NCBI RefSeq assembly: GCF_030817015.1
Contig: NZ_JAUSYS010000001.1
Location: 310,001 to 374,000 of the forward strand
Reading direction: 5' to 3'
DNA length: 64,000 bases
From: Arthrobacter sp. V1I7
GTDB lineage: Bacteria > Actinomycetota > Actinomycetes > Actinomycetales > Micrococcaceae
The notes under the pieces were generated by a model, which saw nothing but the letters and a program-made list of their open reading frames with translations, had not been told where the DNA came from and made no database searches. A program made the translations under genes and the position numbers. This document shows, one piece after another, positions 1-64,000 of the stretch (the first letter of the stretch is position 1; each line of letters opens with the position of its first letter).

Positions 1-453
1 TCGGCCTGCAGACGCAACGAACGCTGCCAGGACTCCTCAATGATTCTGCGAAGGGCCCCTTGCCCGGACCTGACCCCAAGCTGCTTCGACGCCGGGAGAG
101 GCAGGGTAACGGGAAGAATTGTCGCCGCCGCTAGGCTGGGCGACAGCGACCGGGAATTAGGCACGGTGGCTCCATGGTCGACAGGCGGAAAGGGGACAGA
201 TGTGGCCCCAATCACAAGCATACCGGCCTCTTGTAGATTGCATCGTTCAGGTTAGCGGAATATTTGCGTATGTTGACAAGTGGCATCCGCTGAATTTTCT
301 GCTCCCCGGCAGTCTGATCGCACATGAGGGGCGTCGGCTATCGGCACTGCATCCCAAAGGGTCACGGCGCGGCTCACATGAAGCCCGGCCGCCGACACAG
401 ATCAGCCAGCCACCATCCTGGGACATTTGCTTCAAATTTCCGCTCGTCCCAAT
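1..453. other. No gene recognised
   Basis: Short open frames on both strands have no recognisable domain and no convincing ribosome binding site. The right edge is set by the apparent left end of an IS256-type remnant. Confidence 0.4.
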
Positions 454-834
454 GGGGGAGTGTCTGAATAACGGTGGATCCGGGGTCAGCCTGACACGCC
501 GGGCGGTGCCTGGCAGGAAGGACCGATCATGAGCGAAACCATGGATCCCATGGCGACTGATGTGGATCAGCAAGAGTTGGCGCAACAGCTCCTGGCCCGG
601 GCCAAAGAGCAGGGCATCGGGCTCGTCGGCCCGGACGGGTTGTTGAACCGGCTGACGAAGAACGTCCTGGAGACCGCTTGGAAGCGGAGCTGGACGAGCA
701 TCCCGGATACGGAAAACACGACGTGGGCGGGCGCGGTAGCGGGAACTCCCACAACGGCACCCGCACCAAGACGGTCCTGACCCGGGAACCGACGCTACCG
801 ACGTCCAAGTCCACATGACCCCCGTTCCTCCCCA
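454..834 (+). pseudogene. IS256-family transposase, N-terminal remnant
   Basis: The ATG at 529 opens a peptide containing QELAQQLLARAKEQGIGLVG and LLNRLTKNVLETA, the N-terminal region of actinobacterial IS256 (Mutator-type) transposases. After residue ~50 the family sequence (EAELDEHPGYGKHDVGGRGS, then NGTRTKTVLT) continues in another frame, so there is a frameshift near 680. Homology stops near 830, leaving about a quarter of the usual ~400 residues and none of the DDE catalytic region. The G-rich sequence starting at 454 (gggggagtgtctgaataacg) looks like the left terminal repeat of such an element. Non-functional. No right end is visible. Confidence 0.75.
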
Positions 835-1227
835 AGTACGGTAGCTACACGGCCGAAACCAAGCGGATCGCCTGAGAACTGGCGCCCGTTCACCTTGACG
901 TGCGGCCTGGATAAAGTCCGCAGACCCGCCGTTAGGTGCTTGCCCGTGAACAACTCTCCCGGGCCAGATGGAGGCTTGGGATTCGGCCCATGCCGCGTTT
1001 GATGCCGCCGCCCCATCGCCGGGCAAAACAAAGCTAGGCTTCACACGACTGCCAGTCACCGAAACCCGGAAGAACACCCCGCTCGGCCGGGCAGCGGGAA
1101 GCAGAATCTCGCAGCGCCCCGCGCACCTGACGCCAACCAAGAACAAATCTCCTTACGCCACAGGCGTCCCGGAAACATCGAACCTGGTCTGCCCGGCCCC
1201 TGCCATCCCGACGGTTTCCATCGTCGG
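835..1227. other. No gene recognised
   Basis: Nothing coding can be supported between the IS256 remnant and the receiver gene. Open frames here are low in recognisable content and lack plausible starts. Confidence 0.35.
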
Positions 1228-1584
1228 TCAAAAGTGACTGACTAAATCCCGCAGCCATCTGAGCCGGAATGGTTTGGTCAGGTAGGCGCTGGCGCCGGAC
1301 GCCAGCGCAATCAGTTCGTCCGCTGGTTCGGCGCCGGCGGAGATGACGATGATTGGCGCGCCGGAGATCTTCCGCAGGCGGGGAAGGAACTCAATGTCCT
1401 CCAGGTCCATGCCTGTCAGATCAGTTGGGATGAGGTCCGGCTCGGAACAAGCTGCCGCCTCGAGTCCGGCTGCTCCGAAGTGCGCCGTGAGGACGCGAAA
1501 GCCAGCAGGGGAGAAAGACGTCGCGAGCAGGCTCCGAATGTCCGGATCACCCTCGATGACGAGGAATGCACCTTCAGATTCCAT
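1228..1584 (-). CDS. Stand-alone response-regulator receiver domain
   Basis: A 118-residue single-domain protein with the CheY/receiver layout. An acidic pair sits near residues 11-13 (VIEGDPD), the likely phospho-acceptor is Asp55 (IPTDLTG), the Ser/Thr switch position is Ser82 (IVISAG) and the conserved Lys is Lys104 (YLTKPF). No output domain follows, so it would act through protein partners or as a phosphate sink. The ATG at 1584 is chosen because GGGGAG lies just upstream. A GTG 15 bases earlier is possible but has no site. No histidine kinase is adjacent. The acceptor context is atypical (PTDL rather than LLDV), so phosphorylation is inferred, not certain. Confidence 0.7.
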   Translation of the reverse strand: MESEGAFLVIEGDPDIRSLLATSFSPAGFRVLTAHFGAAGLEAAACSEPDLIPTDLTGMDLEDIEFLPRLRKISGAPIIVISAGAEPADELIALASGASAYLTKPFRLRWLRDLVSHF

Positions 1585-1599
1585 TAGCTCCCCAGCCAC

Positions 1600-1942
1600 G
1601 AATGCCCTTTCAATCTACGGCCTAATCACACGCCACCGGAGGACTCCTGAAACTGGAATGACGACGCACACCAGCAGATGGTCGCCGTGATGGTGCATGG
1701 AAGGATCCTGTACCCGGGTTCTCAGTCAGCCACTTCCGGATGACGGGAATCGGGATCGAGCCGTTCCCCTTGATTCAGGATGTTCTTGTCCGGTGCTTTC
1801 TCTGCGCGGGCGCATCGGGACCAGGATGCGTCCCAACGGGGGGCTGGTCAGCAGCTGCCGGTTCCCGCTGCAGCCTCGGCGCAACCTTTGAAGTTCTAGC
1901 ATGGGGCCAGGACGAAGACGTCCGTTTTCCAGAGGAGTAACC
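1600..1942. other. Intergenic region upstream of the aldehyde dehydrogenase
   Basis: No gene is recognised. It lies between two divergently transcribed genes and should hold the promoters for both. AGAGGAG just before the ATG at 1943 is the dehydrogenase ribosome binding site. Confidence 0.4.
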
Positions 1943-3466
1943 ATGACTGTTTATGTACAGCCCGGCCAAGAAGGATCGAAGGTCCGGTTCAAGGACCGCT
2001 ACGAGAACTGGATCGGCGGCGAGTGGGTGGCTCCGACAACCGGCCAATACATTGAGAATGTATCGCCTGTGAATGGCAAGCAGTTCACGGAGGTGGCCCG
2101 TGGCGCCGCTGCGGATGTTGAGCTGGCACTGGATGCCGCCCACAAGGCGGCACCGTCCTGGGGCAAGACGCCCGTCGCAGAGCGGGCTGCGGTGCTGAAC
2201 AGGATCGCGGAGCGGATCGACGCCAACCTGGAGATGCTGGCAGTGGCCGAGTCCTGGGACAACGGCAAGCCCATCCGCGAGACGCTGAACGCAGACATCC
2301 CGCTGGCCGCGGACCACTTCCGCTACTTCGCCTCCGCTATCCGTGCCCAGGAGGGCCGGCTGTCCCAGCTCGACGAGGACACCACCGCCTACCATTTCCA
2401 TGAGCCCCTCGGCGTCGTGGGCCAGATTATCCCGTGGAACTTCCCCATCCTGATGGCCGTGTGGAAGCTCGCCCCGGCGCTGGCGGCGGGCAACGCCGTG
2501 GTCCTCAAGCCGGCTTCCAACACCCCCGCCTCCATCCTGGTCCTGGCCGAACTCATCGGTGACCTGCTGCCCGCCGGAGTCCTCAACGTGGTCAACGGGT
2601 TCGGGGCGGAGGTCGGCAAGCCGCTGGCCTCCAGCCCGCGGATCCGCAAGATCGCCTTCACCGGCGAAACCACCACCGGCCGGCTGATCAGCCAGTACGC
2701 CAGCCAGAACCTGATCCCGGTCACCCTGGAACTGGGCGGCAAGAGCCCCAACATCTTCTTCAACGACGTTGCCGACTCCAGCGACGCGTTCTATGACAAG
2801 GCGCTGGAGGGCTTCACCCTTTATGCCTTCAACCAGGGCGAGGTCTGCAGCAGCCCGTCCCGGGCCCTCATCCAGGACGGCATCTACGATTCCTTCATGG
2901 CGGACGCCGTTGCCCGGACCCAGAAGATCATTCAGGGCAACCCGCTGGACACCGACACCCAGCTCGGCGCGCAGGCCTCCAACGACCAGCTGGAGAAGAT
3001 CCTCTCCTACATCGACATCGGACAGCAGGAAGGCGCCAGGCTGCTCACCGGAGGTGCCCGGGCCGAGCTGCCCGGGGACCTCGCCGGCGGCTACTACGTC
3101 CAGCCGACCATCTTCGAAGGCCACAACAAGATGCGGATCTTCCAGGAGGAGATCTTCGGCCCGGTGGTCTCCGTGGCACGGTTCAGCGACTACAACGACG
3201 CCATGGGCATCGCCAACGACACCCTTTACGGGCTCGGCGCCGGCGTCTGGTCCCGCAACGGCAACGTCGCCTACCGTGCCGGCCGCGAGATCCAGGCCGG
3301 CCGTGTGTGGGTCAACAACTACCACGCCTACCCGGCAGGCGCCGCGTTCGGCGGCTACAAGTCCTCCGGCATCGGTCGGGAGAACCACTCCATGATGCTG
3401 GACCACTACCAGCAGACCAAGAACCTCCTAGTCAGCCACTCCGAAAACAAACTCGGCTTCTTCTAG
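1943..3466 (+). CDS. NAD(P)+-dependent aldehyde dehydrogenase (acetaldehyde dehydrogenase type)
   Basis: A 507-residue class of the ALDH superfamily, resembling the AldA/ExaC group that oxidises acetaldehyde to acetate. The N-terminus has the GGEWVAP and NVSPVNGK signature. The cofactor domain has [20 protein letters not shown]. The general base Glu263 is in LELGGKSPN, and the nucleophile Cys302 is in [11 protein letters not shown]. The C-terminus has [14 protein letters not shown]. The ATG at 1943 is preceded by AGAGGAG. Adenylate kinase follows after a 57-base gap and is probably co-transcribed. With the nearby alcohol dehydrogenase and acetyl-CoA synthetase it fits ethanol or acetaldehyde catabolism. 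Substrate is inferred from subfamily look and context; other short aldehydes are possible. Confidence 0.9.
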
Positions 3467-3523
3467 CCCGTCCGGGGAACACCGCAAGCGTTCAACAACC
3501 AGGTACCACGAAGGGGCTTTTGA

Positions 3524-4120
3524 ATGACGAGAATGTTGATTATCGGACCTCCCGGTTCGGGCAAGGGAACGCAGGCGGAACAGGTCTCGGAGCGCCTGGG
3601 CGTTGCCGCGATTTCCACCGGCGACATCTTCCGTGCCAACGTCAAAGGCGAGACTCCGCTGGGAATCGAAGCCAAGAAGTACCTGGACGCCGGAGACTTC
3701 GTTCCGGACAGCGTGACCAACAAAATGGTCCGGGACCGCCTGAGCGAAGCCGACGTCCAAGACGGCTTCCTCCTCGACGGATACCCGCGCACCACCGCCC
3801 AGGTCGATTATCTGGACTACATCATCGCCGGCAAGGATGACAAGCTCGACGTCGTCCTGCAGCTCACGGCCGACGACGAGGAACTCGTGGCCCGCCTTCT
3901 GGGACGTGCCAAGGAGACCGGGCGCAGCGATGACAACGAAGCTGTCATCCGCCACCGCCTGGATCTCTACCACGAGCAGACCGAAGCCGTGGTGGCCAAG
4001 TACGCAGCCCGCGGAATCCTGGCCAGGGTTGATGGGATCGGCGGGATCGGCGAGGTCACCGACAGAGTGATGAGTATCCTCGAAGATCTCCTCAAGGTCC
4101 CCGCCGGAAACGGACGGTAG
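3524..4120 (+). CDS. adk: Adenylate kinase, short-LID type
   Basis: A 198-residue cytoplasmic enzyme for AMP + ATP = 2 ADP. The P-loop GPPGSGKGTQ is at residues 8-17, followed by STGDIFRAN (AMP-binding), the DGYPRT motif and a short LID (LLGRAKETGRSDDN) without zinc cysteines, as in other actinobacterial Adk. GAAGGGG lies 7 bases before the ATG. It follows the aldehyde dehydrogenase and precedes a strong hairpin, so the pair looks like one transcription unit. Housekeeping adk normally sits with secY in the ribosomal-protein region, so this is probably a second, pathway-linked copy. A natural role would be removing AMP made by acetyl-CoA synthetase. That link is inference. Confidence 0.9.
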   Translation: MTRMLIIGPPGSGKGTQAEQVSERLGVAAISTGDIFRANVKGETPLGIEAKKYLDAGDFVPDSVTNKMVRDRLSEADVQDGFLLDGYPRTTAQVDYLDYIIAGKDDKLDVVLQLTADDEELVARLLGRAKETGRSDDNEAVIRHRLDLYHEQTEAVVAKYAARGILARVDGIGGIGEVTDRVMSILEDLLKVPAGNGR

Positions 4121-4144
4121 TACTTCAGCCGCCTGCACCGGTGA

Positions 4145-4186
4145 TCGAGCCTGTCGGAAACCACCAGCGGAATCCGACAGGCTCGA
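4145..4186 (+). terminator. Hairpin downstream of adk
   Basis: Perfect 14-bp inverted repeat (4145-4158 with 4173-4186, left arm tcgagcctgtcgga) with a 14-base loop, 24 bases after the adk stop. There is no long T tract. Likely terminates the dehydrogenase-adk transcript. Confidence 0.65.
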
Positions 4187-4336
4187 CTACCCTTGGCACG
4201 TACTTCCGTCGCCCCAGCGTGCACCGGCCACAGACTTCCTGAACAGCGCCGGTTCTTCAAAACAGGGATCCCAAGAGTATTCGAATCGAGAAGAATCGGT
4301 CTCCACGGCCGTCCTTCCAGGCGGGAGCGCACCCAG

Positions 4337-4590
4337 TCTTCGCCGGTGGCTTCGGCGTCCAGCCGATCATTGTTGAAGGCTACAACAGGATGCGCATCTT
4401 CCAGGAGGAAATCTTCGGCCTCGTGGTCGTGGTCCCGGTGGCAGGGTTCAGCGATTAACATGACGCCGTCAGCAGGCCCAATGGCTCCTGTAGGCACTCG
4501 GCGCCCGTGTCTGGTCCGACAACGGCAACGTCGCGTACCGGGCGGCCCGGGAAGTCCAGGCCGGTCACGGCCGGCGGACTGTCATCGTTG
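4337..4590 (+). pseudogene. Decayed aldehyde dehydrogenase C-terminal remnant
   Basis: Reading across frames gives [14 protein letters not shown], then a stop near 4456, then SGPTTATSRTGRPGKSR in another register. This mirrors the intact dehydrogenase at 1943 ([19 protein letters not shown], then [17 protein letters not shown]). It is therefore a scrambled fragment of a second ALDH gene, with in-frame stops and frameshifts. It has no catalytic cysteine region. It probably derives from an old duplication or a related gene formerly downstream. Confidence 0.65.
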
Positions 4591-4684
4591 CCGGCCAATC
4601 TCGGGCCTGATCCACGGGTGCTGCGGCAGCCGCGTGTCACCAAAACAGCCGGCTTTCGGACTTCGTCCTGCACCCCGGGGCACC

Positions 4685-5098
4685 GATCATCCATACTGTC
4701 TACAGATCCGCAGGAGAATGGTTCCGCCGATCAGCCCGCCGGAAATCTACGGCCAGCCCCATCAGGAGAATGCCGGGTACCCTCTCAAACCATCGCTTTC
4801 CGCCCCTCCGGGCCTGCCCGGCCTCTGGAAGCCTGTGCCCGCTGAGAGGCCCGGCACATTCCATCGAGAAAGAGACCACGATGATCAAGCGCCGCTCGGA
4901 CCTCGTCCTGGAAATCACCGCCCACGACCCGAACACCGTCGAAAACGACCTGAACACTGCCGTGGAAATCGCCCGCGAACACGCCAGGACGGAACGCCGC
5001 CACGGCACCTCCTGGTCACCCAACACGGCTACGCCAGCTATACCGTCGCCGTCAGCGGCGATGTCCCCTACGGGCAAACACACGAACGGCGCGAGTAG
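4685..5098 (+). pseudogene. Repeat module A with small frameshifted gene
   Basis: The ATG at 4881 follows a GAGAAAGAGACC-type leader and encodes MIKRRSDLVLEITAHDPNTV and onward for ~45 residues. After a CACGGCAC sequence near 5000 the plausible continuation (LLVTQHGYASYTVAVSGDVP) is in another frame, ending at the tag at 5096. The same leader and gene recur, diverged and inverted, at 15301-15712. The product would be an unknown small acidic/basic protein of ~70 residues. The frame break is at the same place in both copies. Function unknown. Confidence 0.45.
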
Positions 5099-5296
5099 CG
5101 GCAGACTTACATCGGGCGACGGGCCACAGCGAGAGATTGTCCGAACACGCTCGCACCTGACCGCCGGACGCTTGACGACACCCACAGAAGCTCGAGGTCG
5201 AGGTCGCCGCGCAGCTTCCACGAACGGCTGTCGTGGGCGCCCACCCACGGCGCCCGAAAGGCGAACAGAACCTGCCGGTGTTCCTCCAGGCCGGCC

Positions 5297-5575
5297 TCAT
5301 GCTGAAGCAGCGAAGGCAGTCTGGGACATCTCCTGATCGTTCATTCCGGGCGCTGCCTTAGCGGCAGGACTCAGCAGTGTCGAGTGTTCGGTCCACACCG
5401 TATATCCGCTCGCCTTGTCGGCGAACTCGCGGGAACATGGACCCTGGGCGGTGATCCACAGACCGGAAGAGTCGGGCATGGCGTCCTCGACGATGCCCCG
5501 CCGGTGAAAGTCATCGTGGAGATAGACGTCCACGACCGCTCCGGCCAGACAAACCCACTCTCCCGTGCAGATCAT
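5297..5575 (-). CDS. Hypothetical protein, 92 residues
   Basis: The frame reads with protein-like composition: MICTGEWVCLAGAVVDVYL, then RGIVEDAMPDSSGLWITAQG and KASGYTVWT. I do not recognise a family. It resembles small conserved Arthrobacter proteins of unknown function. The start is uncertain: the ATG at 5575 has only a weak site, and GTG a few codons upstream would add residues VIEGHASGPG. It lies downstream of and in the same direction as acetyl-CoA synthetase, 133 bases beyond it. No membrane segment or signal peptide is evident. Confidence 0.4.
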   Translation of the reverse strand: MICTGEWVCLAGAVVDVYLHDDFHRRGIVEDAMPDSSGLWITAQGPCSREFADKASGYTVWTEHSTLLSPAAKAAPGMNDQEMSQTAFAASA

Positions 5576-5708
5576 TCCTGGGCCTGAAGCGTGTCCTTCG
5601 ATCACTAATACCCATGGGTAGGTCGTCCTGGATTTGGCAGGTGCTGCGGCTGCACGGGTCGTCTCGGTGCGAGCAGCAGCGCCCCTGCCGTGCTCCGGGC
5701 GGCTGGCT

Positions 5709-7745
5709 TCACTTGCGCATCTTGAGGGAGTCGGTGATGGTTTGCATGATGGTGTTGTCCGCCAGGGTGGTGGCGTCGCCCACTTCGCGGCCTTCCGCGA
5801 CGTCCTTGAGCAGGCGGCGCATGATCTTGCCGGAGCGGGTCTTGGGCAGTTCCGGCACCACGAGGATGGTCTTGGGCTTGGCGATCGGGCCGATCTCCTT
5901 GCCCACATGGTTGCGGAGCTCCTGGACGATCGAGTCCCCGGTGTCCACGGCGTCCGCGCGCAGGATCACGAACGCGACGACCGCCTGGCCGGTGGTCTCG
6001 TCCGCCGCGCCGACGACGGCGGCTTCGGCGACGGCGGGGTGGGAGACCAGGGCGGATTCGATTTCGGTGGTGGAGAGCCGGTGGCCGGAAATGTTCATCA
6101 CGTCATCCACCCGGCCGAGCAACCAGACGTCGCCGTCCTCGTCCTTCTTGGCGCCGTCACCGGCGAAGTACATGGTCTCGAAACGGGACCAGTAGGTGTC
6201 CTTGAAGCGCTCCGGATCGCCCCAGATGCCGCGCAGCATCGCGGGCCACGGTTCGCGGATCACGAGGTAGCCGCCGGAGCCGTGGGGCACCGATTCACCG
6301 GCCTCGTCCACGACGTCCGCGGCGATTCCGGGCAGCGGGACCTGGGCGGAGCCGGGCTTGGTCGCGGTCACACCGGGCAGCGGGGCGATCATCTGCGCCC
6401 CGGTTTCGGTCTGCCACCAGGTGTCCACGATCGGTGCCGGCGCGGCTTTCTGCTCGCCGTTCTTGCCGGCATTGGAGCCGATGACCTCGCGGTACCACAT
6501 CCACGCCTCGGGGTTGATGGGTTCGCCGACGGAGCCCAGGACGCGGATCGAGGAGAGGTCGGACCGGGCCGGGATCTCCTTGCCCCACTTCATGAAGGTG
6601 CGGATGGCGGTCGGGGCGGTGTACAGGATGGAGACCTTGTACTTCTCCACGATCTCCCACCAGCGGCCCTGGTGCGGGGAGTCGGGGGTGCCCTCGTAAA
6701 TGACCTGGGTGGCGCCGTTGATGAGCGGCGCGTAGGCGACGTAGGAGTGCCCCGTGATCCAGCCGACGTCGGCGGTGCACCAGTAGACGTCCGTCTCCGG
6801 GTGCAGGTCGAATACGGCCTTGTGCGTGTACGCGGTCTGGGTGAGGTAGCCGCCGGTGGTGTGCAGGATGCCCTTGGGCTTGCCGGTAGTGCCGGAGGTG
6901 TAAAGGATGAAGAGCGGGTGCTCCGAGTCGTGCCCCACGGCGGTGTGCTCCGGGGAGGCGGCCCCGACGGTGTCCGCCCACCAGTGGTCGCGGCCGTCGT
7001 GCCAGTCCACGTCCTGGCCGTTGCGCTTGACCACCACGACGTTCTGGACGCTGTGGCCGGCACCGTTTCCCTGGCGGGACAACGCCTCGTCGACGGCCTG
7101 CTTGAGCGGGCTGGGTTTGCCGCGGCGGTAGGTGCCGTCGGCGGTGACGACCAGCTTGGCTTCGGCATCCTCGATCCGGGAGCGGAGCGCGTCGGCGGAG
7201 AAGCCGCCGAAGACCACCGAGTGGATGGCGCCGATCCGGGCGCAGGCCAGCAAGGTGATGACGGCCTCGGGAATCATCGGCAGGTACACGGCCACGCGGT
7301 CACCCTTGGCCACGCCCAGGGACTCGAACGCGTTGGCGGCTTTCTTGACCTCCTCGGTCAGCTGCGCGTAGGTGTAGCTCCGGGTGTCGCCCGGTTCGCC
7401 CTCGAAGTGGATGGCGACGCGGTCACCGAGCCCGTTTTCCACATGGCGGTCCAGGGCGTTGTACGCGGCGTTGATCTCGCCGCCCACGAACCATTTGGCG
7501 AAGGGCGGGCGGGACCAGTCCAGGGCCTGCGTGAAGTCCCTGCTCCAGCTCAGCAGCTCCCGCGCCTGCTTGCCCCAGAAGGCGGGGCGGTCGGCGTCGG
7601 CCTCGGCGTAATCGGCGGTCGTGACCACGGCGTCGGCCGCGAACTCGGCGGAGGGCGCGAACCTGCGGTCCTCGTGGGAGAGGTTTTCGAGCGCGTCGCC
7701 GGCCTGGATGGGGGCGAATGATGCCGCGTTGCGGGCGTTGGACAT
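5709..7745 (-). CDS. acsA: Acetyl-CoA synthetase (AMP-forming)
   Basis: A 678-residue cytoplasmic enzyme: acetate + ATP + CoA gives acetyl-CoA + AMP + PPi. The N-terminal ACS region has [13 protein letters not shown] and [19 protein letters not shown]. The adenylation core has [20 protein letters not shown], the P-loop-like [14 protein letters not shown] and [11 protein letters not shown]. The C-terminal lid has [20 protein letters not shown] and [11 protein letters not shown], whose Lys is the site acetylated in bacterial Acs. The ATG at 7745 matches the family N-terminus; longer in-frame starts give non-homologous sequence. It is followed upstream by malate synthase and isocitrate lyase in the same direction, consistent with growth on acetate or ethanol. 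Confidence 0.96.
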
Positions 7746-8101
7746 AGAGGTATACCTGTTCTTTCTTTCAGATGTTTGCGGCGGCGTGCGCATCGCGGCC
7801 GGTGCACCCTGGCTGCAGGGCTGCCACCGCCGAATCTCAACCAGACTGTCCGACTGCGGCGAGGTCGCGGACGTGGGTCGAGGGTGGCGATGCGGCTCAG
7901 GCCGTTGACCGCCTCGATGTCCCAGCGTCCTCGCTTTACAGCGAGGCCGGGATATCTTCATGTCCGCGGTTTCCTCCACGGAGCAACCGCGGCCGCGGCC
8001 GCCGCCATGCAGGAGGCCGACGATCCCAATCCCGGTGGACCGACCCGCATCCCGTCTCTCCTGGGTGCGGGCCGGCGTCGCGGACTCCGGGGACGGAAGT
8101 T
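7746..8101. other. Intergenic region upstream of acsA
   Basis: 356 bases between the malate synthase stop and the acetyl-CoA synthetase start. No gene is supported. It is the expected place for the acsA promoter. I could not identify a RamA/RamB- or CRP-type operator with confidence. Confidence 0.4.
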
Positions 8102-9763
<1,662 letters not shown>

Positions 9764-9795
9764 GGAAAATTCTCCTGGGAAATGGCGTGTGCAGG

Positions 9796-9824
9796 GGGCC
9801 GGGCCCTGTTGGAGGGCCTGGCCC
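9796..9824 (-). terminator. Hairpin between isocitrate lyase and malate synthase genes
   Basis: Arms 9796-9807 and 9813-9824 pair over 12 bp with one G-U wobble and a 5-base loop. GC-rich with no T tract. Could terminate or attenuate the aceA transcript before aceB. Confidence 0.5.
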
Positions 9825-9847
9825 GCGCTCGTCCGCCGTCGTGAGTT

Positions 9848-11164
9848 CTAGTGGAACTGGCCTTCTTCGGTGGATCCCACCAGGGCCAGGGTGGATGCGT
9901 TCGGGTTGAGCGCGGTAGCGATGTCGTCGAAGTAGCCGGTGCCGACTTCGCGCTGGTGCTTGGTCGCGGTGTAGCCGCGGGACTCGGAGGCGAATTCCTT
10001 CTCCTGCAGCTCGACGTACGCGCTCATGCCTTCCCGGGCGTAACCGTGGGCAAGATCGAACATCGAGTAGTTCAGGGCGTGGAAGCCGGCCAGGGTGATG
10101 AACTGGAACGTGAAGCCCATGGCGCCGAGTTCACGCTGGAACTTCGCGATCGTGGCGTCGTCCAGGTGCTTGCGCCAGTTGAACGACGGGGAGCAGTTGT
10201 AGGAGAGCATCTGGTCCGGGAAGTCGGCCTTGACGGCCTCGGCGAACTTGCGGGCAAGCTCCAGGTCCGGGGTGCCGGTTTCCATCCAGATCAGGTCCGA
10301 GTACGGGGCGTAGGCCTTGGCGCGGGCGATGCAGGGTTCGATCCCGTTGCGGACCTTGTAGAAGCCTTCCGGGGTGCGCTCGCCTGTGACGAATTCCTGG
10401 TCGCGGGGATCGACGTCGGAGGTGATCAGGGTGGCTGCCTCGGCGTCGGTGCGGGCGATGACGACGGACGGGGTGCCCGCGACGTCGGCGGCCAGGCGGG
10501 CGGCGTTCAGCGTCCGGACGTGCTGCTGGGTGGGGATCAGGACCTTGCCGCCGAGGTGGCCGCACTTCTTTTCCGAGGCGAGCTGGTCCTCCCAGTGCAC
10601 GCCCGAGGCGCCGGCCTGGATCATGGACTTCATCAGCTCGTAGGCGTTGAGCGGGCCGCCGAAGCCGGCCTCGGCGTCGGCGACGATCGGGACCATCCAG
10701 TCCTCGACCGTCTGGATGCCTTCGGAGAACTCGATCTGGTCCGCGCGGAGCAGGGCGTTGTTGATGCGGCGGACCACCGTGGGGACCGAGTTCGCGGGGT
10801 AGAGCGACTGGTCCGGGTAGGTGTGGCCGGAGTTGTTGGCGTCCGCGGCGACCTGCCAGCCGGAAAGGTAGATGGCGCGGAGGCCGGCCTTGACCTGCTG
10901 CACCGCCTGGTTGCCGGTCAGGGCGCCCAGGGCGTTAGTGTACTTGCCTTCCTTGTGCTCCTCGGTGAGCTGCTTCCACAGCTTCGCCGAGCCGCGGCGG
11001 GCCAGGGTGTGCTCTTCGGAGACGCGGCCGCGGAGCCGGATGACGTCGGAGGCCTTGTAGTCCCGGGTGGCACCTTGCCAGCGCGGGTCGGAGGCCCACT
11101 CGAGCTGCAGGGCGGCGGCCTGCTCTTCGGGCGTCTGTTGGGTGGGCTCAAATGTTGCGGTCAT
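9848..11164 (-). CDS. aceA: Isocitrate lyase
   Basis: A 438-residue key enzyme of the glyoxylate bypass: isocitrate gives glyoxylate + succinate. The catalytic loop KKCGH is at residues 199-203 with Cys201. Other family motifs are [66 protein letters not shown] and [10 protein letters not shown]. The ATG at 11164 is chosen because AAGGAG lies 6 bases upstream. An ATG five codons earlier would place the site inside the gene. Malate synthase follows. The alcohol dehydrogenase lies upstream in the same orientation but is separated by a strong hairpin, so this gene should have its own promoter. Confidence 0.97.
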
Positions 11165-11280
11165 CGTTGTCTCCTTCATTGTGCTCCGGGCCGCCCCTTC
11201 CTGCCTCTTGGCAGGTCTGGTCAGCGGATCCGGTGCGGTGTTGCACGGCTTCGCAGCCGCAAGGCGTCCTGAGTTCCCGT

Positions 11281-11310
11281 GGGCGAGGCGCCGTCTGCGG
11301 CGCCTCGCCT
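11281..11310 (-). terminator. Hairpin downstream of alcohol dehydrogenase
   Basis: Perfect 11-bp inverted repeat (11282-11292 with 11299-11309, ggcgaggcgcc) around a 6-base loop, between the alcohol dehydrogenase stop and the isocitrate lyase start. Likely intrinsic-type terminator lacking a T tract. Confidence 0.65.
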
Positions 11311-11429
11311 ACGAGCTACTCTCGGTGGTTCTTTGAACTATTGGCTTCTTCGCTGGGCATCAGCGCCCTGCGGCGGCGGGGTACCGAAGGCGCCCGGGGA
11401 TACACCGCCGCCGCTGGCAGCGGGATTGA

Positions 11430-12449
11430 TCAGTATTTGATAACGACGCGGCCGTCGATCTTGGCGTGCTTCATCTCGTCAAGGACGGCATTCACTTCGG
11501 AAAGCTCCCGGGTCGAGACTGTGGGATGGATCTTGCCCTGGGCGTAGAAGTCCAGGGCCTCCTCCAGATCCTGCCGGGTTCCCACGATGGAACCGCGGAC
11601 GGTCAGGCCCTTGAGCACAATCTCAAAGATGGGCGCCGGGAAGTCACCCGGCGGCAGCCCGTTGAACACAATCGTTCCGCCCCGGCGGGCCAGCCCGATT
11701 GCCTGCCCGAATGCTGACGGGTGCACAGCCGTGACCAGGACTCCATGGCAACCTCCGGTTTCGCGCTGGATGACTTCGGCGGGATCTTCGTGCAGGGCAT
11801 TGACGGTCAGCTCGGCCCCGTGTTTCCTGGCCAGGGCCAGCTTGTCGTCGGCGATGTCCACTGCGGCGACTCGAAGGCCCATGGCCACCGCGTACTGGAC
11901 GGCGATGTGGCCGAGTCCGCCAATCCCCGAGATGGTGACCCATTGGCCGGGCCGGGTCTCGGTCATCTTCAGTCCCTTGTAGACGGTCACTCCGGCGCAG
12001 AGCACCGGGGCCACCTCGACGGGGTCCGAGCCGGCCGGAATCCTGGCCGCGAACCGGCTGTCCACCAGCATGTATTCACCGAAGGAACCGTCGACACTGT
12101 AGCCGGCGTTCTGCTGCGCTTCACACAGCGTTTCCCAGCCGGTTCCGCAGTACTGGCAAGCGCCGCAGGCAGACCAGAGCCACGCATTGCCGACCAAATC
12201 GCCCACATTCAGGTCCGTGACGCCCTCCCCGAGGGCAACGACCTCGCCGACGCCTTCGTGGCCGGGGATGAACGGCGGTGCCGGCTTCACCGGCCAATCG
12301 CCTTCCGCGGCGTGGAGGTCGGTGTGGCAGACGCCGGTGGTCAGTACCTTGACGAGGGCCTCCCCCCTGCCGGGCACGGGAACGGGGAGGGTCTGGATCT
12401 GCAGGTCCTGGCCGAATTCGGTTACTACTGCTGCTTGCATCGTCGTCAT
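11430..12449 (-). CDS. adhP: Zinc-dependent alcohol dehydrogenase (AdhP-like)
   Basis: A 339-residue medium-chain dehydrogenase that oxidises primary alcohols such as ethanol with NAD+. The catalytic zinc ligand Cys41 is in TGVCHTDLHAAEGDWP and His64 is in PGHEGVGEVV. The structural zinc cysteines are in CGACQYCGTGWETLC. The Rossmann motif GIGGLGHIAVQYA follows. The end is DGRVVIKY, as in AdhP and AdhA proteins. The ATG at 12449 follows GAAGGA with 9-base spacing; a second ATG three codons in is possible. With the aldehyde dehydrogenase, acetyl-CoA synthetase and glyoxylate genes it completes an ethanol-to-malate route. Substrate preference is inferred from family and context. Confidence 0.92.
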   Translation of the reverse strand: MTTMQAAVVTEFGQDLQIQTLPVPVPGRGEALVKVLTTGVCHTDLHAAEGDWPVKPAPPFIPGHEGVGEVVALGEGVTDLNVGDLVGNAWLWSACGACQYCGTGWETLCEAQQNAGYSVDGSFGEYMLVDSRFAARIPAGSDPVEVAPVLCAGVTVYKGLKMTETRPGQWVTISGIGGLGHIAVQYAVAMGLRVAAVDIADDKLALARKHGAELTVNALHEDPAEVIQRETGGCHGVLVTAVHPSAFGQAIGLARRGGTIVFNGLPPGDFPAPIFEIVLKGLTVRGSIVGTRQDLEEALDFYAQGKIHPTVSTRELSEVNAVLDEMKHAKIDGRVVIKY

Positions 12450-13134
12450 TGTCGATATTCCTTCGTCGTTAGTGCCGGCAGCGAAGAGCGCCGGGGCATG
12501 AATTGGAACGGCCCGCAAGACACCGGGCTGGATGCTGAGTAGCCGTCGGTCACAGCATCATGTGTGGGTTTCACGCCCGATGCCGGAGGACAGCCGCTGC
12601 CGAGGCACCTCATCGGCCGGGTAGACGATTGAGGCGGACGGAACGTCAAGGCAGGGATACCCTGTCAGCGTTCCAGCCCGTGTCGCTATTCTGGAACGTC
12701 ACTCCGATCGTCGTGGTCTGCGGTGTGAAGCACGGGCATCGTTCACTCTTGTTGTGAGTGGGGGCGATGGCCGTTGTCCTCAGCCTAGGGGCGGGAGGGT
12801 TGCGCCTAGGTTGCGGCCTTGTGAGTCATCTCACGGACGCCGGTGTGTTCCGGGTTCGGATTCCAGACGCTCCAGGTCAGCAACCACCGCAGCTCTCTTG
12901 GGTGAGCGAGGCGGCAGCAGTTTCAGCGCCGCCATCCGGACAGCCACGTCATCGCCCGCTTCAGGAAGTTCCGCGTACTGGAGCAGGGCCTCCGCGCTGC
13001 CGTCCGTTAATAGGGCCTCCCGAAGGAGTGTGGAGACGCCCCTCCGGAGCTTCACCACTAGCGGTCGCGGACAGAACCTGCTCAAGCTTTCCTCCTGGCC
13101 GCATCCTTCGACGCCAGGCCATCACGCAGGTGTA
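12450..13134. other. No gene supported
   Basis: The left end should carry the alcohol dehydrogenase promoter. An open frame on - (12831-13085) has reasonable composition but no recognised domain or start signal. The right end borders the coupling-protein fragment. Confidence 0.35.
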
Positions 13135-13261
13135 TTCCTTCGTGCGCGGCAAAGCCACCCTTTACAGCCTCTCCCGCGAAGGGACCGGAACCGCCGGGCC
13201 GCTGGTGACCGCGCTGACCGTGGCCGTCGTTGAAGCCGCTGAGAAGTACGCCACGTCCTAG

Positions 13262-14686
13262 TAGTACTTTGTTAGGTTGGTGGGGCGTGTTGGCAGTAGG
13301 GGCAGCGTCTGAGCTGTCGGATGAGGATCCGTTGGAGTTCCTTGAGGACCCCGTACAGGCTCAGGCTGCCCCTGCTGCTTTTGGGGTGGCAAGGCGTTTT
13401 TTGGTGATGAACAGGTGTGCTGCGGACACGAGGGTGACGTGGTGGTGGAAGCCCGGGAAGGATCGTCCTTCGAAGTGGGAAAGGCCGAGGCCGGTTTTCA
13501 GTTCGCGGTAGTCGTGTTCAATGCGCCACCGGATTTTCGCCAGCCTGACCAAGGTCCTGGTTGGTGTGTCGGCGGGCAGGTCGGAGAGCCAGTAGTCGGT
13601 GGGCTCCTTGGCGCCGGGTGGCCATTCGGCGATCAGCCAGGCCTCGGGCAACGATCCGTCTTCGCCGGGGGCGATGTGCCGGCTGGCAGGTCTGACGCGC
13701 AGGGCCAGGAAGCGGGATTTCATGGCCGCGGTCCTGTTGGTGCCGGTGTTCTTGGTGCCGTGCCGCCAGGTGATCCTGCATAGTTGTCCCCTTCCGGCGG
13801 CCACCGCGAGTTCGGCCAGGCTGGCCGGGTCCTGTCGGTAGCGGGGCACACTGGGCCTGCCCCTGGGGCCGGAGCGTTCGGCGAGTTCGGGAACGGCATT
13901 GGCCGGGTAGGCGCTGGTGGATGCCTTGACCGCCATCACCCACGGAATGGACCGCCGGGTCAGCTCAAGCCGGAACAGCGCGTTGTCCCCGTACCCGCGC
14001 GTCGGCAACCGCGACCGGGCACCTGCGCCCCCAATGGGCGAGTTCATCGATCATCTCCAGCGCGAGTTCCCACTTGGGCCGGTGCCGTACGTATTCGGGG
14101 ATCTTCGCCTTGATCCGGCGGGCGGCGACGGCTTCGGCGTGCTCGTTGGTGTCCGCACAGGCGTCATCCCAGGCCTCGGGCACGAACAGGCGCCAGTTCA
14201 CCGGGGCCGAGGCATGGTCGGTGACCATGTGCACGGTGGAGGCAACCTGGCAGTTGCCGATCTTGCCCAGCGTGCCCGAGTACTGGCGCGCCACGCACGC
14301 CGAGGCGGCCCCGTCCTTCTTGAACCCGGTATCGTCAATCACCCACGCCTCCGGCACGATAGCCTCATCGGCCAGGGCTGCCAGGCGGCGGCGGACCGGC
14401 TCCACCTCCCACGGCGAGGACGTAACGAACTGCTGCAGCTGCTGGTGGTCCACATCCAGGCGCTCCGCCATCGGCTGCATCGACTTGCGCCGCCCCTCCA
14501 GCATCAACCCCTGCAGATACAGCCGGCCCTTCGCCCGCTGGTCCTTCCGGCCCAACGACGCGAACACCTGCCCGACGTAATCCTCCAGCTCGACCCGCAG
14601 TCCTGCCTCTTCCATGCCCACGAAACGAAATTAACAGCTCAGGCCAGCGATTAAAAGCCCCTCACCGAAGACCTAACAAAGTACTA
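13262..14686 (-). mobile_element. IS701-family insertion sequence, copy 1
   Basis: A 1425-bp element with terminal inverted repeats starting TAGTACTTTGTTAGG, flanked by CTAG direct repeats (13258-13261 and 14687-14690). CTAG fits the YTAR 4-bp target duplication of the IS701 family. It is inverted relative to copy 2 (25349-26772) and one base longer because of a frameshifting insertion. Confidence 0.9.
13361..14621 (-). pseudogene. IS701 transposase, frameshifted
   Basis: Same protein as the intact 419-residue transposase at 25414, but one extra base near 14003 (cccgcgcgtcgg instead of cccggcgtcgg) shifts the frame. The break falls in the VADAGYGD segment, which carries the second catalytic Asp, so the product would be inactive. 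A second difference changes GQLRRITWR to GQLCRITWR. This copy could still be moved in trans by copy 2, because its ends are intact. Confidence 0.88.
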
Positions 14687-14939
14687 CTAGCCGGGTGGGC
14701 GTCTCGCGACACCGCTGCTGGGGATCCTGGACGAGGCTGCGAACGTCTGCCGGTGGAAGGCCCTGCCGGACCAGTACAGCCACTACGGCTCACGCGGGAT
14801 CATCCTCATGACTATCCTGCAGTCCTGGTCCCAGGGCGTGGAGGTCTGGTCCCTGGAAGGCATGCGGAAACTCTGGTCCGCGTCGAACGTGAAAATCTAC
14901 GGCGGCGGCGTCTCCGAAGTCGGCTCTGGCTAGCCCCGG

Positions 14940-14969
14940 CAAATAGTCCAAAGCTCTTTGGACTATTTG
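14940..14969. repeat. Perfect 14-bp inverted repeat
   Basis: caaatagtccaaag, a CT spacer, then the exact reverse complement, seven bases after the coupling-protein fragment stop. AT-richer than its surroundings. It could be a terminator hairpin without T tract or a recombination or protein-binding site at the fragment boundary. Confidence 0.6.
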
Positions 14970-15300
14970 CTTGCGTGAGGTGGGCTGGATCAAGCATGTC
15001 GCGCAAGGTGAGGGTTGGGTGACGCTTCTGTTGAATCGCTGTCTCGCAAGCCGCGGGTTGCAATACGGATGTGTGAGACACAGCCCTTTTAGGTGCTGCA
15101 AGGCGCCGGGCGTCTCGTCAGTCTGTTTCTCAAGTGCTGCCCGTCTCGCCTGTCATCAGGCACTGTTGTGCGACAAGGCTCCCCAAGGCAGTACGCCGGA
15201 CCGTTCTCATCGTGCAGGTCCTCTGACAATGAAAATGAACGATCGGGCACCGGGCAGGGGAAAGCCGATATGCCGAACCCCCAGCGGCCCGGACAGGTCT
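14970..15300. other. No gene recognised
   Basis: No supported coding region or RNA gene. Open frames here have no family resemblance. Confidence 0.35.
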
Positions 15301-15712
15301 CTATCTGTGAGTTCGCCGGCTCTTCGCGCCGTTCGTGAGTCTGCCCGTAGGGACGTCGCGGCTTACAGCGACGGTGTAGCTGGTGTATCCGCGCTGGGTA
15401 ACGAGGATGTGCCGTGACGGCATTCCTTCATGGCGTGTTCGCGGGCGATCTCTACGGCGGCGTTCAGATCGTTTTCGACGGATGTCAGAGTGGCGCTTGA
15501 TCATCGTGGTCTCTTTCTCGTCGGGATGTGCCGGGGCTCTCAGCGGGCAGGGGCTTCCGGGGCCGGGCACAGCCGGGGAAGGCGGAAGCGGTGGTTCCAG
15601 AGGGGTTGCCCGGCATTCTCTGATGGGGCGGTGGTGGCCGGCCGTAGCGTTCGGCGGGCTGGATCGGCGGAAGCAATCTCCTGAGGATCTGTAGTCAGTG
15701 TGGATGATCGGC
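15301..15712 (-). pseudogene. Repeat module B with small gene (inverted relative of 4685-5098)
   Basis: The - strand leader and the ATG at 15504 (MIKRHSD) closely parallel module A, including the gaccacgatgatcaagcgcc segment. Relative to A, ~34 bases after codon 7 are missing. The gene then reads on as RHILVTQRGYTSYTVAVSRD and stops at 15301. The shift relative to A's frame occurs at the same CACGGCAC position. The product would be a 67-residue protein of unknown function, probably a degraded copy. Confidence 0.45.
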
Positions 15713-15972
15713 GGGCCGGCCGCAATACAAAGTCCGAAAATGTCGCCTGTATCCGTGCCGCGCTTGGATCGCCCGAGACCGGCCGGCCCAATTCGGTGCT
15801 CCAAATGATCGGCCTCGCCCGGGAATCTGATCCTCACCCATGCTGCCCACACCACGATTTGGAATCGTTTTCTACAACGTGTAGCAATGAAGCATAAATA
15901 CTCGCACTGCGAAAGCGATATTTATATTGCGGTCCGGACCAAAGGCCCCGGGCCCCTACCTCAGGAGTACAC
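15713..15972 (+). promoter_or_regulatory. Upstream region of the flavohaemoglobin gene
   Basis: AT-rich for this window. It has ctaca-acg-tgtag (15872-15884) and an inverted pair ataaata/tatttat (15894-15900 and 15919-15925). These are candidate operator or -10 elements for the hmp-like gene. A nitric-oxide regulator (NsrR-type) would be the usual controller of such genes, but I cannot match a known consensus. Confidence 0.35.
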
Positions 15973-17137
15973 ATGCTCTCGGACAAATCCCGCCCTGTCA
16001 TCGAGGCCACGCTTCCGCTGGTCGGCTCCCGGATCGGCGACATCACGCCCAAATTCTACGCACGGTTGTTCGCAGCCCACCCCGAGCTCCTGGACGGCCT
16101 GTTCAGCCGCTCCAACCAGCGCTCAGGAAACCAGCAGCAGGCTCTGGCCGGCAGCATCGCCGCCTTCGCCACGCACCTGGTCAATAACGCGGGAACGCTC
16201 CCCGAGACAGTCCTGTCCCGGATCGCGCACAAGCACGCCTCGCTGGGCATCACCGAGCCGCAGTGCCAAGTGGTCTACGAGCACCTGTTCGCCGCCATCG
16301 CAGAAGACCTGGCCGAGGTGATCACACCGGAAATCGCCGAGGCCTGGACCGAGGTCTACTGGCTCATGGCCGATGCCCTGATCAAACTGGAGAACGGCCT
16401 CTACGCAGCCCAGGCCAACGACAAGATGTGGACGCCCTGGAACGTAGCGGCCAAGTCGCCGGCGGGAACCGGCGCCATAACCTTCACCCTTGAACCGGCG
16501 GATGACACTCCCGTTACGCCCGCCCTTCCCGGCCAGTACGTCAGCGTCAAGGTCCAGCTCCCGGACGGCCTCCGTCAGGTTCGGCAGTATTCGCTCTCGG
16601 ACGACGCCGGAACCAGCCGCACCTTTACCACCAAGCTGGACGACGGCGGCGAGGTCTCGCCGGTCCTGTACAACGGCGTCGAGGTGGGTGACATCCTGGA
16701 GATTTCCAACCCGTACGGCGAAATCACCCTCAAGGACGGCGAAGGGCCCGTGGTTCTGGCCTCCGCCGGCATCGGCTGCACGCCCACGGCATCCATCCTC
16801 CGGTCCCTGGCCGAGGCGGGGTCCGACCGGGAAGTGCTAGTGCTGCACGCCGAGAGCACTTTGGACAGCAGGGCACTCCGGCGGGCAAATGATTGCGGAC
16901 GTGGCTCGCCTGGATGGCGCCGACCTGCAGCTCTGGCTCGAGGAGCCGCAGGGCAATTCCAAGGCTGGATTCATGTCCCTGCGTGAAGTGGATCTCCCGG
17001 CCGACGCGTCGCTGTACCTTTGCGGACCGCTTCCCTTCATGAAGAAGATCCGCAACGAGGCAATTGACGCCGGCATCCCCGCCACACGGATTCACTACGA
17101 GGTCTTCGGCCCCGACATCTGGCTTGCCTCCTGTTAA
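15973..17137 (+). pseudogene. hmp: Flavohaemoglobin (nitric oxide dioxygenase), one-base frameshift
   Basis: The globin domain (residues ~1-140) has FYARLFAAHPELLDGLFSRS and the proximal-His region ARIAHKHASLGI-like (SRIAHKHASLGITE). The FAD domain has RQYSLSDDAGTSRTF, and the NAD domain has VVLASAGIGCTPTASILRSL. At ~16880 an extra G in ggcggg shifts the frame. The tail (MIADVARLDGADLQLWLEEP, LYLCGPLPFMKKI, HYEVFGPDIW) lies in another frame ending at 17137. Without the indel the protein would be ~388 residues, normal for Hmp. It would oxidise NO to nitrate with O2 and NAD(P)H. The defect removes the NAD-binding C-terminus. Sequencing error is an alternative, as the break is in a G run. Confidence 0.88.
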
Positions 17138-17154
17138 ACGCCCGGGCAGGCGAC

Positions 17155-17344
17155 GCAGGCAGGGGGTTCCCGACCCCGTCCTGAAGACCACAGTTCCGTG
17201 ATCGACCGTGAAGTTGACCGGAAAAATATCCGGATGATCCCCAATCCAGACCGCGAGCCTGCCCACGGACACCCCGCGCAACAGGCTCCAGCATTGCTGT
17301 GATTCCAGGTTTTCTGTCCGGGAAGGCTCCGCTTCGTTCTTCAT
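17155..17344 (-). pseudogene. PPOX-class flavin-binding protein, N-terminal fragment
   Basis: The ATG at 17344 starts ~62 residues, including ESQQCWSLLRGVSVGRLAVW and DHPDIFPVNFTVDHGTVVFR. This is the N-terminus of pyridoxamine-5'-phosphate-oxidase-like (NimA-type) split-barrel proteins common in Arthrobacter. After FRTGSGT the homology ends abruptly against the 3' end of the flavohaemoglobin gene on the other strand, so about half the usual ~140 residues are missing. A truncation by deletion is the simplest reading. Confidence 0.7.
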
Positions 17345-17464
17345 ACCGCCGATCCTAGGCCCATCAACCCGGAAGTGACAGGGCGGCGCCCCCGGTACCT
17401 TCCACCCCCGCAGGCATCCAGGGGCGCCGCCCGCGAGGGCGTTCCGGGCCCCTTAAGCTGAAGC

Positions 17465-18050
17465 ATGGATGTCGACGATGTGCTGTGGATGGCGGCCCGG
17501 GACCGGGCTGATCCTGCTGATGCCCACGGACGTCTTCCACACGCTCCTTGATCCGCACGGGACGGGCCCGGTCTGCCGGGCGATCATTCGCGGATTCTGG
17601 CTGCTGTCCGGAAAATTCAGCAGACGGGCATCGACCATCGCAGCCCCTCTGGCGATGGCTGCCGTGATCGGCGCCTGGGCCGCCCTGGCGGTGCTGGGCT
17701 GGGCACTGGTGTATTTACCGCATCTGCCTGCAGGATTCGTCTACGCAGACGGGGTGGCGCAACACGGCGACTTTACCGAAGCGCTCTACATCTCGAGGGT
17801 CAGCCTCTCCACCGTCGGTTACGGTGAAATAGTTCCAGCGCAGCCTCTGCTCCCGCTGGTCGCCGCCGCCCAGGCCCTCACCGGCTTCGGGCTTGTAACC
17901 GCTACGGTCTCCTGGATACTGCAGACCTACCCTGCCCTTAGCCGCCGCCGTGCCCTGGCGCACCGGCTGAACCTGTTTCGGGAAGCGGCTGGACCCCAAG
18001 GTCTCTCGTCGCTGACCCCTGTTCATGCCGCCGGGCTGCTCGAATCTTCG
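17465..18050 (+). pseudogene. Two-TM potassium-channel-like protein, damaged at both ends
   Basis: The core has a pore loop with the K+-selectivity filter TVGYGEIVP between two hydrophobic segments (AAPLAMAAVIGAWAALAVLG and ALTGFGLVTATVSWILQTY), as in small bacterial ion channels. The ATG at 17465 gives MDVDDVLWMAA, but the sequence continues (TGLILLMPTDVFHTLLDP) in another frame, so there is an indel near 17495. After AAGLLES (~18040) homology stops where an opposite-strand gene fragment begins. The intact family is ~300 residues with a cytoplasmic C-terminus that is lost here. Confidence 0.7.
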
Positions 18051-18249
18051 GGTCGTATTGCAAGGTGTTCAGACCCCAAGTGCCGTTGTCGTTCGACAGC
18101 AAGCTGCGTCCAGGGTTCAACAGCGAAGCGTTCATTTGAACAAGTACTCTTCCCGCCGCTTTCCTGAAGATGATGACGCTTACCGAGATGTTGACAGCTG
18201 TAAACACCAACGCGATGAGAGCCATGACAAATGCAGTGGTTGGATCCAT
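18040..18249 (-). pseudogene. Unknown single-TM membrane protein, truncated
   Basis: The ATG at 18249 begins MDPTTAFVMALIALVFTAVN, a clear membrane helix, then SVIIFRKAAGRVLVQMNASL and SNDNGTWGLNTLQYDPK. I do not recognise a family. The frame runs into the channel fragment on the other strand near 18040, so the C-terminus is probably lost. The two truncated genes meet tail to tail at this point. Confidence 0.45.
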
Positions 18250-18459
18250 GTCAGGAGCATAGTCTGCTCGGCAAGCGCTGCCTTCACCGCTGGCCGTACG
18301 AGGAGCACATGGGTTGACTATTCCACCCATCAGCCTGTTGGTCGTTGCGTCGCCGAACAGGCCAGGTCCCTGTCGCAGTGAGGTGTATCACCAGAGCGTC
18401 TGGCAGTAGGGGCTACTCTGCATCAGAGATTAAGTGCGTATGCGACTAGCAGCTTACTT

Positions 18460-18487
18460 ACTTTACGTAACGTCAACTATCGGGATC
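18460..18487 (+). other. dif-like (XerCD-type) site
   Basis: The 28 bases starting ACTTTACGTAACGTCAACTA and ending TCGGGATC align to the actinobacterial dif consensus as I recall it (reverse orientation ACTTGACATAATGT, six central bases, ATTATCGG) with few mismatches outside the central region. It could be a degenerate chromosomal dif, a plasmid or IMEX dif-like site, or chance. It lies between decayed genes. Confidence 0.35.
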
Positions 18488-18599
18488 TCCTGAATCGGAA
18501 GACGGCTCTGGGGGAGAGGGCGCTGGGTTGTACCTGGCAAAATTGCCGGTGTCCAGGCAGACAACGCTGCCAGCCGCCCTGACCAACACAGCGCCGCGG

Positions 18600-19793
18600 G
18601 GCGGACCGCCCGTGGACGGAGCATTACGGGCCGGGAGTCCCGGCGGACCTCTAGCTCCCCGAGGGCTCGCTTGTGGACCTGATGGAGTCTTCCGTCAAGC
18701 GCTTTGGATCCAAGACGGCCTTGGAGTTCTTCGGGGCGCAGACGAGCTACCGCGAGCTTGGCGCGCTGATCAGCCGGGCCGCGGCTGGCCTAAAGAAACT
18801 CGGCGTCCAGGCCGGAGACCGTGTGGCCCTTGTCTTGCCGAACTGCCCGCAGCACATAGTCGCGTTCCACGCCGTAATGCCGCCCTAACCAAGCTCATCT
18901 GCGAAGGGCCGCTTACCCTCTGCATGACCTTTGCAGTGAGCATCGGAGCGAAGCTGGTCCTGTTCCCGAAGTTCGACCCTGATCTGGTGCTGAAGGCGCA
19001 CCGGAAGTCGCCGGCGACCTTCCTTCCAGCGTCCCGCCGATCTACGACCGGATCGCCGCCGCAGCGGCGGAACGTGGACTTGGGCTCGGGAGCATCCGAT
19101 TCTCCATTTCCGGAGCCATGAATCTTCCCGCCGCGACCGTGGATACCTGGGAAAAGGCAACCGGCGGGTACCTGATCGAGGGCTACGGGCTGACGGAAAC
19201 GTCCCCCATCGCACTGGGAAATCCGATTGGGGCCAGCCGGAAACCGGGCACCGTGGCGGGCCCTTCCCCCTCACCGACATCCGCGTGGTGGACCCGAAGA
19301 ACGTCGCCCTTGACCGCGCCCCCGGTGAGGAAGACGAACTGCTCATCCGCGGCCCCCAGGTATTCGCGGGGTACTGGAACCGGCCGGAGGAAACCGAAGA
19401 CGCCCTCCTCGAGGGCGGCTGGTTCCGCACCGGCGACATCGTCTCCCGTCGATAAGGGCCACTTCGTCACGATCCGGGACCGGATCAAAGAACTCATCAT
19501 CACCGGCGGGTTCAACATCTCACCCACCGAGGCCGAGGACGTCCTGGCCGGCTTCCCCGGGCTCGCGGACGTCTCGTGGTCGGCCTGCCCCGGCCCGGCG
19601 GGGGCGAAGATGTCGTCGCCGCCGCCGCCGCCGTCGTCCCGGCTCCGGGGAACACCATTAATGCGGATGCGCTGCTGGCCTTCGCGCGGCGGCAGCTGGC
19701 TGCCTATAAGGTGCCGCGCCGCGTCGTCGTGCTCGAGGGAGCTGCCCCGCTCCCTCATCGGGAAGGTCCTGGCCGTGAGATCCGGGACACCTA
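18600..19793 (+). pseudogene. Long-chain acyl-CoA ligase (AMP-binding), multiply broken
   Basis: Fragments of one adenylate-forming enzyme appear in successive frames. They are PWTEHYGPGVPADL before an in-frame TAG (~18651), DLMESSVKRFGSKTALEFFG, GDRVALVLPNCPQHIVAFHA, then a deletion near 18888. These are followed by [89 protein letters not shown] and FARRQLAAYKVPRRVVVLEG. At least four frameshifts, one nonsense codon and one internal deletion are present. The core ATP loop region is missing. Clearly a dead gene for fatty-acid activation. Confidence 0.85.
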
Positions 19794-20425
19794 GCCGCCG
19801 GCCGGTAAGGTGGTCCGCCGGGAGGTTGCCAGCAACCCAGGCACTTCCGTGCCAACCTCCTACCGATGGGTACCCGCAACTGGCGCCTCGAAGGCACCAG
19901 CCAGCTGACGGTATCGTTTAATCCAGGCGATTTTGGCATAAATCGCCGGTAGTGCAGCCGACTTCAGACACTGCCTGTTCATACCCGTCCGTCAGACGCG
20001 GCGGCCCGATGCAAGCGCAACGATTCTCAAATCAGCCACTCCTTGTAATTCTTTGATTCTGAGAACGCGAGCAAGGAATCTTATGGGCGCTCCTAAGGGC
20101 GATGGCGGCGATAGTCAGGCTGAACGACTGCATCGGAAGGGACCCTTTACAGGGTCGATTTCGTCGGTTTATGAGGGGTCCTTTAGGGCCGTCAGGGGTC
20201 GTTCGGTTGGGGTGGCGAAGCAAAACCTTAAGTTCCAGCGGACGGCGCGCCCTCTATACAAGAAATTGACGTCTATGAAACGGGACTGCAACATCGGAAG
20301 AGCATCCTGATCTAAAGGGTCAACCTGCGCAGAGAAGGAGCTGGCCGTGGCTGTAGCCCAGGAATCAACGTGCGAGGCGCTTATGCATGGTCAGCGCAAA
20401 GCACCGACCGGGATGGGGAGAACCG
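19794..20425. other. Non-coding stretch with RNA-like hairpins
   Basis: GGAGGTTG (19821-19828) pairs with CAACCTCC (19853-19860), enclosing GCAC/GTGC. A second hairpin, TGGCGCC around TCGAA with GGCACCA, follows near 19880-19900. No riboswitch or known ncRNA could be assigned. The rest (19920-20425) has no supported gene; an open frame at 20053-20310 is not protein-like. Confidence 0.3.
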
Positions 20426-20566
20426 ATGAGGCTTGAGAGCTGGCGCGTAATGGTGTTCTTGGCGATGCTTCTGGCGGCCGCCGTCGTTGTTGAGGCGACC
20501 ATCATCGTTCTCTGGACGGTTCGCTTCGTCAGGAACGGGATGCCCGCGGCCAAGGCCTTCCGCTGA
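20426..20566 (+). CDS. Small single-TM protein, 46 residues
   Basis: The ATG at 20426 is preceded by GGGGAG with 5-base spacing. The peptide is MRLESWRVMVFLAMLLAAAV, continuing VVEATIIVLWTVRF and a basic tail RNGMPAAKAFR. It has one long hydrophobic helix with a positively charged C-terminus. I recognise no family. Good ribosome site and membrane-protein composition support reality. Neighbours are decayed genes, so its partners are unknown. Confidence 0.5.
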   Translation: MRLESWRVMVFLAMLLAAAVVVEATIIVLWTVRFVRNGMPAAKAFR

Positions 20567-20647
20567 ACTAGATCATGACGGAAGACAAAAAGGATGTTCG
20601 GGCGGCCTGGAAGCGGGATGCAGCTCCGAATCTGGAGTGGGTGCTAA

Positions 20648-20959
20648 TGTACCGTCTACCTGCATGCCTACACCGACGGAACATCCGATTCGGAAAAAGC
20701 GGCCGACAGGATCGGCGCCGTCTTGGAAGGCGCCCACGGAACGCCCATCCTCCAAGCTTCCCTGTTGACCGCTGACGCAGAGGGCCACATCACCGCAGCC
20801 ATCGTCACTATAGAGCGGGCCCTCGGAAGCGACGGACCCAGGACAGCTTTCATCGCGGAACTATTCACCCACCCCGATCACCGCAGGCAGGGCCTCGCCG
20901 AAGGACTCCTCAGCCACGCCGTGCAGGCCCTGGCCTATCACAGTGCCGATCGCCCTTAA
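20648..20959 (+). pseudogene. GNAT acetyltransferase fragment
   Basis: One frame reads TVYLHAYTDGTSDSEKAADR, TPILQASLLTADAEGHITAA and AELFTHPDHRRQGLAEGLLS. The last is the acetyl-CoA-binding motif (HPxxRRQGLAxxLL) of GNAT N-acetyltransferases. No start is in frame: a stop lies at 20645-20647. The C-terminus ends at an IS30-derived segment. Both ends are therefore lost. Confidence 0.65.
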
Positions 20960-21190
20960 GGAGCGTCTCTGGGCGCACAGGACCGCGATCTCCTCACGCT
21001 GGCCAAAGGTCAGACACCGGCCCTTCAGACCACGGCCCCGCCGGGGCCTGACCCCGCCCGCCTCAACCAGGACCCGGCACCCGGTACGCCGGCTCGTATT
21101 GATCGGAGCAACGGCATCGGTGATGAAATCACCCGCCTGCATCCCGGCCACCGGCGCGACCGGCCTGCCGGTATCAATCACAAGGCGCGC
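20955..21190 (-). pseudogene. IS30-family transposase, N-terminal fragment
   Basis: The - strand reads AGDFITDAVAPINTSRRTGC, EAGGVRPRRGRGLKGRCLTF and GQREEIAVLCAQRRSLRAIG. This is the N-terminal HTH region of IS30-type transposases (LTFxxREEIAxLxAxGxSxRAIG). It stops where the GNAT fragment begins on the other strand. The DDE domain is missing. Its boundary coincides with truncation of the GNAT gene, suggesting the insertion or its excision caused that truncation. Confidence 0.65.
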
Positions 21191-21532
21191 AGCCTGACAG
21201 TGGGATCCCCCGCGGGGAAATGCTGGACAGCTGCCGGGTTTCACACCGAAGAAGGCCGAGACTCCTGGTGGGCACTTACAAAGAAGCAAAGCTGCACAGG
21301 AGGCTACCATCCCGGATGGAACGAAGCTGATCGTTGAGCGGCCGCATGTTGGTCTGTACCGTTGTGCGCCTGCCGTGGCCGGAGGGATTACCTGTACGCG
21401 ACCAGTGCCTGTTTGCGGGCGTTCGTCCAAGCGTCGCTGCTGGTAACCCGCCGGGCGGCTCCTTGGCTGCGGGGAGACGCGGCACGGCCCTGACGGGGTT
21501 TAAAGTAGTGCTGAAACGGAAGGCAAGGCCGC
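21191..21532. other. Region upstream of the protein kinase gene
   Basis: No gene is supported. It should contain the kinase promoter. No clear -35/-10 pair was assigned. Confidence 0.35.
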
Positions 21533-22816
21533 ATGATGGAACAAACGGAGACTGACTTATCCGGCACGGTTCTGCGCGAGCGTTACAGGGTCGGCGAAGT
21601 GCTTGGCCACGGCGGCATGGGGAGCGTCTACCGGGGAACTGATCTGGTTCTGGACCGGGAGGTGGCCCTGAAGATATTCCGGGCCGATGTCGCTGACCCG
21701 GAGGAATTGGGCAGGCAGCAGATAGAAGCCCGGATACTCGCCCGGTTGAACCACCATGGCCTGGTCACGCTCTTCGATACCGGGACGCTGCTCCGCAACC
21801 AAAGGGAAGTGCCCTTCCTGGTGACGGAACTCGTCAATGGAGTTGACCTTCGCCGCCGTCTTGCGCAGGGGCCGCTGCCGGGGGCTGAAGTGGCTCGGCT
21901 GGGCGCTGAACTGGGTGAGGCATTGCAGTACATCCACCATCGCGGTGTGGTGCACCGGGACGTAAAGCCGGCCAATATCTTGCTGACCCGATACGCGGCC
22001 GATGCCCCATTGCGCCCTAAACTCGCAGACTTTGGCATCGCACGGATGCTAGACGGAGCCCGGCTCACCGCGACCGACATGGTTCCTGGTACGGCCGCCT
22101 ACCTGAGCCCGGAACAGGCCAGCGGAGAACCAGTGGGCCCGCCTGCAGACATCTATTCGCTGGGCCTGGTGTTGCTGGAAGCCCTCACTCGGAGAGTGGC
22201 ATTTCCCGGACCACCGCTGGAAGCTGCAGTGGCCCGGCTCTCCCGTCTCCCTGACATCCCTGATGCCCTGGGTCCGCGATGGAAATCGTTACTTACCGCG
22301 ATGACCGCCCGGGATCCGCACGACAGACCGGACGCCGGAAGCATCGCAACGACACTTCACGTCGGAGACTGGAACGCGACGGCCGAATACAGCACTGAGG
22401 CAAGAACTGTCACCCAAGCGCTTCCACTGGCAACCCTCGTCCTGAACGCGGGCGGACCAAAGAGTCCTGAACCCGGTGAGCGTGCCGGGGCGCAGGGTGC
22501 CAGGCTGCCTGCCCTGCCGCGCAGCGAAATAACCAACGCCACCTCATTGCAGCCAGCCCCTCAGGTGCCGGCGCGTGAACCGGTCTCCGCGCAGGGGAAA
22601 CCGGACCGGCGGCGTCTCAGGAAGAAGTTGGGCAACATCGGAGGCCGCCGGCTTCGGGCCCTCGTTGCCGGTGCCGCTCTCGTTGTGATCATCGCCGGAG
22701 TACTGCTGACTTCTATCCAGCGGCCGCCCCCCGCACCGGTGGAAACTCCGCAGCCGGTTATTTCTGGGCAGATGGGCGAACATTTCAAGGAACTGGAAGA
22801 AAGCGTCACGCCATGA
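21533..22816 (+). CDS. Transmembrane Ser/Thr protein kinase (Hanks-type)
   Basis: A 427-residue PknB-like kinase. The glycine loop is GHGGMGSVYRG (~residues 24-34), the catalytic Lys is in VALKIFR, the catalytic loop is HRDVKPANILL, DFGIARM is the metal-binding motif, and GTAAYLSPEQ is the activation segment. The kinase domain ends near residue 270. A Pro/Ala-rich linker, a basic stretch (RRRLRKKLG) and one membrane helix (ALVAGAALVVIIAGVLLTSI) follow, with a short external tail of ~35 residues and no PASTA domains. Its stop overlaps the start of the lipoprotein gene by ATGA, so the two are translationally coupled. Substrates are unknown; the lipoprotein may be a partner or sensor. Confidence 0.92.
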   Translation: MMEQTETDLSGTVLRERYRVGEVLGHGGMGSVYRGTDLVLDREVALKIFRADVADPEELGRQQIEARILARLNHHGLVTLFDTGTLLRNQREVPFLVTELVNGVDLRRRLAQGPLPGAEVARLGAELGEALQYIHHRGVVHRDVKPANILLTRYAADAPLRPKLADFGIARMLDGARLTATDMVPGTAAYLSPEQASGEPVGPPADIYSLGLVLLEALTRRVAFPGPPLEAAVARLSRLPDIPDALGPRWKSLLTAMTARDPHDRPDAGSIATTLHVGDWNATAEYSTEARTVTQALPLATLVLNAGGPKSPEPGERAGAQGARLPALPRSEITNATSLQPAPQVPAREPVSAQGKPDRRRLRKKLGNIGGRRLRALVAGAALVVIIAGVLLTSIQRPPPAPVETPQPVISGQMGEHFKELEESVTP

Positions 22817-23352
22817 ACCGAAGAGAACTTGCCGACGTGAAGGGGACGAATCCCGAACTGCCACCCGGCGCCGGGCCGCGCAGGAAACCTTCCTTCCGAA
22901 GGGCTCTTGGCTGGGTTCTAGTTGCCTGTCTTGGATTTTTGTTGTTCACTGCATGCTCCGCCGCGCCCGAGCTGGATAAAGGAACGGCCGGGAAATTCCA
23001 GACCCGCGTGGCTGCAGCGAAACAACTCACCGCGCAACAGAACTTCCCCGCCGCGGTGACTGAGCTTCAGCAATTAGGCCAGGATGTGACAACAGCTGCA
23101 GAACAGGGCCTGATGTCACAGGAGCGGAAGACCCGGATTGAGGCTGCAATCAGCAAAGTCAGGGCCGACGTGGAAGCCGCCATGACCCCGGCGGAGCCCC
23201 AACCTGTCCCACCGGCCCCTGCTACTGAACCTCCAGCAGGAAACGACGGAAAACAGCAGGAAGAAGACGCGAAAAAGGAGGCCGAGAAACAGCAGGAGGA
23301 GGAGGAGGAAAAAAACAAAGACGAGAAGGAGAAAGACCGAGACAACGACTGA
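22813..23352 (+). CDS. Putative lipoprotein coupled to the kinase
   Basis: A 179-residue protein with a basic N-region (RRKPSFRR), hydrophobic core (ALGWVLVACLGFLLF) and lipobox-like FTACSAA, so probably exported and lipid-anchored. The middle has helices with an FxxxVTELQQLGQDVTTAAEQ-type pattern. The C-terminal ~55 residues form a proline segment followed by an extremely charged Glu/Lys/Asp tail rich in QQEEE and KDEKEKD. The ATG overlaps the kinase stop. I recognise no family beyond resemblance to small actinobacterial lipoproteins next to kinases. Being external, it could sense or bind cell-wall material for the kinase; that is inference. Confidence 0.75.
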   Translation: MNRRELADVKGTNPELPPGAGPRRKPSFRRALGWVLVACLGFLLFTACSAAPELDKGTAGKFQTRVAAAKQLTAQQNFPAAVTELQQLGQDVTTAAEQGLMSQERKTRIEAAISKVRADVEAAMTPAEPQPVPPAPATEPPAGNDGKQQEEDAKKEAEKQQEEEEEKNKDEKEKDRDND

Positions 23353-23364
23353 TGGCGACGCTCG

Positions 23365-23620
23365 TCACCGAACATAACGTCCCGGCTTCCAAATGTCGAA
23401 CACCTTCAACATGTCACCGCTGCCCCGACCGGCGTTGGTGCTGTTAAACCCTGTCGTCTGTGTCCTACACACAGTGACTGTGTCAACCCCTGTTGGCCCG
23501 GCAGGGCAGGTATTCTTGGCCCCGGTCGGCAGGTTCGCATACGGGACTTTCAATGACGCGGGGATCCTCGCCGCTTGGCAGAGCGGATACACCCTCGGAA
23601 GCGTTCCACCGGTCGGATTC
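23365..23620 (-). pseudogene. Possible secreted-protein fragment
   Basis: The - strand reads TGGTLPRVYPLCQAARIPAS, YANLPTGAKNTCPAGPTGVD and GRGSGDMLKVFDIWKPGRYV, with cysteines and composition typical of an extracellular protein C-terminus. No start or signal peptide is present; the upstream side abuts the IS982 fragment. Weak evidence, family unknown. Confidence 0.25.
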
Positions 23621-23803
23621 TCCTGGGACCCGGTCAACGACACGCTCAAAGGCCAGCTGGACCTTGAACAACACTGCGGACGCACTCCGGCCGGAGTCAT
23701 GCCCAGAATCGTTCAACGACTACTGGCAATGACAACAGCGATCTGGCACAACGACAGCACCGGCGCAACTATCCGCCGCTCACTCACCGCCTACGACCAC
23801 TAA
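23620..23803 (+). pseudogene. IS982-like transposase C-terminal fragment
   Basis: NDTLKGQLDLEQHCGRTPAG, PRIVQRLLAMTTAIWHND and the terminal RRSLTAYDH match the last ~60 residues of actinobacterial transposases I associate with IS982 (usually RRxLIAYDH). The catalytic part is absent and the upstream sequence is unrelated. The family label is from memory of the C-terminal signature. Confidence 0.55.
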
Positions 23804-23859
23804 CATCCCTTCGAATTACTCATCTAGGTATGGCTCAGCATTATCTACGGCTCTTCAAC

Positions 23860-24105
23860 GTTGAGCTGGACAGGTAAGTCGAATTTGGACGAGGTCCCGT
23901 GGATTTCAAAATTTCTTGCGGATCGAAGTTACGCTTGCTGATCGAGATCAAGAAAGCTCACAACGGAAAGTTCTGGCATGGGCTCCAAACTCAGTTACCC
24001 AGCTACCTTCAATCTGATGATTGCGACTATGGCTGGTATCTGGCGATCCGCTATCGGAGCAACCCCGCCTCTGAGGTTCGCATGAAAGACTTCCTGGTCG
24101 CGTGA
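23860..24105 (+). pseudogene. PD-(D/E)XK nuclease-like C-terminal fragment
   Basis: The frame reads GRGPVDFKISCGSKLRLLIE then IKKAHNGKFWHGLQTQLPSY and GWYLAIRYRS. The order Asp-(~15 residues)-Glu-x-Lys (VDFK then IEIKK) fits the restriction-endonuclease-like fold. There is no upstream domain and no good start, so it is probably the tail of a larger defence or hypothetical protein. Confidence 0.45.
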
Positions 24106-24249
24106 AAAGTACCCCCCATCACGTAGGTAAGACCATTGAGTACACGGCGGTAGACGGACGGCGGAAAGACTCTGCATCCAAGCAAGAATAATCCCCGCGT
24201 GATCGGTCTTCGATTCATGGCGGCCTGACCGAACGTCGATAATGGAGAT

Positions 24250-25337
24250 CTACTCGCGGAGGTATTGGCGGAGTCCGGGGATTGCGAAGTCGACTTTGCC
24301 ATAGCCCGCGGACTCGATCAGGCCCGCAGCGATGAGCCTTTTCCGGTACTTGGAGACGACGTTGGGCTTGGCCTTGAGGATGGTGCCAATCTGGCTGGCC
24401 GCGGAGGGGCCGTCCTGAGCGGCCATGGCGTCCAGGAACTCGCGGTCTTTGTCAGAGATGTCCGACAGCGCCGACTCGACGACCACCAATGTGTTCCGTC
24501 TTTGGGCGGCGGTAATGGCACGCTGAACGCTGCTCTGATCCAGTTTCCATCCTGCCTTGTCGGCTTCGAGCCAGAGGCAGTAGCCGACCAGTTGGATCAG
24601 GAAGGGATACCCCTCGGTGGCCTCGGCTGATTCGTTGATGAGGTCGGGGGAGATGCTGATGCCTCCCTGGCTGAAGAGCTCGCTGTAGGATGCGGTGACT
24701 TCGGCGATGGCTGCTTCGTGGAGATTGATCCTGTCGGCGCGCCGCAGGAAGGTGGCGACGCCTTCGTTGAGGAGGTCGGACACGGCTGATGGCAGGCCGG
24801 CGAAGATCAGGCCGATGGGCAGCCCCTCGCGGATGGAGTGCTGGACGTCGGCGGCCAGCTGGGAGATCTCCGTCCTGTCGACGGCATGAATCTCGTCAAT
24901 GGTGATGACCAGTCCTGTGCCTTGTGCGTCCAGCAGGCGCAGCAGGTCGTTCCCGGTCCGACGCCAGTCGGCCGCCCGTTCCGGGGGGGAGAGCTGAGTT
25001 GTCAGTCCGAACCCTGCAGCGGAAAAGGCTGTATTTTTCGGGCAGGAAGCCCGTCCCCGAGCTCCTCGACGAGCGCGAGCATGTCGTCGCCGACCCCGGC
25101 CAGGAACCCGGGTGTGGCTGTCCGGGAGATGACGGCCCAGCCGTGAGCCCGGGCGATCCCTTCGGCCGCGCTCAGCATGACTGTCTTGCCGATGCCTTTG
25201 GACCCCGTGATGATGGTCAGGAGGCCGGGCGCCCCGGAACCTTGCTGCAGGCCGTACTCGAACTCGTACAAAAGGCCGGCCCGCCCGACCAACGCAGGGG
25301 GTGTTGCTCCGGCCGTCGGCTTGAAGGGGTTCTGCAC
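24250..25337 (-). pseudogene. AAA/ORC-type ATPase with frameshift
   Basis: The ATG at 25337, with GGAGG nearby, starts MQNPFKPTAGATPPALVGR. Walker A is ITGSKGIGKTV. After PARKIQPF (~25025) the frame changes; continuation reads FSAAGFGLTTQLS, then Walker B LVITIDEIHAVDRTE, a sensor region IGLIFAGLPSAVSDLLNEG and a C-terminal winged-helix-like part (SQIGTILKAKPNVVSKYRKR, ESAGYGKVDFAIPGLRQYL). It resembles the Orc1/Cdc6-like ATPases of mobile regions and toxin-linked loci. One missing base explains the break. The IS701 copy 2 sits 11 bases upstream of the ATG, removing the native promoter. Confidence 0.75.
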
Positions 25338-25348
25338 AGACCTCCTAG

Positions 25349-26772
25349 TAGTACTTTGTTAGGTCTTCGGTGAGGGGCTTTTAATCGCTGGCCTGAGCTG
25401 TTAATTTCGTTTCGTGGGCATGGAAGAGGCAGGACTGCGGGTCGAGCTGGAGGATTACGTCGGGCAGGTGTTCGCGTCGTTGGGCCGGAAGGACCAGCGG
25501 GCGAAGGGCCGGCTGTATCTGCAGGGGTTGATGCTGGAGGGGCGGCGCAAGTCGATGCAGCCGATGGCGGAGCGCCTGGATGTGGACCACCAGCAGCTGC
25601 AGCAGTTCGTTACGTCCTCGCCGTGGGAGGTGGAGCCGGTCCGCCGCCGCCTGGCAGCCCTGGCCGATGAGGCTATCGTGCCGGAGGCGTGGGTGATTGA
25701 CGATACCGGGTTCAAGAAGGACGGGGCCGCCTCGGCGTGCGTGGCGCGCCAGTACTCGGGCACGCTGGGCAAGATCGGCAACTGCCAGGTTGCCTCCACC
25801 GTGCACATGGTCACCGACCATGCCTCGGCCCCGGTGAACTGGCGCCTGTTCGTGCCCGAGGCCTGGGATGACGCCTGTGCGGACACCAACGAGCACGCCG
25901 AAGCCGTCGCCGCCCGCCGGATCAAGGCGAAGATCCCCGAATACGTACGGCACCGGCCCAAGTGGGAACTCGCGCTGGAGATGATCGATGAACTCGCCCA
26001 TTGGGGGCGCAGGTGCCCGGTCGCGGTTGCCGACGCCGGGTACGGGGACAACGCGCTGTTCCGGCTTGAGCTGACCCGGCGGTCCATTCCGTGGGTGATG
26101 GCGGTCAAGGCATCCACCAGCGCCTACCCGGCCAATGCCGTTCCCGAACTCGCCGAACGCTCCGGCCCCAGGGGCAGGCCCAGTGTGCCCCGCTACCGAC
26201 AGGACCCGGCCAGCCTGGCCGAACTCGCGGTGGCCGCCGGAAGGGGACAACTACGCAGGATCACCTGGCGGCACGGCACCAAGAACACCGGCACCAACAG
26301 GACCGCGGCCATGAAATCCCGCTTCCTGGCCCTGCGCGTCAGACCTGCCAGCCGGCACATCGCCCCCGGCGAAGACGGATCGTTGCCCGAGGCCTGGCTG
26401 ATCGCCGAATGGCCACCCGGCGCCAAGGAGCCCACCGACTACTGGCTCTCCGACCTGCCCGCCGACACACCAACCAGGACCTTGGTCAGGCTGGCGAAAA
26501 TCCGGTGGCGCATTGAACACGACTACCGCGAACTGAAAACCGGCCTCGGCCTTTCCCACTTCGAAGGACGATCCTTCCCGGGCTTCCACCACCACGTCAC
26601 CCTCGTGTCCGCAGCACACCTGTTCATCACCAAAAAACGCCTTGCCACCCCAAAAGCAGCAGGGGCAGCCTGAGCCTGTACGGGGTCCTCAAGGAACTCC
26701 AACGGATCCTCATCCGACAGCTCAGACGCTGCCCCTACTGCCAACACGCCCCACCAACCTAACAAAGTACTA
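25349..26772 (+). mobile_element. IS701-family insertion sequence, copy 2
   Basis: A 1424-bp element with the same terminal repeats as copy 1, flanked by CTAG (25345-25348 and 26773-26776). The right-hand CTAG is composed of a flanking C, the TA duplication of the adjoining IS630 element and that element's first G. The IS701 therefore landed exactly on the IS630 end. Confidence 0.92.
25414..26673 (+). CDS. IS701 transposase, intact
   Basis: A 419-residue DDE transposase. Catalytic-region motifs are WVIDDTGFKKDGAASACVAR (first Asp), VADAGYGDNALF (second Asp) and RWRIEHDYRELKTGLGLSHF (Glu region, Y-(2)-R-(3)-E-like). The N-terminal portion has GQVFASLGRKDQRAKGRLYL. No frame break. It can be expected to act on both copies in the window because their ends are the same. 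The start at 25414 is 65 bases inside the left end. Confidence 0.92.
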   Translation: MGMEEAGLRVELEDYVGQVFASLGRKDQRAKGRLYLQGLMLEGRRKSMQPMAERLDVDHQQLQQFVTSSPWEVEPVRRRLAALADEAIVPEAWVIDDTGFKKDGAASACVARQYSGTLGKIGNCQVASTVHMVTDHASAPVNWRLFVPEAWDDACADTNEHAEAVAARRIKAKIPEYVRHRPKWELALEMIDELAHWGRRCPVAVADAGYGDNALFRLELTRRSIPWVMAVKASTSAYPANAVPELAERSGPRGRPSVPRYRQDPASLAELAVAAGRGQLRRITWRHGTKNTGTNRTAAMKSRFLALRVRPASRHIAPGEDGSLPEAWLIAEWPPGAKEPTDYWLSDLPADTPTRTLVRLAKIRWRIEHDYRELKTGLGLSHFEGRSFPGFHHHVTLVSAAHLFITKKRLATPKAAGAA

Positions 26773-27864
26773 CTAGTGTCCTGCGCCTGAAATTCGCTTC
26801 AGAAGTCGCCCGAGGGATTCGAGGATCTGTTCCGCGGTCTTTGTCCAGGTGAAGGGTATGGGGTTGGTGTTCCATTCGCTGACCCATTTGCGGATGTCCG
26901 CTTCGAGGGCCTGGACGCTGCGGTGGTCACTGCGGCGCAGCAGGTCCTCGGTGACGAATCTGAAGAACCGCTCGACCTGGTTGAGCCAGGAGGAGTAGGT
27001 CGGGGTGAAATGCATGTGGAAACGCGGGTGATTCTCAAGCCATGTCTTCACGGTCGGGGTCTTGTGGGTCTGGTAGTTGTCGCAGATGAGATGGACGTCC
27101 AGGCCCTCGGGGACCTGGGTGTCGATCTTGGCCAGGAACTTCCTGAACTCGGCGGCCCGGTGCCTGCGGTGCAGGCTGGAGATCACTGACCCGTCCGCGG
27201 TGTTCAGGGCGGCGAACAGGGTGGTGGTCCCGTGCCGGACATAGTCGTGGGTCCGCTTCTCCGGCATGCCGGGCATCATGGGGAACGCAGGCTGGGACCG
27301 GGCCAGCGCCTGGACCTGGGACTTCTCGTCCACACTGAGCACGACCGCCGATTCCGGGGGATTCAGATAGAGACCGACCACGTCGTAGACCTTCTCGACG
27401 AACAAGGGATCGTTGGAGAGCTTGAAGCCGTCGGCGCGGTGGGGCTTGAGTTCGAAGGTCCGCCAGATCCGTCCGATCGTGGACTTCGAGAGCCCGGAGC
27501 GTTCGGCCATCTTCGCCCTCGACCAGTGCGTGGCGTTCGCCGGCGTGGATTCGAGCGTCGCAACGACCACGTCCTCGACCTGGTCGGCGGTGATCGAGGC
27601 CGGCCGTCCGGGCCTGGGATCGTCGACCAGTCCGTCCAGCCGGTGCTCCAGGAACCGGCGCCGCCACTTCGCCACAGTATGCGGCTCGACACCACACCGG
27701 GCTGCGACAGCCACGTTCGTCAGACCCTCGGCGCTGGCCAGCACGATCCTCGACCGTGTCGCCAACGCCTGGGATGAGTTCCGTCTCCGGGCCCACCGCT
27801 CCAGCGTCCCGCGTTCTTCAGCCGACAGATCCAGCAAGGCCTTCGGCCGCCCGACATTCGCCAT
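26773..27864 (-). CDS. IS630 transposase, copy 1
   Basis: A 363-residue transposase. The N-terminal HTH has NVAVAARCGVEPHTVAKWRR. The DDE residues are in VLSVDEKSQVQAL, HLICDNYQTHKTP and SSWLNQVERFF. The ATG is at 27864, inside the right terminal repeat region. The last codons (GAGH) are in the left terminal repeat, and the stop codon TAG is completed by the TA target duplication plus one flanking base. This copy has ERFFRFVTEDL where copy 2 has ERFFGFVTEDL. Intact and probably active. Confidence 0.92.
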   Translation of the reverse strand: MANVGRPKALLDLSAEERGTLERWARRRNSSQALATRSRIVLASAEGLTNVAVAARCGVEPHTVAKWRRRFLEHRLDGLVDDPRPGRPASITADQVEDVVVATLESTPANATHWSRAKMAERSGLSKSTIGRIWRTFELKPHRADGFKLSNDPLFVEKVYDVVGLYLNPPESAVVLSVDEKSQVQALARSQPAFPMMPGMPEKRTHDYVRHGTTTLFAALNTADGSVISSLHRRHRAAEFRKFLAKIDTQVPEGLDVHLICDNYQTHKTPTVKTWLENHPRFHMHFTPTYSSWLNQVERFFRFVTEDLLRRSDHRSVQALEADIRKWVSEWNTNPIPFTWTKTAEQILESLGRLLKRISGAGH

Positions 27865-27908
27865 ATCCTGATTTTATAATTACGAAGCGAATTTCAGGCG
27901 CAGGACAC
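26776..27908 (-). mobile_element. IS630-family insertion sequence, copy 1
   Basis: A 1133-bp element with near-perfect ~24-bp terminal inverted repeats beginning GTGTCCTGCGCCTGAAATTC, flanked by TA (26774-26775 and 27909-27910), the hallmark target of IS630/Tc1-mariner elements. A second copy is at 36787-37919. At least three base differences between copies were seen. Confidence 0.92.
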
Positions 27909-28052
27909 TAGGGGAAAGTGGGTGAAACTAGGTGAATGTGGTGAAGTGGCACGGTACGGCAGCGGTGTCGTGCCGGGCAAGTCCGTGCGCCGGGAGTGCC
28001 GAAGGGTAAGGCGGTAGCATCGGGGGCATGACTGGGAATCTCAATGTTTCTG

Positions 28053-29255
28053 TCAAGCCGCCTGAGCGGTGATGCTTGGCAGTGGTTCCCGGTAGGTGCT
28101 GTGGTCGCGGAGCATGGCCCAGAGGACGTTGATTCGGCGTCGGGCGAGGGCGATGAGCGCCTGCTTGTGGGACTTTCCTTCGCGGCGTTTCCGGTCGTAG
28201 TAGATTCGTGAGGCCGGGCTGTTCTTCAGGCTGGAGAGGGCGGCGAGGTAACAGGTTCGGAGAAGCCTGCGATTGAAGCGACGCGGCCGGTGCAGATTCC
28301 CGCTGATTCGTCCTGAATCTCGTGGGACCGGTGCCAACCCGGCGACGCTGGCGAGCCGGTCGACCGAGTCAAAACCCTCCAGATTGCCGCCGATGTTCGC
28401 GAGAAAAGTTGCCGCGAGAACGGGGCCGAACCCTGGCATACTCAGCAGAACGTCGGCGCTCTCGTGCTTCCGGAAGATGTCCGTGATCTGGGCATCGACG
28501 CCGGCGATCTCTGCGTCGATTGTGCCTATTTGGTCGGCCAGCCGGGCGACCAGGGCTGAGCCCGTGGATTGGGCCGGCAGGACGGTGTGCTGGGAGTTCG
28601 CGGCCTCAAGGGCTTTCTCTGCCATGGCAGCGCTGTTACGGCATCTGCGTTTCTTGAGCCAGCTTGTGAGCCGGGTCAGTCCTATCCGCCGAATGCCTTC
28701 CGGCGTTTGATAGCCGCCCAGGAGGATCAGGGGCGCCTTCTTGGAGTAGTCGAATGCCCGCTCAAGTGCGGGGAAGTACTCCAGCAAAGTGGCCCGGAGC
28801 CGGTTGATCGCCCGGACCCGATCACACATCAGATCCGTGCGGCGGGCAGTAAGCAGCTGCAGGTCAACGCTGATCTGGTCCGCAGTGCGAACCGGTTGGA
28901 GGTCGGTGCGCATGCGTGCCTGGTCGGCGATGATCCGGGCGTCTTTGGCGTCAGTTTTGCCATCCCCGCGATAGGTTGCTGCGGCGTGATGCACGACCCG
29001 TCCGGGGATATAGAGCAGCCGCTGGGCGTGCGCGGCCAACAGCTCGATCATCAGCGCCGCGCCGCCGGCGTTCAGATCCGTGGCCCAGCAGACCTCGCCA
29101 CCGGCGGCGATCTCCGCGACCTCGGCTATGAGCTCGAGGAGTACGCCTTCGTCGTTTTCAACCCGTTTCGAAAGCATTACCGTCCCGGATTGGTCGATAA
29201 GTACGCAATGATGTGTTCTCTTGCCTGAGTCGATTCCTGCCCACACCGCCGGCAT
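28053..29255 (-). CDS. IS110-family transposase, intact
   Basis: A 400-residue DEDD-type recombinase. The N-terminal RuvC-like domain has WAGIDSGKRTHHCVLID (Asp9), CWATDLNAGG and YRGDGKTDAKDARIIADQAR. The C-terminal Transposase_20 region has LLSMPGFGPVLAATFLANIG and DRLASVAGLAPVPRDSGRIS. IS110 elements move by an RNA-guided mechanism and lack classic terminal repeats, so the element ends cannot be read here. The gene has no frame break. The upstream non-coding stretch (29256-29480) is the expected place for the guide (bridge) RNA in the IS110 group. Confidence 0.93.
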   Translation of the reverse strand: MPAVWAGIDSGKRTHHCVLIDQSGTVMLSKRVENDEGVLLELIAEVAEIAAGGEVCWATDLNAGGAALMIELLAAHAQRLLYIPGRVVHHAAATYRGDGKTDAKDARIIADQARMRTDLQPVRTADQISVDLQLLTARRTDLMCDRVRAINRLRATLLEYFPALERAFDYSKKAPLILLGGYQTPEGIRRIGLTRLTSWLKKRRCRNSAAMAEKALEAANSQHTVLPAQSTGSALVARLADQIGTIDAEIAGVDAQITDIFRKHESADVLLSMPGFGPVLAATFLANIGGNLEGFDSVDRLASVAGLAPVPRDSGRISGNLHRPRRFNRRLLRTCYLAALSSLKNSPASRIYYDRKRREGKSHKQALIALARRRINVLWAMLRDHSTYREPLPSITAQAA

Positions 29256-29480
29256 GCCTTGTCCCTTCGATCAGCTCCGATTTTTCGTGGCCCTGTCGAT
29301 AACTGCGCCGGCACGTCCTTACCCAACGATCAATGTCGTAATTCTCAATCAGCGGTCGAGTTATCGGCGGGCAGCGGGCGGCCATTCCCAGTGGGCCGTC
29401 CAAGCGGCAGGGAGATCTGTGCCATACCCGCCACCCGAGGGTGATCGAAACACTACGACAGCCCCGAAATCACCCACAAC
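29256..29480 (-). ncRNA. Candidate IS110 bridge-RNA region
   Basis: The non-coding sequence just upstream of the IS110 transposase contains an inverted pair cgataact/agttatcg (29297-29304 and 29359-29366) separated by 54 bases, compatible with a structured RNA. In the IS110 group the RNA is encoded upstream of the transposase. Boundaries and loops are not resolved. Confidence 0.3.
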
Positions 29481-29489
29481 AACACCGTA

Positions 29490-30184
29490 AGGAAGAGAAC
29501 TATGTCGAGTACGTGCTGCAGGTCGGGGAGGGGCTTACGGGCCTGACCCTGAAGCAGTTAGGTTTCGAACCGCGCCTGGACGATCTGACGGAGGATCAGC
29601 GGAGCCGCCTGGACGCTGATGACCTCGAATGGGCCGGCTCAATCACCCCGGAGCGGCGCGACAGGAGCCTGTTCTAGGCAAAGCTCCTGGCCGGCGCCCT
29701 GTGGGAGGCCTCCGCCGTCCTGATCGACCAGCTTTTCGAGGATCTCGACGGTTTGAGGGAACCTTGACCGGGTTCGCCAGGACATCGCCAACACCTTCGT
29801 CCTGTCCGCTCTGCCACCCCGGCACGCCGACAAATACGACGTCCGGTTCGCCCAACAGTTTCTCATCATAGCTGCGGACATGACCGGGGCGCTGGTCGGC
29901 GGCTGGACGCGTCCTTCCTGCGTCCCAGGAGCTGGCGCTCCGCTGCCTTTTTGACCAGGTCGAAGTCATACAGGACCTGTAAAACCTCGATCTTGCAGAC
30001 AACTGGCGGGGCCTGCTTGAACAACACCTGCTCGAAGACACGGACAGCGAGTTGCGCTGCCAGAACGCCATGGACGGTTTCGAAGGCGACATCGAACTGA
30101 ACATGCAACTGGGCCTTACCCCAATGAAAATCAGTACTGGTTCGAGCCCTTCAACGACGCCTCCCTCCCGCCCTACGTGCGCTG
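29490..30184 (+). pseudogene. Unknown conserved protein, multiply broken
   Basis: Protein-like segments run through three frames: YVLQVGEGLTGLTLKQLGFE, LTEDQRSRLDADDLEWAGSI, a TAG, LLAGALWEASAVLIDQLFED, a frame change, DIANTFVLSALPPRHADKYD, AQQFLIIAADMTGALVGGW, another change, RCLFDQVEVIQDL, LEQHLLEDTDSELRCQNAMD, IELNMQLGLTPMKIS and EPFNDASLPPYVR. The order implies one ~230-residue protein with at least two stops and three frameshifts. I do not recognise the family. It is adjacent to a pRiA4b-ORF3 gene, which suggests plasmid or island origin. Confidence 0.55.
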
Positions 30185-30242
30185 AAGCACGGGATAGCTC
30201 CCCGTTCTGAGTACGGTGGCGGACCCTGAAAGAATGGGCTGC

Positions 30243-30707
30243 ATGGACAAACTTGAGGCCGGCAACCGGGTTCGCCCGGAGATCCTGGAGGTTCGCGTGG
30301 AACTGGTCCACAGCGAGCCTGACATATGGCGTCAGTTCAAGATCCGTGGCTCCATGGCACTGGATCAGGTACACCAGGTCCTGCAGGCCGCCTTTGGCTG
30401 GGAGGACGCGCACCTGCACAGGTTCACATCAGATGATGCGTTCGGGCCGCTGCGGCCGGTTGATGGAGAGGTTCCGGAAGACCTGCAGTGGCTTCCCGGG
30501 CAGGAGTGCGAAGAACCGGCGGACAGGCCTGAGGAGGATTGTTCCCTTGATCAGCTGCTCGCGCTGGGTTCAGGTGCGGCGTTCTACGAGTACGACTTTG
30601 GTGACAGCTGGCTTCACCGGCTCGAGCTGGTTTCCCGCCGGCCCGCGGACGAAGACACTCCGCCGGCCCGATTGATCGACGGCGCCAGGCGCGGCGCGCC
30701 AATTTAG
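30243..30707 (+). pseudogene. pRiA4b ORF-3 family protein, C-terminally truncated
   Basis: MDKLEAGNRVRPEILEVRVE opens the frame at 30243; a start nine codons earlier is possible. The family core is seen in HSEPDIWRQFKIRGSMALDQ, VLQAAFGWEDAHLHRFTSDD, LALGSGAAFYEYDFGDSWLH and RLELVSRRPADED. The usual continuation after DGARR (PPEDxGG-type) is missing; instead a short tail GAPI ends at a stop near 30707. About a quarter of the family's usual length is lost. The function of these plasmid-borne proteins is unknown. Confidence 0.75.
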
Positions 30708-30716
30708 ACTGCATCC

Positions 30717-31172
30717 ATGACCGAAACTGAACGAACCACCACGGACCCGGTTTTCGAAGCTGCCTACGAAGCCGCACAAAAGAGTCTCCGAGAGGGCGGC
30801 ATCCCGATCGGCGCTGCCTTGGCCCGCGGCGGGGAAGTGATTGCCAGCGGCCACAACGAGCGTGTCCAGCATGGTGATCCAATCGCCCACGGCGAGATGT
30901 CTGCGCTGCGGGCTGCCGGACGCCAGAAGAGCTACCGGGACACGACCCTCTACACCACCCTGGCGCCGTGTGCGATGTGTACCGGTACCATCATCCAGTT
31001 CAAGATTCCGCGCGTGGTGGTGGGCGAGGCCGAGACGTTCCCCGGCGAATTCGATCTTCTGCGCTCCCGTGGCGTCGAAGTAGTGGTGTTGAATGATGCC
31101 CGATGCGTCGAGATGATGCGCACCTTCCAGGCCGAACACCCTGAACTGTGGGCGGAGGACATCGCCGAGTAA
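30717..31172 (+). CDS. Cytosine deaminase, yeast FCY1-like
   Basis: A 151-residue zinc deaminase (CDA superfamily). The zinc ligands and proton shuttle are HGE in DPIAHGEMSALRAAG and the cysteines are in TLAPCAMCTGTIIQFKIPRV. Length and several stretches (REGGIPIGAAL, YRDTTLYTTLAPC, VVVGEAETF, C-terminal ELWAEDIAE) parallel the fungal cytosine deaminase, which ends DWFEDIGE, rather than guanine or tRNA-adenosine deaminases. Predicted reaction: cytosine to uracil. The gene follows a truncated plasmid-type gene by 9 bases, without its own clear promoter. Substrate assignment rests on my recollection of the yeast sequence. Confidence 0.82.
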   Translation: MTETERTTTDPVFEAAYEAAQKSLREGGIPIGAALARGGEVIASGHNERVQHGDPIAHGEMSALRAAGRQKSYRDTTLYTTLAPCAMCTGTIIQFKIPRVVVGEAETFPGEFDLLRSRGVEVVVLNDARCVEMMRTFQAEHPELWAEDIAE

Positions 31173-32072
31173 TCAACGGCACAAAGAAGCAACGGTGAAA
31201 TGGGTCACGACCATGCCAAAGCCATCGTGTGCCGCGAAATCATGCGCCTGTCGCCTGGGGGTCCAGTGCCGCAGGCGTTCTTCTCCCTCGTTTGCCACCT
31301 GCCACGCATACTTTCCAGCCGCTGCTCCGGTCTGTAGGTAGGAGAAGTTGCTCTGGTTCTCCTCTGAGGTTTGTCCCGTCTCAGTAAAGTTGGCAACGGC
31401 GACGTGGGGTTCTGCCAAGTTGACTGAGACAGATCCTGTCGCCGGCGTCTCATTTGAATTGGCAATTCCGTATGCATCTCGGCGGCCGCGAGGTGCGACT
31501 GGTCAGGTAGCGCAAGGCCAGTCCGCCAGTCGCGTTGCCAAGTGGTGGTGAGACAGAGCTTGGCCGGTCGTACATGGCCATGTCTATTGAGATTCTTGCC
31601 AACATAACTGAGATCGGACAAGGTTCCAGCCGAAATAATAGTTGACTATTGCTTTGGTTTACGTAACGCCGGATATCGGCCGTTGCAGAGTTTCTTGGAT
31701 GTTTGCTCTGATCGAGGCGGTTGCCCTGATTAGCAATCTCTATCAGACCGGCACCGCAGAACTGCTACCGCCGCCACCAGATCCGGCGCCGGAGCCAACC
31801 CTGCGGCCACCGAACCCATGCCTCAAACCTCGCCGAAAAACGCGGCACACCGACACCCCGCTACGTCCTCGCGGGCTCCAACCGAAACCAAATACGCCCG
31901 CGACGCATCACGCTGCGGCGCCAGGGACTCGTAGCTCGGACTTGCCACTTCGGGGTGTTCGGCGGTCATCCGGAGCCGGCCGCGCGTGACCGCGAGGTCC
32001 GGCAGACCAGCAACCCCCATCCTTGCGTCAGACGGCGGCTGGTCAGCGCTGTAGATCTGCGGCATCCAGCCC
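31173..32072. other. No intact gene
   Basis: Low coding potential on both strands. It contains two tgagacaga motifs (about 31425 and 31549) and an 11-base match, tttacgtaacg (31658-31668), to the dif-like area at 18462. These hint at old mobile-element ends, but no element is recognisable. Confidence 0.35.
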
Positions 32073-32110
32073 AAGCGGACGACGGCGGGAAGCCCCGCCG
32101 TCGTCCGCTT
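32073..32110. terminator. Perfect 17-bp stem-loop
   Basis: aagcggacgacggcggg (32073-32089), AAGC loop, exact complement at 32094-32110. One of the strongest hairpins in the window. It could terminate transcription from either side, though no intact gene ends here. Confidence 0.65.
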
Positions 32111-32228
32111 ATCCTGCCGCCGGTGGCTCAGGTGTGTCAGTTTAGCGAAAGAACCCGTAGAGGGGGATTGCGGTTGGGAATCCGGCTCGCGGCCGAACGC
32201 CTCGGCCCGCTGATGCAGACAACCGTCG

Positions 32229-32350
32229 TCCCCCGCCCGCCACCGCCGCGCAGTTCGCCGCCTCCTTCACCTTCCTGCTCAGCGACGACGGCACCAATAT
32301 CAGCGCGGCCATCCTCACCGCCGCCGGCCGCTATGTCTCTCCCGTTGGCT
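32229..32350 (+). pseudogene. Short-chain dehydrogenase C-terminal scrap
   Basis: Across two frames the sequence reads AQFAASFTFLLSDDGTNISA and AILTAAGRYVSP. This resembles the end of SDR oxidoreductases (typically AxxFLLSDxAxxITGxxLxVDGG). Only ~40 residues remain, so it is a relic with no function. Confidence 0.4.
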
Positions 32351-32504
32351 CAGGGTATTTCTGGCACGCCCTTCAGTATCGTAGTTCTGGCGTAGCCTCC
32401 TCGACGAGGGAGCTGGCAATTTCACAAATCACCTGCCCAGATCACTGCAGCGACATGCCCGCAGGTCGAGTCCTCGATGCCAGCAGCCTGGGCACTCCCC
32501 TTAG

Positions 32505-32981
32505 TTACCCTTCGACAGCCCTGCCCGTTGATATTCCGCTCAGCGTGTCGATGTAGTCGAGCGCTTTGGGACTGACATGCCGCACGGTCCCAAGAGCCTC
32601 CCGGAGAACGGCTCTATTGGCTTTGTCCCCAAGCGCTTCCCGGAGTTCCATTACCGTCTCGATGCCCTGACTCTCGAGCACACCCGTCATGTCCTCTACC
32701 TGAGCGAGACGGCCAGGCGACGGCCAACTGATAACTTCGGAAAGCGTCCCCGTATCGAGGCGCCGCCGGAATCCACTGGTCGTGGCGGCATCCGGCCATG
32801 CCTCGACCAGAGCGACAACTCGTGGCCTGACCGTCGCGTAGTAGTTCTGTCGTCGCTGCAAGGTGGCATCGACGATGATGGCCCCGATGTGGTCCCAACT
32901 ACGGCTGACTTCAGTCGAGGCGTCTATGCCGGTTGAATCTATTGGCGCCGGGAGGTCGGCAGCATCATTATCGATAGTCAT
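32505..32981 (-). CDS. Hypothetical protein with helix-hairpin-like C-terminus
   Basis: A 158-residue soluble protein: MTIDNDAADLPAPIDSTGID at the N-terminus, a central VEAWPDAATTSGFRRRLDTG and LSEVISWPSPGRLAQVEDMT, and a helical C-terminus GIETVMELREALGDKANRAV and VRHVSPKALDYIDTLSGI, which has the look of helix-hairpin-helix repeats. I do not recognise a family. Composition and codon pattern are protein-like. It lies downstream of the cytochrome gene in the same direction. Confidence 0.5.
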   Translation of the reverse strand: MTIDNDAADLPAPIDSTGIDASTEVSRSWDHIGAIIVDATLQRRQNYYATVRPRVVALVEAWPDAATTSGFRRRLDTGTLSEVISWPSPGRLAQVEDMTGVLESQGIETVMELREALGDKANRAVLREALGTVRHVSPKALDYIDTLSGISTGRAVEG

Positions 32982-33066
32982 AAGTGAATACTTCCATGTG
33001 TCAGCGGTGAGCGTGCGGCTGCGGCAAATCCGACGTCGGAGGCTATCCCGGTGCAGGCGGTGAAGC

Positions 33067-34768
33067 CTAGCGGCTGCTCACCTGACCGAACAGCTTCGCG
33101 ATTGGTGCGAGCACGAGCGGGCGGGCGGCGTACCACCCGGCCACCGTGACGGCGATTGCGGCCGCGAAGAGCCAGAACCCGACCCAGTTCACCACGTCCG
33201 TGCCGCCGAACATGTGGTTCAGGTTGCGCAGCGCACCGGTCGAGAACACCAGGAACACGTGGATGAGAATGAACAGCACGAAAAACAGCATCGTCGGGAA
33301 GTGAAGCGCACGCGCAGCCTCCACCGGGTAGATCCTGTTCAGCGTCTTCGCGTTTTTCGGCCAGAACTCGCTGAGGCGCACACCCGTGACCGCCGCGAGC
33401 GGGGCCGCGATGAACACCACGAGGAAGTACATGAGCTGCTGCAGGCTGTTGTAGTTCACCCACCCGTTCTCGACGGGCCAGTCGAGTGTCATGTACTGCA
33501 GGAGCGCGGAGAGCGCGTTCGGGAACGCCTCCCAGCTGGTCGGTACGATTCGCATCCAGCGGCCGGAGGCGAACAGCAGCACCGCAAAGATGAGTCCGTT
33601 GACCAGCCATAAAAGGTCGAGCGACTGGTGCAGCCACAGGTTGATGCTGATTTTCTTGCCACCGCGCTTCGGCGTCCAGAACGCGGGCGGCTTCTGCTGG
33701 GTGCGCACCTGATAGCCGGAGCGAATGATGAGCACCATCAGGAAGATGTTCAGGAAGTGTGTCCACTGCGCCCACCACGGGAAGCCGGGCTCGGCGGTCG
33801 GGGGCAGGTGATAGGCGCCGGGGTATCTCTCGAGGAACTCCGGCGCACCCGGCAGCGTGGTGACACCGCGTGCGGCGAGCACCAGAATCCCGGCGGCAGC
33901 CACGGCGCCGACGGCGAGGAGCATGACGCGCTTGATCCACTGGCCCAGGGTGCGCGAACCGTAGAGCCTCGCCTCGGCCTTTGGACTCGCGGGCTTTTCG
34001 GGCGGCGGCCGGCTTTTCGGCGGCGGACGTTTCGACGACGGCGGCGGGTGCCACCGGCGCTGTGGCGGTTGGGACCGCGGGTGCGCTCTCGGTCACCGAC
34101 GGAGCCGCCGCCTCTGCAACGGTCTCCACGGCGCTGGGCGCATGGGCCTGCCCGCTGCTGGCCGGCGCAGAGGCGTGCGCCAGGCGCGCGGGTTCTGCCT
34201 GCACCGCCGGGGAGGCAGCGACCACCGGGGCAAGTCCAGCTGGCGGCCACGGTTCACCACCGGGGACGCGGGGAAGCCCGCGACGAAGCGGTGTGGTTCC
34301 CACCGTCAAGGTGGCGGGTGCGGTGGCCGGAGCAGCTGCAGGCGACGTCGCTGCCGGCACTGCTTTCTCAGCAGCATCGGCGGCCGGCGCGGGCATGGCG
34401 CCTGCGGCGGGAGCCTCGGACAGAGCAGGCACTGATACCGAGACCTCGCCTGCTGGCGGCCAGGGCTCGCCGCCCGGCACGCGCGGCAGGCCACGGCGAA
34501 GCTGCCGCGCCACCGCGGCGCCTGCGTACACTGCAGGGGCCGGACCAGAGGATGCCGCTCCCGGTGCCGTTTCCCGGGCAGCAGCGAGTACGGAGGGCGC
34601 GGCGGCCGCTGGACCCGAGGTGACCGATCCCTCTCCGGAAACAGACGCCGTCGGAGTTGCCACTCCTGCCGTGGCAATGCGTGCGGGCGCCTCGCCTGCT
34701 GCTGGCCAGGGGTCACCGCCTTCGACGCGCGGCAGGCCCCGCCGAATGGACCGAGACTGAGTTGCCAT
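33067..34768 (-). pseudogene. Etf-linked membrane cytochrome b (b561/thiosulfate-reductase type), one-base frameshift
   Basis: The ATG at 34768 follows etfA by 2 bases. Residues 1-255 form an Ala/Pro-rich arm with three copies of RRGLPRVxGGxPWPxAG (residues ~9-25, 91-107 and 162-178). A one-base slip in GCC repeats near 34000 moves the rest to another frame: EARLYGSRTLGQWIKRVMLL, then about six hydrophobic segments ending at 33067. Candidate haem ligands are His in WAQWTHFLNIFL, NLWLHQSLDLLW, ARALHFPTMLF and ILIHVFLVF. It resembles di-haem cytochrome b membrane anchors and, next to EtfBA, could pass electrons to quinone. The frameshift may be real or a sequence error. Confidence 0.75.
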
Positions 34769-34770
34769 CG

Positions 34771-35754
34771 CTACTTCTTCCGAGCCTCAAGAGCGCTAAT
34801 CAGCTGGGGCACAACCTTGAAAATGTCGCCAACCACACCGAAGTCGGCGATCTCGAAGATCGGCGCGTCCCCATCCTTGTTGATGGCGACGATCGTCTTC
34901 GCGGTCTGCATGCCAGCCCGGTGCTGAATCGCGCCGGAAATGCCCAACGCGATATACAACTGTGATGACACGGAAGCCCCCGTCTGGCCGACCTGATACG
35001 ACTGCGGGATGTAGCCCGCATCCACCGCGGCACGCGAAGCACCGACGGCAGCACCGAGTGCATCGGCGAGCTGTTCAACGAGGGCGAACTGTTCCTCCGA
35101 CCCGAGGCCGCGGCCACCCGCGACAACCTTCGCGGCACCACGCAGCTCCGGCCGCGAGGTGGCGGCAACCACTTCCTCGAACGAGTCGATCCGCGCGGCC
35201 GGCTTCCCGGAGCGCGGCACTGCCAGGGTCTCCGACGCCTGCGGCTGAGCCATGGCACGCGCCTCGATGGAGCCCTGGCGAACCGTAATCACCGGCGCCC
35301 CAAACGTGGACGTTGACGTCACATCGTAGGCACCGCCGTAAACGGAGTGGTGCGCCACGACACCCTCGTCATCACGTGACACTCCGATCGCGTCGGCAGA
35401 AATCGCTGCACGCGACCGAGCAGCGTAGCGGCCGGCGAGGTCGCGCCCATTCAGGGAATGCGAAATCAAGATCGCGTCTGGCTGCACCCGCTCCACAGCG
35501 GCGGCAAGCGCGTCAACGCTCGGCACGCCGAGCACGGACGGATCCGGAGTCTCTGCGACCAGCACGCGCGCGGCACCAAGGGCCGCGGCCTCCGCGGCGG
35601 CGGCGCTCCCGGCGCCGGGTGAGGCAAGCACCAATGCAATCGGGGTGCCAACTGCAGCGGCAGCGCCGAAGAGCCCGGCCGCAGCCTTCTCGAGTTCACC
35701 GGAAGCCCGGGGTTCCACGACGACGAGGATTGCGTCACGAGGGAATTCAGTCAC
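34771..35754 (-). CDS. etfA: Electron transfer flavoprotein subunit alpha
   Basis: A 327-residue FAD-binding subunit. The C-terminal FAD domain shows GGRGLGSEEQF, DAGYIPQSYQVGQTGASVSS, YIALGISGAIQHRAGMQTAK and NKDGDAPIFEIADFGVVGD, the family signature. The N-terminal domain (AILVVVEPRASGELEKAAAG) matches the beta-subunit-like fold. It accepts electrons from flavin dehydrogenases and passes them to the respiratory chain. It follows etfB by 11 bases and precedes the cytochrome b by 2 bases, so the three form an operon. No partner dehydrogenase gene is adjacent. Confidence 0.95.
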   Translation of the reverse strand: MTEFPRDAILVVVEPRASGELEKAAAGLFGAAAAVGTPIALVLASPGAGSAAAAEAAALGAARVLVAETPDPSVLGVPSVDALAAAVERVQPDAILISHSLNGRDLAGRYAARSRAAISADAIGVSRDDEGVVAHHSVYGGAYDVTSTSTFGAPVITVRQGSIEARAMAQPQASETLAVPRSGKPAARIDSFEEVVAATSRPELRGAAKVVAGGRGLGSEEQFALVEQLADALGAAVGASRAAVDAGYIPQSYQVGQTGASVSSQLYIALGISGAIQHRAGMQTAKTIVAINKDGDAPIFEIADFGVVGDIFKVVPQLISALEARKK

Positions 35755-35765
35755 GTCGATTCTCC

Positions 35766-36542
35766 TTACGCCAGTCGGTTTTCTACAAGGAAGTCAGCGA
35801 GCTTCTCGCCGGCATCACCCTCGTCAATGATCTTTACGCCCGCCGCACGCGGGGGCTTCTCTGCAACGGTCAGCATGATCGAACGGGCTGCATCCGGGTT
35901 GTCGGCCGTGATCCCGAGGTCTGCGAGGCTAAGCACCTCAAGGGGTTTCTTCTTCGCGGCCATGATCCCTTTGAAGTTTGGGAAGCGCGGCCCGGGAAGC
36001 GCCTCGGTAATGGAAATCACCGCGGGGAGGTTCGCTGATACCTTCTGCACGCCGGATTCAACGGGCCTAGAGCCAGACACCGCGCCGTCGCTGATCTCTA
36101 CGGAGCTCAGGCCGGTAGCAAGCGGCACGTCAAGCAATTCTGCGAGCATCGCGGGAATCATGCCGCCGGATCCGTCAGTGGAGACGTTGCCAGTGATCAC
36201 AAGGTCAAACTCAACCCGACGGATTGCTGCTGCGAGGGTTTCAGCGGTAAGTCCAAGATCCGCGCCCCGCAGCGCCTCGTCAGAGATGTGGGTGGCGCTC
36301 CCCGCACCCATCGCAAGGCACTTGCGTATCGTTGCCGTCGCACCCTTGGGAGCGAGGGAGAGGACTGCGACCTCAGTGCCTTCGTTCGCGTCGGCGTACG
36401 TCAGTGCCAGCTCCAAGGCCCGCTCACCGATCTCATCAATGACCGTCTCGCTGGCTTCTCGGTCGGCGAGGCCTGTTTCAAGGTTCAGTTTTCGGTCCCC
36501 GTACGTGTCGGGGACCTCCTTTACTAGGACGATAATCTTCAT
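35766..36542 (-). CDS. etfB: Electron transfer flavoprotein subunit beta
   Basis: A 258-residue AMP-binding subunit. Family motifs are MKIIVLVKEVPDTYGDRKLN, LALTYADANEGTEVAVLSLA, DLVITGNVSTDGSGGMIPAM and PRFPNFKGIMAAKKKPLEVL. The ATG at 36542 is preceded by AGGAAGAG and matches the usual N-terminus. An upstream in-frame start at 36599 would add 19 unrelated residues. First gene of the etfB-etfA-cytochrome b operon. The IS630 copy 2 lies ~245 bases upstream, so the native promoter may be partly displaced. Confidence 0.95.
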   Translation of the reverse strand: MKIIVLVKEVPDTYGDRKLNLETGLADREASETVIDEIGERALELALTYADANEGTEVAVLSLAPKGATATIRKCLAMGAGSATHISDEALRGADLGLTAETLAAAIRRVEFDLVITGNVSTDGSGGMIPAMLAELLDVPLATGLSSVEISDGAVSGSRPVESGVQKVSANLPAVISITEALPGPRFPNFKGIMAAKKKPLEVLSLADLGITADNPDAARSIMLTVAEKPPRAAGVKIIDEGDAGEKLADFLVENRLA

Positions 36543-36783
36543 CGATGGCTCTTCCTGTGGCGGGCTTGTCTCTCTAGAGGAGACATGTCGAAGCTCCATT
36601 GAGTCTACGAAAGTGGGGACCTTCCTGGCGGACAGGGCCCGTGTCGTTAATTGAAGTACCAGTCTTCGCCCGTGGCGGTGATGACGCCGGCGGGATCAGA
36701 GCCATGACGTTCGAGTCGTGCGAAGGTCAGACCGGAGCAGGCCGGGAGAGGGTGTCAGAGCTGTTGTGTAAGGAACGCAGTCT
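36543..36783. other. etfB upstream region
   Basis: No gene is seen. It contains the etfB ribosome site and probably its promoter, and ends at the IS630 insertion. Confidence 0.35.
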
Positions 36784-37875
36784 CTAGTGTCCTGCGCCTG
36801 AAATTCGCTTCAGAAGTCGCCCGAGGGATTCGAGGATCTGTTCCGCGGTCTTTGTCCAGGTGAAGGGTATGGGGTTGGTGTTCCATTCGCTGACCCATTT
36901 GCGGATGTCCGCTTCGAGGGCCTGGACGCTGCGGTGGTCACTGCGGCGCAGCAGGTCCTCGGTGACGAATCCGAAGAACCGCTCGACCTGGTTGAGCCAG
37001 GAGGAGTAGGTCGGGGTGAAATGCATGTGGAAACGCGGGTGATTCTCAAGCCATGTCTTCACGGTCGGGGTCTTGTGGGTCTGGTAGTTGTCGCAGATGA
37101 GATGGACGTCCAGGCCCTCGGGGACCTGGGTGTCGATCTTGGCCAGGAACTTCCTGAACTCGGCGGCCCGGTGCCTGCGGTGCAGGCTGGAGATCACTGA
37201 CCCGTCCGCGGTGTTCAGGGCGGCGAACAGGGTGGTGGTCCCGTGCCGGACATAGTCGTGGGTCCGCTTCTCCGGCATGCCGGGCATCATGGGGAACGCA
37301 GGCTGGGACCGGGCCAGCGCCTGGACCTGGGACTTCTCGTCCACACTGAGCACGACCGCCGATTCCGGGGGATTCAGATAGAGACCGACCACGTCGTAGA
37401 CCTTCTCGACGAACAAGGGATCGTTGGAGAGCTTGAAGCCGTCGGCGCGGTGGGGCTTGAGTTCGAAGGTCCGCCAGATCCGTCCGATCGTGGACTTCGA
37501 GAGCCCGGAGCGTTCGGCCATCTTCGCCCTCGACCAGTGCGTGGCATTCGCCGGCGTGGATTCGAGCGTCGCAACGACCACGTCCTCGACCTGGTCGGCG
37601 GTGATCGAGGCCGGCCGTCCGGGCCTGGGATCGTCGACCAGTCCGTCCAGCCGGTGCTCCAGGAACCGGCGCCGCCACTTCGCCACAGTATGCGGCTCGA
37701 CACCGCACCGGGCTGCGACAGCCACGTTCGTCAGACCCTCGGCGCTGGCCAGCACGATCCTCGACCGTGTCGCCAACGCCTGGGATGAGTTCCGTCTCCG
37801 GGCCCACCGCTCCAGCGTCCCGCGTTCTTCAGCCGACAGATCCAGCAAGGCCTTCGGCCGCCCGACATTCGCCAT
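36784..37875 (-). CDS. IS630 transposase, copy 2
   Basis: 363 residues, intact, with the same DDE motifs as copy 1 (VLSVDEKSQ, CDNYQTHK, NQVERFF). It differs at ERFFGFVTEDL (Gly instead of Arg) and at two silent-looking sites near 37542 and 37703. As in copy 1, the TAG stop is formed by the TA target duplication plus the next flanking base. Confidence 0.92.
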   Translation of the reverse strand: MANVGRPKALLDLSAEERGTLERWARRRNSSQALATRSRIVLASAEGLTNVAVAARCGVEPHTVAKWRRRFLEHRLDGLVDDPRPGRPASITADQVEDVVVATLESTPANATHWSRAKMAERSGLSKSTIGRIWRTFELKPHRADGFKLSNDPLFVEKVYDVVGLYLNPPESAVVLSVDEKSQVQALARSQPAFPMMPGMPEKRTHDYVRHGTTTLFAALNTADGSVISSLHRRHRAAEFRKFLAKIDTQVPEGLDVHLICDNYQTHKTPTVKTWLENHPRFHMHFTPTYSSWLNQVERFFGFVTEDLLRRSDHRSVQALEADIRKWVSEWNTNPIPFTWTKTAEQILESLGRLLKRISGAGH

Positions 37876-37919
37876 ATCCTGATTTTATAATTACGAAGCG
37901 AATTTCAGGCGCAGGACAC
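36787..37919 (-). mobile_element. IS630-family insertion sequence, copy 2
   Basis: A 1133-bp copy of the element at 26776-27908, in the same orientation, flanked by TA (36785-36786 and 37920-37921). The high identity between copies indicates recent transposition. Confidence 0.92.
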
Positions 37920-38139
37920 TAGATCGCTGCCGCCGGCGAAATGGAGTCGTTCAAGGCCTCCGGTGCTTTCGATGAGTTGATGGAGCAGATCGGCGCACCA
38001 CGTAAACGCACTTTGTGCCGTGCTGCCTTCGGGATGTCGGCCGGATCCTGCCTACACGCCGGACGCTCCATACCCAAATCTTTTGACGGTAGCTGCGGGC
38101 CGCTCGGGCCCTCGGCGAATGCCCGTAGTCTGTGGAAGG

Positions 38140-38559
38140 TTAGCCGAGGAGTTCGGCGCGCTGCTTGACGGCGCCCACGAAGTCACTGAGGTCCTTTTCT
38201 GTGGTGCGGAAGGGGGACGGGATGATGTCGCGCAGCGGGCCTTTGCTCTCGTCCCTGACGAGCAACAGTGTCATTCCGGCCCGGGACGTCAGCACAAAGG
38301 TGCGTACGGTGATGCCCAGTCGCGGCTGCACGACTCTCTTCCAAGTCATGAGCTCGCCCGGGATCTGTTGGACGCGAAGGCGGAAGCGTTTGTTGCCACC
38401 GTGTCGGGTGCGGATCTTGATGGTTCCTCCGTTGCGGATTTCGCCCGAAACGGTTGTGATGCCGGAGTTCCAGACGGCGAGGTTCCCGGCATCGGTGATG
38501 ATGTCCCAGACGGTGGAGCTTCGGGCGTTGATGAGATGCTGCGCCTCGGTGGGTGCCAT
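38140..38559 (-). CDS. SRPBCC (START-like) family protein
   Basis: A 139-residue single-domain protein: MAPTEAQHLINARSSTVWDI, ITDAGNLAVWNSGITTVSGE, KIRTRHGGNKRFRLRVQQIP and LTSRAGMTLLLVRDESKGPL. The VWDIITDAxNxxxWNSGI opening and the GGTIKIR/RFRLRV/MTWKR strand order fit polyketide-cyclase/START-like proteins that bind hydrophobic ligands. The ligand is unknown. It is convergent with nothing obvious and divergent from the glycosyltransferase, about 200 bases away. An IS630 insertion lies downstream. Confidence 0.75.
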   Translation of the reverse strand: MAPTEAQHLINARSSTVWDIITDAGNLAVWNSGITTVSGEIRNGGTIKIRTRHGGNKRFRLRVQQIPGELMTWKRVVQPRLGITVRTFVLTSRAGMTLLLVRDESKGPLRDIIPSPFRTTEKDLSDFVGAVKQRAELLG

Positions 38560-38763
38560 ACGCGACAGGGTACATTGCGACAGTGAACATCAGGGGCGGG
38601 GACTTCTGCTGTTTGCTGGAATTCGGGACATGCGTCCGCGGGGCAAGGTGGAGGCGCTCCCGCGACGAGAGGACCAGCCCCACTTCGCGCCGTTCATGGA
38701 TTCTTCCCCTGCCGGTCATGCGCGCACCACCGGACGGACAGCAGGTCCGGGCACCGTGGAGGC

Positions 38764-39915
38764 GTGAGGATCGCAATCGTGGCCGAATCATTCCTGCCGC
38801 TCATGAACGGGGTAACGCACTCCATCCTGCGCGTGCTGGAGCATCTTCAGGGCCGTGGAGACGAAGTGCTGGTGATCGCCCCGTCCGCGCAGGACGCTGA
38901 CGTTCCTCCAGAGGTCTGCGGGGCCTTCGTCCACCGCCTGCCGTCGGTTCCGCTGTCAGGGTATGAGAATGTGCGAGTGGCGTTGGGCGGTGTGTCTCGG
39001 GTCAAGCGAATCCTTGCCGACTTCGCACCGGACGTGGTCCACTTAGCGTCCCCCTTCGTGCTTGGCTGGCGTGCGGCGCAGGCCGCGCACCAGCTCGGCA
39101 TCCCCAGCGTGGCCATCTATCAAACCGAGGTCCCCAGCTACGCGGCGCGCTACGGGGTACCCTTCCTGGAGAGCTGGGCGTGGAACCGGGTGGAGCAGAT
39201 CCATCTATTGGCCGCCCGCACCCTGGTCCCCTCAACCTTTGCGCTGGACCAGCTCCACGGCCGTGGCATTCCGCGGGTGGAAATGTGGCGCCGCGGCGTG
39301 GACTCCGAGCTCTTCCGTCCGGAAAAACGCGACGGCGCGTGGCGGGCTTCCGTGGCCCCGGGCGGGGAACGCATCATAGGCTTCGTGGGCCGGCTCGCCG
39401 TCGAGAAGCAAGTGGAAGACCTCGCGGTGCTTGCCGATATTCCGCGGACCCGGCTGGTGATCGTGGGCGACGGACCGCAGCGGCAGGCGCTCCAGGCAGC
39501 TCTGCCGACGGCGGTTTTCACCGGTTTCCTCGGCGGCGAGGAGTTGGCACGCGCCGTGGCGTCCTTCGACCTCTTCGTGCACCCCGGCGAGCTGGAGACG
39601 TTCTGCCAGACCATCCAGGAGGCCATGGCCTCGGGTGTCCCGGTCGTCGCCACAGGACGCGGCGGCCCGCTGGACCTCGTGGAGAACTCCCGCACCGGCT
39701 GGCTGTACCAGCCGGGCGACCTCGCCGGTCTGCGCGCCCGGGTAACGGACCTGACAGGCGACGACACTAAACGCCGGGCCTTCGCCGCGGCAGCCCACGC
39801 CTCGGTCCAGGGCCGGACCTGGTCTGTTCTGGGGGACGAACTCGTCCGGCACTACAAGGCGGTGCTCCACACCGACGCCGCCACCGGGCAGATCCCGGCC
39901 TCTCTGGTTACATAG
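38764..39915 (+). CDS. Family-1-type glycosyltransferase (GT-B; mannosyltransferase-like)
   Basis: A 383-residue GT4-family enzyme. The N-terminal domain has MRIAIVAESFLPLMNGVTHS (GT-B start), DVVHLASPFVLGWRAAQAAH and VAIYQTEVPSYAARYGV. The C-terminal donor domain has IIGFVGRLAVEKQVEDLAVL, RLVIVGDGPQRQAL and PGELETFCQTIQEAMASGVP (EX7E-type). It closely resembles actinobacterial MgtA/PimB-type mannosyltransferases of glycolipid or lipomannan synthesis. The GTG start has GGAGGC just upstream. No other glycan genes are adjacent, so acceptor and pathway are inferred only from family. Confidence 0.88.
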   Translation: MRIAIVAESFLPLMNGVTHSILRVLEHLQGRGDEVLVIAPSAQDADVPPEVCGAFVHRLPSVPLSGYENVRVALGGVSRVKRILADFAPDVVHLASPFVLGWRAAQAAHQLGIPSVAIYQTEVPSYAARYGVPFLESWAWNRVEQIHLLAARTLVPSTFALDQLHGRGIPRVEMWRRGVDSELFRPEKRDGAWRASVAPGGERIIGFVGRLAVEKQVEDLAVLADIPRTRLVIVGDGPQRQALQAALPTAVFTGFLGGEELARAVASFDLFVHPGELETFCQTIQEAMASGVPVVATGRGGPLDLVENSRTGWLYQPGDLAGLRARVTDLTGDDTKRRAFAAAAHASVQGRTWSVLGDELVRHYKAVLHTDAATGQIPASLVT

Positions 39916-39951
39916 CGCTACATCGACGTGCACCCGGCCTCGCCTATGAAA

Positions 39952-39981
39952 CAACGACGCCGCCAAGAAAATACGTCGTTG
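39952..39981. terminator. Hairpin between glycosyltransferase and nuclease-like gene
   Basis: caacgacg (39952-39959) pairs with cgtcgttg (39974-39981) across an A-rich loop. It lies between two convergent genes and could serve both. Confidence 0.5.
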
Positions 39982-40112
39982 CCCCGGACCCTGGCGGCGC
40001 CTCGCTTTTCGTCGGTGCGTCACCCCGCTTTTGCATACGCGCCTGCAGTAATTGTCCGTGACGACAGCAGAACTGAGCCGGAAAAACCGTCCGCTGAATA
40101 CCCGCGGATACA

Positions 40113-41231
40113 CTACTTGTTCCGAAGCTTAGGGTCAACGATCTCCGTCCGGATCACTGCCGCCAGCGTCTGGACCGTTGTGGTGATCCCGGTATTCCGC
40201 TTGATTTCCTTGCGGATCGTTTCCAGCACCGTGTCGGACAGAATGACGTCCAGCAGCGCATCCGGCGACGTTGCCGCGCGGTGCTTCCACAGCTCGTCGA
40301 TCCGACGGCGCTTGAGCGCCTCCCGGTGCAGGAAGAACATTTTGTCGGCTTTTGCCTCCAGCGATTCAGGGCCGAGGAGGTCAACCTCGAAGGCGAGATT
40401 TACAATCACGGGGAGTCCGCCGGTCAGGTGGTACGCCTGCCAGACCTGGCCGTTGGTGAGGATCATCCACTCCACACCCTCGTTGACCGCATACATCTGG
40501 ACTTGACGAAGGTGGCGCTCATTCAGTTTCTGGCTCACCCGTTTGACCTCTATGAATGCAACCAGCTGCTTGTCAATTCTGACGCCGTAGTCCGCGAAAT
40601 CCTGTTTGACCATGTATTCGGTGCTCAGGTCGCGGAATTTGTCATAGCCCAAACCCTCGCAGAGCATGTCCGTAATCAAGAGCCGGGTGTCGCCCTCATT
40701 GGCGTCACGCGTGAGGAGATCGTGGAGTGGTCTTGTGAATCTCTGCACGGCACCTTTAACCTGCTCATGGGCCTCGGACTCCCACTTCGGCCCCTTGGCA
40801 ATGGGGGTCGTGGGTTTGATCTCCGCGATGACTGTGACGGCTTCGGCGGCGTGGCTGCTGCCGTGTTCCGTGTCCGGGGAAAGGACCGTCACGAGGCTCA
40901 CTTCCATCGCCGCCGGCGCCGGCGCGTCGGCTGAATTTTCGTCGGCTGGAACGACTTGGAGAGCGTGGGCCGCACCCGCGGGACGCGACAATTCGTCGGG
41001 GAGCTGGACATGTGGGTCCACGACACCAAAAGCTGCCTGTTTCAACAGCCACTGGATTGTCGGCAACCAAGGCTGGACGGCCTCCCTGCTTACTCCCGGG
41101 GCCTCGCCGGTCCTCGCCGCGGAGATGGCCTCCAGATCGGCAATGCGCGGGACAAGGTGACCCTGCCCAGCTGCCTCAGTCGCCCAATGGGACAGCACCT
41201 GCAGACGTGCCTGATACTTGATGTCTGTCAT
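40113..41231 (-). CDS. Restriction-endonuclease-like protein (HsdR-N-type PD-(D/E)XK)
   Basis: A 372-residue protein. Residues ~190-300 have TRLLITDMLCEGLGYDKF, a strand with DYGVRIDKQ, then LVAFIEVKRVSQKLNERHLR (ExK) and VEWMILTNGQVWQAYHL. This is the arrangement of type I restriction HsdR-N nuclease domains found in solo proteins. The N-terminus has an unassigned helical domain and an acidic low-complexity linker. The C-terminus is helical (KRRRIDELWKHRAATSPDAL). The ATG at 41231 follows GGGGG with 5-base spacing. It is divergent from the Ter operon. No helicase or methylase gene is near, so a classic restriction role is doubtful. Confidence 0.75.
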   Translation of the reverse strand: MTDIKYQARLQVLSHWATEAAGQGHLVPRIADLEAISAARTGEAPGVSREAVQPWLPTIQWLLKQAAFGVVDPHVQLPDELSRPAGAAHALQVVPADENSADAPAPAAMEVSLVTVLSPDTEHGSSHAAEAVTVIAEIKPTTPIAKGPKWESEAHEQVKGAVQRFTRPLHDLLTRDANEGDTRLLITDMLCEGLGYDKFRDLSTEYMVKQDFADYGVRIDKQLVAFIEVKRVSQKLNERHLRQVQMYAVNEGVEWMILTNGQVWQAYHLTGGLPVIVNLAFEVDLLGPESLEAKADKMFFLHREALKRRRIDELWKHRAATSPDALLDVILSDTVLETIRKEIKRNTGITTTVQTLAAVIRTEIVDPKLRNK

Positions 41232-41252
41232 TTTTCCCCCATTTGTATTCAA

Positions 41253-41674
41253 TCCTTACTTGGACATTGACTTCGGGTGAATGACTTCCAGCAAGAGCCG
41301 TCCTTTGCGTCTGAGATTCGGCAATTAGACGAGACCATACACTGCCACCTTGTCCGGCTCCGCCCGCGCCACGACTCCAATTCGAAGCTCAAGGAGACGC
41401 ACGCGAAGTGTTCTTGAAAGCATTTGGCTGGTCGCCTGTTATTCCGGTTTCCGCGCCATTCCAGGCCTTCGCCGTCTCTTTGCTTCTGCCGCCAGCGTCA
41501 GGCGGCTTCGCCATCACCTCGATTCCGGCTAGGATCACTCTCGAACCCGGCCTGATCGGCATGGTCTGCGTCCTCACCCCTCTAACTTCACATGTACGCA
41601 CGGAACTAGCGCATGGCCGGAGTCGTTGGGACCTGAGGACACGAGTATTCAAACTAGCTGGAGGTTAAGAAATT
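41253..41674. other. Ter operon leader region
   Basis: No gene is supported in ~420 bases between the divergent nuclease-like gene and the first TerD gene. GGAGGTTAAGAAATT precedes the ATG at 41675. It must contain the operon promoter; no operator was identified. Confidence 0.4.
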
Positions 41675-42265
41675 ATGGGATTGAGCTTGCAGAAGGGCCA
41701 GTCGCTGTCGCTGACCAAGAAAGACGGCGGTTCGCTCACTAAGACCAAGATGGGGCTGGGCTGGGACTCGGCGGCCCCGGCCAAGAAGGGCTTTTTCGGC
41801 AAGGCCAAGACCGTGGAGGTCGACCTCGACGCATCGGCCATTTTCTTCGACGCGGCTGGAAAGTCGCTGGATCAGGTCTGGTACAACCAGTTGCAGAGCA
41901 AAGACGGCTCCACGCGTCATACCGGGGATAACCTGACGGGCGACGGCGACGGCGATGACGAGACGATCCTGGTCAACTTGGAGCTCGTCTCCCCGGCCGT
42001 GGCACACATCGTCTTCGTCATCAGCAGCTACACCGGCCAGACCTTCGATCAGGTGCAGAATGCCTTCTGCCGGCTGGTGGACGACTCCACGCCAGGAAGC
42101 CCGGAAATTGCCAAGTACCAGCTGACCGACTCGGGAACCCATTCGGCCATGATCATGTCCAAAGTATCCCGTGACGGCGCGGGATGGACCTTTAAGGCCA
42201 TCGGGGAGCGGGCCCAGGGCCGGTCGGTCGCGGATTTGATCGCACCTGCTGCCGCCGTCCTCTAG
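41675..42265 (+). CDS. TerD-family protein 1
   Basis: 196 residues: MGLSLQKGQSLSLTKKDGGS start, GLGWD core motif, VDLDASAIFFDAAGKSLDQV, FYNQLQSKDGS-like strand (WYNQLQSKDGSTRHTGDNLT) and the calcium-binding acidic loop GDGDGDDETILVNL. A short insert (PAKKGFFGKAKT) distinguishes it from the next paralogues and recalls TerZ-like members. TerD proteins bind Ca2+ and act in tellurite, phage and DNA-damage-type stress tolerance. First gene of the operon; the next starts 22 bases on. Confidence 0.9.
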   Translation: MGLSLQKGQSLSLTKKDGGSLTKTKMGLGWDSAAPAKKGFFGKAKTVEVDLDASAIFFDAAGKSLDQVWYNQLQSKDGSTRHTGDNLTGDGDGDDETILVNLELVSPAVAHIVFVISSYTGQTFDQVQNAFCRLVDDSTPGSPEIAKYQLTDSGTHSAMIMSKVSRDGAGWTFKAIGERAQGRSVADLIAPAAAVL

Positions 42266-42286
42266 TCGCTCGAAGGATCCTTTATT

Positions 42287-42868
42287 GTGTCGAGTCTGAC
42301 CCTTACCAAAGGCAATAATCTCTCACTCACCAAGGCTGATCCGGGGCTGGAACGGGCCCTGATCGGCCTGGGCTGGGATCCGCGGACCACCAGCGGCGAA
42401 CCCTTCGACCTGGATGCTTCGGCGCTCCTGGTCGGGGCGGACGGCAAGGTCCGGTCCCAGGACGACTTCATCTTCTACAACCAGCTCCAGTCCAAAGACG
42501 GGTCGGTGGTCCACCAGGGCGACAACCGCAGCGGTGTGGGCGACGGGGACGACGAACAGGTCCTGATCGACCTCAGCCTGATCGCAGCGGACGTGGAGCG
42601 CGTTGTCATCGTTGTTTCCATCGACCAGGCGGATGCCCGCGGCCAGAACTTCGGCCAGATCCGTGACGCGTACTGCCGTGTGATGAACCAGGACACGGAT
42701 CAGGAAGTGGTCCGCTACGATTTGAGCGAGGACGCGGCACCTGAAACGTCGATGATTTTCGCCGAGATTTACCGCAACCGTGCCGAATGGAAGTTCCGGG
42801 CGGTTGGCCAAGGCTATGCCACGGGTCTTCACGGCATCGCCACCGATTTCGGCATTTCGCTGGACTAG
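42287..42868 (+). CDS. terD: TerD-family protein 2
   Basis: 193 residues with a GTG start; GAAGGA lies upstream. It is near full-length match to the canonical TerD layout: LTLTKGNNLSLTKADPGLER, GLGWDPRTTSGEPFDLDASA, FYNQLQSKDGSVVHQGDNRS, GVGDGDDEQVLIDLSLIAAD, SIDQADARGQNFGQIRDAYC, RYDLSEDAAPETSMIFAEIY and QGYATGLHGIATDFGISLD. It is highly similar to paralogue 3, indicating a tandem duplication. Confidence 0.93.
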   Translation: MSSLTLTKGNNLSLTKADPGLERALIGLGWDPRTTSGEPFDLDASALLVGADGKVRSQDDFIFYNQLQSKDGSVVHQGDNRSGVGDGDDEQVLIDLSLIAADVERVVIVVSIDQADARGQNFGQIRDAYCRVMNQDTDQEVVRYDLSEDAAPETSMIFAEIYRNRAEWKFRAVGQGYATGLHGIATDFGISLD

Positions 42869-42906
42869 TTCGCAAGATCGATTCAACACGAAGGAATGGT
42901 ACAAAC

Positions 42907-43488
42907 ATGGCAGGACTAACCCTTACCAAAGGCAGCAATCTGTCCCTGACGAAGAGCGCACCAGGCCTGACGAAGGCTGTGGTGGGATTGGGCTGGGACC
43001 CGCGTACGACGACGGGAGAGTCTTTCGACCTCGACGCCTCCGCCCTCCTGGTGGCGGCGGACGGCAAGGTCCGGTCCTCCGCGGACTTCATTTTCTACAA
43101 CCAGCCCGCTGCCGCGGACGGCTCCGTCAGCCACCTGGGGGATAACCGGTCCGGCGAAGGCGCCGGCGACGACGAACAGATCCTGATCGATCTCTCCCTG
43201 GTTGCGGCCGACGTCGAGCGTGTTGTCATCGTGGTCTCCATCGACCAGGGTGAAGCGCGCGGCCAGAACTTCGGCCAGGTGCGCAGCGCCTACTGCCGGG
43301 TGGTCAACCAGGTCGATGACAAGGAAATCGTCCGCTACGACCTGAGCGAGGACGCTGCGCCCGAAACGTCGATGATTTTCGCCGAGGTCTACCGCAACAA
43401 CGGGGACTGGAAGTTCAAGGCCGTCGGACAGGGGTACGCCACCGGACTCGCCGGCATCGCCAAGGACTTCGGCGTCGACCTTAGCTGA
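42907..43488 (+). CDS. terD: TerD-family protein 3
   Basis: 193 residues: MAGLTLTKGSNLSLTKSAPG, GLGWDPRTTTGESFDLDASA, GAGDDEQILIDLSLVAADVE, SIDQGEARGQNFGQVRSAYC and QGYATGLAGIAKDFGVDLS. The ATG at 42907 has GAAGGA-type sequence upstream; longer frames upstream overlap paralogue 2 and are not real. Tandem duplicate of paralogue 2. A strong hairpin separates it from telA. Confidence 0.93.
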   Translation: MAGLTLTKGSNLSLTKSAPGLTKAVVGLGWDPRTTTGESFDLDASALLVAADGKVRSSADFIFYNQPAAADGSVSHLGDNRSGEGAGDDEQILIDLSLVAADVERVVIVVSIDQGEARGQNFGQVRSAYCRVVNQVDDKEIVRYDLSEDAAPETSMIFAEVYRNNGDWKFKAVGQGYATGLAGIAKDFGVDLS

Positions 43489-43547
43489 TCAGTGCCCCGG
43501 ACTGATTAGAGTCCCGGACTGACTAGCTCCGCATCGTTTCCACCTGA

Positions 43548-43583
43548 GGTGGTGTCCCGGCCAATCGACACCGGGACACCACC
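43548..43583 (+). promoter_or_regulatory. Intra-operon stem-loop between terD3 and telA
   Basis: Perfect 13-bp inverted repeat ggtggtgtcccgg (43548-43560) with its complement at 43571-43583 and a 10-base loop, ending 22 bases before the telA ATG. There is no T tract. Also nearby, a short direct repeat cccggactgaytag occurs twice (~43496-43523). It may set telA dosage by attenuation, or act as a processing or mRNA-stability element. Confidence 0.55.
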
Positions 43584-43605
43584 GCTCTCTCGAAAAGGCA
43601 GCATC

Positions 43606-44799
43606 ATGAATTCTCCGTTGACTCCCCCCGACGCCGCAGAGGCTTCATTGGTGCTTCAGGCTCCGGACGCCCCTGCCATAGTTCAGCCCGAAGACGCTCC
43701 CGGGATGGTGCCGGTCCCCGACGAACGAAGGGCCGAGATCAACAGGCAGGCCAGAGAGTTCGTGGCCGGTCTGGCCCAGCTGGACGCGCGCAGCCCGGAG
43801 TTCTCCTCACAGGTCGATGGCATCAACAAGATCGGCAGCGCCGAGATCACAGCGTCCAGCAACTCCTCCAGCAGGCTGCTGGAGCGTTCCTCGACGTCCG
43901 TTGCCGGCGCCAAGAAGTCCGGGAACAGCGCTCAGGTTGCGGTCGCCAACACCCTGGGTGAGCTGCGGAGCACGGTAGAGGAGCTTACTCCCAACCAGGC
44001 CAACATGAGCGTGGGCAAGAAGATCTTGGGCTTCATCCCCGGCGGCAACAAGCTGGCCAAGTACTTCCAGAAATACGAGTCGGCGCAGACCCAGCTGAAC
44101 CAGATCATCAAGGCGCTGATGACGGGCCAGGACGAGCTGCTCAAGGACAATGCCAGCCTGGCCAACGAAAAAATCCAGCTCTGGGAAACGATGCAGGCGC
44201 TGAGCGAATATGCCGTCTTCGCCAAGGCACTGGATGCCGCCTGCGTGGAGAAGATCGACTCCACCCGCGCCGCCGGGCAGATTACCGAGGCGCAGAAGAT
44301 GGAGGCGGACGTCCTGTTCCCCGTGCGCCAGCGCCACCAGGACATCCTGACCCAGCTTGCCGTCTCGGTTCAGGGGTACCTGGCGATGGACCTGATCCGT
44401 AAGAACAACGTTGAACTGATCAAGGGTGTGGAACGGGCGCGGACCACCACCATTTCTGCCCTGCGCACGGCAGTGATCGTGGCCCAGGCCTTGGCCAACC
44501 AGAAGATGGTCCTGGACCAGATCGACGCCGTCAATACCACCACCAACAACATGATCCTGAGCACCAGCGAAATGCTCAAGGACCAGACTTCCCGAATCCA
44601 CCAGCAGGCGTCCAGCTCCGGGGTCAGCGTGGAGACGCTGCAGAAGGCCTTCGACAATGTGTTCGCCACGATGGATGCCATTGACACCTTCCGGTCGGAG
44701 GCGGCCAAGAACATGGAGAGCACCGTCGGGGCCCTCGAAGCCAGTGTGCAGAAGGCCAAACCGTACCTGGAACGCGCACGCCAGGGCCAGACAGACTAA
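43606..44799 (+). CDS. telA: Toxic-anion (tellurite) resistance protein, TelA/KlaA family
   Basis: A 397-residue mostly helical cytosolic protein. Family features are ERRAEINRQAREFVAGL, a long coiled-coil-like middle, ILGFIPGGNKLAKYFQKYES, LWETMQALSEYAVFAKALDA, FPVRQRHQDILTQLAVSVQG and AMDLIRKNNVELIKGVERAR, ending KAKPYLERARQGQTD. TelA travels with TerD genes and is linked to resistance to tellurite and other stresses by unknown chemistry. The ATG at 43606 was chosen for the family-like acidic N-terminus and short spacing after the hairpin. Confidence 0.93.
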   Translation: MNSPLTPPDAAEASLVLQAPDAPAIVQPEDAPGMVPVPDERRAEINRQAREFVAGLAQLDARSPEFSSQVDGINKIGSAEITASSNSSSRLLERSSTSVAGAKKSGNSAQVAVANTLGELRSTVEELTPNQANMSVGKKILGFIPGGNKLAKYFQKYESAQTQLNQIIKALMTGQDELLKDNASLANEKIQLWETMQALSEYAVFAKALDAACVEKIDSTRAAGQITEAQKMEADVLFPVRQRHQDILTQLAVSVQGYLAMDLIRKNNVELIKGVERARTTTISALRTAVIVAQALANQKMVLDQIDAVNTTTNNMILSTSEMLKDQTSRIHQQASSSGVSVETLQKAFDNVFATMDAIDTFRSEAAKNMESTVGALEASVQKAKPYLERARQGQTD

Positions 44800-44830
44800 G
44801 TGACGGCGGAAAGCAGCAGGCGGTACCGCA

Positions 44831-45334
44831 GTGATTGGTAAGTTCATCGGCTCCCTGTTCGGCGGCGCCCCCGTGCCGAGCATCGCCGAACAGGCTCCCG
44901 AGCCAACGGCCGACGCCGAGATGGCGCAGACCGCCGGATCCTTGGACAACCTGCGCAGCGCCATCCGGCGGGCTGGCGCTGAACTGCCGACGTCGGTGTC
45001 CTCGCAGCTGCGCCAAATCGACGATGTGCTGCGCCCGCTGGTGAGCCATATGGCCGAGCAGGGGGCTTCGATGGAGCAGCAGGTGCTGTTGAATTCCATC
45101 GTCTGCAGCTACATCCCGGATCCCCTGCGCACCTATCTGGCGCTCCCGGACAGTGCCAGGACCGAGGAGTCCGGGCCGACGCGGCTGCTGGCGGAACAGT
45201 TCGCCACGCTCGAGGAGATAGCTCGGGACCTGGCCAACCAGGTGCGGATCGGTGCCATTGCCGAGCTGTCCACCCACGGCCGGTTCCTCGAAGATAAGTT
45301 CGCGCCGTCCACGCTTCGTCTGGAAGGCCGCTGA
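44831..45334 (+). CDS. Ter-operon protein of unknown function, 167 residues
   Basis: GTG start 31 bases after telA. The frame gives VIGKFIGSLFGGAPVPSIAE, SLDNLRSAIRRAGAELPTSV, SQLRQIDDVLRPLVSHMAEQ, VLLNSIVCSYIPDPLRTYLA, LLAEQFATLEEIARDLANQV and ELSTHGRFLEDKFAPSTLRL. It is mainly amphipathic helices with a hydrophobic glycine-rich N-terminus and no catalytic motif. Its stop overlaps the start of the fourth TerD gene (TGATG), so they are co-translated. I recognise only that similar small helical proteins sit beside TelA in actinobacterial Ter clusters. Probably a structural partner of TelA or TerD. Confidence 0.65.
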   Translation: MIGKFIGSLFGGAPVPSIAEQAPEPTADAEMAQTAGSLDNLRSAIRRAGAELPTSVSSQLRQIDDVLRPLVSHMAEQGASMEQQVLLNSIVCSYIPDPLRTYLALPDSARTEESGPTRLLAEQFATLEEIARDLANQVRIGAIAELSTHGRFLEDKFAPSTLRLEGR

Positions 45335-45885
45335 TGGGCAATCTTGTGGCCGGGGCCAACGCCGCGCTGACGGCCGAGAACCCGGGACTGAGCAAGATCC
45401 TGGTCGGCTTGGGCTGGCAGTCCATCCCCAGCCGGGGGCCCCAGTCCGAGCTGGTTCCCCTGGCGATCATGTGCGACGCCAGCGGCCGGGCCGTCTCGAA
45501 CGATCACCTGGTATTTTTCAACCAGATCGCCAGCCCGGAGGGCTCGGTGGCCTTCGCCGGCACCGACGACCAGGAGCAGATCGACGTCGACCTGTCCCTG
45601 GTGCCGGTCAGCGTTGCCAAAATTACGTTCATTGTCTACGTCGACCCCGATCTCCGCGGGCCCGGCACCTTCTCCGCCATCCGCGGCCAGTACATCCGGG
45701 TGGCTACCGCACAGAATCAGGAGCTGGTGCGCTTCGATATTCCCCAGTCCCCGCAGGACAACATCACCGCCATGATGTTCGGCGAACTGTACCGCCACCG
45801 CGAGGACTGGAAGTTCCGGGCCCTGGGCCAGGGCTACACGACCGGACTGCGCGGCGTGGCAGCCGACTTCCGGTTCGATGTCTAG
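45334..45885 (+). CDS. Divergent TerD-family protein 4
   Basis: 183 residues: NLVAGANAALTAENPGLSKI, LVGLGWQSI, VPLAIMCDASGRAVSNDHLV, FFNQIASPEGSVAFAG, DDQEQIDVDLSLVPVSVAKI, FSAIRGQYIRVATAQNQELV and RALGQGYTTGLRGVAADF. The TerD fold is clear but the N-terminal TLTKGxNLSLTK motif is replaced and the calcium loop is reduced to TDDQEQID. Start overlaps the previous stop. It probably pairs with the adjacent unknown proteins rather than replacing the canonical TerDs. Confidence 0.88.
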   Translation: MGNLVAGANAALTAENPGLSKILVGLGWQSIPSRGPQSELVPLAIMCDASGRAVSNDHLVFFNQIASPEGSVAFAGTDDQEQIDVDLSLVPVSVAKITFIVYVDPDLRGPGTFSAIRGQYIRVATAQNQELVRFDIPQSPQDNITAMMFGELYRHREDWKFRALGQGYTTGLRGVAADFRFDV

Positions 45886-45888
45886 GCG

Positions 45889-46710
45889 ATGGCACTGAAC
45901 AGGTCCAACATCCGCACGGACATCACGTATCTCAGCCGGCGGGTCAAGCCGGCCGCCCAGGCTGGCCGGGCCGCCCGCGCTGACACATCGGACCCGGCAA
46001 CATCCGAGCCGGCTGCATCCATACGGACACCGGCGGCGCCGTCGAAGCCGATGTCCCCGGCCGCCGCCCCGACCACCCCGACAGCCGCCCCGTCGCTGTC
46101 CCTGAGCCGATCGCCCGCGCCAGCATCCCCAGCAGCAGCCACCTCGCCAGCGACGCCATCGGCCGGAGCCCGGCCGGCAGCCGCGGCTCGGCCCGCCCGG
46201 CTTTTTCCGGCTCCCGGGATCGGCGCGACGAGGCTCATCGACGCCCAGACGCCCATGATCCGCCTTGACGCGCGCCAGTCGGCGATTGGAAGTCTGCTGG
46301 TGACCGGGGCAACCTCGGCGGCATGGGAAAGCTCCGACCGTGTGACCGGGGCAATGACGGTTGACGGCGCCGTCTCCGGCACTTCCATCAAATGCTCGGG
46401 AAACCGCCCGCTGGTCGGCTACGTGGACGGGACGGCAGTCGTGGCGCTGCGGCATATCCGCGAACTGCGCCGGGCGCTCTTTATCGGACCGCGTTCGGCC
46501 CCCCTGACCGTTGAGATCTTCGACGGCGGCACCGTGACGCTGCCCGCAGCCGACGGAGAGCTCAGATACATCCTGTCCCTGACCGCGATCGATGGACTCA
46601 TCGAGTTGCGCGCCGAACCGGTGCCGGCCCGCGCCGATGCCGCCTTGCTCTGGCAGGAATTCGGCTTTTCTATGACCACCCAAGCTGCCGCCCGTCGGCA
46701 GGGACCCTGA
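45889..46710 (+). CDS. Ter-operon protein with Ala/Pro linker and beta-rich C-terminal domain
   Basis: 273 residues, starting 3 bases after TerD4. A basic N-terminus (MALNRSNIRTDITYLSRRVK) leads into ~75 residues of Ala/Pro/Thr/Ser linker. The C-terminal ~150 residues (FPAPGIGATRLIDAQTPMIR, IGSLLVTGATSAAWESSDRV, TSIKCSGNRPLVGYVDGTAV, LTVEIFDGGTVTLPAADGEL) look like an all-beta domain, possibly a carrier or interaction module. No catalytic motif is recognised. It is tightly packed with the CitE-like gene (9-base gap), suggesting it works with the metabolite-synthesis half of the operon. Confidence 0.65.
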   Translation: MALNRSNIRTDITYLSRRVKPAAQAGRAARADTSDPATSEPAASIRTPAAPSKPMSPAAAPTTPTAAPSLSLSRSPAPASPAAATSPATPSAGARPAAAARPARLFPAPGIGATRLIDAQTPMIRLDARQSAIGSLLVTGATSAAWESSDRVTGAMTVDGAVSGTSIKCSGNRPLVGYVDGTAVVALRHIRELRRALFIGPRSAPLTVEIFDGGTVTLPAADGELRYILSLTAIDGLIELRAEPVPARADAALLWQEFGFSMTTQAAARRQGP

Positions 46711-46719
46711 CGGGACGGC

Positions 46720-47970
46720 ATGCGCCATTTCAGTTTTCTAAGCGACGAGCATGCCTCGCGCCTTTTCCACATCGCTCCGCAGGAGCTGAGCCTGGGCTCG
46801 GCCCCCGCGCTGCTGGCCGTGGCCTTGGGCGCCACGCTCTACACTCCGGCGGACCGCCCGAACCTGGCGCAGGATATCAGCAAACAGGCGGCCCGCGGCT
46901 GCCTGAGCATGGTGATCTGCCTCGAGGATTCCATCGCCGATGATGTGGTGGACGCCGCCGAGACCAACGTCGTGAACACGCTGACCCGGCTGCATGCCGG
47001 TTCCGCCGGGCCGGGCCGCGGGAGCGGCGTCGGCAGCGACGATGACAGGAGCGGCGACAGCGGCAGCGACCCCGAAGGCGCCTTCCACCTCGACGAGGGG
47101 CCTTTGCTGTTTCTCCGGGTCCGCACCCCGGAGCAGATGCTGAGCCTGGCCCGCCGCTGCGGCAATGCCCTGGACCTGCTGATGGGCTTTGTCATTCCGA
47201 AGTTTGAGAATGAGACCGGCCAGGCGCAGCGGTTCCTGGACGCCCTGCATAACATCAACGCTTCCCGCGGGGGCGGCCGCAGGCTGCGGATAATGCCCAT
47301 CATGGAATCGCCGGTCATGATCCACGGCGAGACCCGGGCCAGGACCTTGTCCGGTATCTGCGACGTGCTGCAAGCCAACCGGGAGGATATTCTGGCCGTC
47401 CGCGTGGGCGCCACGGACATGTCCAGTGCCTTCGGCCTGCGCCGCTCCCGGGACCTGACCATCTATGACGTCAAGGTGGTCGCCTCCGTAATCGGGGACA
47501 TCGTGAATGTGCTGGGCCGGCCGGATGACGGGTTCGTGATCTCCGGTCCGGTGTGGGAGCACTACGGCAACAGCGAACGAGTACTGCGCCCCCTGTTGCG
47601 GCGAACTCCCTTCGCGGACGCAAATGAGATGCCCCTGCGCGATCGGATTCTGACGGCCAACCTCGACGGGCTGATCCGCGAAATCGAACTGGACCTGGCC
47701 AACGGGCTGCTGGGCAAGACGGTCATCCACCCCACCCATGTCCCGCTGGTCCATGCCATGTGTGTCGTCAGCCACGAGGAATACGTGGACGCGCTGGAGA
47801 TCGCTGGCAAGAACGGCGGCGGCGCCTCGGCCTCGCCGTACGGCAACAAGATGAATGAGATGAAGCCCCATAAGGCCTGGGCCGGCCAGACGCTGCTGCG
47901 TGCCGCAGCGTTTGGCGTTGCCGCCGAGAACATCACCTACGTTGACCTTCTGGAAGCGAGCATGAATTGA
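46720..47970 (+). CDS. CitE/HpcH-type TIM-barrel C-C lyase (Ter-associated)
   Basis: A 416-residue aldolase or citrate-lyase-beta-like enzyme. Motifs include HIAPQELSLGSAPALLAVAL, GCLSMVICLEDSIADDVVDA (acidic metal ligand), LLFLRVRTPEQML, MGFVIPKFENETG, RIMPIMESPVMIHGETRART, AVRVGATDMSSAFGLRR and GKTVIHPTHVPLVHAMC. This is the Ter-linked 'C-C bond lyase' branch, longer than standard CitE (~300). It contains a low-complexity Gly/Ser/Asp insert (~residues 95-120). The end overlaps the PRTase gene (TTGA). Predicted to make a carbon skeleton for the Ter metabolite; substrate unknown. Confidence 0.85.
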   Translation: MRHFSFLSDEHASRLFHIAPQELSLGSAPALLAVALGATLYTPADRPNLAQDISKQAARGCLSMVICLEDSIADDVVDAAETNVVNTLTRLHAGSAGPGRGSGVGSDDDRSGDSGSDPEGAFHLDEGPLLFLRVRTPEQMLSLARRCGNALDLLMGFVIPKFENETGQAQRFLDALHNINASRGGGRRLRIMPIMESPVMIHGETRARTLSGICDVLQANREDILAVRVGATDMSSAFGLRRSRDLTIYDVKVVASVIGDIVNVLGRPDDGFVISGPVWEHYGNSERVLRPLLRRTPFADANEMPLRDRILTANLDGLIREIELDLANGLLGKTVIHPTHVPLVHAMCVVSHEEYVDALEIAGKNGGGASASPYGNKMNEMKPHKAWAGQTLLRAAAFGVAAENITYVDLLEASMN

Positions 47971-50519
47971 GCCAGCACCCCTGGACCGGCGGCTTTGTGC
48001 GGGACGCCCTCGGCGTCAGCATCAAGACGGACCACTCCGCCAGCCTGCTGCCGGTCGAGGACTTGGTGGGACTGGCACTGCGTCGCAACCCCAAGCGGGC
48101 TCACCTGCTGGTGTCCCGGGTGCTGGGCAAACACGTCCCGTCGGAACCCGGGCTGGTCATGGCCGCCGGTGAGCTGCTGGGGGTGCTCGTCGGCGAGGCG
48201 CTGTCCGCCTCCCCGGAATCCGGATCCGTCACTCGGACCATTGCGGCCGGGCTCGCCGCGCTCCTGCGCGGGGAAACGCACGACGACGGCCGGCGGGCCG
48301 CGTTGCGGAGTCTCCGGCGGCGGCTCGCCGGGTTGAAGACCCGCAACCAGCAGATCATTACCATCGGCTACGCGGAGACGGCAACCGGCCTGGGGCGGCT
48401 TGTGGCCGACACGATCGGCTCGTACTACATCCATTCCTCCCGGCATGCCCCGGCGGGCGCCGCCGCCTATGGGTCCTTCGAGGAATCACATTCGCACGCC
48501 ACCTCACACCGGCTGCTGCCCACGGATCCGCGGCGCCTGAACGCCCCGGAACCGGTGGTGCTGGTCGACGACGAACTCAGCACCGGGGCCACGATCATCA
48601 ACACCATCACCGAACTCCACGCCCTGGCGCCCCATCCCAGCTACACGGTGGCCGCACTCGTGGACCTGCGGACACCGGGCGACCGGGCCAGGCTCGACGA
48701 ACTGGCGGAACGGCTCGGAACCCGCATCCGGGTGGTGGCCCTGGGCACGGGGCAGATCACCCTGGGCGCGGACATTCTCCAGCGTGCCGACGAGGTGGTG
48801 GCGGCCCTGCCGCAGGTGCCGGCAACTCCCGATTCGGCACCCGGAACGGTGACCTTCCTCAAGGTCGCTGCGGACGGCGCAGCCGTCCGCAGCGACCGGT
48901 TCGGCAACGGCGGCCCCCCCGCGGCGGCTACCCTGGCCGAGATCGGGGCATCGATCCACCGGGTGCTTCCGCAGGCGGCTGCCGCGGAGTCCGTTCTGGT
49001 CCTGGGCAGCGAGGAGTTCATCCACGTGCCCCTGGCCGTGGCCGATGCACTGGACCGGCTAAATCCGGACCGCGGCGTCCGGTTCTCCACCACCACCCGC
49101 TCCCCGATCCTCGCACTCGACCGCCCGGACTACGCCATCACCGGCACGGTGCAGTTCACCAGCCATGACGTCACCGTGGACGGCCCCGGTGCGCGCTTCG
49201 CCCACAATGTTTCCTCCGTCGGCCGCAGATTCGGCACCATCGTCCTGATGCCCGAACCTGGAACCCCCGCAGAGGTCCTCTCGGGTGCCGGCAGCGTGAC
49301 GGAGGCGCTCAGCGCCGTCTGCAGCGCGGTCGTCGTCGTCCTCCTGCACGCCTCACCCATCCTCCCGGCGCCGCTGGCCGGACCGGCGTTCGGTTCCTAC
49401 GCACCGGAGGAAGTCACCTGGTTGCTCAAGGACATCGGTGATGCCGCGCTGGAAGCGCCAGCGGCCGATCGTGAAGCCGCGATGCAATCGGGCGGGGCGA
49501 GCTATGCAGAGTCCCTGCCGATCGAATATTCGCCCTCGCAGCAGTACCAGCAGCTGTACCGGGACGCCTTGAAACGCTCCTCCGCGCGCGTCGCGCAGGC
49601 CGTGGGCACCGTGACCGAGATGGCGCTGGCCGCGCGCCGGAACCGGCCGGTGTTGGTTTCCCTGGCTAGGGCCGGCACGCCGGTCGGCATCCTGATGCGC
49701 CGCTGGGCGCAGCAGATCCACGGCATCGACCTGCCCCACTACACGATGAGCATCGTGCGCGGCGTCGGGCTGGACCAGACCGCGCTGCGCTACCTGGCCG
49801 CCCACCATGATCCGGAGCAGATCCTCTTTGTGGACGGCTGGACTGGAAAGGGCGCGGTCACCCGCGAGCTCTCGGCCGCCCTCGACCGCTTCGCCGATTC
49901 CGACGGTATTGCCTTCCCGAAGGACCTCGCCGTGCTCGCCGATCCAGGGCACTGCGCCGACATGTACGGCACGCGCGAGGACTACCTCATACCCTCCGCC
50001 TGCCTGAACTCGACGGTGTCCGGGCTCGTGTCCCGCACGGTCTTCAACACGAAGTTCATCGGCCCGGACGACTTCCACGGGGCCAAGTATTACCACCAGC
50101 TGCGCGGTGACGACGTCTCGCGGGAATTCCTGGCCGCCGTCTCCGGCCATTTCGCAACCGTCGAAGCGTCCGCCCGGGCCGAAGCCCCGGCCCTGCTGGC
50201 CGCAGACCGGACGCCCACCTGGGCCGGCCGGCTCGCGGTGGAAAACCTCGGCCGGGAACACGGGATCGACGACCTGAATCTGGTCAAACCTGGGGTCGGC
50301 GAGACAACACGGGTGCTGCTGCGCAGGGTGCCGTGGAAGATCCTGATGCGTCCTGATGCCGCGCCCGAGATAGCGCACATCCTGCTGCTGGCTCAGCAGC
50401 GCGGTGTGACGGTGCTGGAGGTGCCGGACCTGCCCTTCAGCTGCGTGGGGCTCATCGATCCGCGGTTCAGCCGAAGGGCATCCGGTGCCGATGGATTCAC
50501 TGCGGCGGCCGCCCTGTGA
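47967..50519 (+). CDS. Four-domain fusion: PRTase_2-TRSP-PRTase_1-PELOTA-like
   Basis: 850 residues, TTG start overlapping the CitE stop. Residues ~20-280 form a phosphoribosyltransferase with PRPP loop VVLVDDELSTGATI (197-210) and the IGYAETATGLGRLVADTIG region. ~290-470 is a TRSP-like domain (VLVLGSEEFIHVPLAVADAL, STTTRSPILALDRPDYAITG). ~515-760 is a second PRTase-like domain (VLVSLARAGTPVGILMRRWA, LFVDGWTGKGAV, TVFNTKFIGPDDFHGAKYYH). ~770-840 resembles the PELOTA RNA-binding module (RRVPWKILMRPDAAPEIAHI, GVTVLEVPDLPFSCVGLI). In the published Ter systems these parts, as I recall, are usually two proteins. It likely attaches phosphoribose to the CitE-derived product or to RNA. Confidence 0.85.
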   Translation: MSQHPWTGGFVRDALGVSIKTDHSASLLPVEDLVGLALRRNPKRAHLLVSRVLGKHVPSEPGLVMAAGELLGVLVGEALSASPESGSVTRTIAAGLAALLRGETHDDGRRAALRSLRRRLAGLKTRNQQIITIGYAETATGLGRLVADTIGSYYIHSSRHAPAGAAAYGSFEESHSHATSHRLLPTDPRRLNAPEPVVLVDDELSTGATIINTITELHALAPHPSYTVAALVDLRTPGDRARLDELAERLGTRIRVVALGTGQITLGADILQRADEVVAALPQVPATPDSAPGTVTFLKVAADGAAVRSDRFGNGGPPAAATLAEIGASIHRVLPQAAAAESVLVLGSEEFIHVPLAVADALDRLNPDRGVRFSTTTRSPILALDRPDYAITGTVQFTSHDVTVDGPGARFAHNVSSVGRRFGTIVLMPEPGTPAEVLSGAGSVTEALSAVCSAVVVVLLHASPILPAPLAGPAFGSYAPEEVTWLLKDIGDAALEAPAADREAAMQSGGASYAESLPIEYSPSQQYQQLYRDALKRSSARVAQAVGTVTEMALAARRNRPVLVSLARAGTPVGILMRRWAQQIHGIDLPHYTMSIVRGVGLDQTALRYLAAHHDPEQILFVDGWTGKGAVTRELSAALDRFADSDGIAFPKDLAVLADPGHCADMYGTREDYLIPSACLNSTVSGLVSRTVFNTKFIGPDDFHGAKYYHQLRGDDVSREFLAAVSGHFATVEASARAEAPALLAADRTPTWAGRLAVENLGREHGIDDLNLVKPGVGETTRVLLRRVPWKILMRPDAAPEIAHILLLAQQRGVTVLEVPDLPFSCVGLIDPRFSRRASGADGFTAAAAL

Positions 50520-51328
50520 ATTCCGTCCTGGTGGCCTCGGATCTCGACCGGACCCTGATCTACTCCGCGAAGGCCTTCTTCCTGGAGGTCCCCGACCACC
50601 TGGCACCGGCCATGGTGGTTGCGGAGCTCCACCAGGGGGTGCCGATCTCGTTTATGACCCGCACCGCCGAACAGCTGCTGCTCGAACTGACCCGGACGGC
50701 CATCTTCGTCCCGGTGACTACCCGGACCGAGGCCCAGTACCGGCGGGTCCGGCTGCCCGGTGCCGTGCCTGAATACGCGGTCACCACCAACGGCGGTGTC
50801 CTGCTCAAGAACGGCGAGCCGGACATCGAGTGGCAGACCACAGTCGGACAACTGGTCTCCGAAGGCTCCGCGCCGCTAGCCGTCATCGAGGAATTTTTGT
50901 CCCGGGAGGCCTACCGGACCTGGATCCTCCGGCTGCGCCAGGCCGAAGAGCTCTTCCTCTACGCCATCGTGGACCGGGAGCTCATGCCCGCGGAATTCGT
51001 GCGGGAGCTGGACGCATGGTGTGCCTCGCTGGGCTGGACGGTGTCCGTCCAGGGCCGCAAGCTCTACTGCGTGCCGCAGGCGGTGACGAAGAACAGCGCC
51101 GTCGCAGAAGTCGCCCGGCGGACCGGGGCCTCCCGGGTGATCGCCGCTGGGGATTCGCTGCTGGACGGACCGATGCTGGCCGAAGCCGACGTCGCCTTCC
51201 GTCCCTCCCACGGAGAACTCGCCGACGTCGATTTCCGCAGGGATCACCTGCGCGTGACCGATGCCCGCGGCATCCTGGCAGGCGAGGAAATCGCCCGGCG
51301 CATCCATGCGCTGGTCCAGCGCCTGTAG
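50516..51328 (+). CDS. HAD-superfamily phosphatase (Cof/SPP-like), Ter-associated
   Basis: A 270-residue hydrolase with GTG start overlapping the PRTase stop (GTGA). Motif I is VASDLDRTLIYS (nucleophile Asp and Asp+2), motif II is SFMTRTAE, the cap segment includes RLRQAEELFLYAIVDRELMP, the motif III Lys is in AVTKNSAVAEVARRTG, and motif IV is IAAGDSLLDGPMLAEADVAF. In Ter clusters such a phosphatase is expected to dephosphorylate the nucleoside-like intermediate made by the upstream enzymes. Last gene of the operon. Confidence 0.88.
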   Translation: MNSVLVASDLDRTLIYSAKAFFLEVPDHLAPAMVVAELHQGVPISFMTRTAEQLLLELTRTAIFVPVTTRTEAQYRRVRLPGAVPEYAVTTNGGVLLKNGEPDIEWQTTVGQLVSEGSAPLAVIEEFLSREAYRTWILRLRQAEELFLYAIVDRELMPAEFVRELDAWCASLGWTVSVQGRKLYCVPQAVTKNSAVAEVARRTGASRVIAAGDSLLDGPMLAEADVAFRPSHGELADVDFRRDHLRVTDARGILAGEEIARRIHALVQRL

Positions 51329-51535
51329 GACCCTCTTACGATCCATCGTGAATAGCGGACTCGTCCGGCTCCAGCGGAGCACCGCACGTCCCGAGAACCG
51401 TCAATTGTGCAGTCTTATTTCCTTATTTCGGGACCTGACGCCAAGGTGGACCGCATCATCTCGTCAACGTTCGGAAGGACATGATGGGCAAAAGCTGCAT
51501 GGCAGGAAGCCCCCGCCGTCGTCCGCTCACCAGGT

Positions 51536-51865
51536 TCATTCCTGGGTGTCGAGCCCCCAATGGACGCGGATAGCCTCGGCAATTGGGCCAGCGGTGACGT
51601 CGACCCGGAAAGCAACAGGCGCGGTTCCTGTCTCTTCGATGACCGCGTCACGGTACACGCGGCCGCAAGAGGGACACAGGGTGTAGAGATCCGCATCCGC
51701 AGGCCATTTCGCCAGCCCGGCGGGGACCGGGGTGCTGTCTCCGATGTAGACGGGGACGCCTTGTGAGTTGGCCTGAATCAACCCGTCCTTGCTGACAGTG
51801 TTGCCGCACACGCAGGTGATGGTGGTGACATCATGATCAATAACATCGGCGGTTTCAGTGTCCAC
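51536..51865 (-). CDS. Small zinc-ribbon hypothetical protein
   Basis: 109 residues. Two cysteine pairs, CVCGN and CPSCGR, about 45 residues apart suggest a zinc ribbon. Other text: VDTETADVIDHDVTTIT, SQGVPVYIGDSTPVPAGLAK and APVAFRVDVTAGPIAEAIRV. The GTG at 51865 is chosen because GGGGAGG lies 5 bases upstream; longer frames are unrelated. No family recognised. It is convergent with the Ter operon and about 100 bases from the SCO1664-like gene. Confidence 0.6.
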   Translation of the reverse strand: MDTETADVIDHDVTTITCVCGNTVSKDGLIQANSQGVPVYIGDSTPVPAGLAKWPADADLYTLCPSCGRVYRDAVIEETGTAPVAFRVDVTAGPIAEAIRVHWGLDTQE

Positions 51866-51969
51866 GATGACCTCCCCGGTGATGGAACGTTCTGTTTGTA
51901 GCCTATGCCTGCGGATTGGCCAGATGGTCTTCCTGGCAAACAAACTTCGAAGAAGGCACAGGCGGGCGC

Positions 51970-52713
51970 TTAGACGAGCGGCCACGGGTAACGCATGCCG
52001 CTGCGGTCTACCGGCAGCACCCCCGCGTGCAGCAGGCGCTGCACGCGGTGCTGCAGGGCACCGACCTCTTCGTCGTCGAGGAGCTCGGCCACCTCGGGAG
52101 GCACCGCCTCTGCGAGGGGAGCGATGTCCCCGAGCAGGGTGCTGGGGATGGGATCGCCGGCGAAGTCCCAGATCACGGTGCGGAGTTTGAAACTTGCCGA
52201 GAAGCACAGCCCGTGGTCGATGCCCCATACCCGTCCGTCGTCGCCGCGCAGCACGTGCCCGCTTTTGCGGTCGGTGTTGTTGGCGATGTAGTCGAACAGG
52301 GCAATCTGCGACAAGTCGCGGTGGGTCTCGGGCGCGTCAGCGTACAGCGTGAAGTAATGCTCACGGAAGTCGCACTCGATGAACCACTGCAGCGAACCGA
52401 TCCCCAAGGGCGCTTCCCCGCGGATCACCGTCGTCGGCACGAGTCCCCAGTCCAGGGACTCACTGAGCAGGTAGGCGGCACGTTCCCGCCGGTAGAGCCC
52501 GGGCTCGAAATCGGACAGCGGTCTTTCCCCGGCCTCCGGCTTGTAGACCGCGTAGGCTGTGTCGTTCCCGCAGGAAATCTCCACGAGGAACGTCTCGTTG
52601 CTGCTGCGCGGGAGGCGTCCGAGCAGTTCGACGCGGCCCTCGGCGAGCAGGGTCAGCTCCCGCCCGGACACCGGCTGTCCCCTTTTACCGTCTGTCTCAC
52701 CGTTAGTAGCCAT
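51970..52713 (-). CDS. SCO1664-family protein (PI3K/HipA-like fold)
   Basis: 247 residues. Family motifs are GRVELLGRLPRSSNETFLVE, YAVYKPEAGERPLSDFEPGL, RRERAAYLLSESLDWGLVPT, LFDYIANNTDRKSGHVLRGD (catalytic-loop-like N-x-x-D-R-K) and WGIDHGLCFSASFKLRTVIW (D-H-G metal motif). This actinobacterial family is distantly kinase-like and usually sits near mycothiol-ligase and MSMEG_4193-type phosphatase genes. Here it follows the phosphatase by 7 bases, forming a two-gene unit. Substrate unknown. Confidence 0.88.
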   Translation of the reverse strand: MATNGETDGKRGQPVSGRELTLLAEGRVELLGRLPRSSNETFLVEISCGNDTAYAVYKPEAGERPLSDFEPGLYRRERAAYLLSESLDWGLVPTTVIRGEAPLGIGSLQWFIECDFREHYFTLYADAPETHRDLSQIALFDYIANNTDRKSGHVLRGDDGRVWGIDHGLCFSASFKLRTVIWDFAGDPIPSTLLGDIAPLAEAVPPEVAELLDDEEVGALQHRVQRLLHAGVLPVDRSGMRYPWPLV

Positions 52714-52720
52714 TTCGCTA

Positions 52721-53401
52721 CTAACCCCTCAGCCCGCTGAGAGGTTCCGAGGTCGAATTCACCATGAGCACAGCGGGTGCCTGACCTTCCACAAACGAGA
52801 TGGCCGACACCGAGCCCGGGCTGATGACGATGCGCTGGAACAGGTCCAGGGGTGTGCCCAACGCGTGGGCGACGGCGGCCTTGATGGGGTCGGCGTGGGA
52901 GAAGCACACGACGACGCCTCCGGAGTGGGCTGCGCAAAGAACCTCAAGCGCTCCGACGATCCGCGCCTGCATCTGAAGAAAGCTCTCGCCGTTCGGGAAG
53001 CGGAAGGCAGACGGGCTGTGCTGGACGGTCTGCCACTGCGGCAAGGCGGCCATTTCGGCGATCGCGGCGCCGGTCCAGTCGCCAATGTCGCATTCGAGCA
53101 GGCCGGCGTCCCGGCTCACTTCCAGTCCCGTGCACGCTGCTGTGGGCTTCGCCGTCTCGCAGGTGCGCTCCAGCGGCGAGGAATAAATGGCGTCGACCGG
53201 CAGGCCCGCGAGCCGTTCTGCGACACGTTCGGCCTGGGCCCGGCCACGGTCGGAAAGATGCAGTCCCGGGGCCCGCCCCGGCAGCACCGTGCCCGTCGTC
53301 GGCGTCTCCCCGTGGCGCACCAGAAGGAGGAGCGTGCCTTGCTCCCTCGATGGAGGCCCCAAGGATGGCCCCGATGGTGCCGGCGGTGTGGCTGCAGTCA
53401 T
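52721..53401 (-). CDS. Histidine phosphatase family protein (MSMEG_4193-like phosphomutase)
   Basis: 226 residues. The catalytic motif LLLVRHGETPTTG has the phospho-accepting His. LSDRGRAQAERVAERLAG, AIYSSPLERTCETAKPTA, ECDIGDWTGAAIAEMAALPQ and VVVCFSHADPIKAAVAHALG (second His) follow the actinobacterial MSMEG_4193 pattern. The ATG at 53401 is taken as start; there is no ribosome site but TACGCT lies 8 bases upstream, so it may be leaderless. It is co-directional with SCO1664 and divergent from the MoxR gene. In many relatives a DUF3090 gene lies between these two; it is absent here. Confidence 0.88.
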   Translation of the reverse strand: MTAATPPAPSGPSLGPPSREQGTLLLLVRHGETPTTGTVLPGRAPGLHLSDRGRAQAERVAERLAGLPVDAIYSSPLERTCETAKPTAACTGLEVSRDAGLLECDIGDWTGAAIAEMAALPQWQTVQHSPSAFRFPNGESFLQMQARIVGALEVLCAAHSGGVVVCFSHADPIKAAVAHALGTPLDLFQRIVISPGSVSAISFVEGQAPAVLMVNSTSEPLSGLRG

Positions 53402-53573
53402 CAGGATCAAGCGTAGCGGCAGGGGCCCCGACCGAGCTTGCGGGGGTGGGGGAGCCGCGGAGCGGTATCGTTCACCGCCTCCCCGTGCTTCGCAGGCCCG
53501 GCCCGGGGACCCGGGCGGCCCCCAAGCTCAGGAATCCGAAAAAAATCCCTCGATTCCCCGCACAATCGAGGAC

Positions 53574-53579
53574 TACCGT
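53574..53579 (+). promoter_or_regulatory. Candidate -10 box for leaderless moxR transcript
   Basis: TACCGT fits the actinobacterial TANNNT -10 consensus and ends 6 bases before the GTG at 53586. The AGGA before the GTG is too close to act as a ribosome site, supporting a leaderless message. Inference only. Confidence 0.4.
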
Positions 53580-53585
53580 AGAGGA

Positions 53586-54974
53586 GTGAGTGATCGCCCC
53601 GATATCTTCACTGTTGGTGAATTGCGTGCCTCCGGCCACGTTCACAAGGACCTGCGCCGCGAAATCCGCAACAACCTGCTCGCCGCGCTCGCCGCCGGCC
53701 GTGATCCGTGGCCGGGAATGTACGGCTTCAGCCGTACCGTCCTGCCCCAGCTCGAGCGGGCCCTGCTCGCCGGCCACGACGTCGTCCTGCTCGGTGAACG
53801 GGGACAGGGCAAGACACGGCTCCTCCGCACCCTTGCCGGGCTGCTGGACGAGTGGTCTCCGGTGATTGAGGATTCGGAACTGAACGAACACCCGTACGAA
53901 CCCATCACAGAGCACTCCCGCGCCCGTGCCCTCACCGAGGGGGACCGGCTACGGGTGGCGTGGCGCCACCGCTCGGAGCGTTACGTCGAGAAGCTCGCGA
54001 CGCCGGACACTTCCGTCGCCGACCTGATCGGCGACGTCGACCCGATGCGGGTGGCCGAGGGCCGCCGCCTCGGGGACCCGGAAACCATCCACTACGGCCT
54101 GGTCCCGCGCTCCAACCGCGGGATCATCGCCATCAACGAGCTGCCCGACCTCGCCGAGCGGATCCAGGTCTCGATGCTCAACGTGATGGAGGAGCGCGAT
54201 ATCCAGATCCGCGGCTACGTGCTGCGGCTGCCGCTCGACGTACTGGTCGTCGCGTCCGCCAACCCGGAGGACTATACGAACCGCGGCCGGATTATCACGC
54301 CCTTGCGGGACCGCTTCGGTGCCGAGATCCGCACCCACTACCCGATAGAGCTCGACGACGAGGTCGCCGTCATCCGGCAGGAGGGGCAGCTGGTGGCCGG
54401 CGTCCCGCCGGTCATCCTGGAGATCCTGGCCCGCTACACCCGGGCGCTGCGGCAGTCCCCCGCGATCAACCAGACGTCCGGAGTTTCCGCGCGGTTCGCC
54501 ATCGCAGGTGCCGAAACCGTCGCCGCGGCGGCCTTGCGCCGGGCCAGCGTGCGCGGCGAGGCCGAGGCCGTCGCCCGGATCATCGACCTCGACGCCGCAG
54601 TGGAAGTTCTCGGAGGGAAGATTGAGTTCGAGTCGGGTGAGGAAGGGCGGGAACAGGACATCCTCGACCACCTCCTGCGCATGGCCACTGCAGAAGCCGT
54701 GCGGGCGCATTTCCACGGTATCGACATGGGTCCGCTCGTGGCTGCCCTCGACGGCCACGCCACCGTGACCACCGGGGAACTGGTCACCGCGCGGGAGGTC
54801 CTTCAAAACCTCCCGTCCCTCAACGGATCCCGCCTCTATGACGAGATCAGTGAGCGACTGGGCGCGACAAACGACGGGCAGCGCGCGGCCGCCGTCGAAC
54901 TTGCACTGGAAGGTCTCTACCTCGCCCGGCGGATCTCCAAGGAGTCCGACGACGAGGCGACGATCTACGGCTAA
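53586..54974 (+). CDS. MoxR-type AAA+ ATPase (Mg-chelatase I-like)
   Basis: 462 residues. Walker A GERGQGKT is at residues 70-77, Walker B-like GIIAINELPDL, sensor VVASANPEDYTNRGRIITPL, arginine-finger region RDRFGAEIRTHYP, and the C-terminal lid follows. A GTG start is used (VSDRPDIFTVGELRASGHVH); the apparent start is probably leaderless. The VWA-domain gene follows after 49 bases. MoxR and VWA pairs act as chaperone or metal-insertion machines remodelling partner proteins. The target here is unknown. Confidence 0.92.
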   Translation: MSDRPDIFTVGELRASGHVHKDLRREIRNNLLAALAAGRDPWPGMYGFSRTVLPQLERALLAGHDVVLLGERGQGKTRLLRTLAGLLDEWSPVIEDSELNEHPYEPITEHSRARALTEGDRLRVAWRHRSERYVEKLATPDTSVADLIGDVDPMRVAEGRRLGDPETIHYGLVPRSNRGIIAINELPDLAERIQVSMLNVMEERDIQIRGYVLRLPLDVLVVASANPEDYTNRGRIITPLRDRFGAEIRTHYPIELDDEVAVIRQEGQLVAGVPPVILEILARYTRALRQSPAINQTSGVSARFAIAGAETVAAAALRRASVRGEAEAVARIIDLDAAVEVLGGKIEFESGEEGREQDILDHLLRMATAEAVRAHFHGIDMGPLVAALDGHATVTTGELVTAREVLQNLPSLNGSRLYDEISERLGATNDGQRAAAVELALEGLYLARRISKESDDEATIYG

Positions 54975-55023
54975 GAAGAAGTTCCACGGCCAGGTAGTTC
55001 TACAGCAGAGCACAGGAGTACCC

Positions 55024-57024
55024 ATGAGCATTCATAACCGGTCCCGGTACGGCCGGTACAGGGGAGGACCGGATCCGCTCGCCCCGCCGGTGGACCTGGC
55101 GGAGGCGCTGGACGCCGTCGCCGAGGATGTCATGGCAGGCTACTCGCCCCGGCACGCCCTCCGGGAGTTCCTGCGGCGCGGCGGCCGCAACCGGGAAGGG
55201 CTCGACGACCTCGCCGGCCGCGTTCAGCAGCGACGGAGTGAACTCTTGGGCCGCCACCGGCTGGACGGCACCCTCAACGAAGTCCAGAAGCTGCTCGACA
55301 CCGCGGTGCTGGAGGAGCGCAAACAGCTCGCCCGCGACGCCATGATGGACAACACCGACCGCGCCTTCCGGGAGATGCAACTGCAGAACCTGCCCCGATC
55401 CACGGCAGCAGCGGTCAACGAACTGGCCTCCTATGACTGGCAGTCGAGCACCGCACGCGAGGCCTACGAGCGAATCAAGGATCTGCTGGGCCGCGAAATC
55501 CTTGACCAGCGGTTCGCCGGAATGAAGCAGGCCCTCGAGAGCGCCACTGATGAGGACCGCGCGGCCGTCAGCGAGATGCTGCACGACCTCAACGAGCTCC
55601 TCGGCAAACACCGGCGCGGCGAGGACACCCCCGCGGACTTCCAGGAGTTCATGGCCCGGCACGGCGACTTCTTTCCGGAGAACCCACAATCGGTCGAGGA
55701 GCTGGTGGACGCGCTCGCCCAGCGCGCGGCCGCCGCCCAGCGGCTGCTGCAGTCCATGTCCGCCGAGCAGCGCGATGAGCTGATGCGGCTTTCCGCCCAG
55801 GCGTTCGGCTCGCCCGAACTTCTGGCCCAGCTCGACCAGCTCGACGCCAGCCTGCGCGCCCTGCGTCCCGGCGAGGACTGGACCGGCTCCGAACGCTTCG
55901 AAGGTGAGGAGGGGCTCGGGCTCGGCGACGGCACCGGCGTGCTCCAGGACATCGCCGAACTGGACGAGCTGTCCGAACAGCTCTCCCAGGCCTATAGCGG
56001 GTCGCGCCTCGACGACCTGGACCTGGACGCCCTCGCCCGCCAGCTCGGTCAGAGTGCCGCCGTTACGGCCCGCACCCTCGCCGAAATCGAGCGGGCCATG
56101 CAGGAGGGCGGCTACCTCCGGCGCGGGGCCGACGGCGATCTCCGGCTGTCACCGCAGGCCATGCGACGGCTCGGCAGGTCGCTGCTGCGGGACACCGCCA
56201 AGCAACTCTCCGGCCGGCAGGGACGCCGGGACACGCGCGTTGCCGGGGCGGCCGGGGAGCAGACCGGCGCCAGCCGCCGGTGGGAGTTCGGGGATGCCGA
56301 GCCGTGGGACGTCACCCGAACCATGACCAACGCCATCCGCCGCACGATTGCCGACGGCGGTGATCCGGGACGCGGATTGCGCCTCGCCGTGGGTGACATC
56401 GAGGTGACGGAGACGGAGGCGCGCACGCAGGCCGCCGTCGCCCTGCTTGTCGACGTGTCCTTCTCGATGGCCGCCGAGGGACGCTGGGTGCCCATGAAAC
56501 GCACCGCACTCGCCCTGCACCACCTCGTCACAACCCGGTTCCGCGGCGACCGGCTGCAGCTGATCACGTTCGGCCGGTACGCGCAGTCCATGGACATCGG
56601 CGAGCTCACGGCCCTGCCGGCCCGGCGGGAGCAGGGCACCAACCTGCACCACGGCTTGCTGCTCGCCGGCCGGTTTTTCCGCCAGCACCCGTCGATGCAG
56701 CCCGTCCTCCTGGTGGTGACCGACGGCGAACCCACCGCGCACCTGCTGGCCGACGGCGAGTCCTGGTTCTCCTGGCCGCCGGACCCGGAGACCATCCGCG
56801 CTACCGTGGCCGAGCTGGACCGCCTTGGGCGGACCGGCACGCAGGCCACGTTCTTCCGGCTGGGCGACGACCCGGGCCTGGAACGGTTCGTGCAGCGGAT
56901 GGCCCGCCGCATCGACGGCCGCGTCGTGGCGCCCGCAGCCGGAGATCTAGGCGCAGCTGTGGTGGGGGAATACCTCCGCGCCCACTTCCGCGGCCGACCC
57001 ATACGACGACGCCGACTGGGCTGA
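55024..57024 (+). CDS. VWA-domain protein, partner of MoxR ATPase
   Basis: 666 residues. The N-terminal ~400 are helical and charged (PRHALREFLRRGGRNREGLD, HDLNELLGKHRRGEDTPADF), with Glu/Gln-rich stretches. The C-terminal von Willebrand A domain has an intact MIDAS, LLVDVSFSMAAEGRWVPMKR (DxSxS ~residues 475-479), then LQLITFGRYAQSMDIGEL, QGTNLHHGLLLAGRFF and VLLVVTDGEPTAHL. Start ATG at 55024 with CAGGAG upstream. It likely works with the preceding ATPase as in other MoxR-VWA operons. Confidence 0.92.
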   Translation: MSIHNRSRYGRYRGGPDPLAPPVDLAEALDAVAEDVMAGYSPRHALREFLRRGGRNREGLDDLAGRVQQRRSELLGRHRLDGTLNEVQKLLDTAVLEERKQLARDAMMDNTDRAFREMQLQNLPRSTAAAVNELASYDWQSSTAREAYERIKDLLGREILDQRFAGMKQALESATDEDRAAVSEMLHDLNELLGKHRRGEDTPADFQEFMARHGDFFPENPQSVEELVDALAQRAAAAQRLLQSMSAEQRDELMRLSAQAFGSPELLAQLDQLDASLRALRPGEDWTGSERFEGEEGLGLGDGTGVLQDIAELDELSEQLSQAYSGSRLDDLDLDALARQLGQSAAVTARTLAEIERAMQEGGYLRRGADGDLRLSPQAMRRLGRSLLRDTAKQLSGRQGRRDTRVAGAAGEQTGASRRWEFGDAEPWDVTRTMTNAIRRTIADGGDPGRGLRLAVGDIEVTETEARTQAAVALLVDVSFSMAAEGRWVPMKRTALALHHLVTTRFRGDRLQLITFGRYAQSMDIGELTALPARREQGTNLHHGLLLAGRFFRQHPSMQPVLLVVTDGEPTAHLLADGESWFSWPPDPETIRATVAELDRLGRTGTQATFFRLGDDPGLERFVQRMARRIDGRVVAPAAGDLGAAVVGEYLRAHFRGRPIRRRRLG

Positions 57025-57082
57025 GTAGACGATCAACGTGCCGCCTGCGGTTCCCCGGCGCATAGGACGGCTCTGTAGGGGA

Positions 57083-57122
57083 GCGGCACCAAACGCAGGC
57101 CGACGACCGCGGGAGGTGCCGC
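57083..57122. terminator. Inverted repeat between convergent genes
   Basis: gcggcacc (57083-57090) pairs with ggtgccgc (57115-57122). It lies between the VWA gene and the convergent DHFR-like gene and may act in both directions. The loop is long. Confidence 0.4.
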
Positions 57123-57183
57123 CGTCGTCCGCCCACTGCTACAGAGAACGGGATGGAACGCCTTCGCGCGCCGGATACAAACT

Positions 57184-57774
57184 TCAGCGGATTACCCGAT
57201 AGCGCACGTGGGTGACGAGGCGGGTACCGCTCACCTCCGTCGGTTCGAGGTTGAGGTTGCCGACGCCGTCCAGCAGCAGCGCTCCGGCTCCCAGGACGAT
57301 GGGTGCGATGTGGAGCCGCAGCTCGTCAATCAGCCCGGCGGACAGGTAGTGGCGGACAGTCTGCGCTCCTCCGGCAATTGCCACGTCCTTGTCGCCAGCG
57401 GCCTTCCGCGCCTGTGTCAGCGCTGATTCGATCCCATCGGTCACAAAGTTGAATGTGGTGCCGCCCTGCATCTCCAGGGGCTCGCGTGGATGATGGGTGA
57501 GAACGAACACGGGTGCGTGATAGGGCGGTTCCTCACCCCACCATCCCCGCCATTCCTCATCCCACGCCCCGGGCCCGGCGAACATGTTCCGTCCCATGAT
57601 GTAGGCGCCGGCCGCGAGGATGCCTTCGAGCGCGGCTGCGTTGGGCTCAGGTTCTTCGAACATCCACCTGTGCAGGAGCTCTCCGCCCTCGCCCAGGGGG
57701 TCCGTCATGCTTTGGTTCGGGCCGGCGGCGAATCCGTCGAGGGAGATGGTCAGATCGCACGTGACTTGGCTCAT
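57184..57774 (-). CDS. Dihydrofolate-reductase-like (RibD C-terminal) protein 1
   Basis: 196 residues: SQVTCDLTISLDGFAAGPNQ, GAYIMGRNMFAGPGAWDEEW, VFVLTHHPREPLEMQGGTTF, DKDVAIAGGAQTVRHYLSAG and LIDELRLHIAPIVLGAGALL. This matches the DUF-type DHFR/RibD_C proteins widespread in Arthrobacter, which bind NADPH but rarely have known substrates. An ATG at 57774 matches the family start; upstream in-frame ATGs exist. It is not the housekeeping folate enzyme. Confidence 0.88.
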   Translation of the reverse strand: MSQVTCDLTISLDGFAAGPNQSMTDPLGEGGELLHRWMFEEPEPNAAALEGILAAGAYIMGRNMFAGPGAWDEEWRGWWGEEPPYHAPVFVLTHHPREPLEMQGGTTFNFVTDGIESALTQARKAAGDKDVAIAGGAQTVRHYLSAGLIDELRLHIAPIVLGAGALLLDGVGNLNLEPTEVSGTRLVTHVRYRVIR

Positions 57775-57878
57775 GCGCCCCATCATGGACGCACGTCGAA
57801 TCAAAATCCAGCGCAGGAGGCATCGGCAGGACAGTTTGCCGCCGATCCGGAGGCGTGTAAGAAGATCGCCGTCGTTTC

Positions 57879-59390
57879 TTAATCATCCTGAGGACGAGGA
57901 TGGGGTGCGGCCGTCTCCGGCGCTTCCACAGCCGCCCGCGCATACGACGCCGAGACCCGGCGGTAGACCGGGGTCAGGAAGGCCAGCAGGGCGGCCGCGA
58001 TCATGATGATCCCGGCCACCAGGAACACCAGGGCGATGCCGCGGGAGGTGCCCTCGCCCAGCAGCGGGGCGAGCTGGGCGGCACCCTCAGCGGACCGCGC
58101 GTACGGGATGATCCAGACCTGGGCGATCGGCGCAATGAGGAATGCTGTGACCGGCGCGGCCGCGGACTCGAACGCCATGGCAAATCCGAACACCCGGCCC
58201 TGCCGGGGCAGGGGCACGACCTGCTGGATGACCGTCTGCTCGGCGGCCTCCACGAAAGGCACCAGGACCAGGTACAGCCAGATGCCGGCGATGTACAGCC
58301 ACGCCCATTCCCGCAGCGTGAACACCGCACCGAGGCCCCCCATCAGGATCACCGCGATGAGCATGGTGCGCAACGGGTTGGACCCGAGCCCGAACTTGCC
58401 GATCAGCGCGCCTCCGACGAGGAAACCCGTGGCGCCCAGCGCGAAGAAGGTCCCCCAGAGTTCCACGGGGAACATCTCCAGGCCGTAGGGATCCATCAAC
58501 GCCATGTAGACGCCACCGATGAAGTTGTTGAACGTGGAGAACAGGATCAGCGCGAACAGTCCGGCAATCGCCAACACGGCGGCTAGGGAGCCGCGCAGGT
58601 CGAATCCGCCGTGCGCGTCCGTGGCGGCCACGCGCACCTCCTCGGGCATCCGCAGTGTAAGCAGGTGCGCGAAGGCCAGCGCCGTGAGCACCAGGGCGAC
58701 GACGATCGTCCAGCCCATGCCCAGCAGTCCGACCGACAGCCCGGAGAGCACCGAGGTGACGATGAACATCAGCCCCTGCACCATGCCCACCAGCCCGTTG
58801 GCGTTGGCCCGCCGATCCGGGTCGATCAGGATGGTGACCGTGGTGGAGAGGGCGATGTTGCGCATGTTCTCCACCACCGCACCCACCAGGATGATCAGGG
58901 TGAAGACCCAGAACCACGGCCGTGTCAGGTCCAGCAGACTGGCGGCGGGTGTCATCAGGAACATGATCCCGGACAGCACGAACATCACCAGGGTGAAGCC
59001 GGCGGCGAAGCGCATCACGGCCAGCTTGCGGTAGCGGTCCACGAATGTGCCGAAGCTGATGCTGGAAAGGGCGATCAGCAGCATGTACGCGCCGCCGACT
59101 ACGCCGGTGGCGATCACGTTGCGCGTCTCCAGGTACACCCAGAACGTCAGTGCAAACCACAGATAACTGGTCGTGATGTTGGCGAGGCCGGTGTTCACCA
59201 GGATCCCGGTGAAGGTGCGGGACCGCTGTGCCGGACTCCGTAAGGACGTGTCGATGCCGTCGGGATCGGCCGGGCGCGGGGCCTCGCCGTCCTCGACCGG
59301 CATGGAGGTGACGGCCGGGTCCTCGGGGAGGCCCGCGCTGCCATGGGGAGCCGCAGCGGCCCTGTACGGAGCCGGTTCCTGCTCGGTCAT
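57879..59390 (-). CDS. MFS transporter, 12 TM
   Basis: 503 residues. A ~55-residue hydrophilic N-terminus precedes twelve hydrophobic segments, with family motifs SISFGTFVDRYRKLAVMRFA (motif A-like loop), VVENMRNIALSTTVTILIDP and AAEQTVIQQVVPLPRQGRVF. It resembles actinobacterial drug/unknown-substrate MFS exporters of the MFS_3/enterobactin-exporter type. Substrate unknown. It is convergent with the VWA-side genes and divergent from the second DHFR-like gene. Confidence 0.9.
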   Translation of the reverse strand: MTEQEPAPYRAAAAPHGSAGLPEDPAVTSMPVEDGEAPRPADPDGIDTSLRSPAQRSRTFTGILVNTGLANITTSYLWFALTFWVYLETRNVIATGVVGGAYMLLIALSSISFGTFVDRYRKLAVMRFAAGFTLVMFVLSGIMFLMTPAASLLDLTRPWFWVFTLIILVGAVVENMRNIALSTTVTILIDPDRRANANGLVGMVQGLMFIVTSVLSGLSVGLLGMGWTIVVALVLTALAFAHLLTLRMPEEVRVAATDAHGGFDLRGSLAAVLAIAGLFALILFSTFNNFIGGVYMALMDPYGLEMFPVELWGTFFALGATGFLVGGALIGKFGLGSNPLRTMLIAVILMGGLGAVFTLREWAWLYIAGIWLYLVLVPFVEAAEQTVIQQVVPLPRQGRVFGFAMAFESAAAPVTAFLIAPIAQVWIIPYARSAEGAAQLAPLLGEGTSRGIALVFLVAGIIMIAAALLAFLTPVYRRVSASYARAAVEAPETAAPHPRPQDD

Positions 59391-59702
59391 GCGTCCCAGT
59401 GTACTGACAACCAGGAGGCGCGGACACGGGTCGCCGCTCGTCGTGAAGTATTCGCAAAAGAGGCGTACAACCTCCCGACTACCGGCAGAGCTGCGTAAGG
59501 TGGCTCGAGACAGCGCTCCGACGGCGGCGTGGTCGGACGTAGCCGGGACGCGTCACCCGGCCGACGGATGTTCAGGGCGCGACGCCGACAAGGCGTCGGT
59601 GACGATCTGGCCCTCGTGTGGCTCCCGCGAGTGTGCTTCTCTGGAGCAAGTAGCGCGGATCCAGAAGGGGTCCGCGGCCGTTGTTCGACGAGGTGACACG
59701 AC
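59391..59702. other. Intergenic region between divergent genes
   Basis: No gene is supported. It contains the ribosome site GAGGTG before 59703 and presumably the promoters for the MFS gene and the second DHFR-like gene. Confidence 0.35.
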
Positions 59703-60335
59703 ATGAAGTTGACGACCACGACCAACGTCTCGGTGGACGGCGTGATGCAGGGGTTGGGCGGACCCGACGAGGATCGCAGCGGCGGCTTCGACCGCGGCGG
59801 ATGGGCCATACCACTTCTCGACACCGAAGCCGGGGACTATCTCAACCAGGTCTACGGCGGCGCGGCCGCATTCCTCTTTGGACGGCGGACGTACGAGATC
59901 TTCGCCGGCTACTGGGGAGCGATGCCCGATCCGAGCACGAACCCGATTGCCGCCGCGCTGAACAGCCGGCCCAAATACGTGGCGTCGACCAGCCTCGCCG
60001 ACCCACAGTGGGCGGGCACGACTATCCTGCGCGGCGACGTCCTCACGGCCGTCGGTGATCTGAAGGCGCATCACGATGGTGAACTGCTGGTGCCGGGCAG
60101 TGGTGCCCTCGTCCGATGGCTGCTCGCCAACGACCTGGTCGACCAGCTCGACCTGGTCACCTATCCCGTCGTCGTCGGCCAGGGCACAAGGCTGTTCCCC
60201 GATTCCGGTCCGGACATCGCACTCGATCTGGTCAACTCGCGGACCACGTCCCGGGGCATCACCATCCAGACTTATCGGCCTCTCGGGCGTCCAGAGTACG
60301 CAACGTCCACCGTCGACCCCGACCAAGTGTTCTAG
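59703..60335 (+). CDS. Dihydrofolate-reductase-like (RibD C-terminal) protein 2
   Basis: 210 residues: MKLTTTTNVSVDGVMQGLGG, DYLNQVYGGAAAFLFGRRTY, YVASTSLADPQWAGTTILRG, GELLVPGSGALVRWLLANDL and LVTYPVVVGQGTRLFPDSGP. The MxLTTxxxVSVDGVMQGxGGPDED opening and FGRRTYE motif are typical. It is distinct in sequence from the copy at 57184. Start preceded by GAGGTGACACGAC. Confidence 0.88.
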   Translation: MKLTTTTNVSVDGVMQGLGGPDEDRSGGFDRGGWAIPLLDTEAGDYLNQVYGGAAAFLFGRRTYEIFAGYWGAMPDPSTNPIAAALNSRPKYVASTSLADPQWAGTTILRGDVLTAVGDLKAHHDGELLVPGSGALVRWLLANDLVDQLDLVTYPVVVGQGTRLFPDSGPDIALDLVNSRTTSRGITIQTYRPLGRPEYATSTVDPDQVF

Positions 60336-60481
60336 TTGCGCCGCCCGACGGGCCACGGCGCGTCCAATTCTCTGTTGATCAACGCGCGCGAGGTTGCCCA
60401 GCGGCAGGGCAAGGTAAACGCCGACGTAGACGCTTGTAAATCCTCATTGTGGTGGCTGCCCAACTGCGCCACCATGTTCGT

Positions 60482-61288
60482 ATGAACGCTGAAACACCGA
60501 AGACGGCGGAGCTGAACCTTCCCCAGGCCTTCCTACTTCTGGCAACGAACGACAAAGACGGCAAACCTGAAGTGCCGGTGTACGCCCTCAGGACCACCTT
60601 GGCAGGGGCAATATTGGCCGAGCTGGACCTGATCGGTGCAATCGAGCTGCAGGGGAAGCACGTCAGGGCTACCGGCGCCGCCCCGCAAACGGACTTCCAG
60701 CACGAGCTGGAGCTCATCCGTGGCAAATCGCGGCCGCACACTCCCAAGCGGTGGGTCTCCATGCTGGAGGGCCGCGCCGAAGTGCAGCGTGTTTACGAGG
60801 GCATGGCGTCCCTCGGCATCGTGGAACATGTCGGCGAAAAGCACCGGGGTCTGTTCCGGACCGTGCGGTATCCGGAGAAGGACCACGCTCCGGAGGCGGC
60901 GCTCCTGAAAAAGATCCAGGCCGCACTCAGCGGTGCGGCGCCCGATGCCGGGGCGCCCCAACTCACGGCGCCCGCTGCCGGGGTGTCTCAAGACACGGCG
61001 CCCGCTGCCGGGATGTCTCAAGACACGGCGCCTGATGCCGGGGCGCCTGGTTCCGGGGCGCCTGGTTCCGGGGCGCCCGGTCCCGCAAAGCCTGACGCCA
61101 AGGCACCCGATGCCAGGACCACGGCGCTGATGGCCCTGCTTCAAGCGGCCGGACTGCTCGGCAAGCTCTTCCCGGCAGCAGATAAAGGCCGGGCAAGTGA
61201 GCTGGCGAAGGACTATTGGCCGTCCCGCGCGGTGGAGGACGAACTTCGTATGATCAGAATCGCGGAGCAAGAAGCCCCAACCTTATGA
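60482..61288 (+). CDS. GOLPH3/VPS74-like (GPP34) protein with in-frame repeat insert
   Basis: 268 residues. GPP34 motifs are LNLPQAFLLLATNDKDGKPE, LAGAILAELDLIGAIELQGK, FRTVRYPEKDHAPEAALLKK and the C-terminal TALMALLQAAGLLGKLFPAA. The domain is split by a ~55-residue Ala/Pro/Gly insert encoded by tandem repeats (60937-61090). Bacterial GPP34 proteins are common in actinobacteria, with unknown function; the eukaryotic relative binds phosphoinositides. Start ATG at 60482, with no strong ribosome site. Confidence 0.82.
   Translation: MNAETPKTAELNLPQAFLLLATNDKDGKPEVPVYALRTTLAGAILAELDLIGAIELQGKHVRATGAAPQTDFQHELELIRGKSRPHTPKRWVSMLEGRAEVQRVYEGMASLGIVEHVGEKHRGLFRTVRYPEKDHAPEAALLKKIQAALSGAAPDAGAPQLTAPAAGVSQDTAPAAGMSQDTAPDAGAPGSGAPGSGAPGPAKPDAKAPDARTTALMALLQAAGLLGKLFPAADKGRASELAKDYWPSRAVEDELRMIRIAEQEAPTL
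60937..61090 (+). repeat. Coding tandem repeat in the GPP34 gene
   Basis: About three 30-base units based on acggcgcccgctgccggggt, then two to three 15-base units (gcctggttccggggc). They encode APAAGVSQDT-like and GAPGS-like repeats. Copy number is likely unstable by slippage. Confidence 0.75.
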
Positions 61289-61524
61289 TGCTGCCTGAAA
61301 TCGCCAGGCACGGGAGCCGTGGTCAGCATGGACACCAGCAGTCCGCCGCCGGCCCAGCGCTGCAGCGCGAGCTTCTCGGCGTCGTCGAATTCCATGAGGG
61401 CGAGCCCGCAGTGCTCTTCAACATTTCTCGTCTACGCGGCAGCGAGTCGGTGCGCCGGTACGGCGGGGGCATCCATTCCCGCCCTGCAAGCGGGCCGGCG
61501 GGGTTTCGTCGGTCCGCCAACCGC

Positions 61525-62781
61525 TTAGCGTGAGCTCACCGCCGGGACGCCGAGAATGCTGTCCAGCAGCCCGTTGCGGAATTTTCCCTCCGGATCGTGC
61601 GCCGATGTCAGCGAACGGAAGTCCGTAAGACGGGGGTAGAGGGACTCCCAGTCGTGACCGCCGGGCGTGAAAAGCTTGCCCCAGTGCGGTCTGGCCCCGA
61701 ACGGCCGAAGCAGGTCTTCGAGCTGGAGAAGAACGGCTTCCACCTGCGGCTGCAGCGGCTTCCAGGTGAAGTGCAGGGCAACGCTCTGCTGCCGGTAGAA
61801 GGGGCTAAGCCAGAATTCGTCTGCGGCGCCGGTCCGGATTTCGGAGACAAATAGCAGGGGCGCAAGTTGGTCCGCCAGGCTCCGCACTGCCTGGAGTGCG
61901 GCAGGTGCCTGTTCCAGCGGCAGGATGAATTCGCTTTGCAGTTCTTCACCCTTGCTGGGCGTGAACTCGTGGCGGAAGTGCGGTAGCCGGTCCAGCCATT
62001 GCCCGGGCTCATCCATCTGGGCTGTGCAGTTCTCGGCCGACATCCCCGGCAGCGGGTGCCGCGGGCGGATGGCAGCCGTGGCGCCGAACAGTTCAGCGAT
62101 GGGAGGCTCCGAGTCCAGCGCCTTGAGCCAGACCTGGCTGATGCAATCGCCTACGTAATCGGTGAAGAGACTCACGCTGTAGGCGCTGGACACAAGCTGT
62201 GTGAAGTCCGCCAGCGCCCGTTCCCACGGCAGGTTTTCCAAAACACGCTGGCGCATGCTGAAACTTGGCCGGACGGCAAGCCGGAGGCCGGTGACGATGC
62301 CAAGAGCGCCCAGGCCCACTACGCTGCCGAGGAACTCCTCTCCGTCCGCGCGGGACAGCGATACCTGCTCGCCGGAGGGTCGGACCAGATCAATGCCCTC
62401 CACCGCTCCGGCCAGGGAGGGGTTGTTCACACCAGAGCCATGGGTTCCCGTCTGGACTGCCCCTGCCACGGAAATGTGGGGCAGCGACGCCAGATTGTGG
62501 ATGGCCACGCCGGACTGTTGCAACGTGCGGCACAAGACACCGTAGCTCACTCCGCCGCTGACGCGGACCGTCTGCCGTGCTGAATCCAGTTCGATTTGCT
62601 GCGGCAGGGCGTCCAGCGACACGTGCACGCCCTCCGTGTCCCCGATACGGTTGAAGGAGTGCCGCGATCCCAGGGCCTTGACCCGGCCGGCGCGGGCCAC
62701 CAGCTGGGCGAGCTCAGCCACCGACGCTGGGCGCAAGACGTCCACTGATGAGTAATTGAGATTTCCTGCCCAGTTCTTCAT
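61525..62781 (-). CDS. FAD-linked alditol oxidase-like (AldO/XyoA family)
   Basis: 418 residues of the VAO family. The covalent FAD His41 is in ALGSRHSFNRIGD. The FAD domain also has SVAGAVQTGTHGSGVNNPSL and GSVVGLGALGIVTGLRLAVR. The substrate region includes KLFTPGGHDWESLYPRLTDF and the end FRNGLLDSILG. It closely resembles Streptomyces AldO and actinobacterial arabinono-lactone-oxidase-type enzymes, which oxidise polyols such as xylitol or sorbitol with O2. Divergent from the LacI gene, with a LacI-type operator in its promoter, so it is probably the regulated target. Confidence 0.88.
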   Translation of the reverse strand: MKNWAGNLNYSSVDVLRPASVAELAQLVARAGRVKALGSRHSFNRIGDTEGVHVSLDALPQQIELDSARQTVRVSGGVSYGVLCRTLQQSGVAIHNLASLPHISVAGAVQTGTHGSGVNNPSLAGAVEGIDLVRPSGEQVSLSRADGEEFLGSVVGLGALGIVTGLRLAVRPSFSMRQRVLENLPWERALADFTQLVSSAYSVSLFTDYVGDCISQVWLKALDSEPPIAELFGATAAIRPRHPLPGMSAENCTAQMDEPGQWLDRLPHFRHEFTPSKGEELQSEFILPLEQAPAALQAVRSLADQLAPLLFVSEIRTGAADEFWLSPFYRQQSVALHFTWKPLQPQVEAVLLQLEDLLRPFGARPHWGKLFTPGGHDWESLYPRLTDFRSLTSAHDPEGKFRNGLLDSILGVPAVSSR

Positions 62782-62816
62782 TTACTCGGCTTTCCGGTGA
62801 AGTTACGTTTCGCTCA

Positions 62817-62845
62817 ACTGTGAGCGCTAACAATTTTCCTGTCAA
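62817..62845 (-). promoter_or_regulatory. Promoter and LacI-type operator for the oxidase gene
   Basis: On -, TTGACA (62845-62840), a 17-base spacer and CACAGT (62822-62817) form -35 and a weak -10. The palindrome tgtgagcgctaaca (62819-62832; core tnagcgctna) is a classic LacI-family operator lying in the spacer, so binding should block the oxidase promoter. Confidence 0.6.
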
Positions 62846-62955
62846 GACGCTTCCGTCGGCGCCTGCCCAGGCGGGAGGTAACATCGTCAGCAGGTCATCC
62901 GCAGCAGCAGCCATTGGCTGCTGGCTTTGGCCCAGAAGGCCTTGGGAGGGGAGCA

Positions 62956-63957
62956 GTGCGCGCAACGGTCAAGGACGTCGCCCGTCACGCCGGCGTTTCA
63001 CCCAAGACTGTCTCGAACGTGATGAACGGAATCGTTCCGGTTAGTGGCTCCACCAGGTTCAAGGTGGAGCAGGCCATTCTCGAACTGGATTATGTGCCCA
63101 ACCTCTCCGCCCGCGGACTGCGCAACGGCAGGACGGGCGTTATCGCCCTGGCGCTGCCGGACCTGGCGACTCCCTACTCGGCCGAGATTGCGCACAACGT
63201 GGTGGAAGTTGCCCACGAGCAGGGCTGGAGCGTTCAGATCGAGGAAACCGGGGCCGATCCCCGGCGCGAATACGAACTGATGTCCCGCGCGCGGTCCAAC
63301 CTCATTGATGGCCTGATCCTCAACCCGGTGGTGCTGGACGAGAGTGCCGTGAAGGTGGGCGTCTCGCTGCCCCCGGTGGTTCTGCTGGGTGAGGTGTCCC
63401 AAAAACTGGCCGACCGTGTGTGGGTGGACAGCGTTGCTGCCGCCCGTGACATGACCCTGACCCTTGCCAGGACCGGCCGGCGTCGTATTGCCGTGCTCGG
63501 AACCGCCGAAGGCCGAGGCTCCGCCGCAGCTATCCTGCGGACGCGCGGCTACCACGCCGCGCTCGAAGAGCTCGGCATTGACCGGGACGACTCACTGCTC
63601 ATCCCGTGCGAAAAGTGGACACCGCAGACGGCCGCCGGCGCGCTCGCCGCCTATCTGGACTCCCGCCCGCTCCCCGAGGCGCTGTTCTGCTTCACCGACT
63701 CCATGGCCATCGGCGCTATGAGCGTGTTGTGGAACAGGGGAATCAGCGTTCCCGGCGACGTCGCCGTGGCAGGGTTCGACGACATCGCCGACGGGCAATA
63801 TGCCGTGCCATCCCTCACTACTGTCTCCTTCGACAAGCGCCGGGTGGCCAGCGAAGCCCTGCGCCTGCTCACCGAGCGGATGGCAGACCGTACCGGCGAG
63901 CAGAGGGTGGTCACCGTCGACTACAGAATCGTGGAGCGGGACAGCACCCGCGCCTAA
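62956..63957 (+). CDS. LacI-family transcriptional regulator
   Basis: 333 residues. The N-terminal HTH has TVKDVARHAGVSPKTVSNVM and a hinge LDYVPNLSARGLRNGRTGVI. The periplasmic-binding-like core has IALALPDLATPYSAEIAHNV, RRIAVLGTAEGRGSAAAILR, EALFCFTDSMAIGAMSVLWN and GDVAVAGFDDIADGQYAVPS. The GTG at 62956 is used because GGGAGGGGAG lies just upstream and homology begins there. Likely represses the divergent oxidase and senses a sugar or polyol. Confidence 0.93.
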   Translation: MRATVKDVARHAGVSPKTVSNVMNGIVPVSGSTRFKVEQAILELDYVPNLSARGLRNGRTGVIALALPDLATPYSAEIAHNVVEVAHEQGWSVQIEETGADPRREYELMSRARSNLIDGLILNPVVLDESAVKVGVSLPPVVLLGEVSQKLADRVWVDSVAAARDMTLTLARTGRRRIAVLGTAEGRGSAAAILRTRGYHAALEELGIDRDDSLLIPCEKWTPQTAAGALAAYLDSRPLPEALFCFTDSMAIGAMSVLWNRGISVPGDVAVAGFDDIADGQYAVPSLTTVSFDKRRVASEALRLLTERMADRTGEQRVVTVDYRIVERDSTRA

Positions 63958-64000
63958 ACGGGACTGCACTTAAGCGAGACTGCTGCATCATCTTGTTCAC
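63958..64000. other. End of window
   Basis: 43 bases after the regulator stop; nothing supported. Confidence 0.3.

Follow-up and report, generated by a model that had tools for sequence, protein, structure and literature searches.

The 64,000-nucleotide window from Arthrobacter sp. V1I7 contains ten co-directional open reading frames (ORFs) between positions 41675 and 51328. An ORF check of the window recovered all ten where the first-pass annotation had placed them, and the ORFs together with Pfam and NCBIfam matches bear out the order that it had read: three TerD genes, TelA, an unknown gene (U5), a fourth TerD gene, a second unknown gene (U7), a CitE-like lyase, a PRTase fusion and a HAD protein (Table 1). 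The overlapping stop and start codons that it had reported are also all present, as TGATG at 45334, TTGA at 47967 and GTGA at 50516. The domain search that it had proposed as a check found TerD, TelA, C-C_Bond_Lyase, PRTase_2, TRSP, StiP and PELOTA_1, and detected HAD via sub-cut-off models and motifs; the CitE and PRTase/TRSP/StiP/PELOTA products belong to Ter-associated Pfam families in a conserved layout. The starts of TerD3 and TelA are likely at 42907 and at the ATG at 43606, respectively, since alignments with remote homologues begin only around these positions. None of the ten proteins matches a PADLOC-DB model of known anti-phage defence, and Rfam yields no match within the window.

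Table 1. Genes and sequence features of the Ter locus, in window coordinates.
Feature	Position	Strand	Assignment and remarks
ECF-sigma-type promoter-like motif GGAAC-N17-CGTT	41602..41627	+	73 nt before TerD1 ATG
TerD1	41675..42265	+	PF02342, 156 bits (Pfam); TerZ-like, DLDASA and GDN-G-GDGDDE signature
TerD2	42287..42868	+	PF02342, 265 bits (Pfam)
TerD3	42907..43488	+	PF02342, 263 bits (Pfam); start moved from 42787 ORF start
Inverted repeat TerD3/TelA	43548..43583	+	perfect, 13 bp, 10-nt loop, no T tract
TelA	43606..44799	+	PF05816, 292 bits (Pfam); start moved from GTG 43549 to ATG 43606
U5	44831..45334	+	helical, no family; immediately 3' of TelA
TerD4	45334..45885	+	PF02342, 162 bits (Pfam); no acidic signature (alignment)
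U7	45889..46710	+	Pro/Ala-rich N-terminal part and C-terminal domain with predicted TerD fold
CitE-like C-C bond lyase	46720..47970	+	PF15617 (C-C_Bond_Lyase), 366 bits (Pfam)
PRTase_2-TRSP-StiP-PELOTA fusion	47967..50519	+	four Pfam domains; TTG start overlaps CitE stop
HAD-IIB-like phosphatase	50516..51328	+	TIGR01486/TIGR01484 matches below cut-off; HAD motifs

Conservation of the locus and absent partners

Among 35 related loci collected via the CitE protein, 31 contain all ten genes in the same order, and the arrangement thus exceeds chance. A DUF475/TerC-like gene precedes TerD1 in all 26 of the other ten-gene loci, and DUF475 is absent genome-wide from this strain and from five close relatives (6/6 genomes of the clade). 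Two TerC genes are located away from the operon, at 2.14 and 2.20 Mb, and the operon neighbourhood contains no TerC-type membrane protein, a component treated as optional.

The first-pass statement that the operon contains no ATP-grasp gene is correct. In the genome-wide search that it had suggested, an enterobacterial Ter-type ATP-grasp protein used as query found nothing (without a positive control), and the sole PF15632 match is sub-cut-off and located within a 1121-aa ORF, which was taken for a carbamoyl-phosphate synthase. ATP-grasp genes are likewise missing near the operon in all 25 StiP/CitE-carrying Actinomycetota genomes searched, tblastn with the enterobacterial protein against the 35 loci gave no hit (again without a positive control), and none is annotated in a 22-kb stretch of a Tsukamurella plasmid. 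The absence holds against the enterobacterial version of the system, but not as a part missing from the strain's own lineage, for which a lost ATP-grasp partner is rejected (0/25 carriers, none in 35 loci); ATP-grasp, too, was treated as an optional component. The part absent from the clade is the DUF475/TerC-like gene.

Protein families of the operon

All five domains of the CitE-like lyase (PF15617) and the fusion protein exceed the Pfam cut-off, those of the fusion with 202 (PRTase_2), 79 (TRSP), 340 (StiP, PF11202) and 110 bits (PELOTA_1); StiP was taken as the domain called PRTase_1 in the first-pass annotation. In 18 of the 35 loci, PRTase_2-TRSP and StiP-PELOTA are encoded by two genes. 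The HAD protein remains below Pfam cut-offs and matches HAD-IIB/MPGP NCBIfam models below their curated cut-off (best E 4.7e-7); it retains the HAD motifs D9/D11/T13, S45, K192 and G212-D213-D217, which are invariant in 37 sequences.

Four operon proteins match TerD (156-265 bits), and in an alignment TerD4 lacks the acidic signature carried by TerD1. U5 and U7 have no Pfam match. The C-terminal domain of U7, a protein with 97 homologues, is predicted to adopt the TerD beta-sandwich fold, on the basis of a model and its structural matches. None of 48 U7 members has a TerD sequence match, and the U7-TerD profile comparison scored 13.0 against 12.8 on average (maximum 19.3) for 40 column shuffles, while the positive control, one half of TerD against the other, reached 484. 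A TerD identity of U7 by sequence is thus unsupported, and the assignment rests on the predicted structure because the sequence profiles score at shuffle level. Lipocalins top the Foldseek list for U7; none is significant, and the list is uninformative alone.

U5 has 58 homologues and is modelled as six helices with a mean pLDDT of 80.7. Structurally it matches helical bundles, including many designed ones, and no known fold could be assigned. As an XpaC-type partner of TelA, U5 stays only a lead: XpaC (PF10112) is not among the Pfam matches of 41 U5 members and has no match in the genome itself, and the hhalign score against 13 XpaC proteins (13.3) lies within that of 40 column shuffles (mean 12.1, maximum 19.6). 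By eye, U5 and XpaC are similar around a Tyr-Leu/Ile-Pro segment, which single-sequence hhalign places in the same register with an E of 0.47.

Comparison with known Ter systems

Anantharaman, Iyer and Aravind reportedly predicted in 2012 a Ter-dependent stress response with a nucleoside-like biosynthetic module. Passages of PMC7824862 cite and summarise this system. Like it, the present locus combines TerD, TelA, a CitE-like lyase, PRTase_2-TRSP, StiP-PELOTA and HAD in one neighbourhood; unlike it, the operon has neither ATP-grasp nor DUF475/TerC within or beside it, carries U5, TerD4 and U7 between TelA and CitE, and fuses PRTase_2-TRSP and StiP-PELOTA into one protein. The locus is a lineage variant of that system with two previously unnamed protein families, U5 and U7. 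Among the open-licence PMC papers listed by literature searches, none described this operon type in Arthrobacter-like bacteria, and the same searches yielded no biochemical data on production of a nucleoside-like compound.

The enterobacterial ter plasmid p1106151-mcr of Leclercia shares the CitE, PRTase_2-TRSP and StiP-PELOTA families and resembles the present locus in having a phosphatase-like protein (S6PP, 21 bits) among its enzymes. It differs in its ATP-grasp protein (PF15632, 129 bits), in a set of ter genes (terZ, terA-like, terB, terC, terD, terE-like) that runs divergently to the enzyme genes, and in its VWA, TerY-C and PP2C genes; TelA is not annotated in the stretch examined. A Bacillus locus (TerD-TerC-CitE-PRTase-StiP-HAD-YceG-TelA) has the same enzyme order and TelA, and no ATP-grasp was found there. 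In contrast to the present operon, it contains YceG, TerC directly 5' of CitE, and separate PRTase_2-TRSP and StiP-PELOTA genes, and tblastn found no U5, TerD4 or U7. The Ter locus of the Tsukamurella plasmid carries TerD genes, keeps CitE, PRTase, StiP and the next ORF in the same order and has no annotated ATP-grasp, but contains DUF475 and, downstream, a protein with two TerD stretches; TelA is not annotated in the stretch examined.

Proposed pathway and alternative readings

The putative ECF-type promoter upstream of TerD1 is a lead only. The motif occurs at -73 to -75 in all six members of the DUF475-less clade; since the pattern is at chance level across the whole window (3 found, 2.74 expected), only its position is informative. 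Six of the nine strict cases belong to this one close clade, 22 of 33 loci lack even the loose pattern, and isolated strict matches are also present before TerD2, TerD3 and CitE (1/32 each). Between 41000 and 52000, no sigma-70-type promoter was found (1.3 expected), and terminator-like sites number 7 against 6.2 expected.

The preferred reading, held as a whole at a probability of roughly 0.5, is that of a chromosomal Micrococcales-type Ter stress-response operon with a nucleoside-like product line and TerD4/U7 as the link between sensors and enzymes. A single transcript from the ECF-sigma-type promoter would act against envelope or chemical stress, with TerD1-3 as TerD proteins of the Ca2+-binding type and TelA and U5 as the sub-membrane part. 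The CitE-like lyase, the fusion protein and the HAD phosphatase would make up an enzyme line in which a base or acyl-type unit is coupled to PRPP-derived phosphoribose and the phosphate is removed, yielding the predicted nucleoside-like metabolite. TerD4 and U7, which have the TerD fold (predicted for U7) but no acidic signature and are encoded between the sensor and enzyme genes, may connect both, serving the product or the enzymes as receptor or scaffold.

The chemistry would be different if StiP were a cysteine peptidase or another non-PRTase, with proteolysis or an RNA-directed reaction of StiP-PELOTA as output instead of a diffusible nucleoside-like compound. Pfam and RefSeq label the domain a cysteine protease, and Cys663, His591, His704 and Asp672 are invariant in 37 sequences; against a peptidase stands the equally invariant stretch FVDGWTGKGA, which can be read as PRPP-loop-like. 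Searched against PDB sequences, the StiP-PELOTA profile found only L7Ae and eukaryotic relatives, the PELOTA part weakly resembling these RNA-binding proteins (E 0.02). PRTase_2, CitE and HAD, by contrast, are classical small-molecule enzymes, and they accompany StiP in 35/35 loci, themselves chosen via CitE. The hhalign score of StiP against PRTase_2 (17.9, versus 13.9 for unrelated TerD) leaves a PRTase identity unsupported by profile comparison, but negatives between distant members of one fold are weak evidence, and the profile tests neither link StiP to PRTases nor exclude it from them. A StiP of this other kind is considered unlikely.

Two further alternatives concern the operon itself. 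TerD1-3 might be transcribed separately from an adjoining TelA-U5-TerD4-U7-enzyme unit, and the inverted repeat in the 117-bp gap between TerD3 and TelA could separate the two; it measures 13 bp also in four relatives (L002, L003, L005 and L008) and 11 bp in L004. However, no T tract follows it, the gene order is kept in the 26 other ten-gene loci, which lie outside this clade and have repeats of at most 8 bp, and the ECF pattern precedes TelA in 0/31 (strict) or 2/31 loci (loose), which makes two units a distinctly doubtful arrangement. Because DUF475 has disappeared from the clade (6/6 genomes) and TerD2 is largely gone from several relatives, only its C-terminal part being left in L002, L004, L005 and L008, the operon may also be a decaying, partly non-functional copy. 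The split CitE of L008 (Hiyo4) is read as assembly errors, because frame breaks affect many genes there. All ten ORFs in the window are intact, as are the enzyme motifs, and L002-L005 are still 90-97% identical over CitE, the PRTase fusion and HAD; decay is thus very improbable.

Within the preferred reading of a Ter stress-response operon, a bolder and rather unlikely version holds that metal-free TerD4 and U7 receive the enzyme product and signal to TelA-U5 at the membrane, in this clade without a TerC/DUF475 step. If true, TerD would be a ligand-receptor fold, and the metabolite could be identified by co-purification. Plasmids commonly carry Ter systems: a relative of the PRTase-StiP protein is present in 2566 of 72,556 plasmid records. 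The compact chromosomal version of a soil bacterium, which lacks ATP-grasp, gathers all the enzymes in a single operon and places next to them two proteins of TerD fold (that of U7 being predicted) without metal signature, offers a simpler system in which to hunt for the metabolite.

Operon content and conservation

The ten co-directional genes annotated at first pass, which encode TerD1, TerD2, TerD3, TelA, U5, TerD4, U7, a CitE-like lyase, a PRTase_2-TRSP-StiP-PELOTA fusion and a HAD protein, were recovered with the domain content assigned to them, as were three stop/start overlaps; the starts of TerD3 and TelA were corrected to 42907 and 43606, respectively. The genome containing the window (5.03 Mb, two contigs, completeness rated 100%) has four TerD matches and a single TelA match, all inside this operon.

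Scanning genomes with CitE as query returned 35 loci in relatives, 31 of which show the same ten-gene order. Since the loci were selected via CitE, this count is silent on operons without CitE. By name, the 31 belong to Arthrobacter-like bacteria, Microbacteriaceae and one Sporosarcina record. The latter (L013, Sporosarcina beigongshangi) carries an Arthrobacter-type operon with 65% CitE identity, reflecting transfer, contamination or misnaming. TerD2 is a fragment (C-terminal part, approximately 5990-6210) in L002, L004, L005 and L008, with TerD1 and TerD3 intact, and frame shifts run throughout L008. The remaining four loci (Gordonia, Bacillus and two Kurthia) contain CitE-PRTase-StiP-HAD, and tblastn gave no match to U5 or U7 in them.

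The distribution of the operon is patchy. Strong PF15617 matches (>100 bits) occur in six of 49 same-genus genomes, our own included, and in one of 30 other genomes of the order, and StiP was detected in 20 of the 396 genomes sampled across the phylum, in 19 of them above cut-off.

Features in and near the operon
Feature	Position	Strand	Remarks
HSDR_N-like protein	40113-41252	-	PF13588, 27.4 bits; divergent from operon
Ten-gene Ter operon	41675-51328		
Perfect 13-bp inverted repeat	43548-43583		between TerD3 and TelA; seen in the window's clade alone
PI3/PI4-kinase-like protein and histidine phosphatase, adjacent	51970-53410	-	just 3' of operon
AAA ATPase (Mg-chelatase ChlI-like matches), then VWA protein	53187-57024	+	
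DDE transposase, open frame (DDE_3, HTH_32)	36784-37875	-	~3.8 kb upstream of operon

TerD4, U5 and the head of the operon

The DLDASA-type and GDN-G-GDGDDE stretches of TerD proteins bind Ca2+. Both are absent from TerD4 of the window and of eight hand-picked relatives (out of 31) when aligned against TerD1-3 and the TerD, TerE and TerZ proteins of enterobacteria. U5, encoded immediately 3' of TelA, is a helical protein with 58 homologues, for which a search for family and fold gave no assignment; the name 'signal transduction histidine kinase', carried by four of these homologues, lacks Pfam support.

A gene for the TerC-like DUF475 immediately precedes TerD1 in every one of the 26 ten-gene loci that do not belong to the window's clade, and likewise in G047, a relative's genome. 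It was not found at this position in the window or in its clade members L002-L005 and L008, nor anywhere in their genomes; the search that covered the five clade members was positive for G047, L006 and L007 (the L006 copy scores 417 bits with PF04332 and 60 bits with PF03741). The simplest reading is that DUF475 was lost in this clade. Relatives of the divergent HSDR_N-like gene are present in 13 of the 35 loci: they adjoin TerD1 in five clade members, and DUF475 lies in between in L006, L007, L011-L013, L015, L016 and L018. In Arthrobacter-like bacteria, the HSDR_N-like protein could function as a Ter operon partner.

The enzyme module

The PRTase_2-TRSP and StiP-PELOTA parts form a single gene in 16 loci and two genes in 18, L008 being unclear. 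An alignment of 37 sequences, comprising the window, all loci but L008 (34 of 35), the enterobacterial ter region of Leclercia plasmid p1106151-mcr and a Tsukamurella plasmid Ter locus, shows invariant PRTase_2 D201-D202-E203-T206-G207, CitE E69-D70, HAD motifs and StiP FVDGWTGKGA. StiP Cys663, His591, His704 and Asp672 are invariant as well, so that the protease name for StiP is not to be dismissed. The PRTase_2 profile weakly matches UMP synthase and APRT chains (E 0.007-0.06), and the StiP-PELOTA profile matches L7Ae-type chains only (best E 0.019). The 15-kb record MT836648.1, which is labelled Bacteriophage sp. and may be phage or a bacterial contig, encodes a protein related to the PRTase-StiP fusion (36.6% identity across 72%).

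ATP-grasp is encoded in the Leclercia region (PF15632, 129 bits), where PRTase_2-TRSP, StiP, CitE and a gene resembling a phosphatase are its neighbours. In Actinomycetota, by contrast, ATP-grasp is not part of the operon, as the first-pass annotation had noted for this one: none of 25 genomes carrying StiP or Ter-type CitE has PF15632 near the operon, and every match in them, whether one of the seven >100 bits or weaker, is on another contig or at a distance of about 1 Mb or more. The only PF15632 match in our own genome is below cut-off, inside a 1121-aa ORF that we take to be carbamoyl-phosphate synthase. The Leclercia ATP-grasp protein as query, run without a positive control, matched nothing in this genome or, by tblastn, in the 35 loci or the window.

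A candidate promoter motif and the stress context

GGAAC-N17-CGTT, which resembles ECF-sigma promoters, stands 73-75 nt upstream of TerD1 in each of the six DUF475-less clade members. Among the 26 DUF475-headed loci, the strict motif is present in three (L014, L015 and L017) and a correspondingly placed one-mismatch version in another four (L010-L013), in each case 166-169 nt upstream of the estimated start and with differing spacer letters; L029 has a further one-mismatch motif at another position. Random 300-bp stretches contain it at 0.7% without and 8.3% with one mismatch. The strict motif precedes TerD1 in one of 26 cases where TerD1 is not first, TerD2, TerD3 and CitE in one of 32 each, TelA in none of 31, and PRTase and HAD in none of 32. 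Because its frequency across the window is at chance level and the loci are kin, the motif is a lead. It is consistent with the control of B. subtilis yceCDEFGH and xpaC-yaaN by sigma-W, as described in PMC3498285.

According to the respective reports, C. difficile makes more of two of its five TerD paralogues under metronidazole (PMC6262375), disruption of the TelA homologue in Listeria reportedly increases nisin and tellurite sensitivity (PMC12791056), and a viral assembly that includes TerD, TelA and TerC genes is said to carry likely envelope-stress genes (PMC11128244).

The first-pass observation stands, and its interpretation holds in part. Relative to the Ter system predicted in 2012, the operon is a well-conserved lineage variant, and the present analysis adds a modelled TerD fold for U7, a signature-less TerD4, a conserved U5, the enzyme in fused or split form, DUF475 loss in the window's clade and, as a lead, the ECF-type motif.
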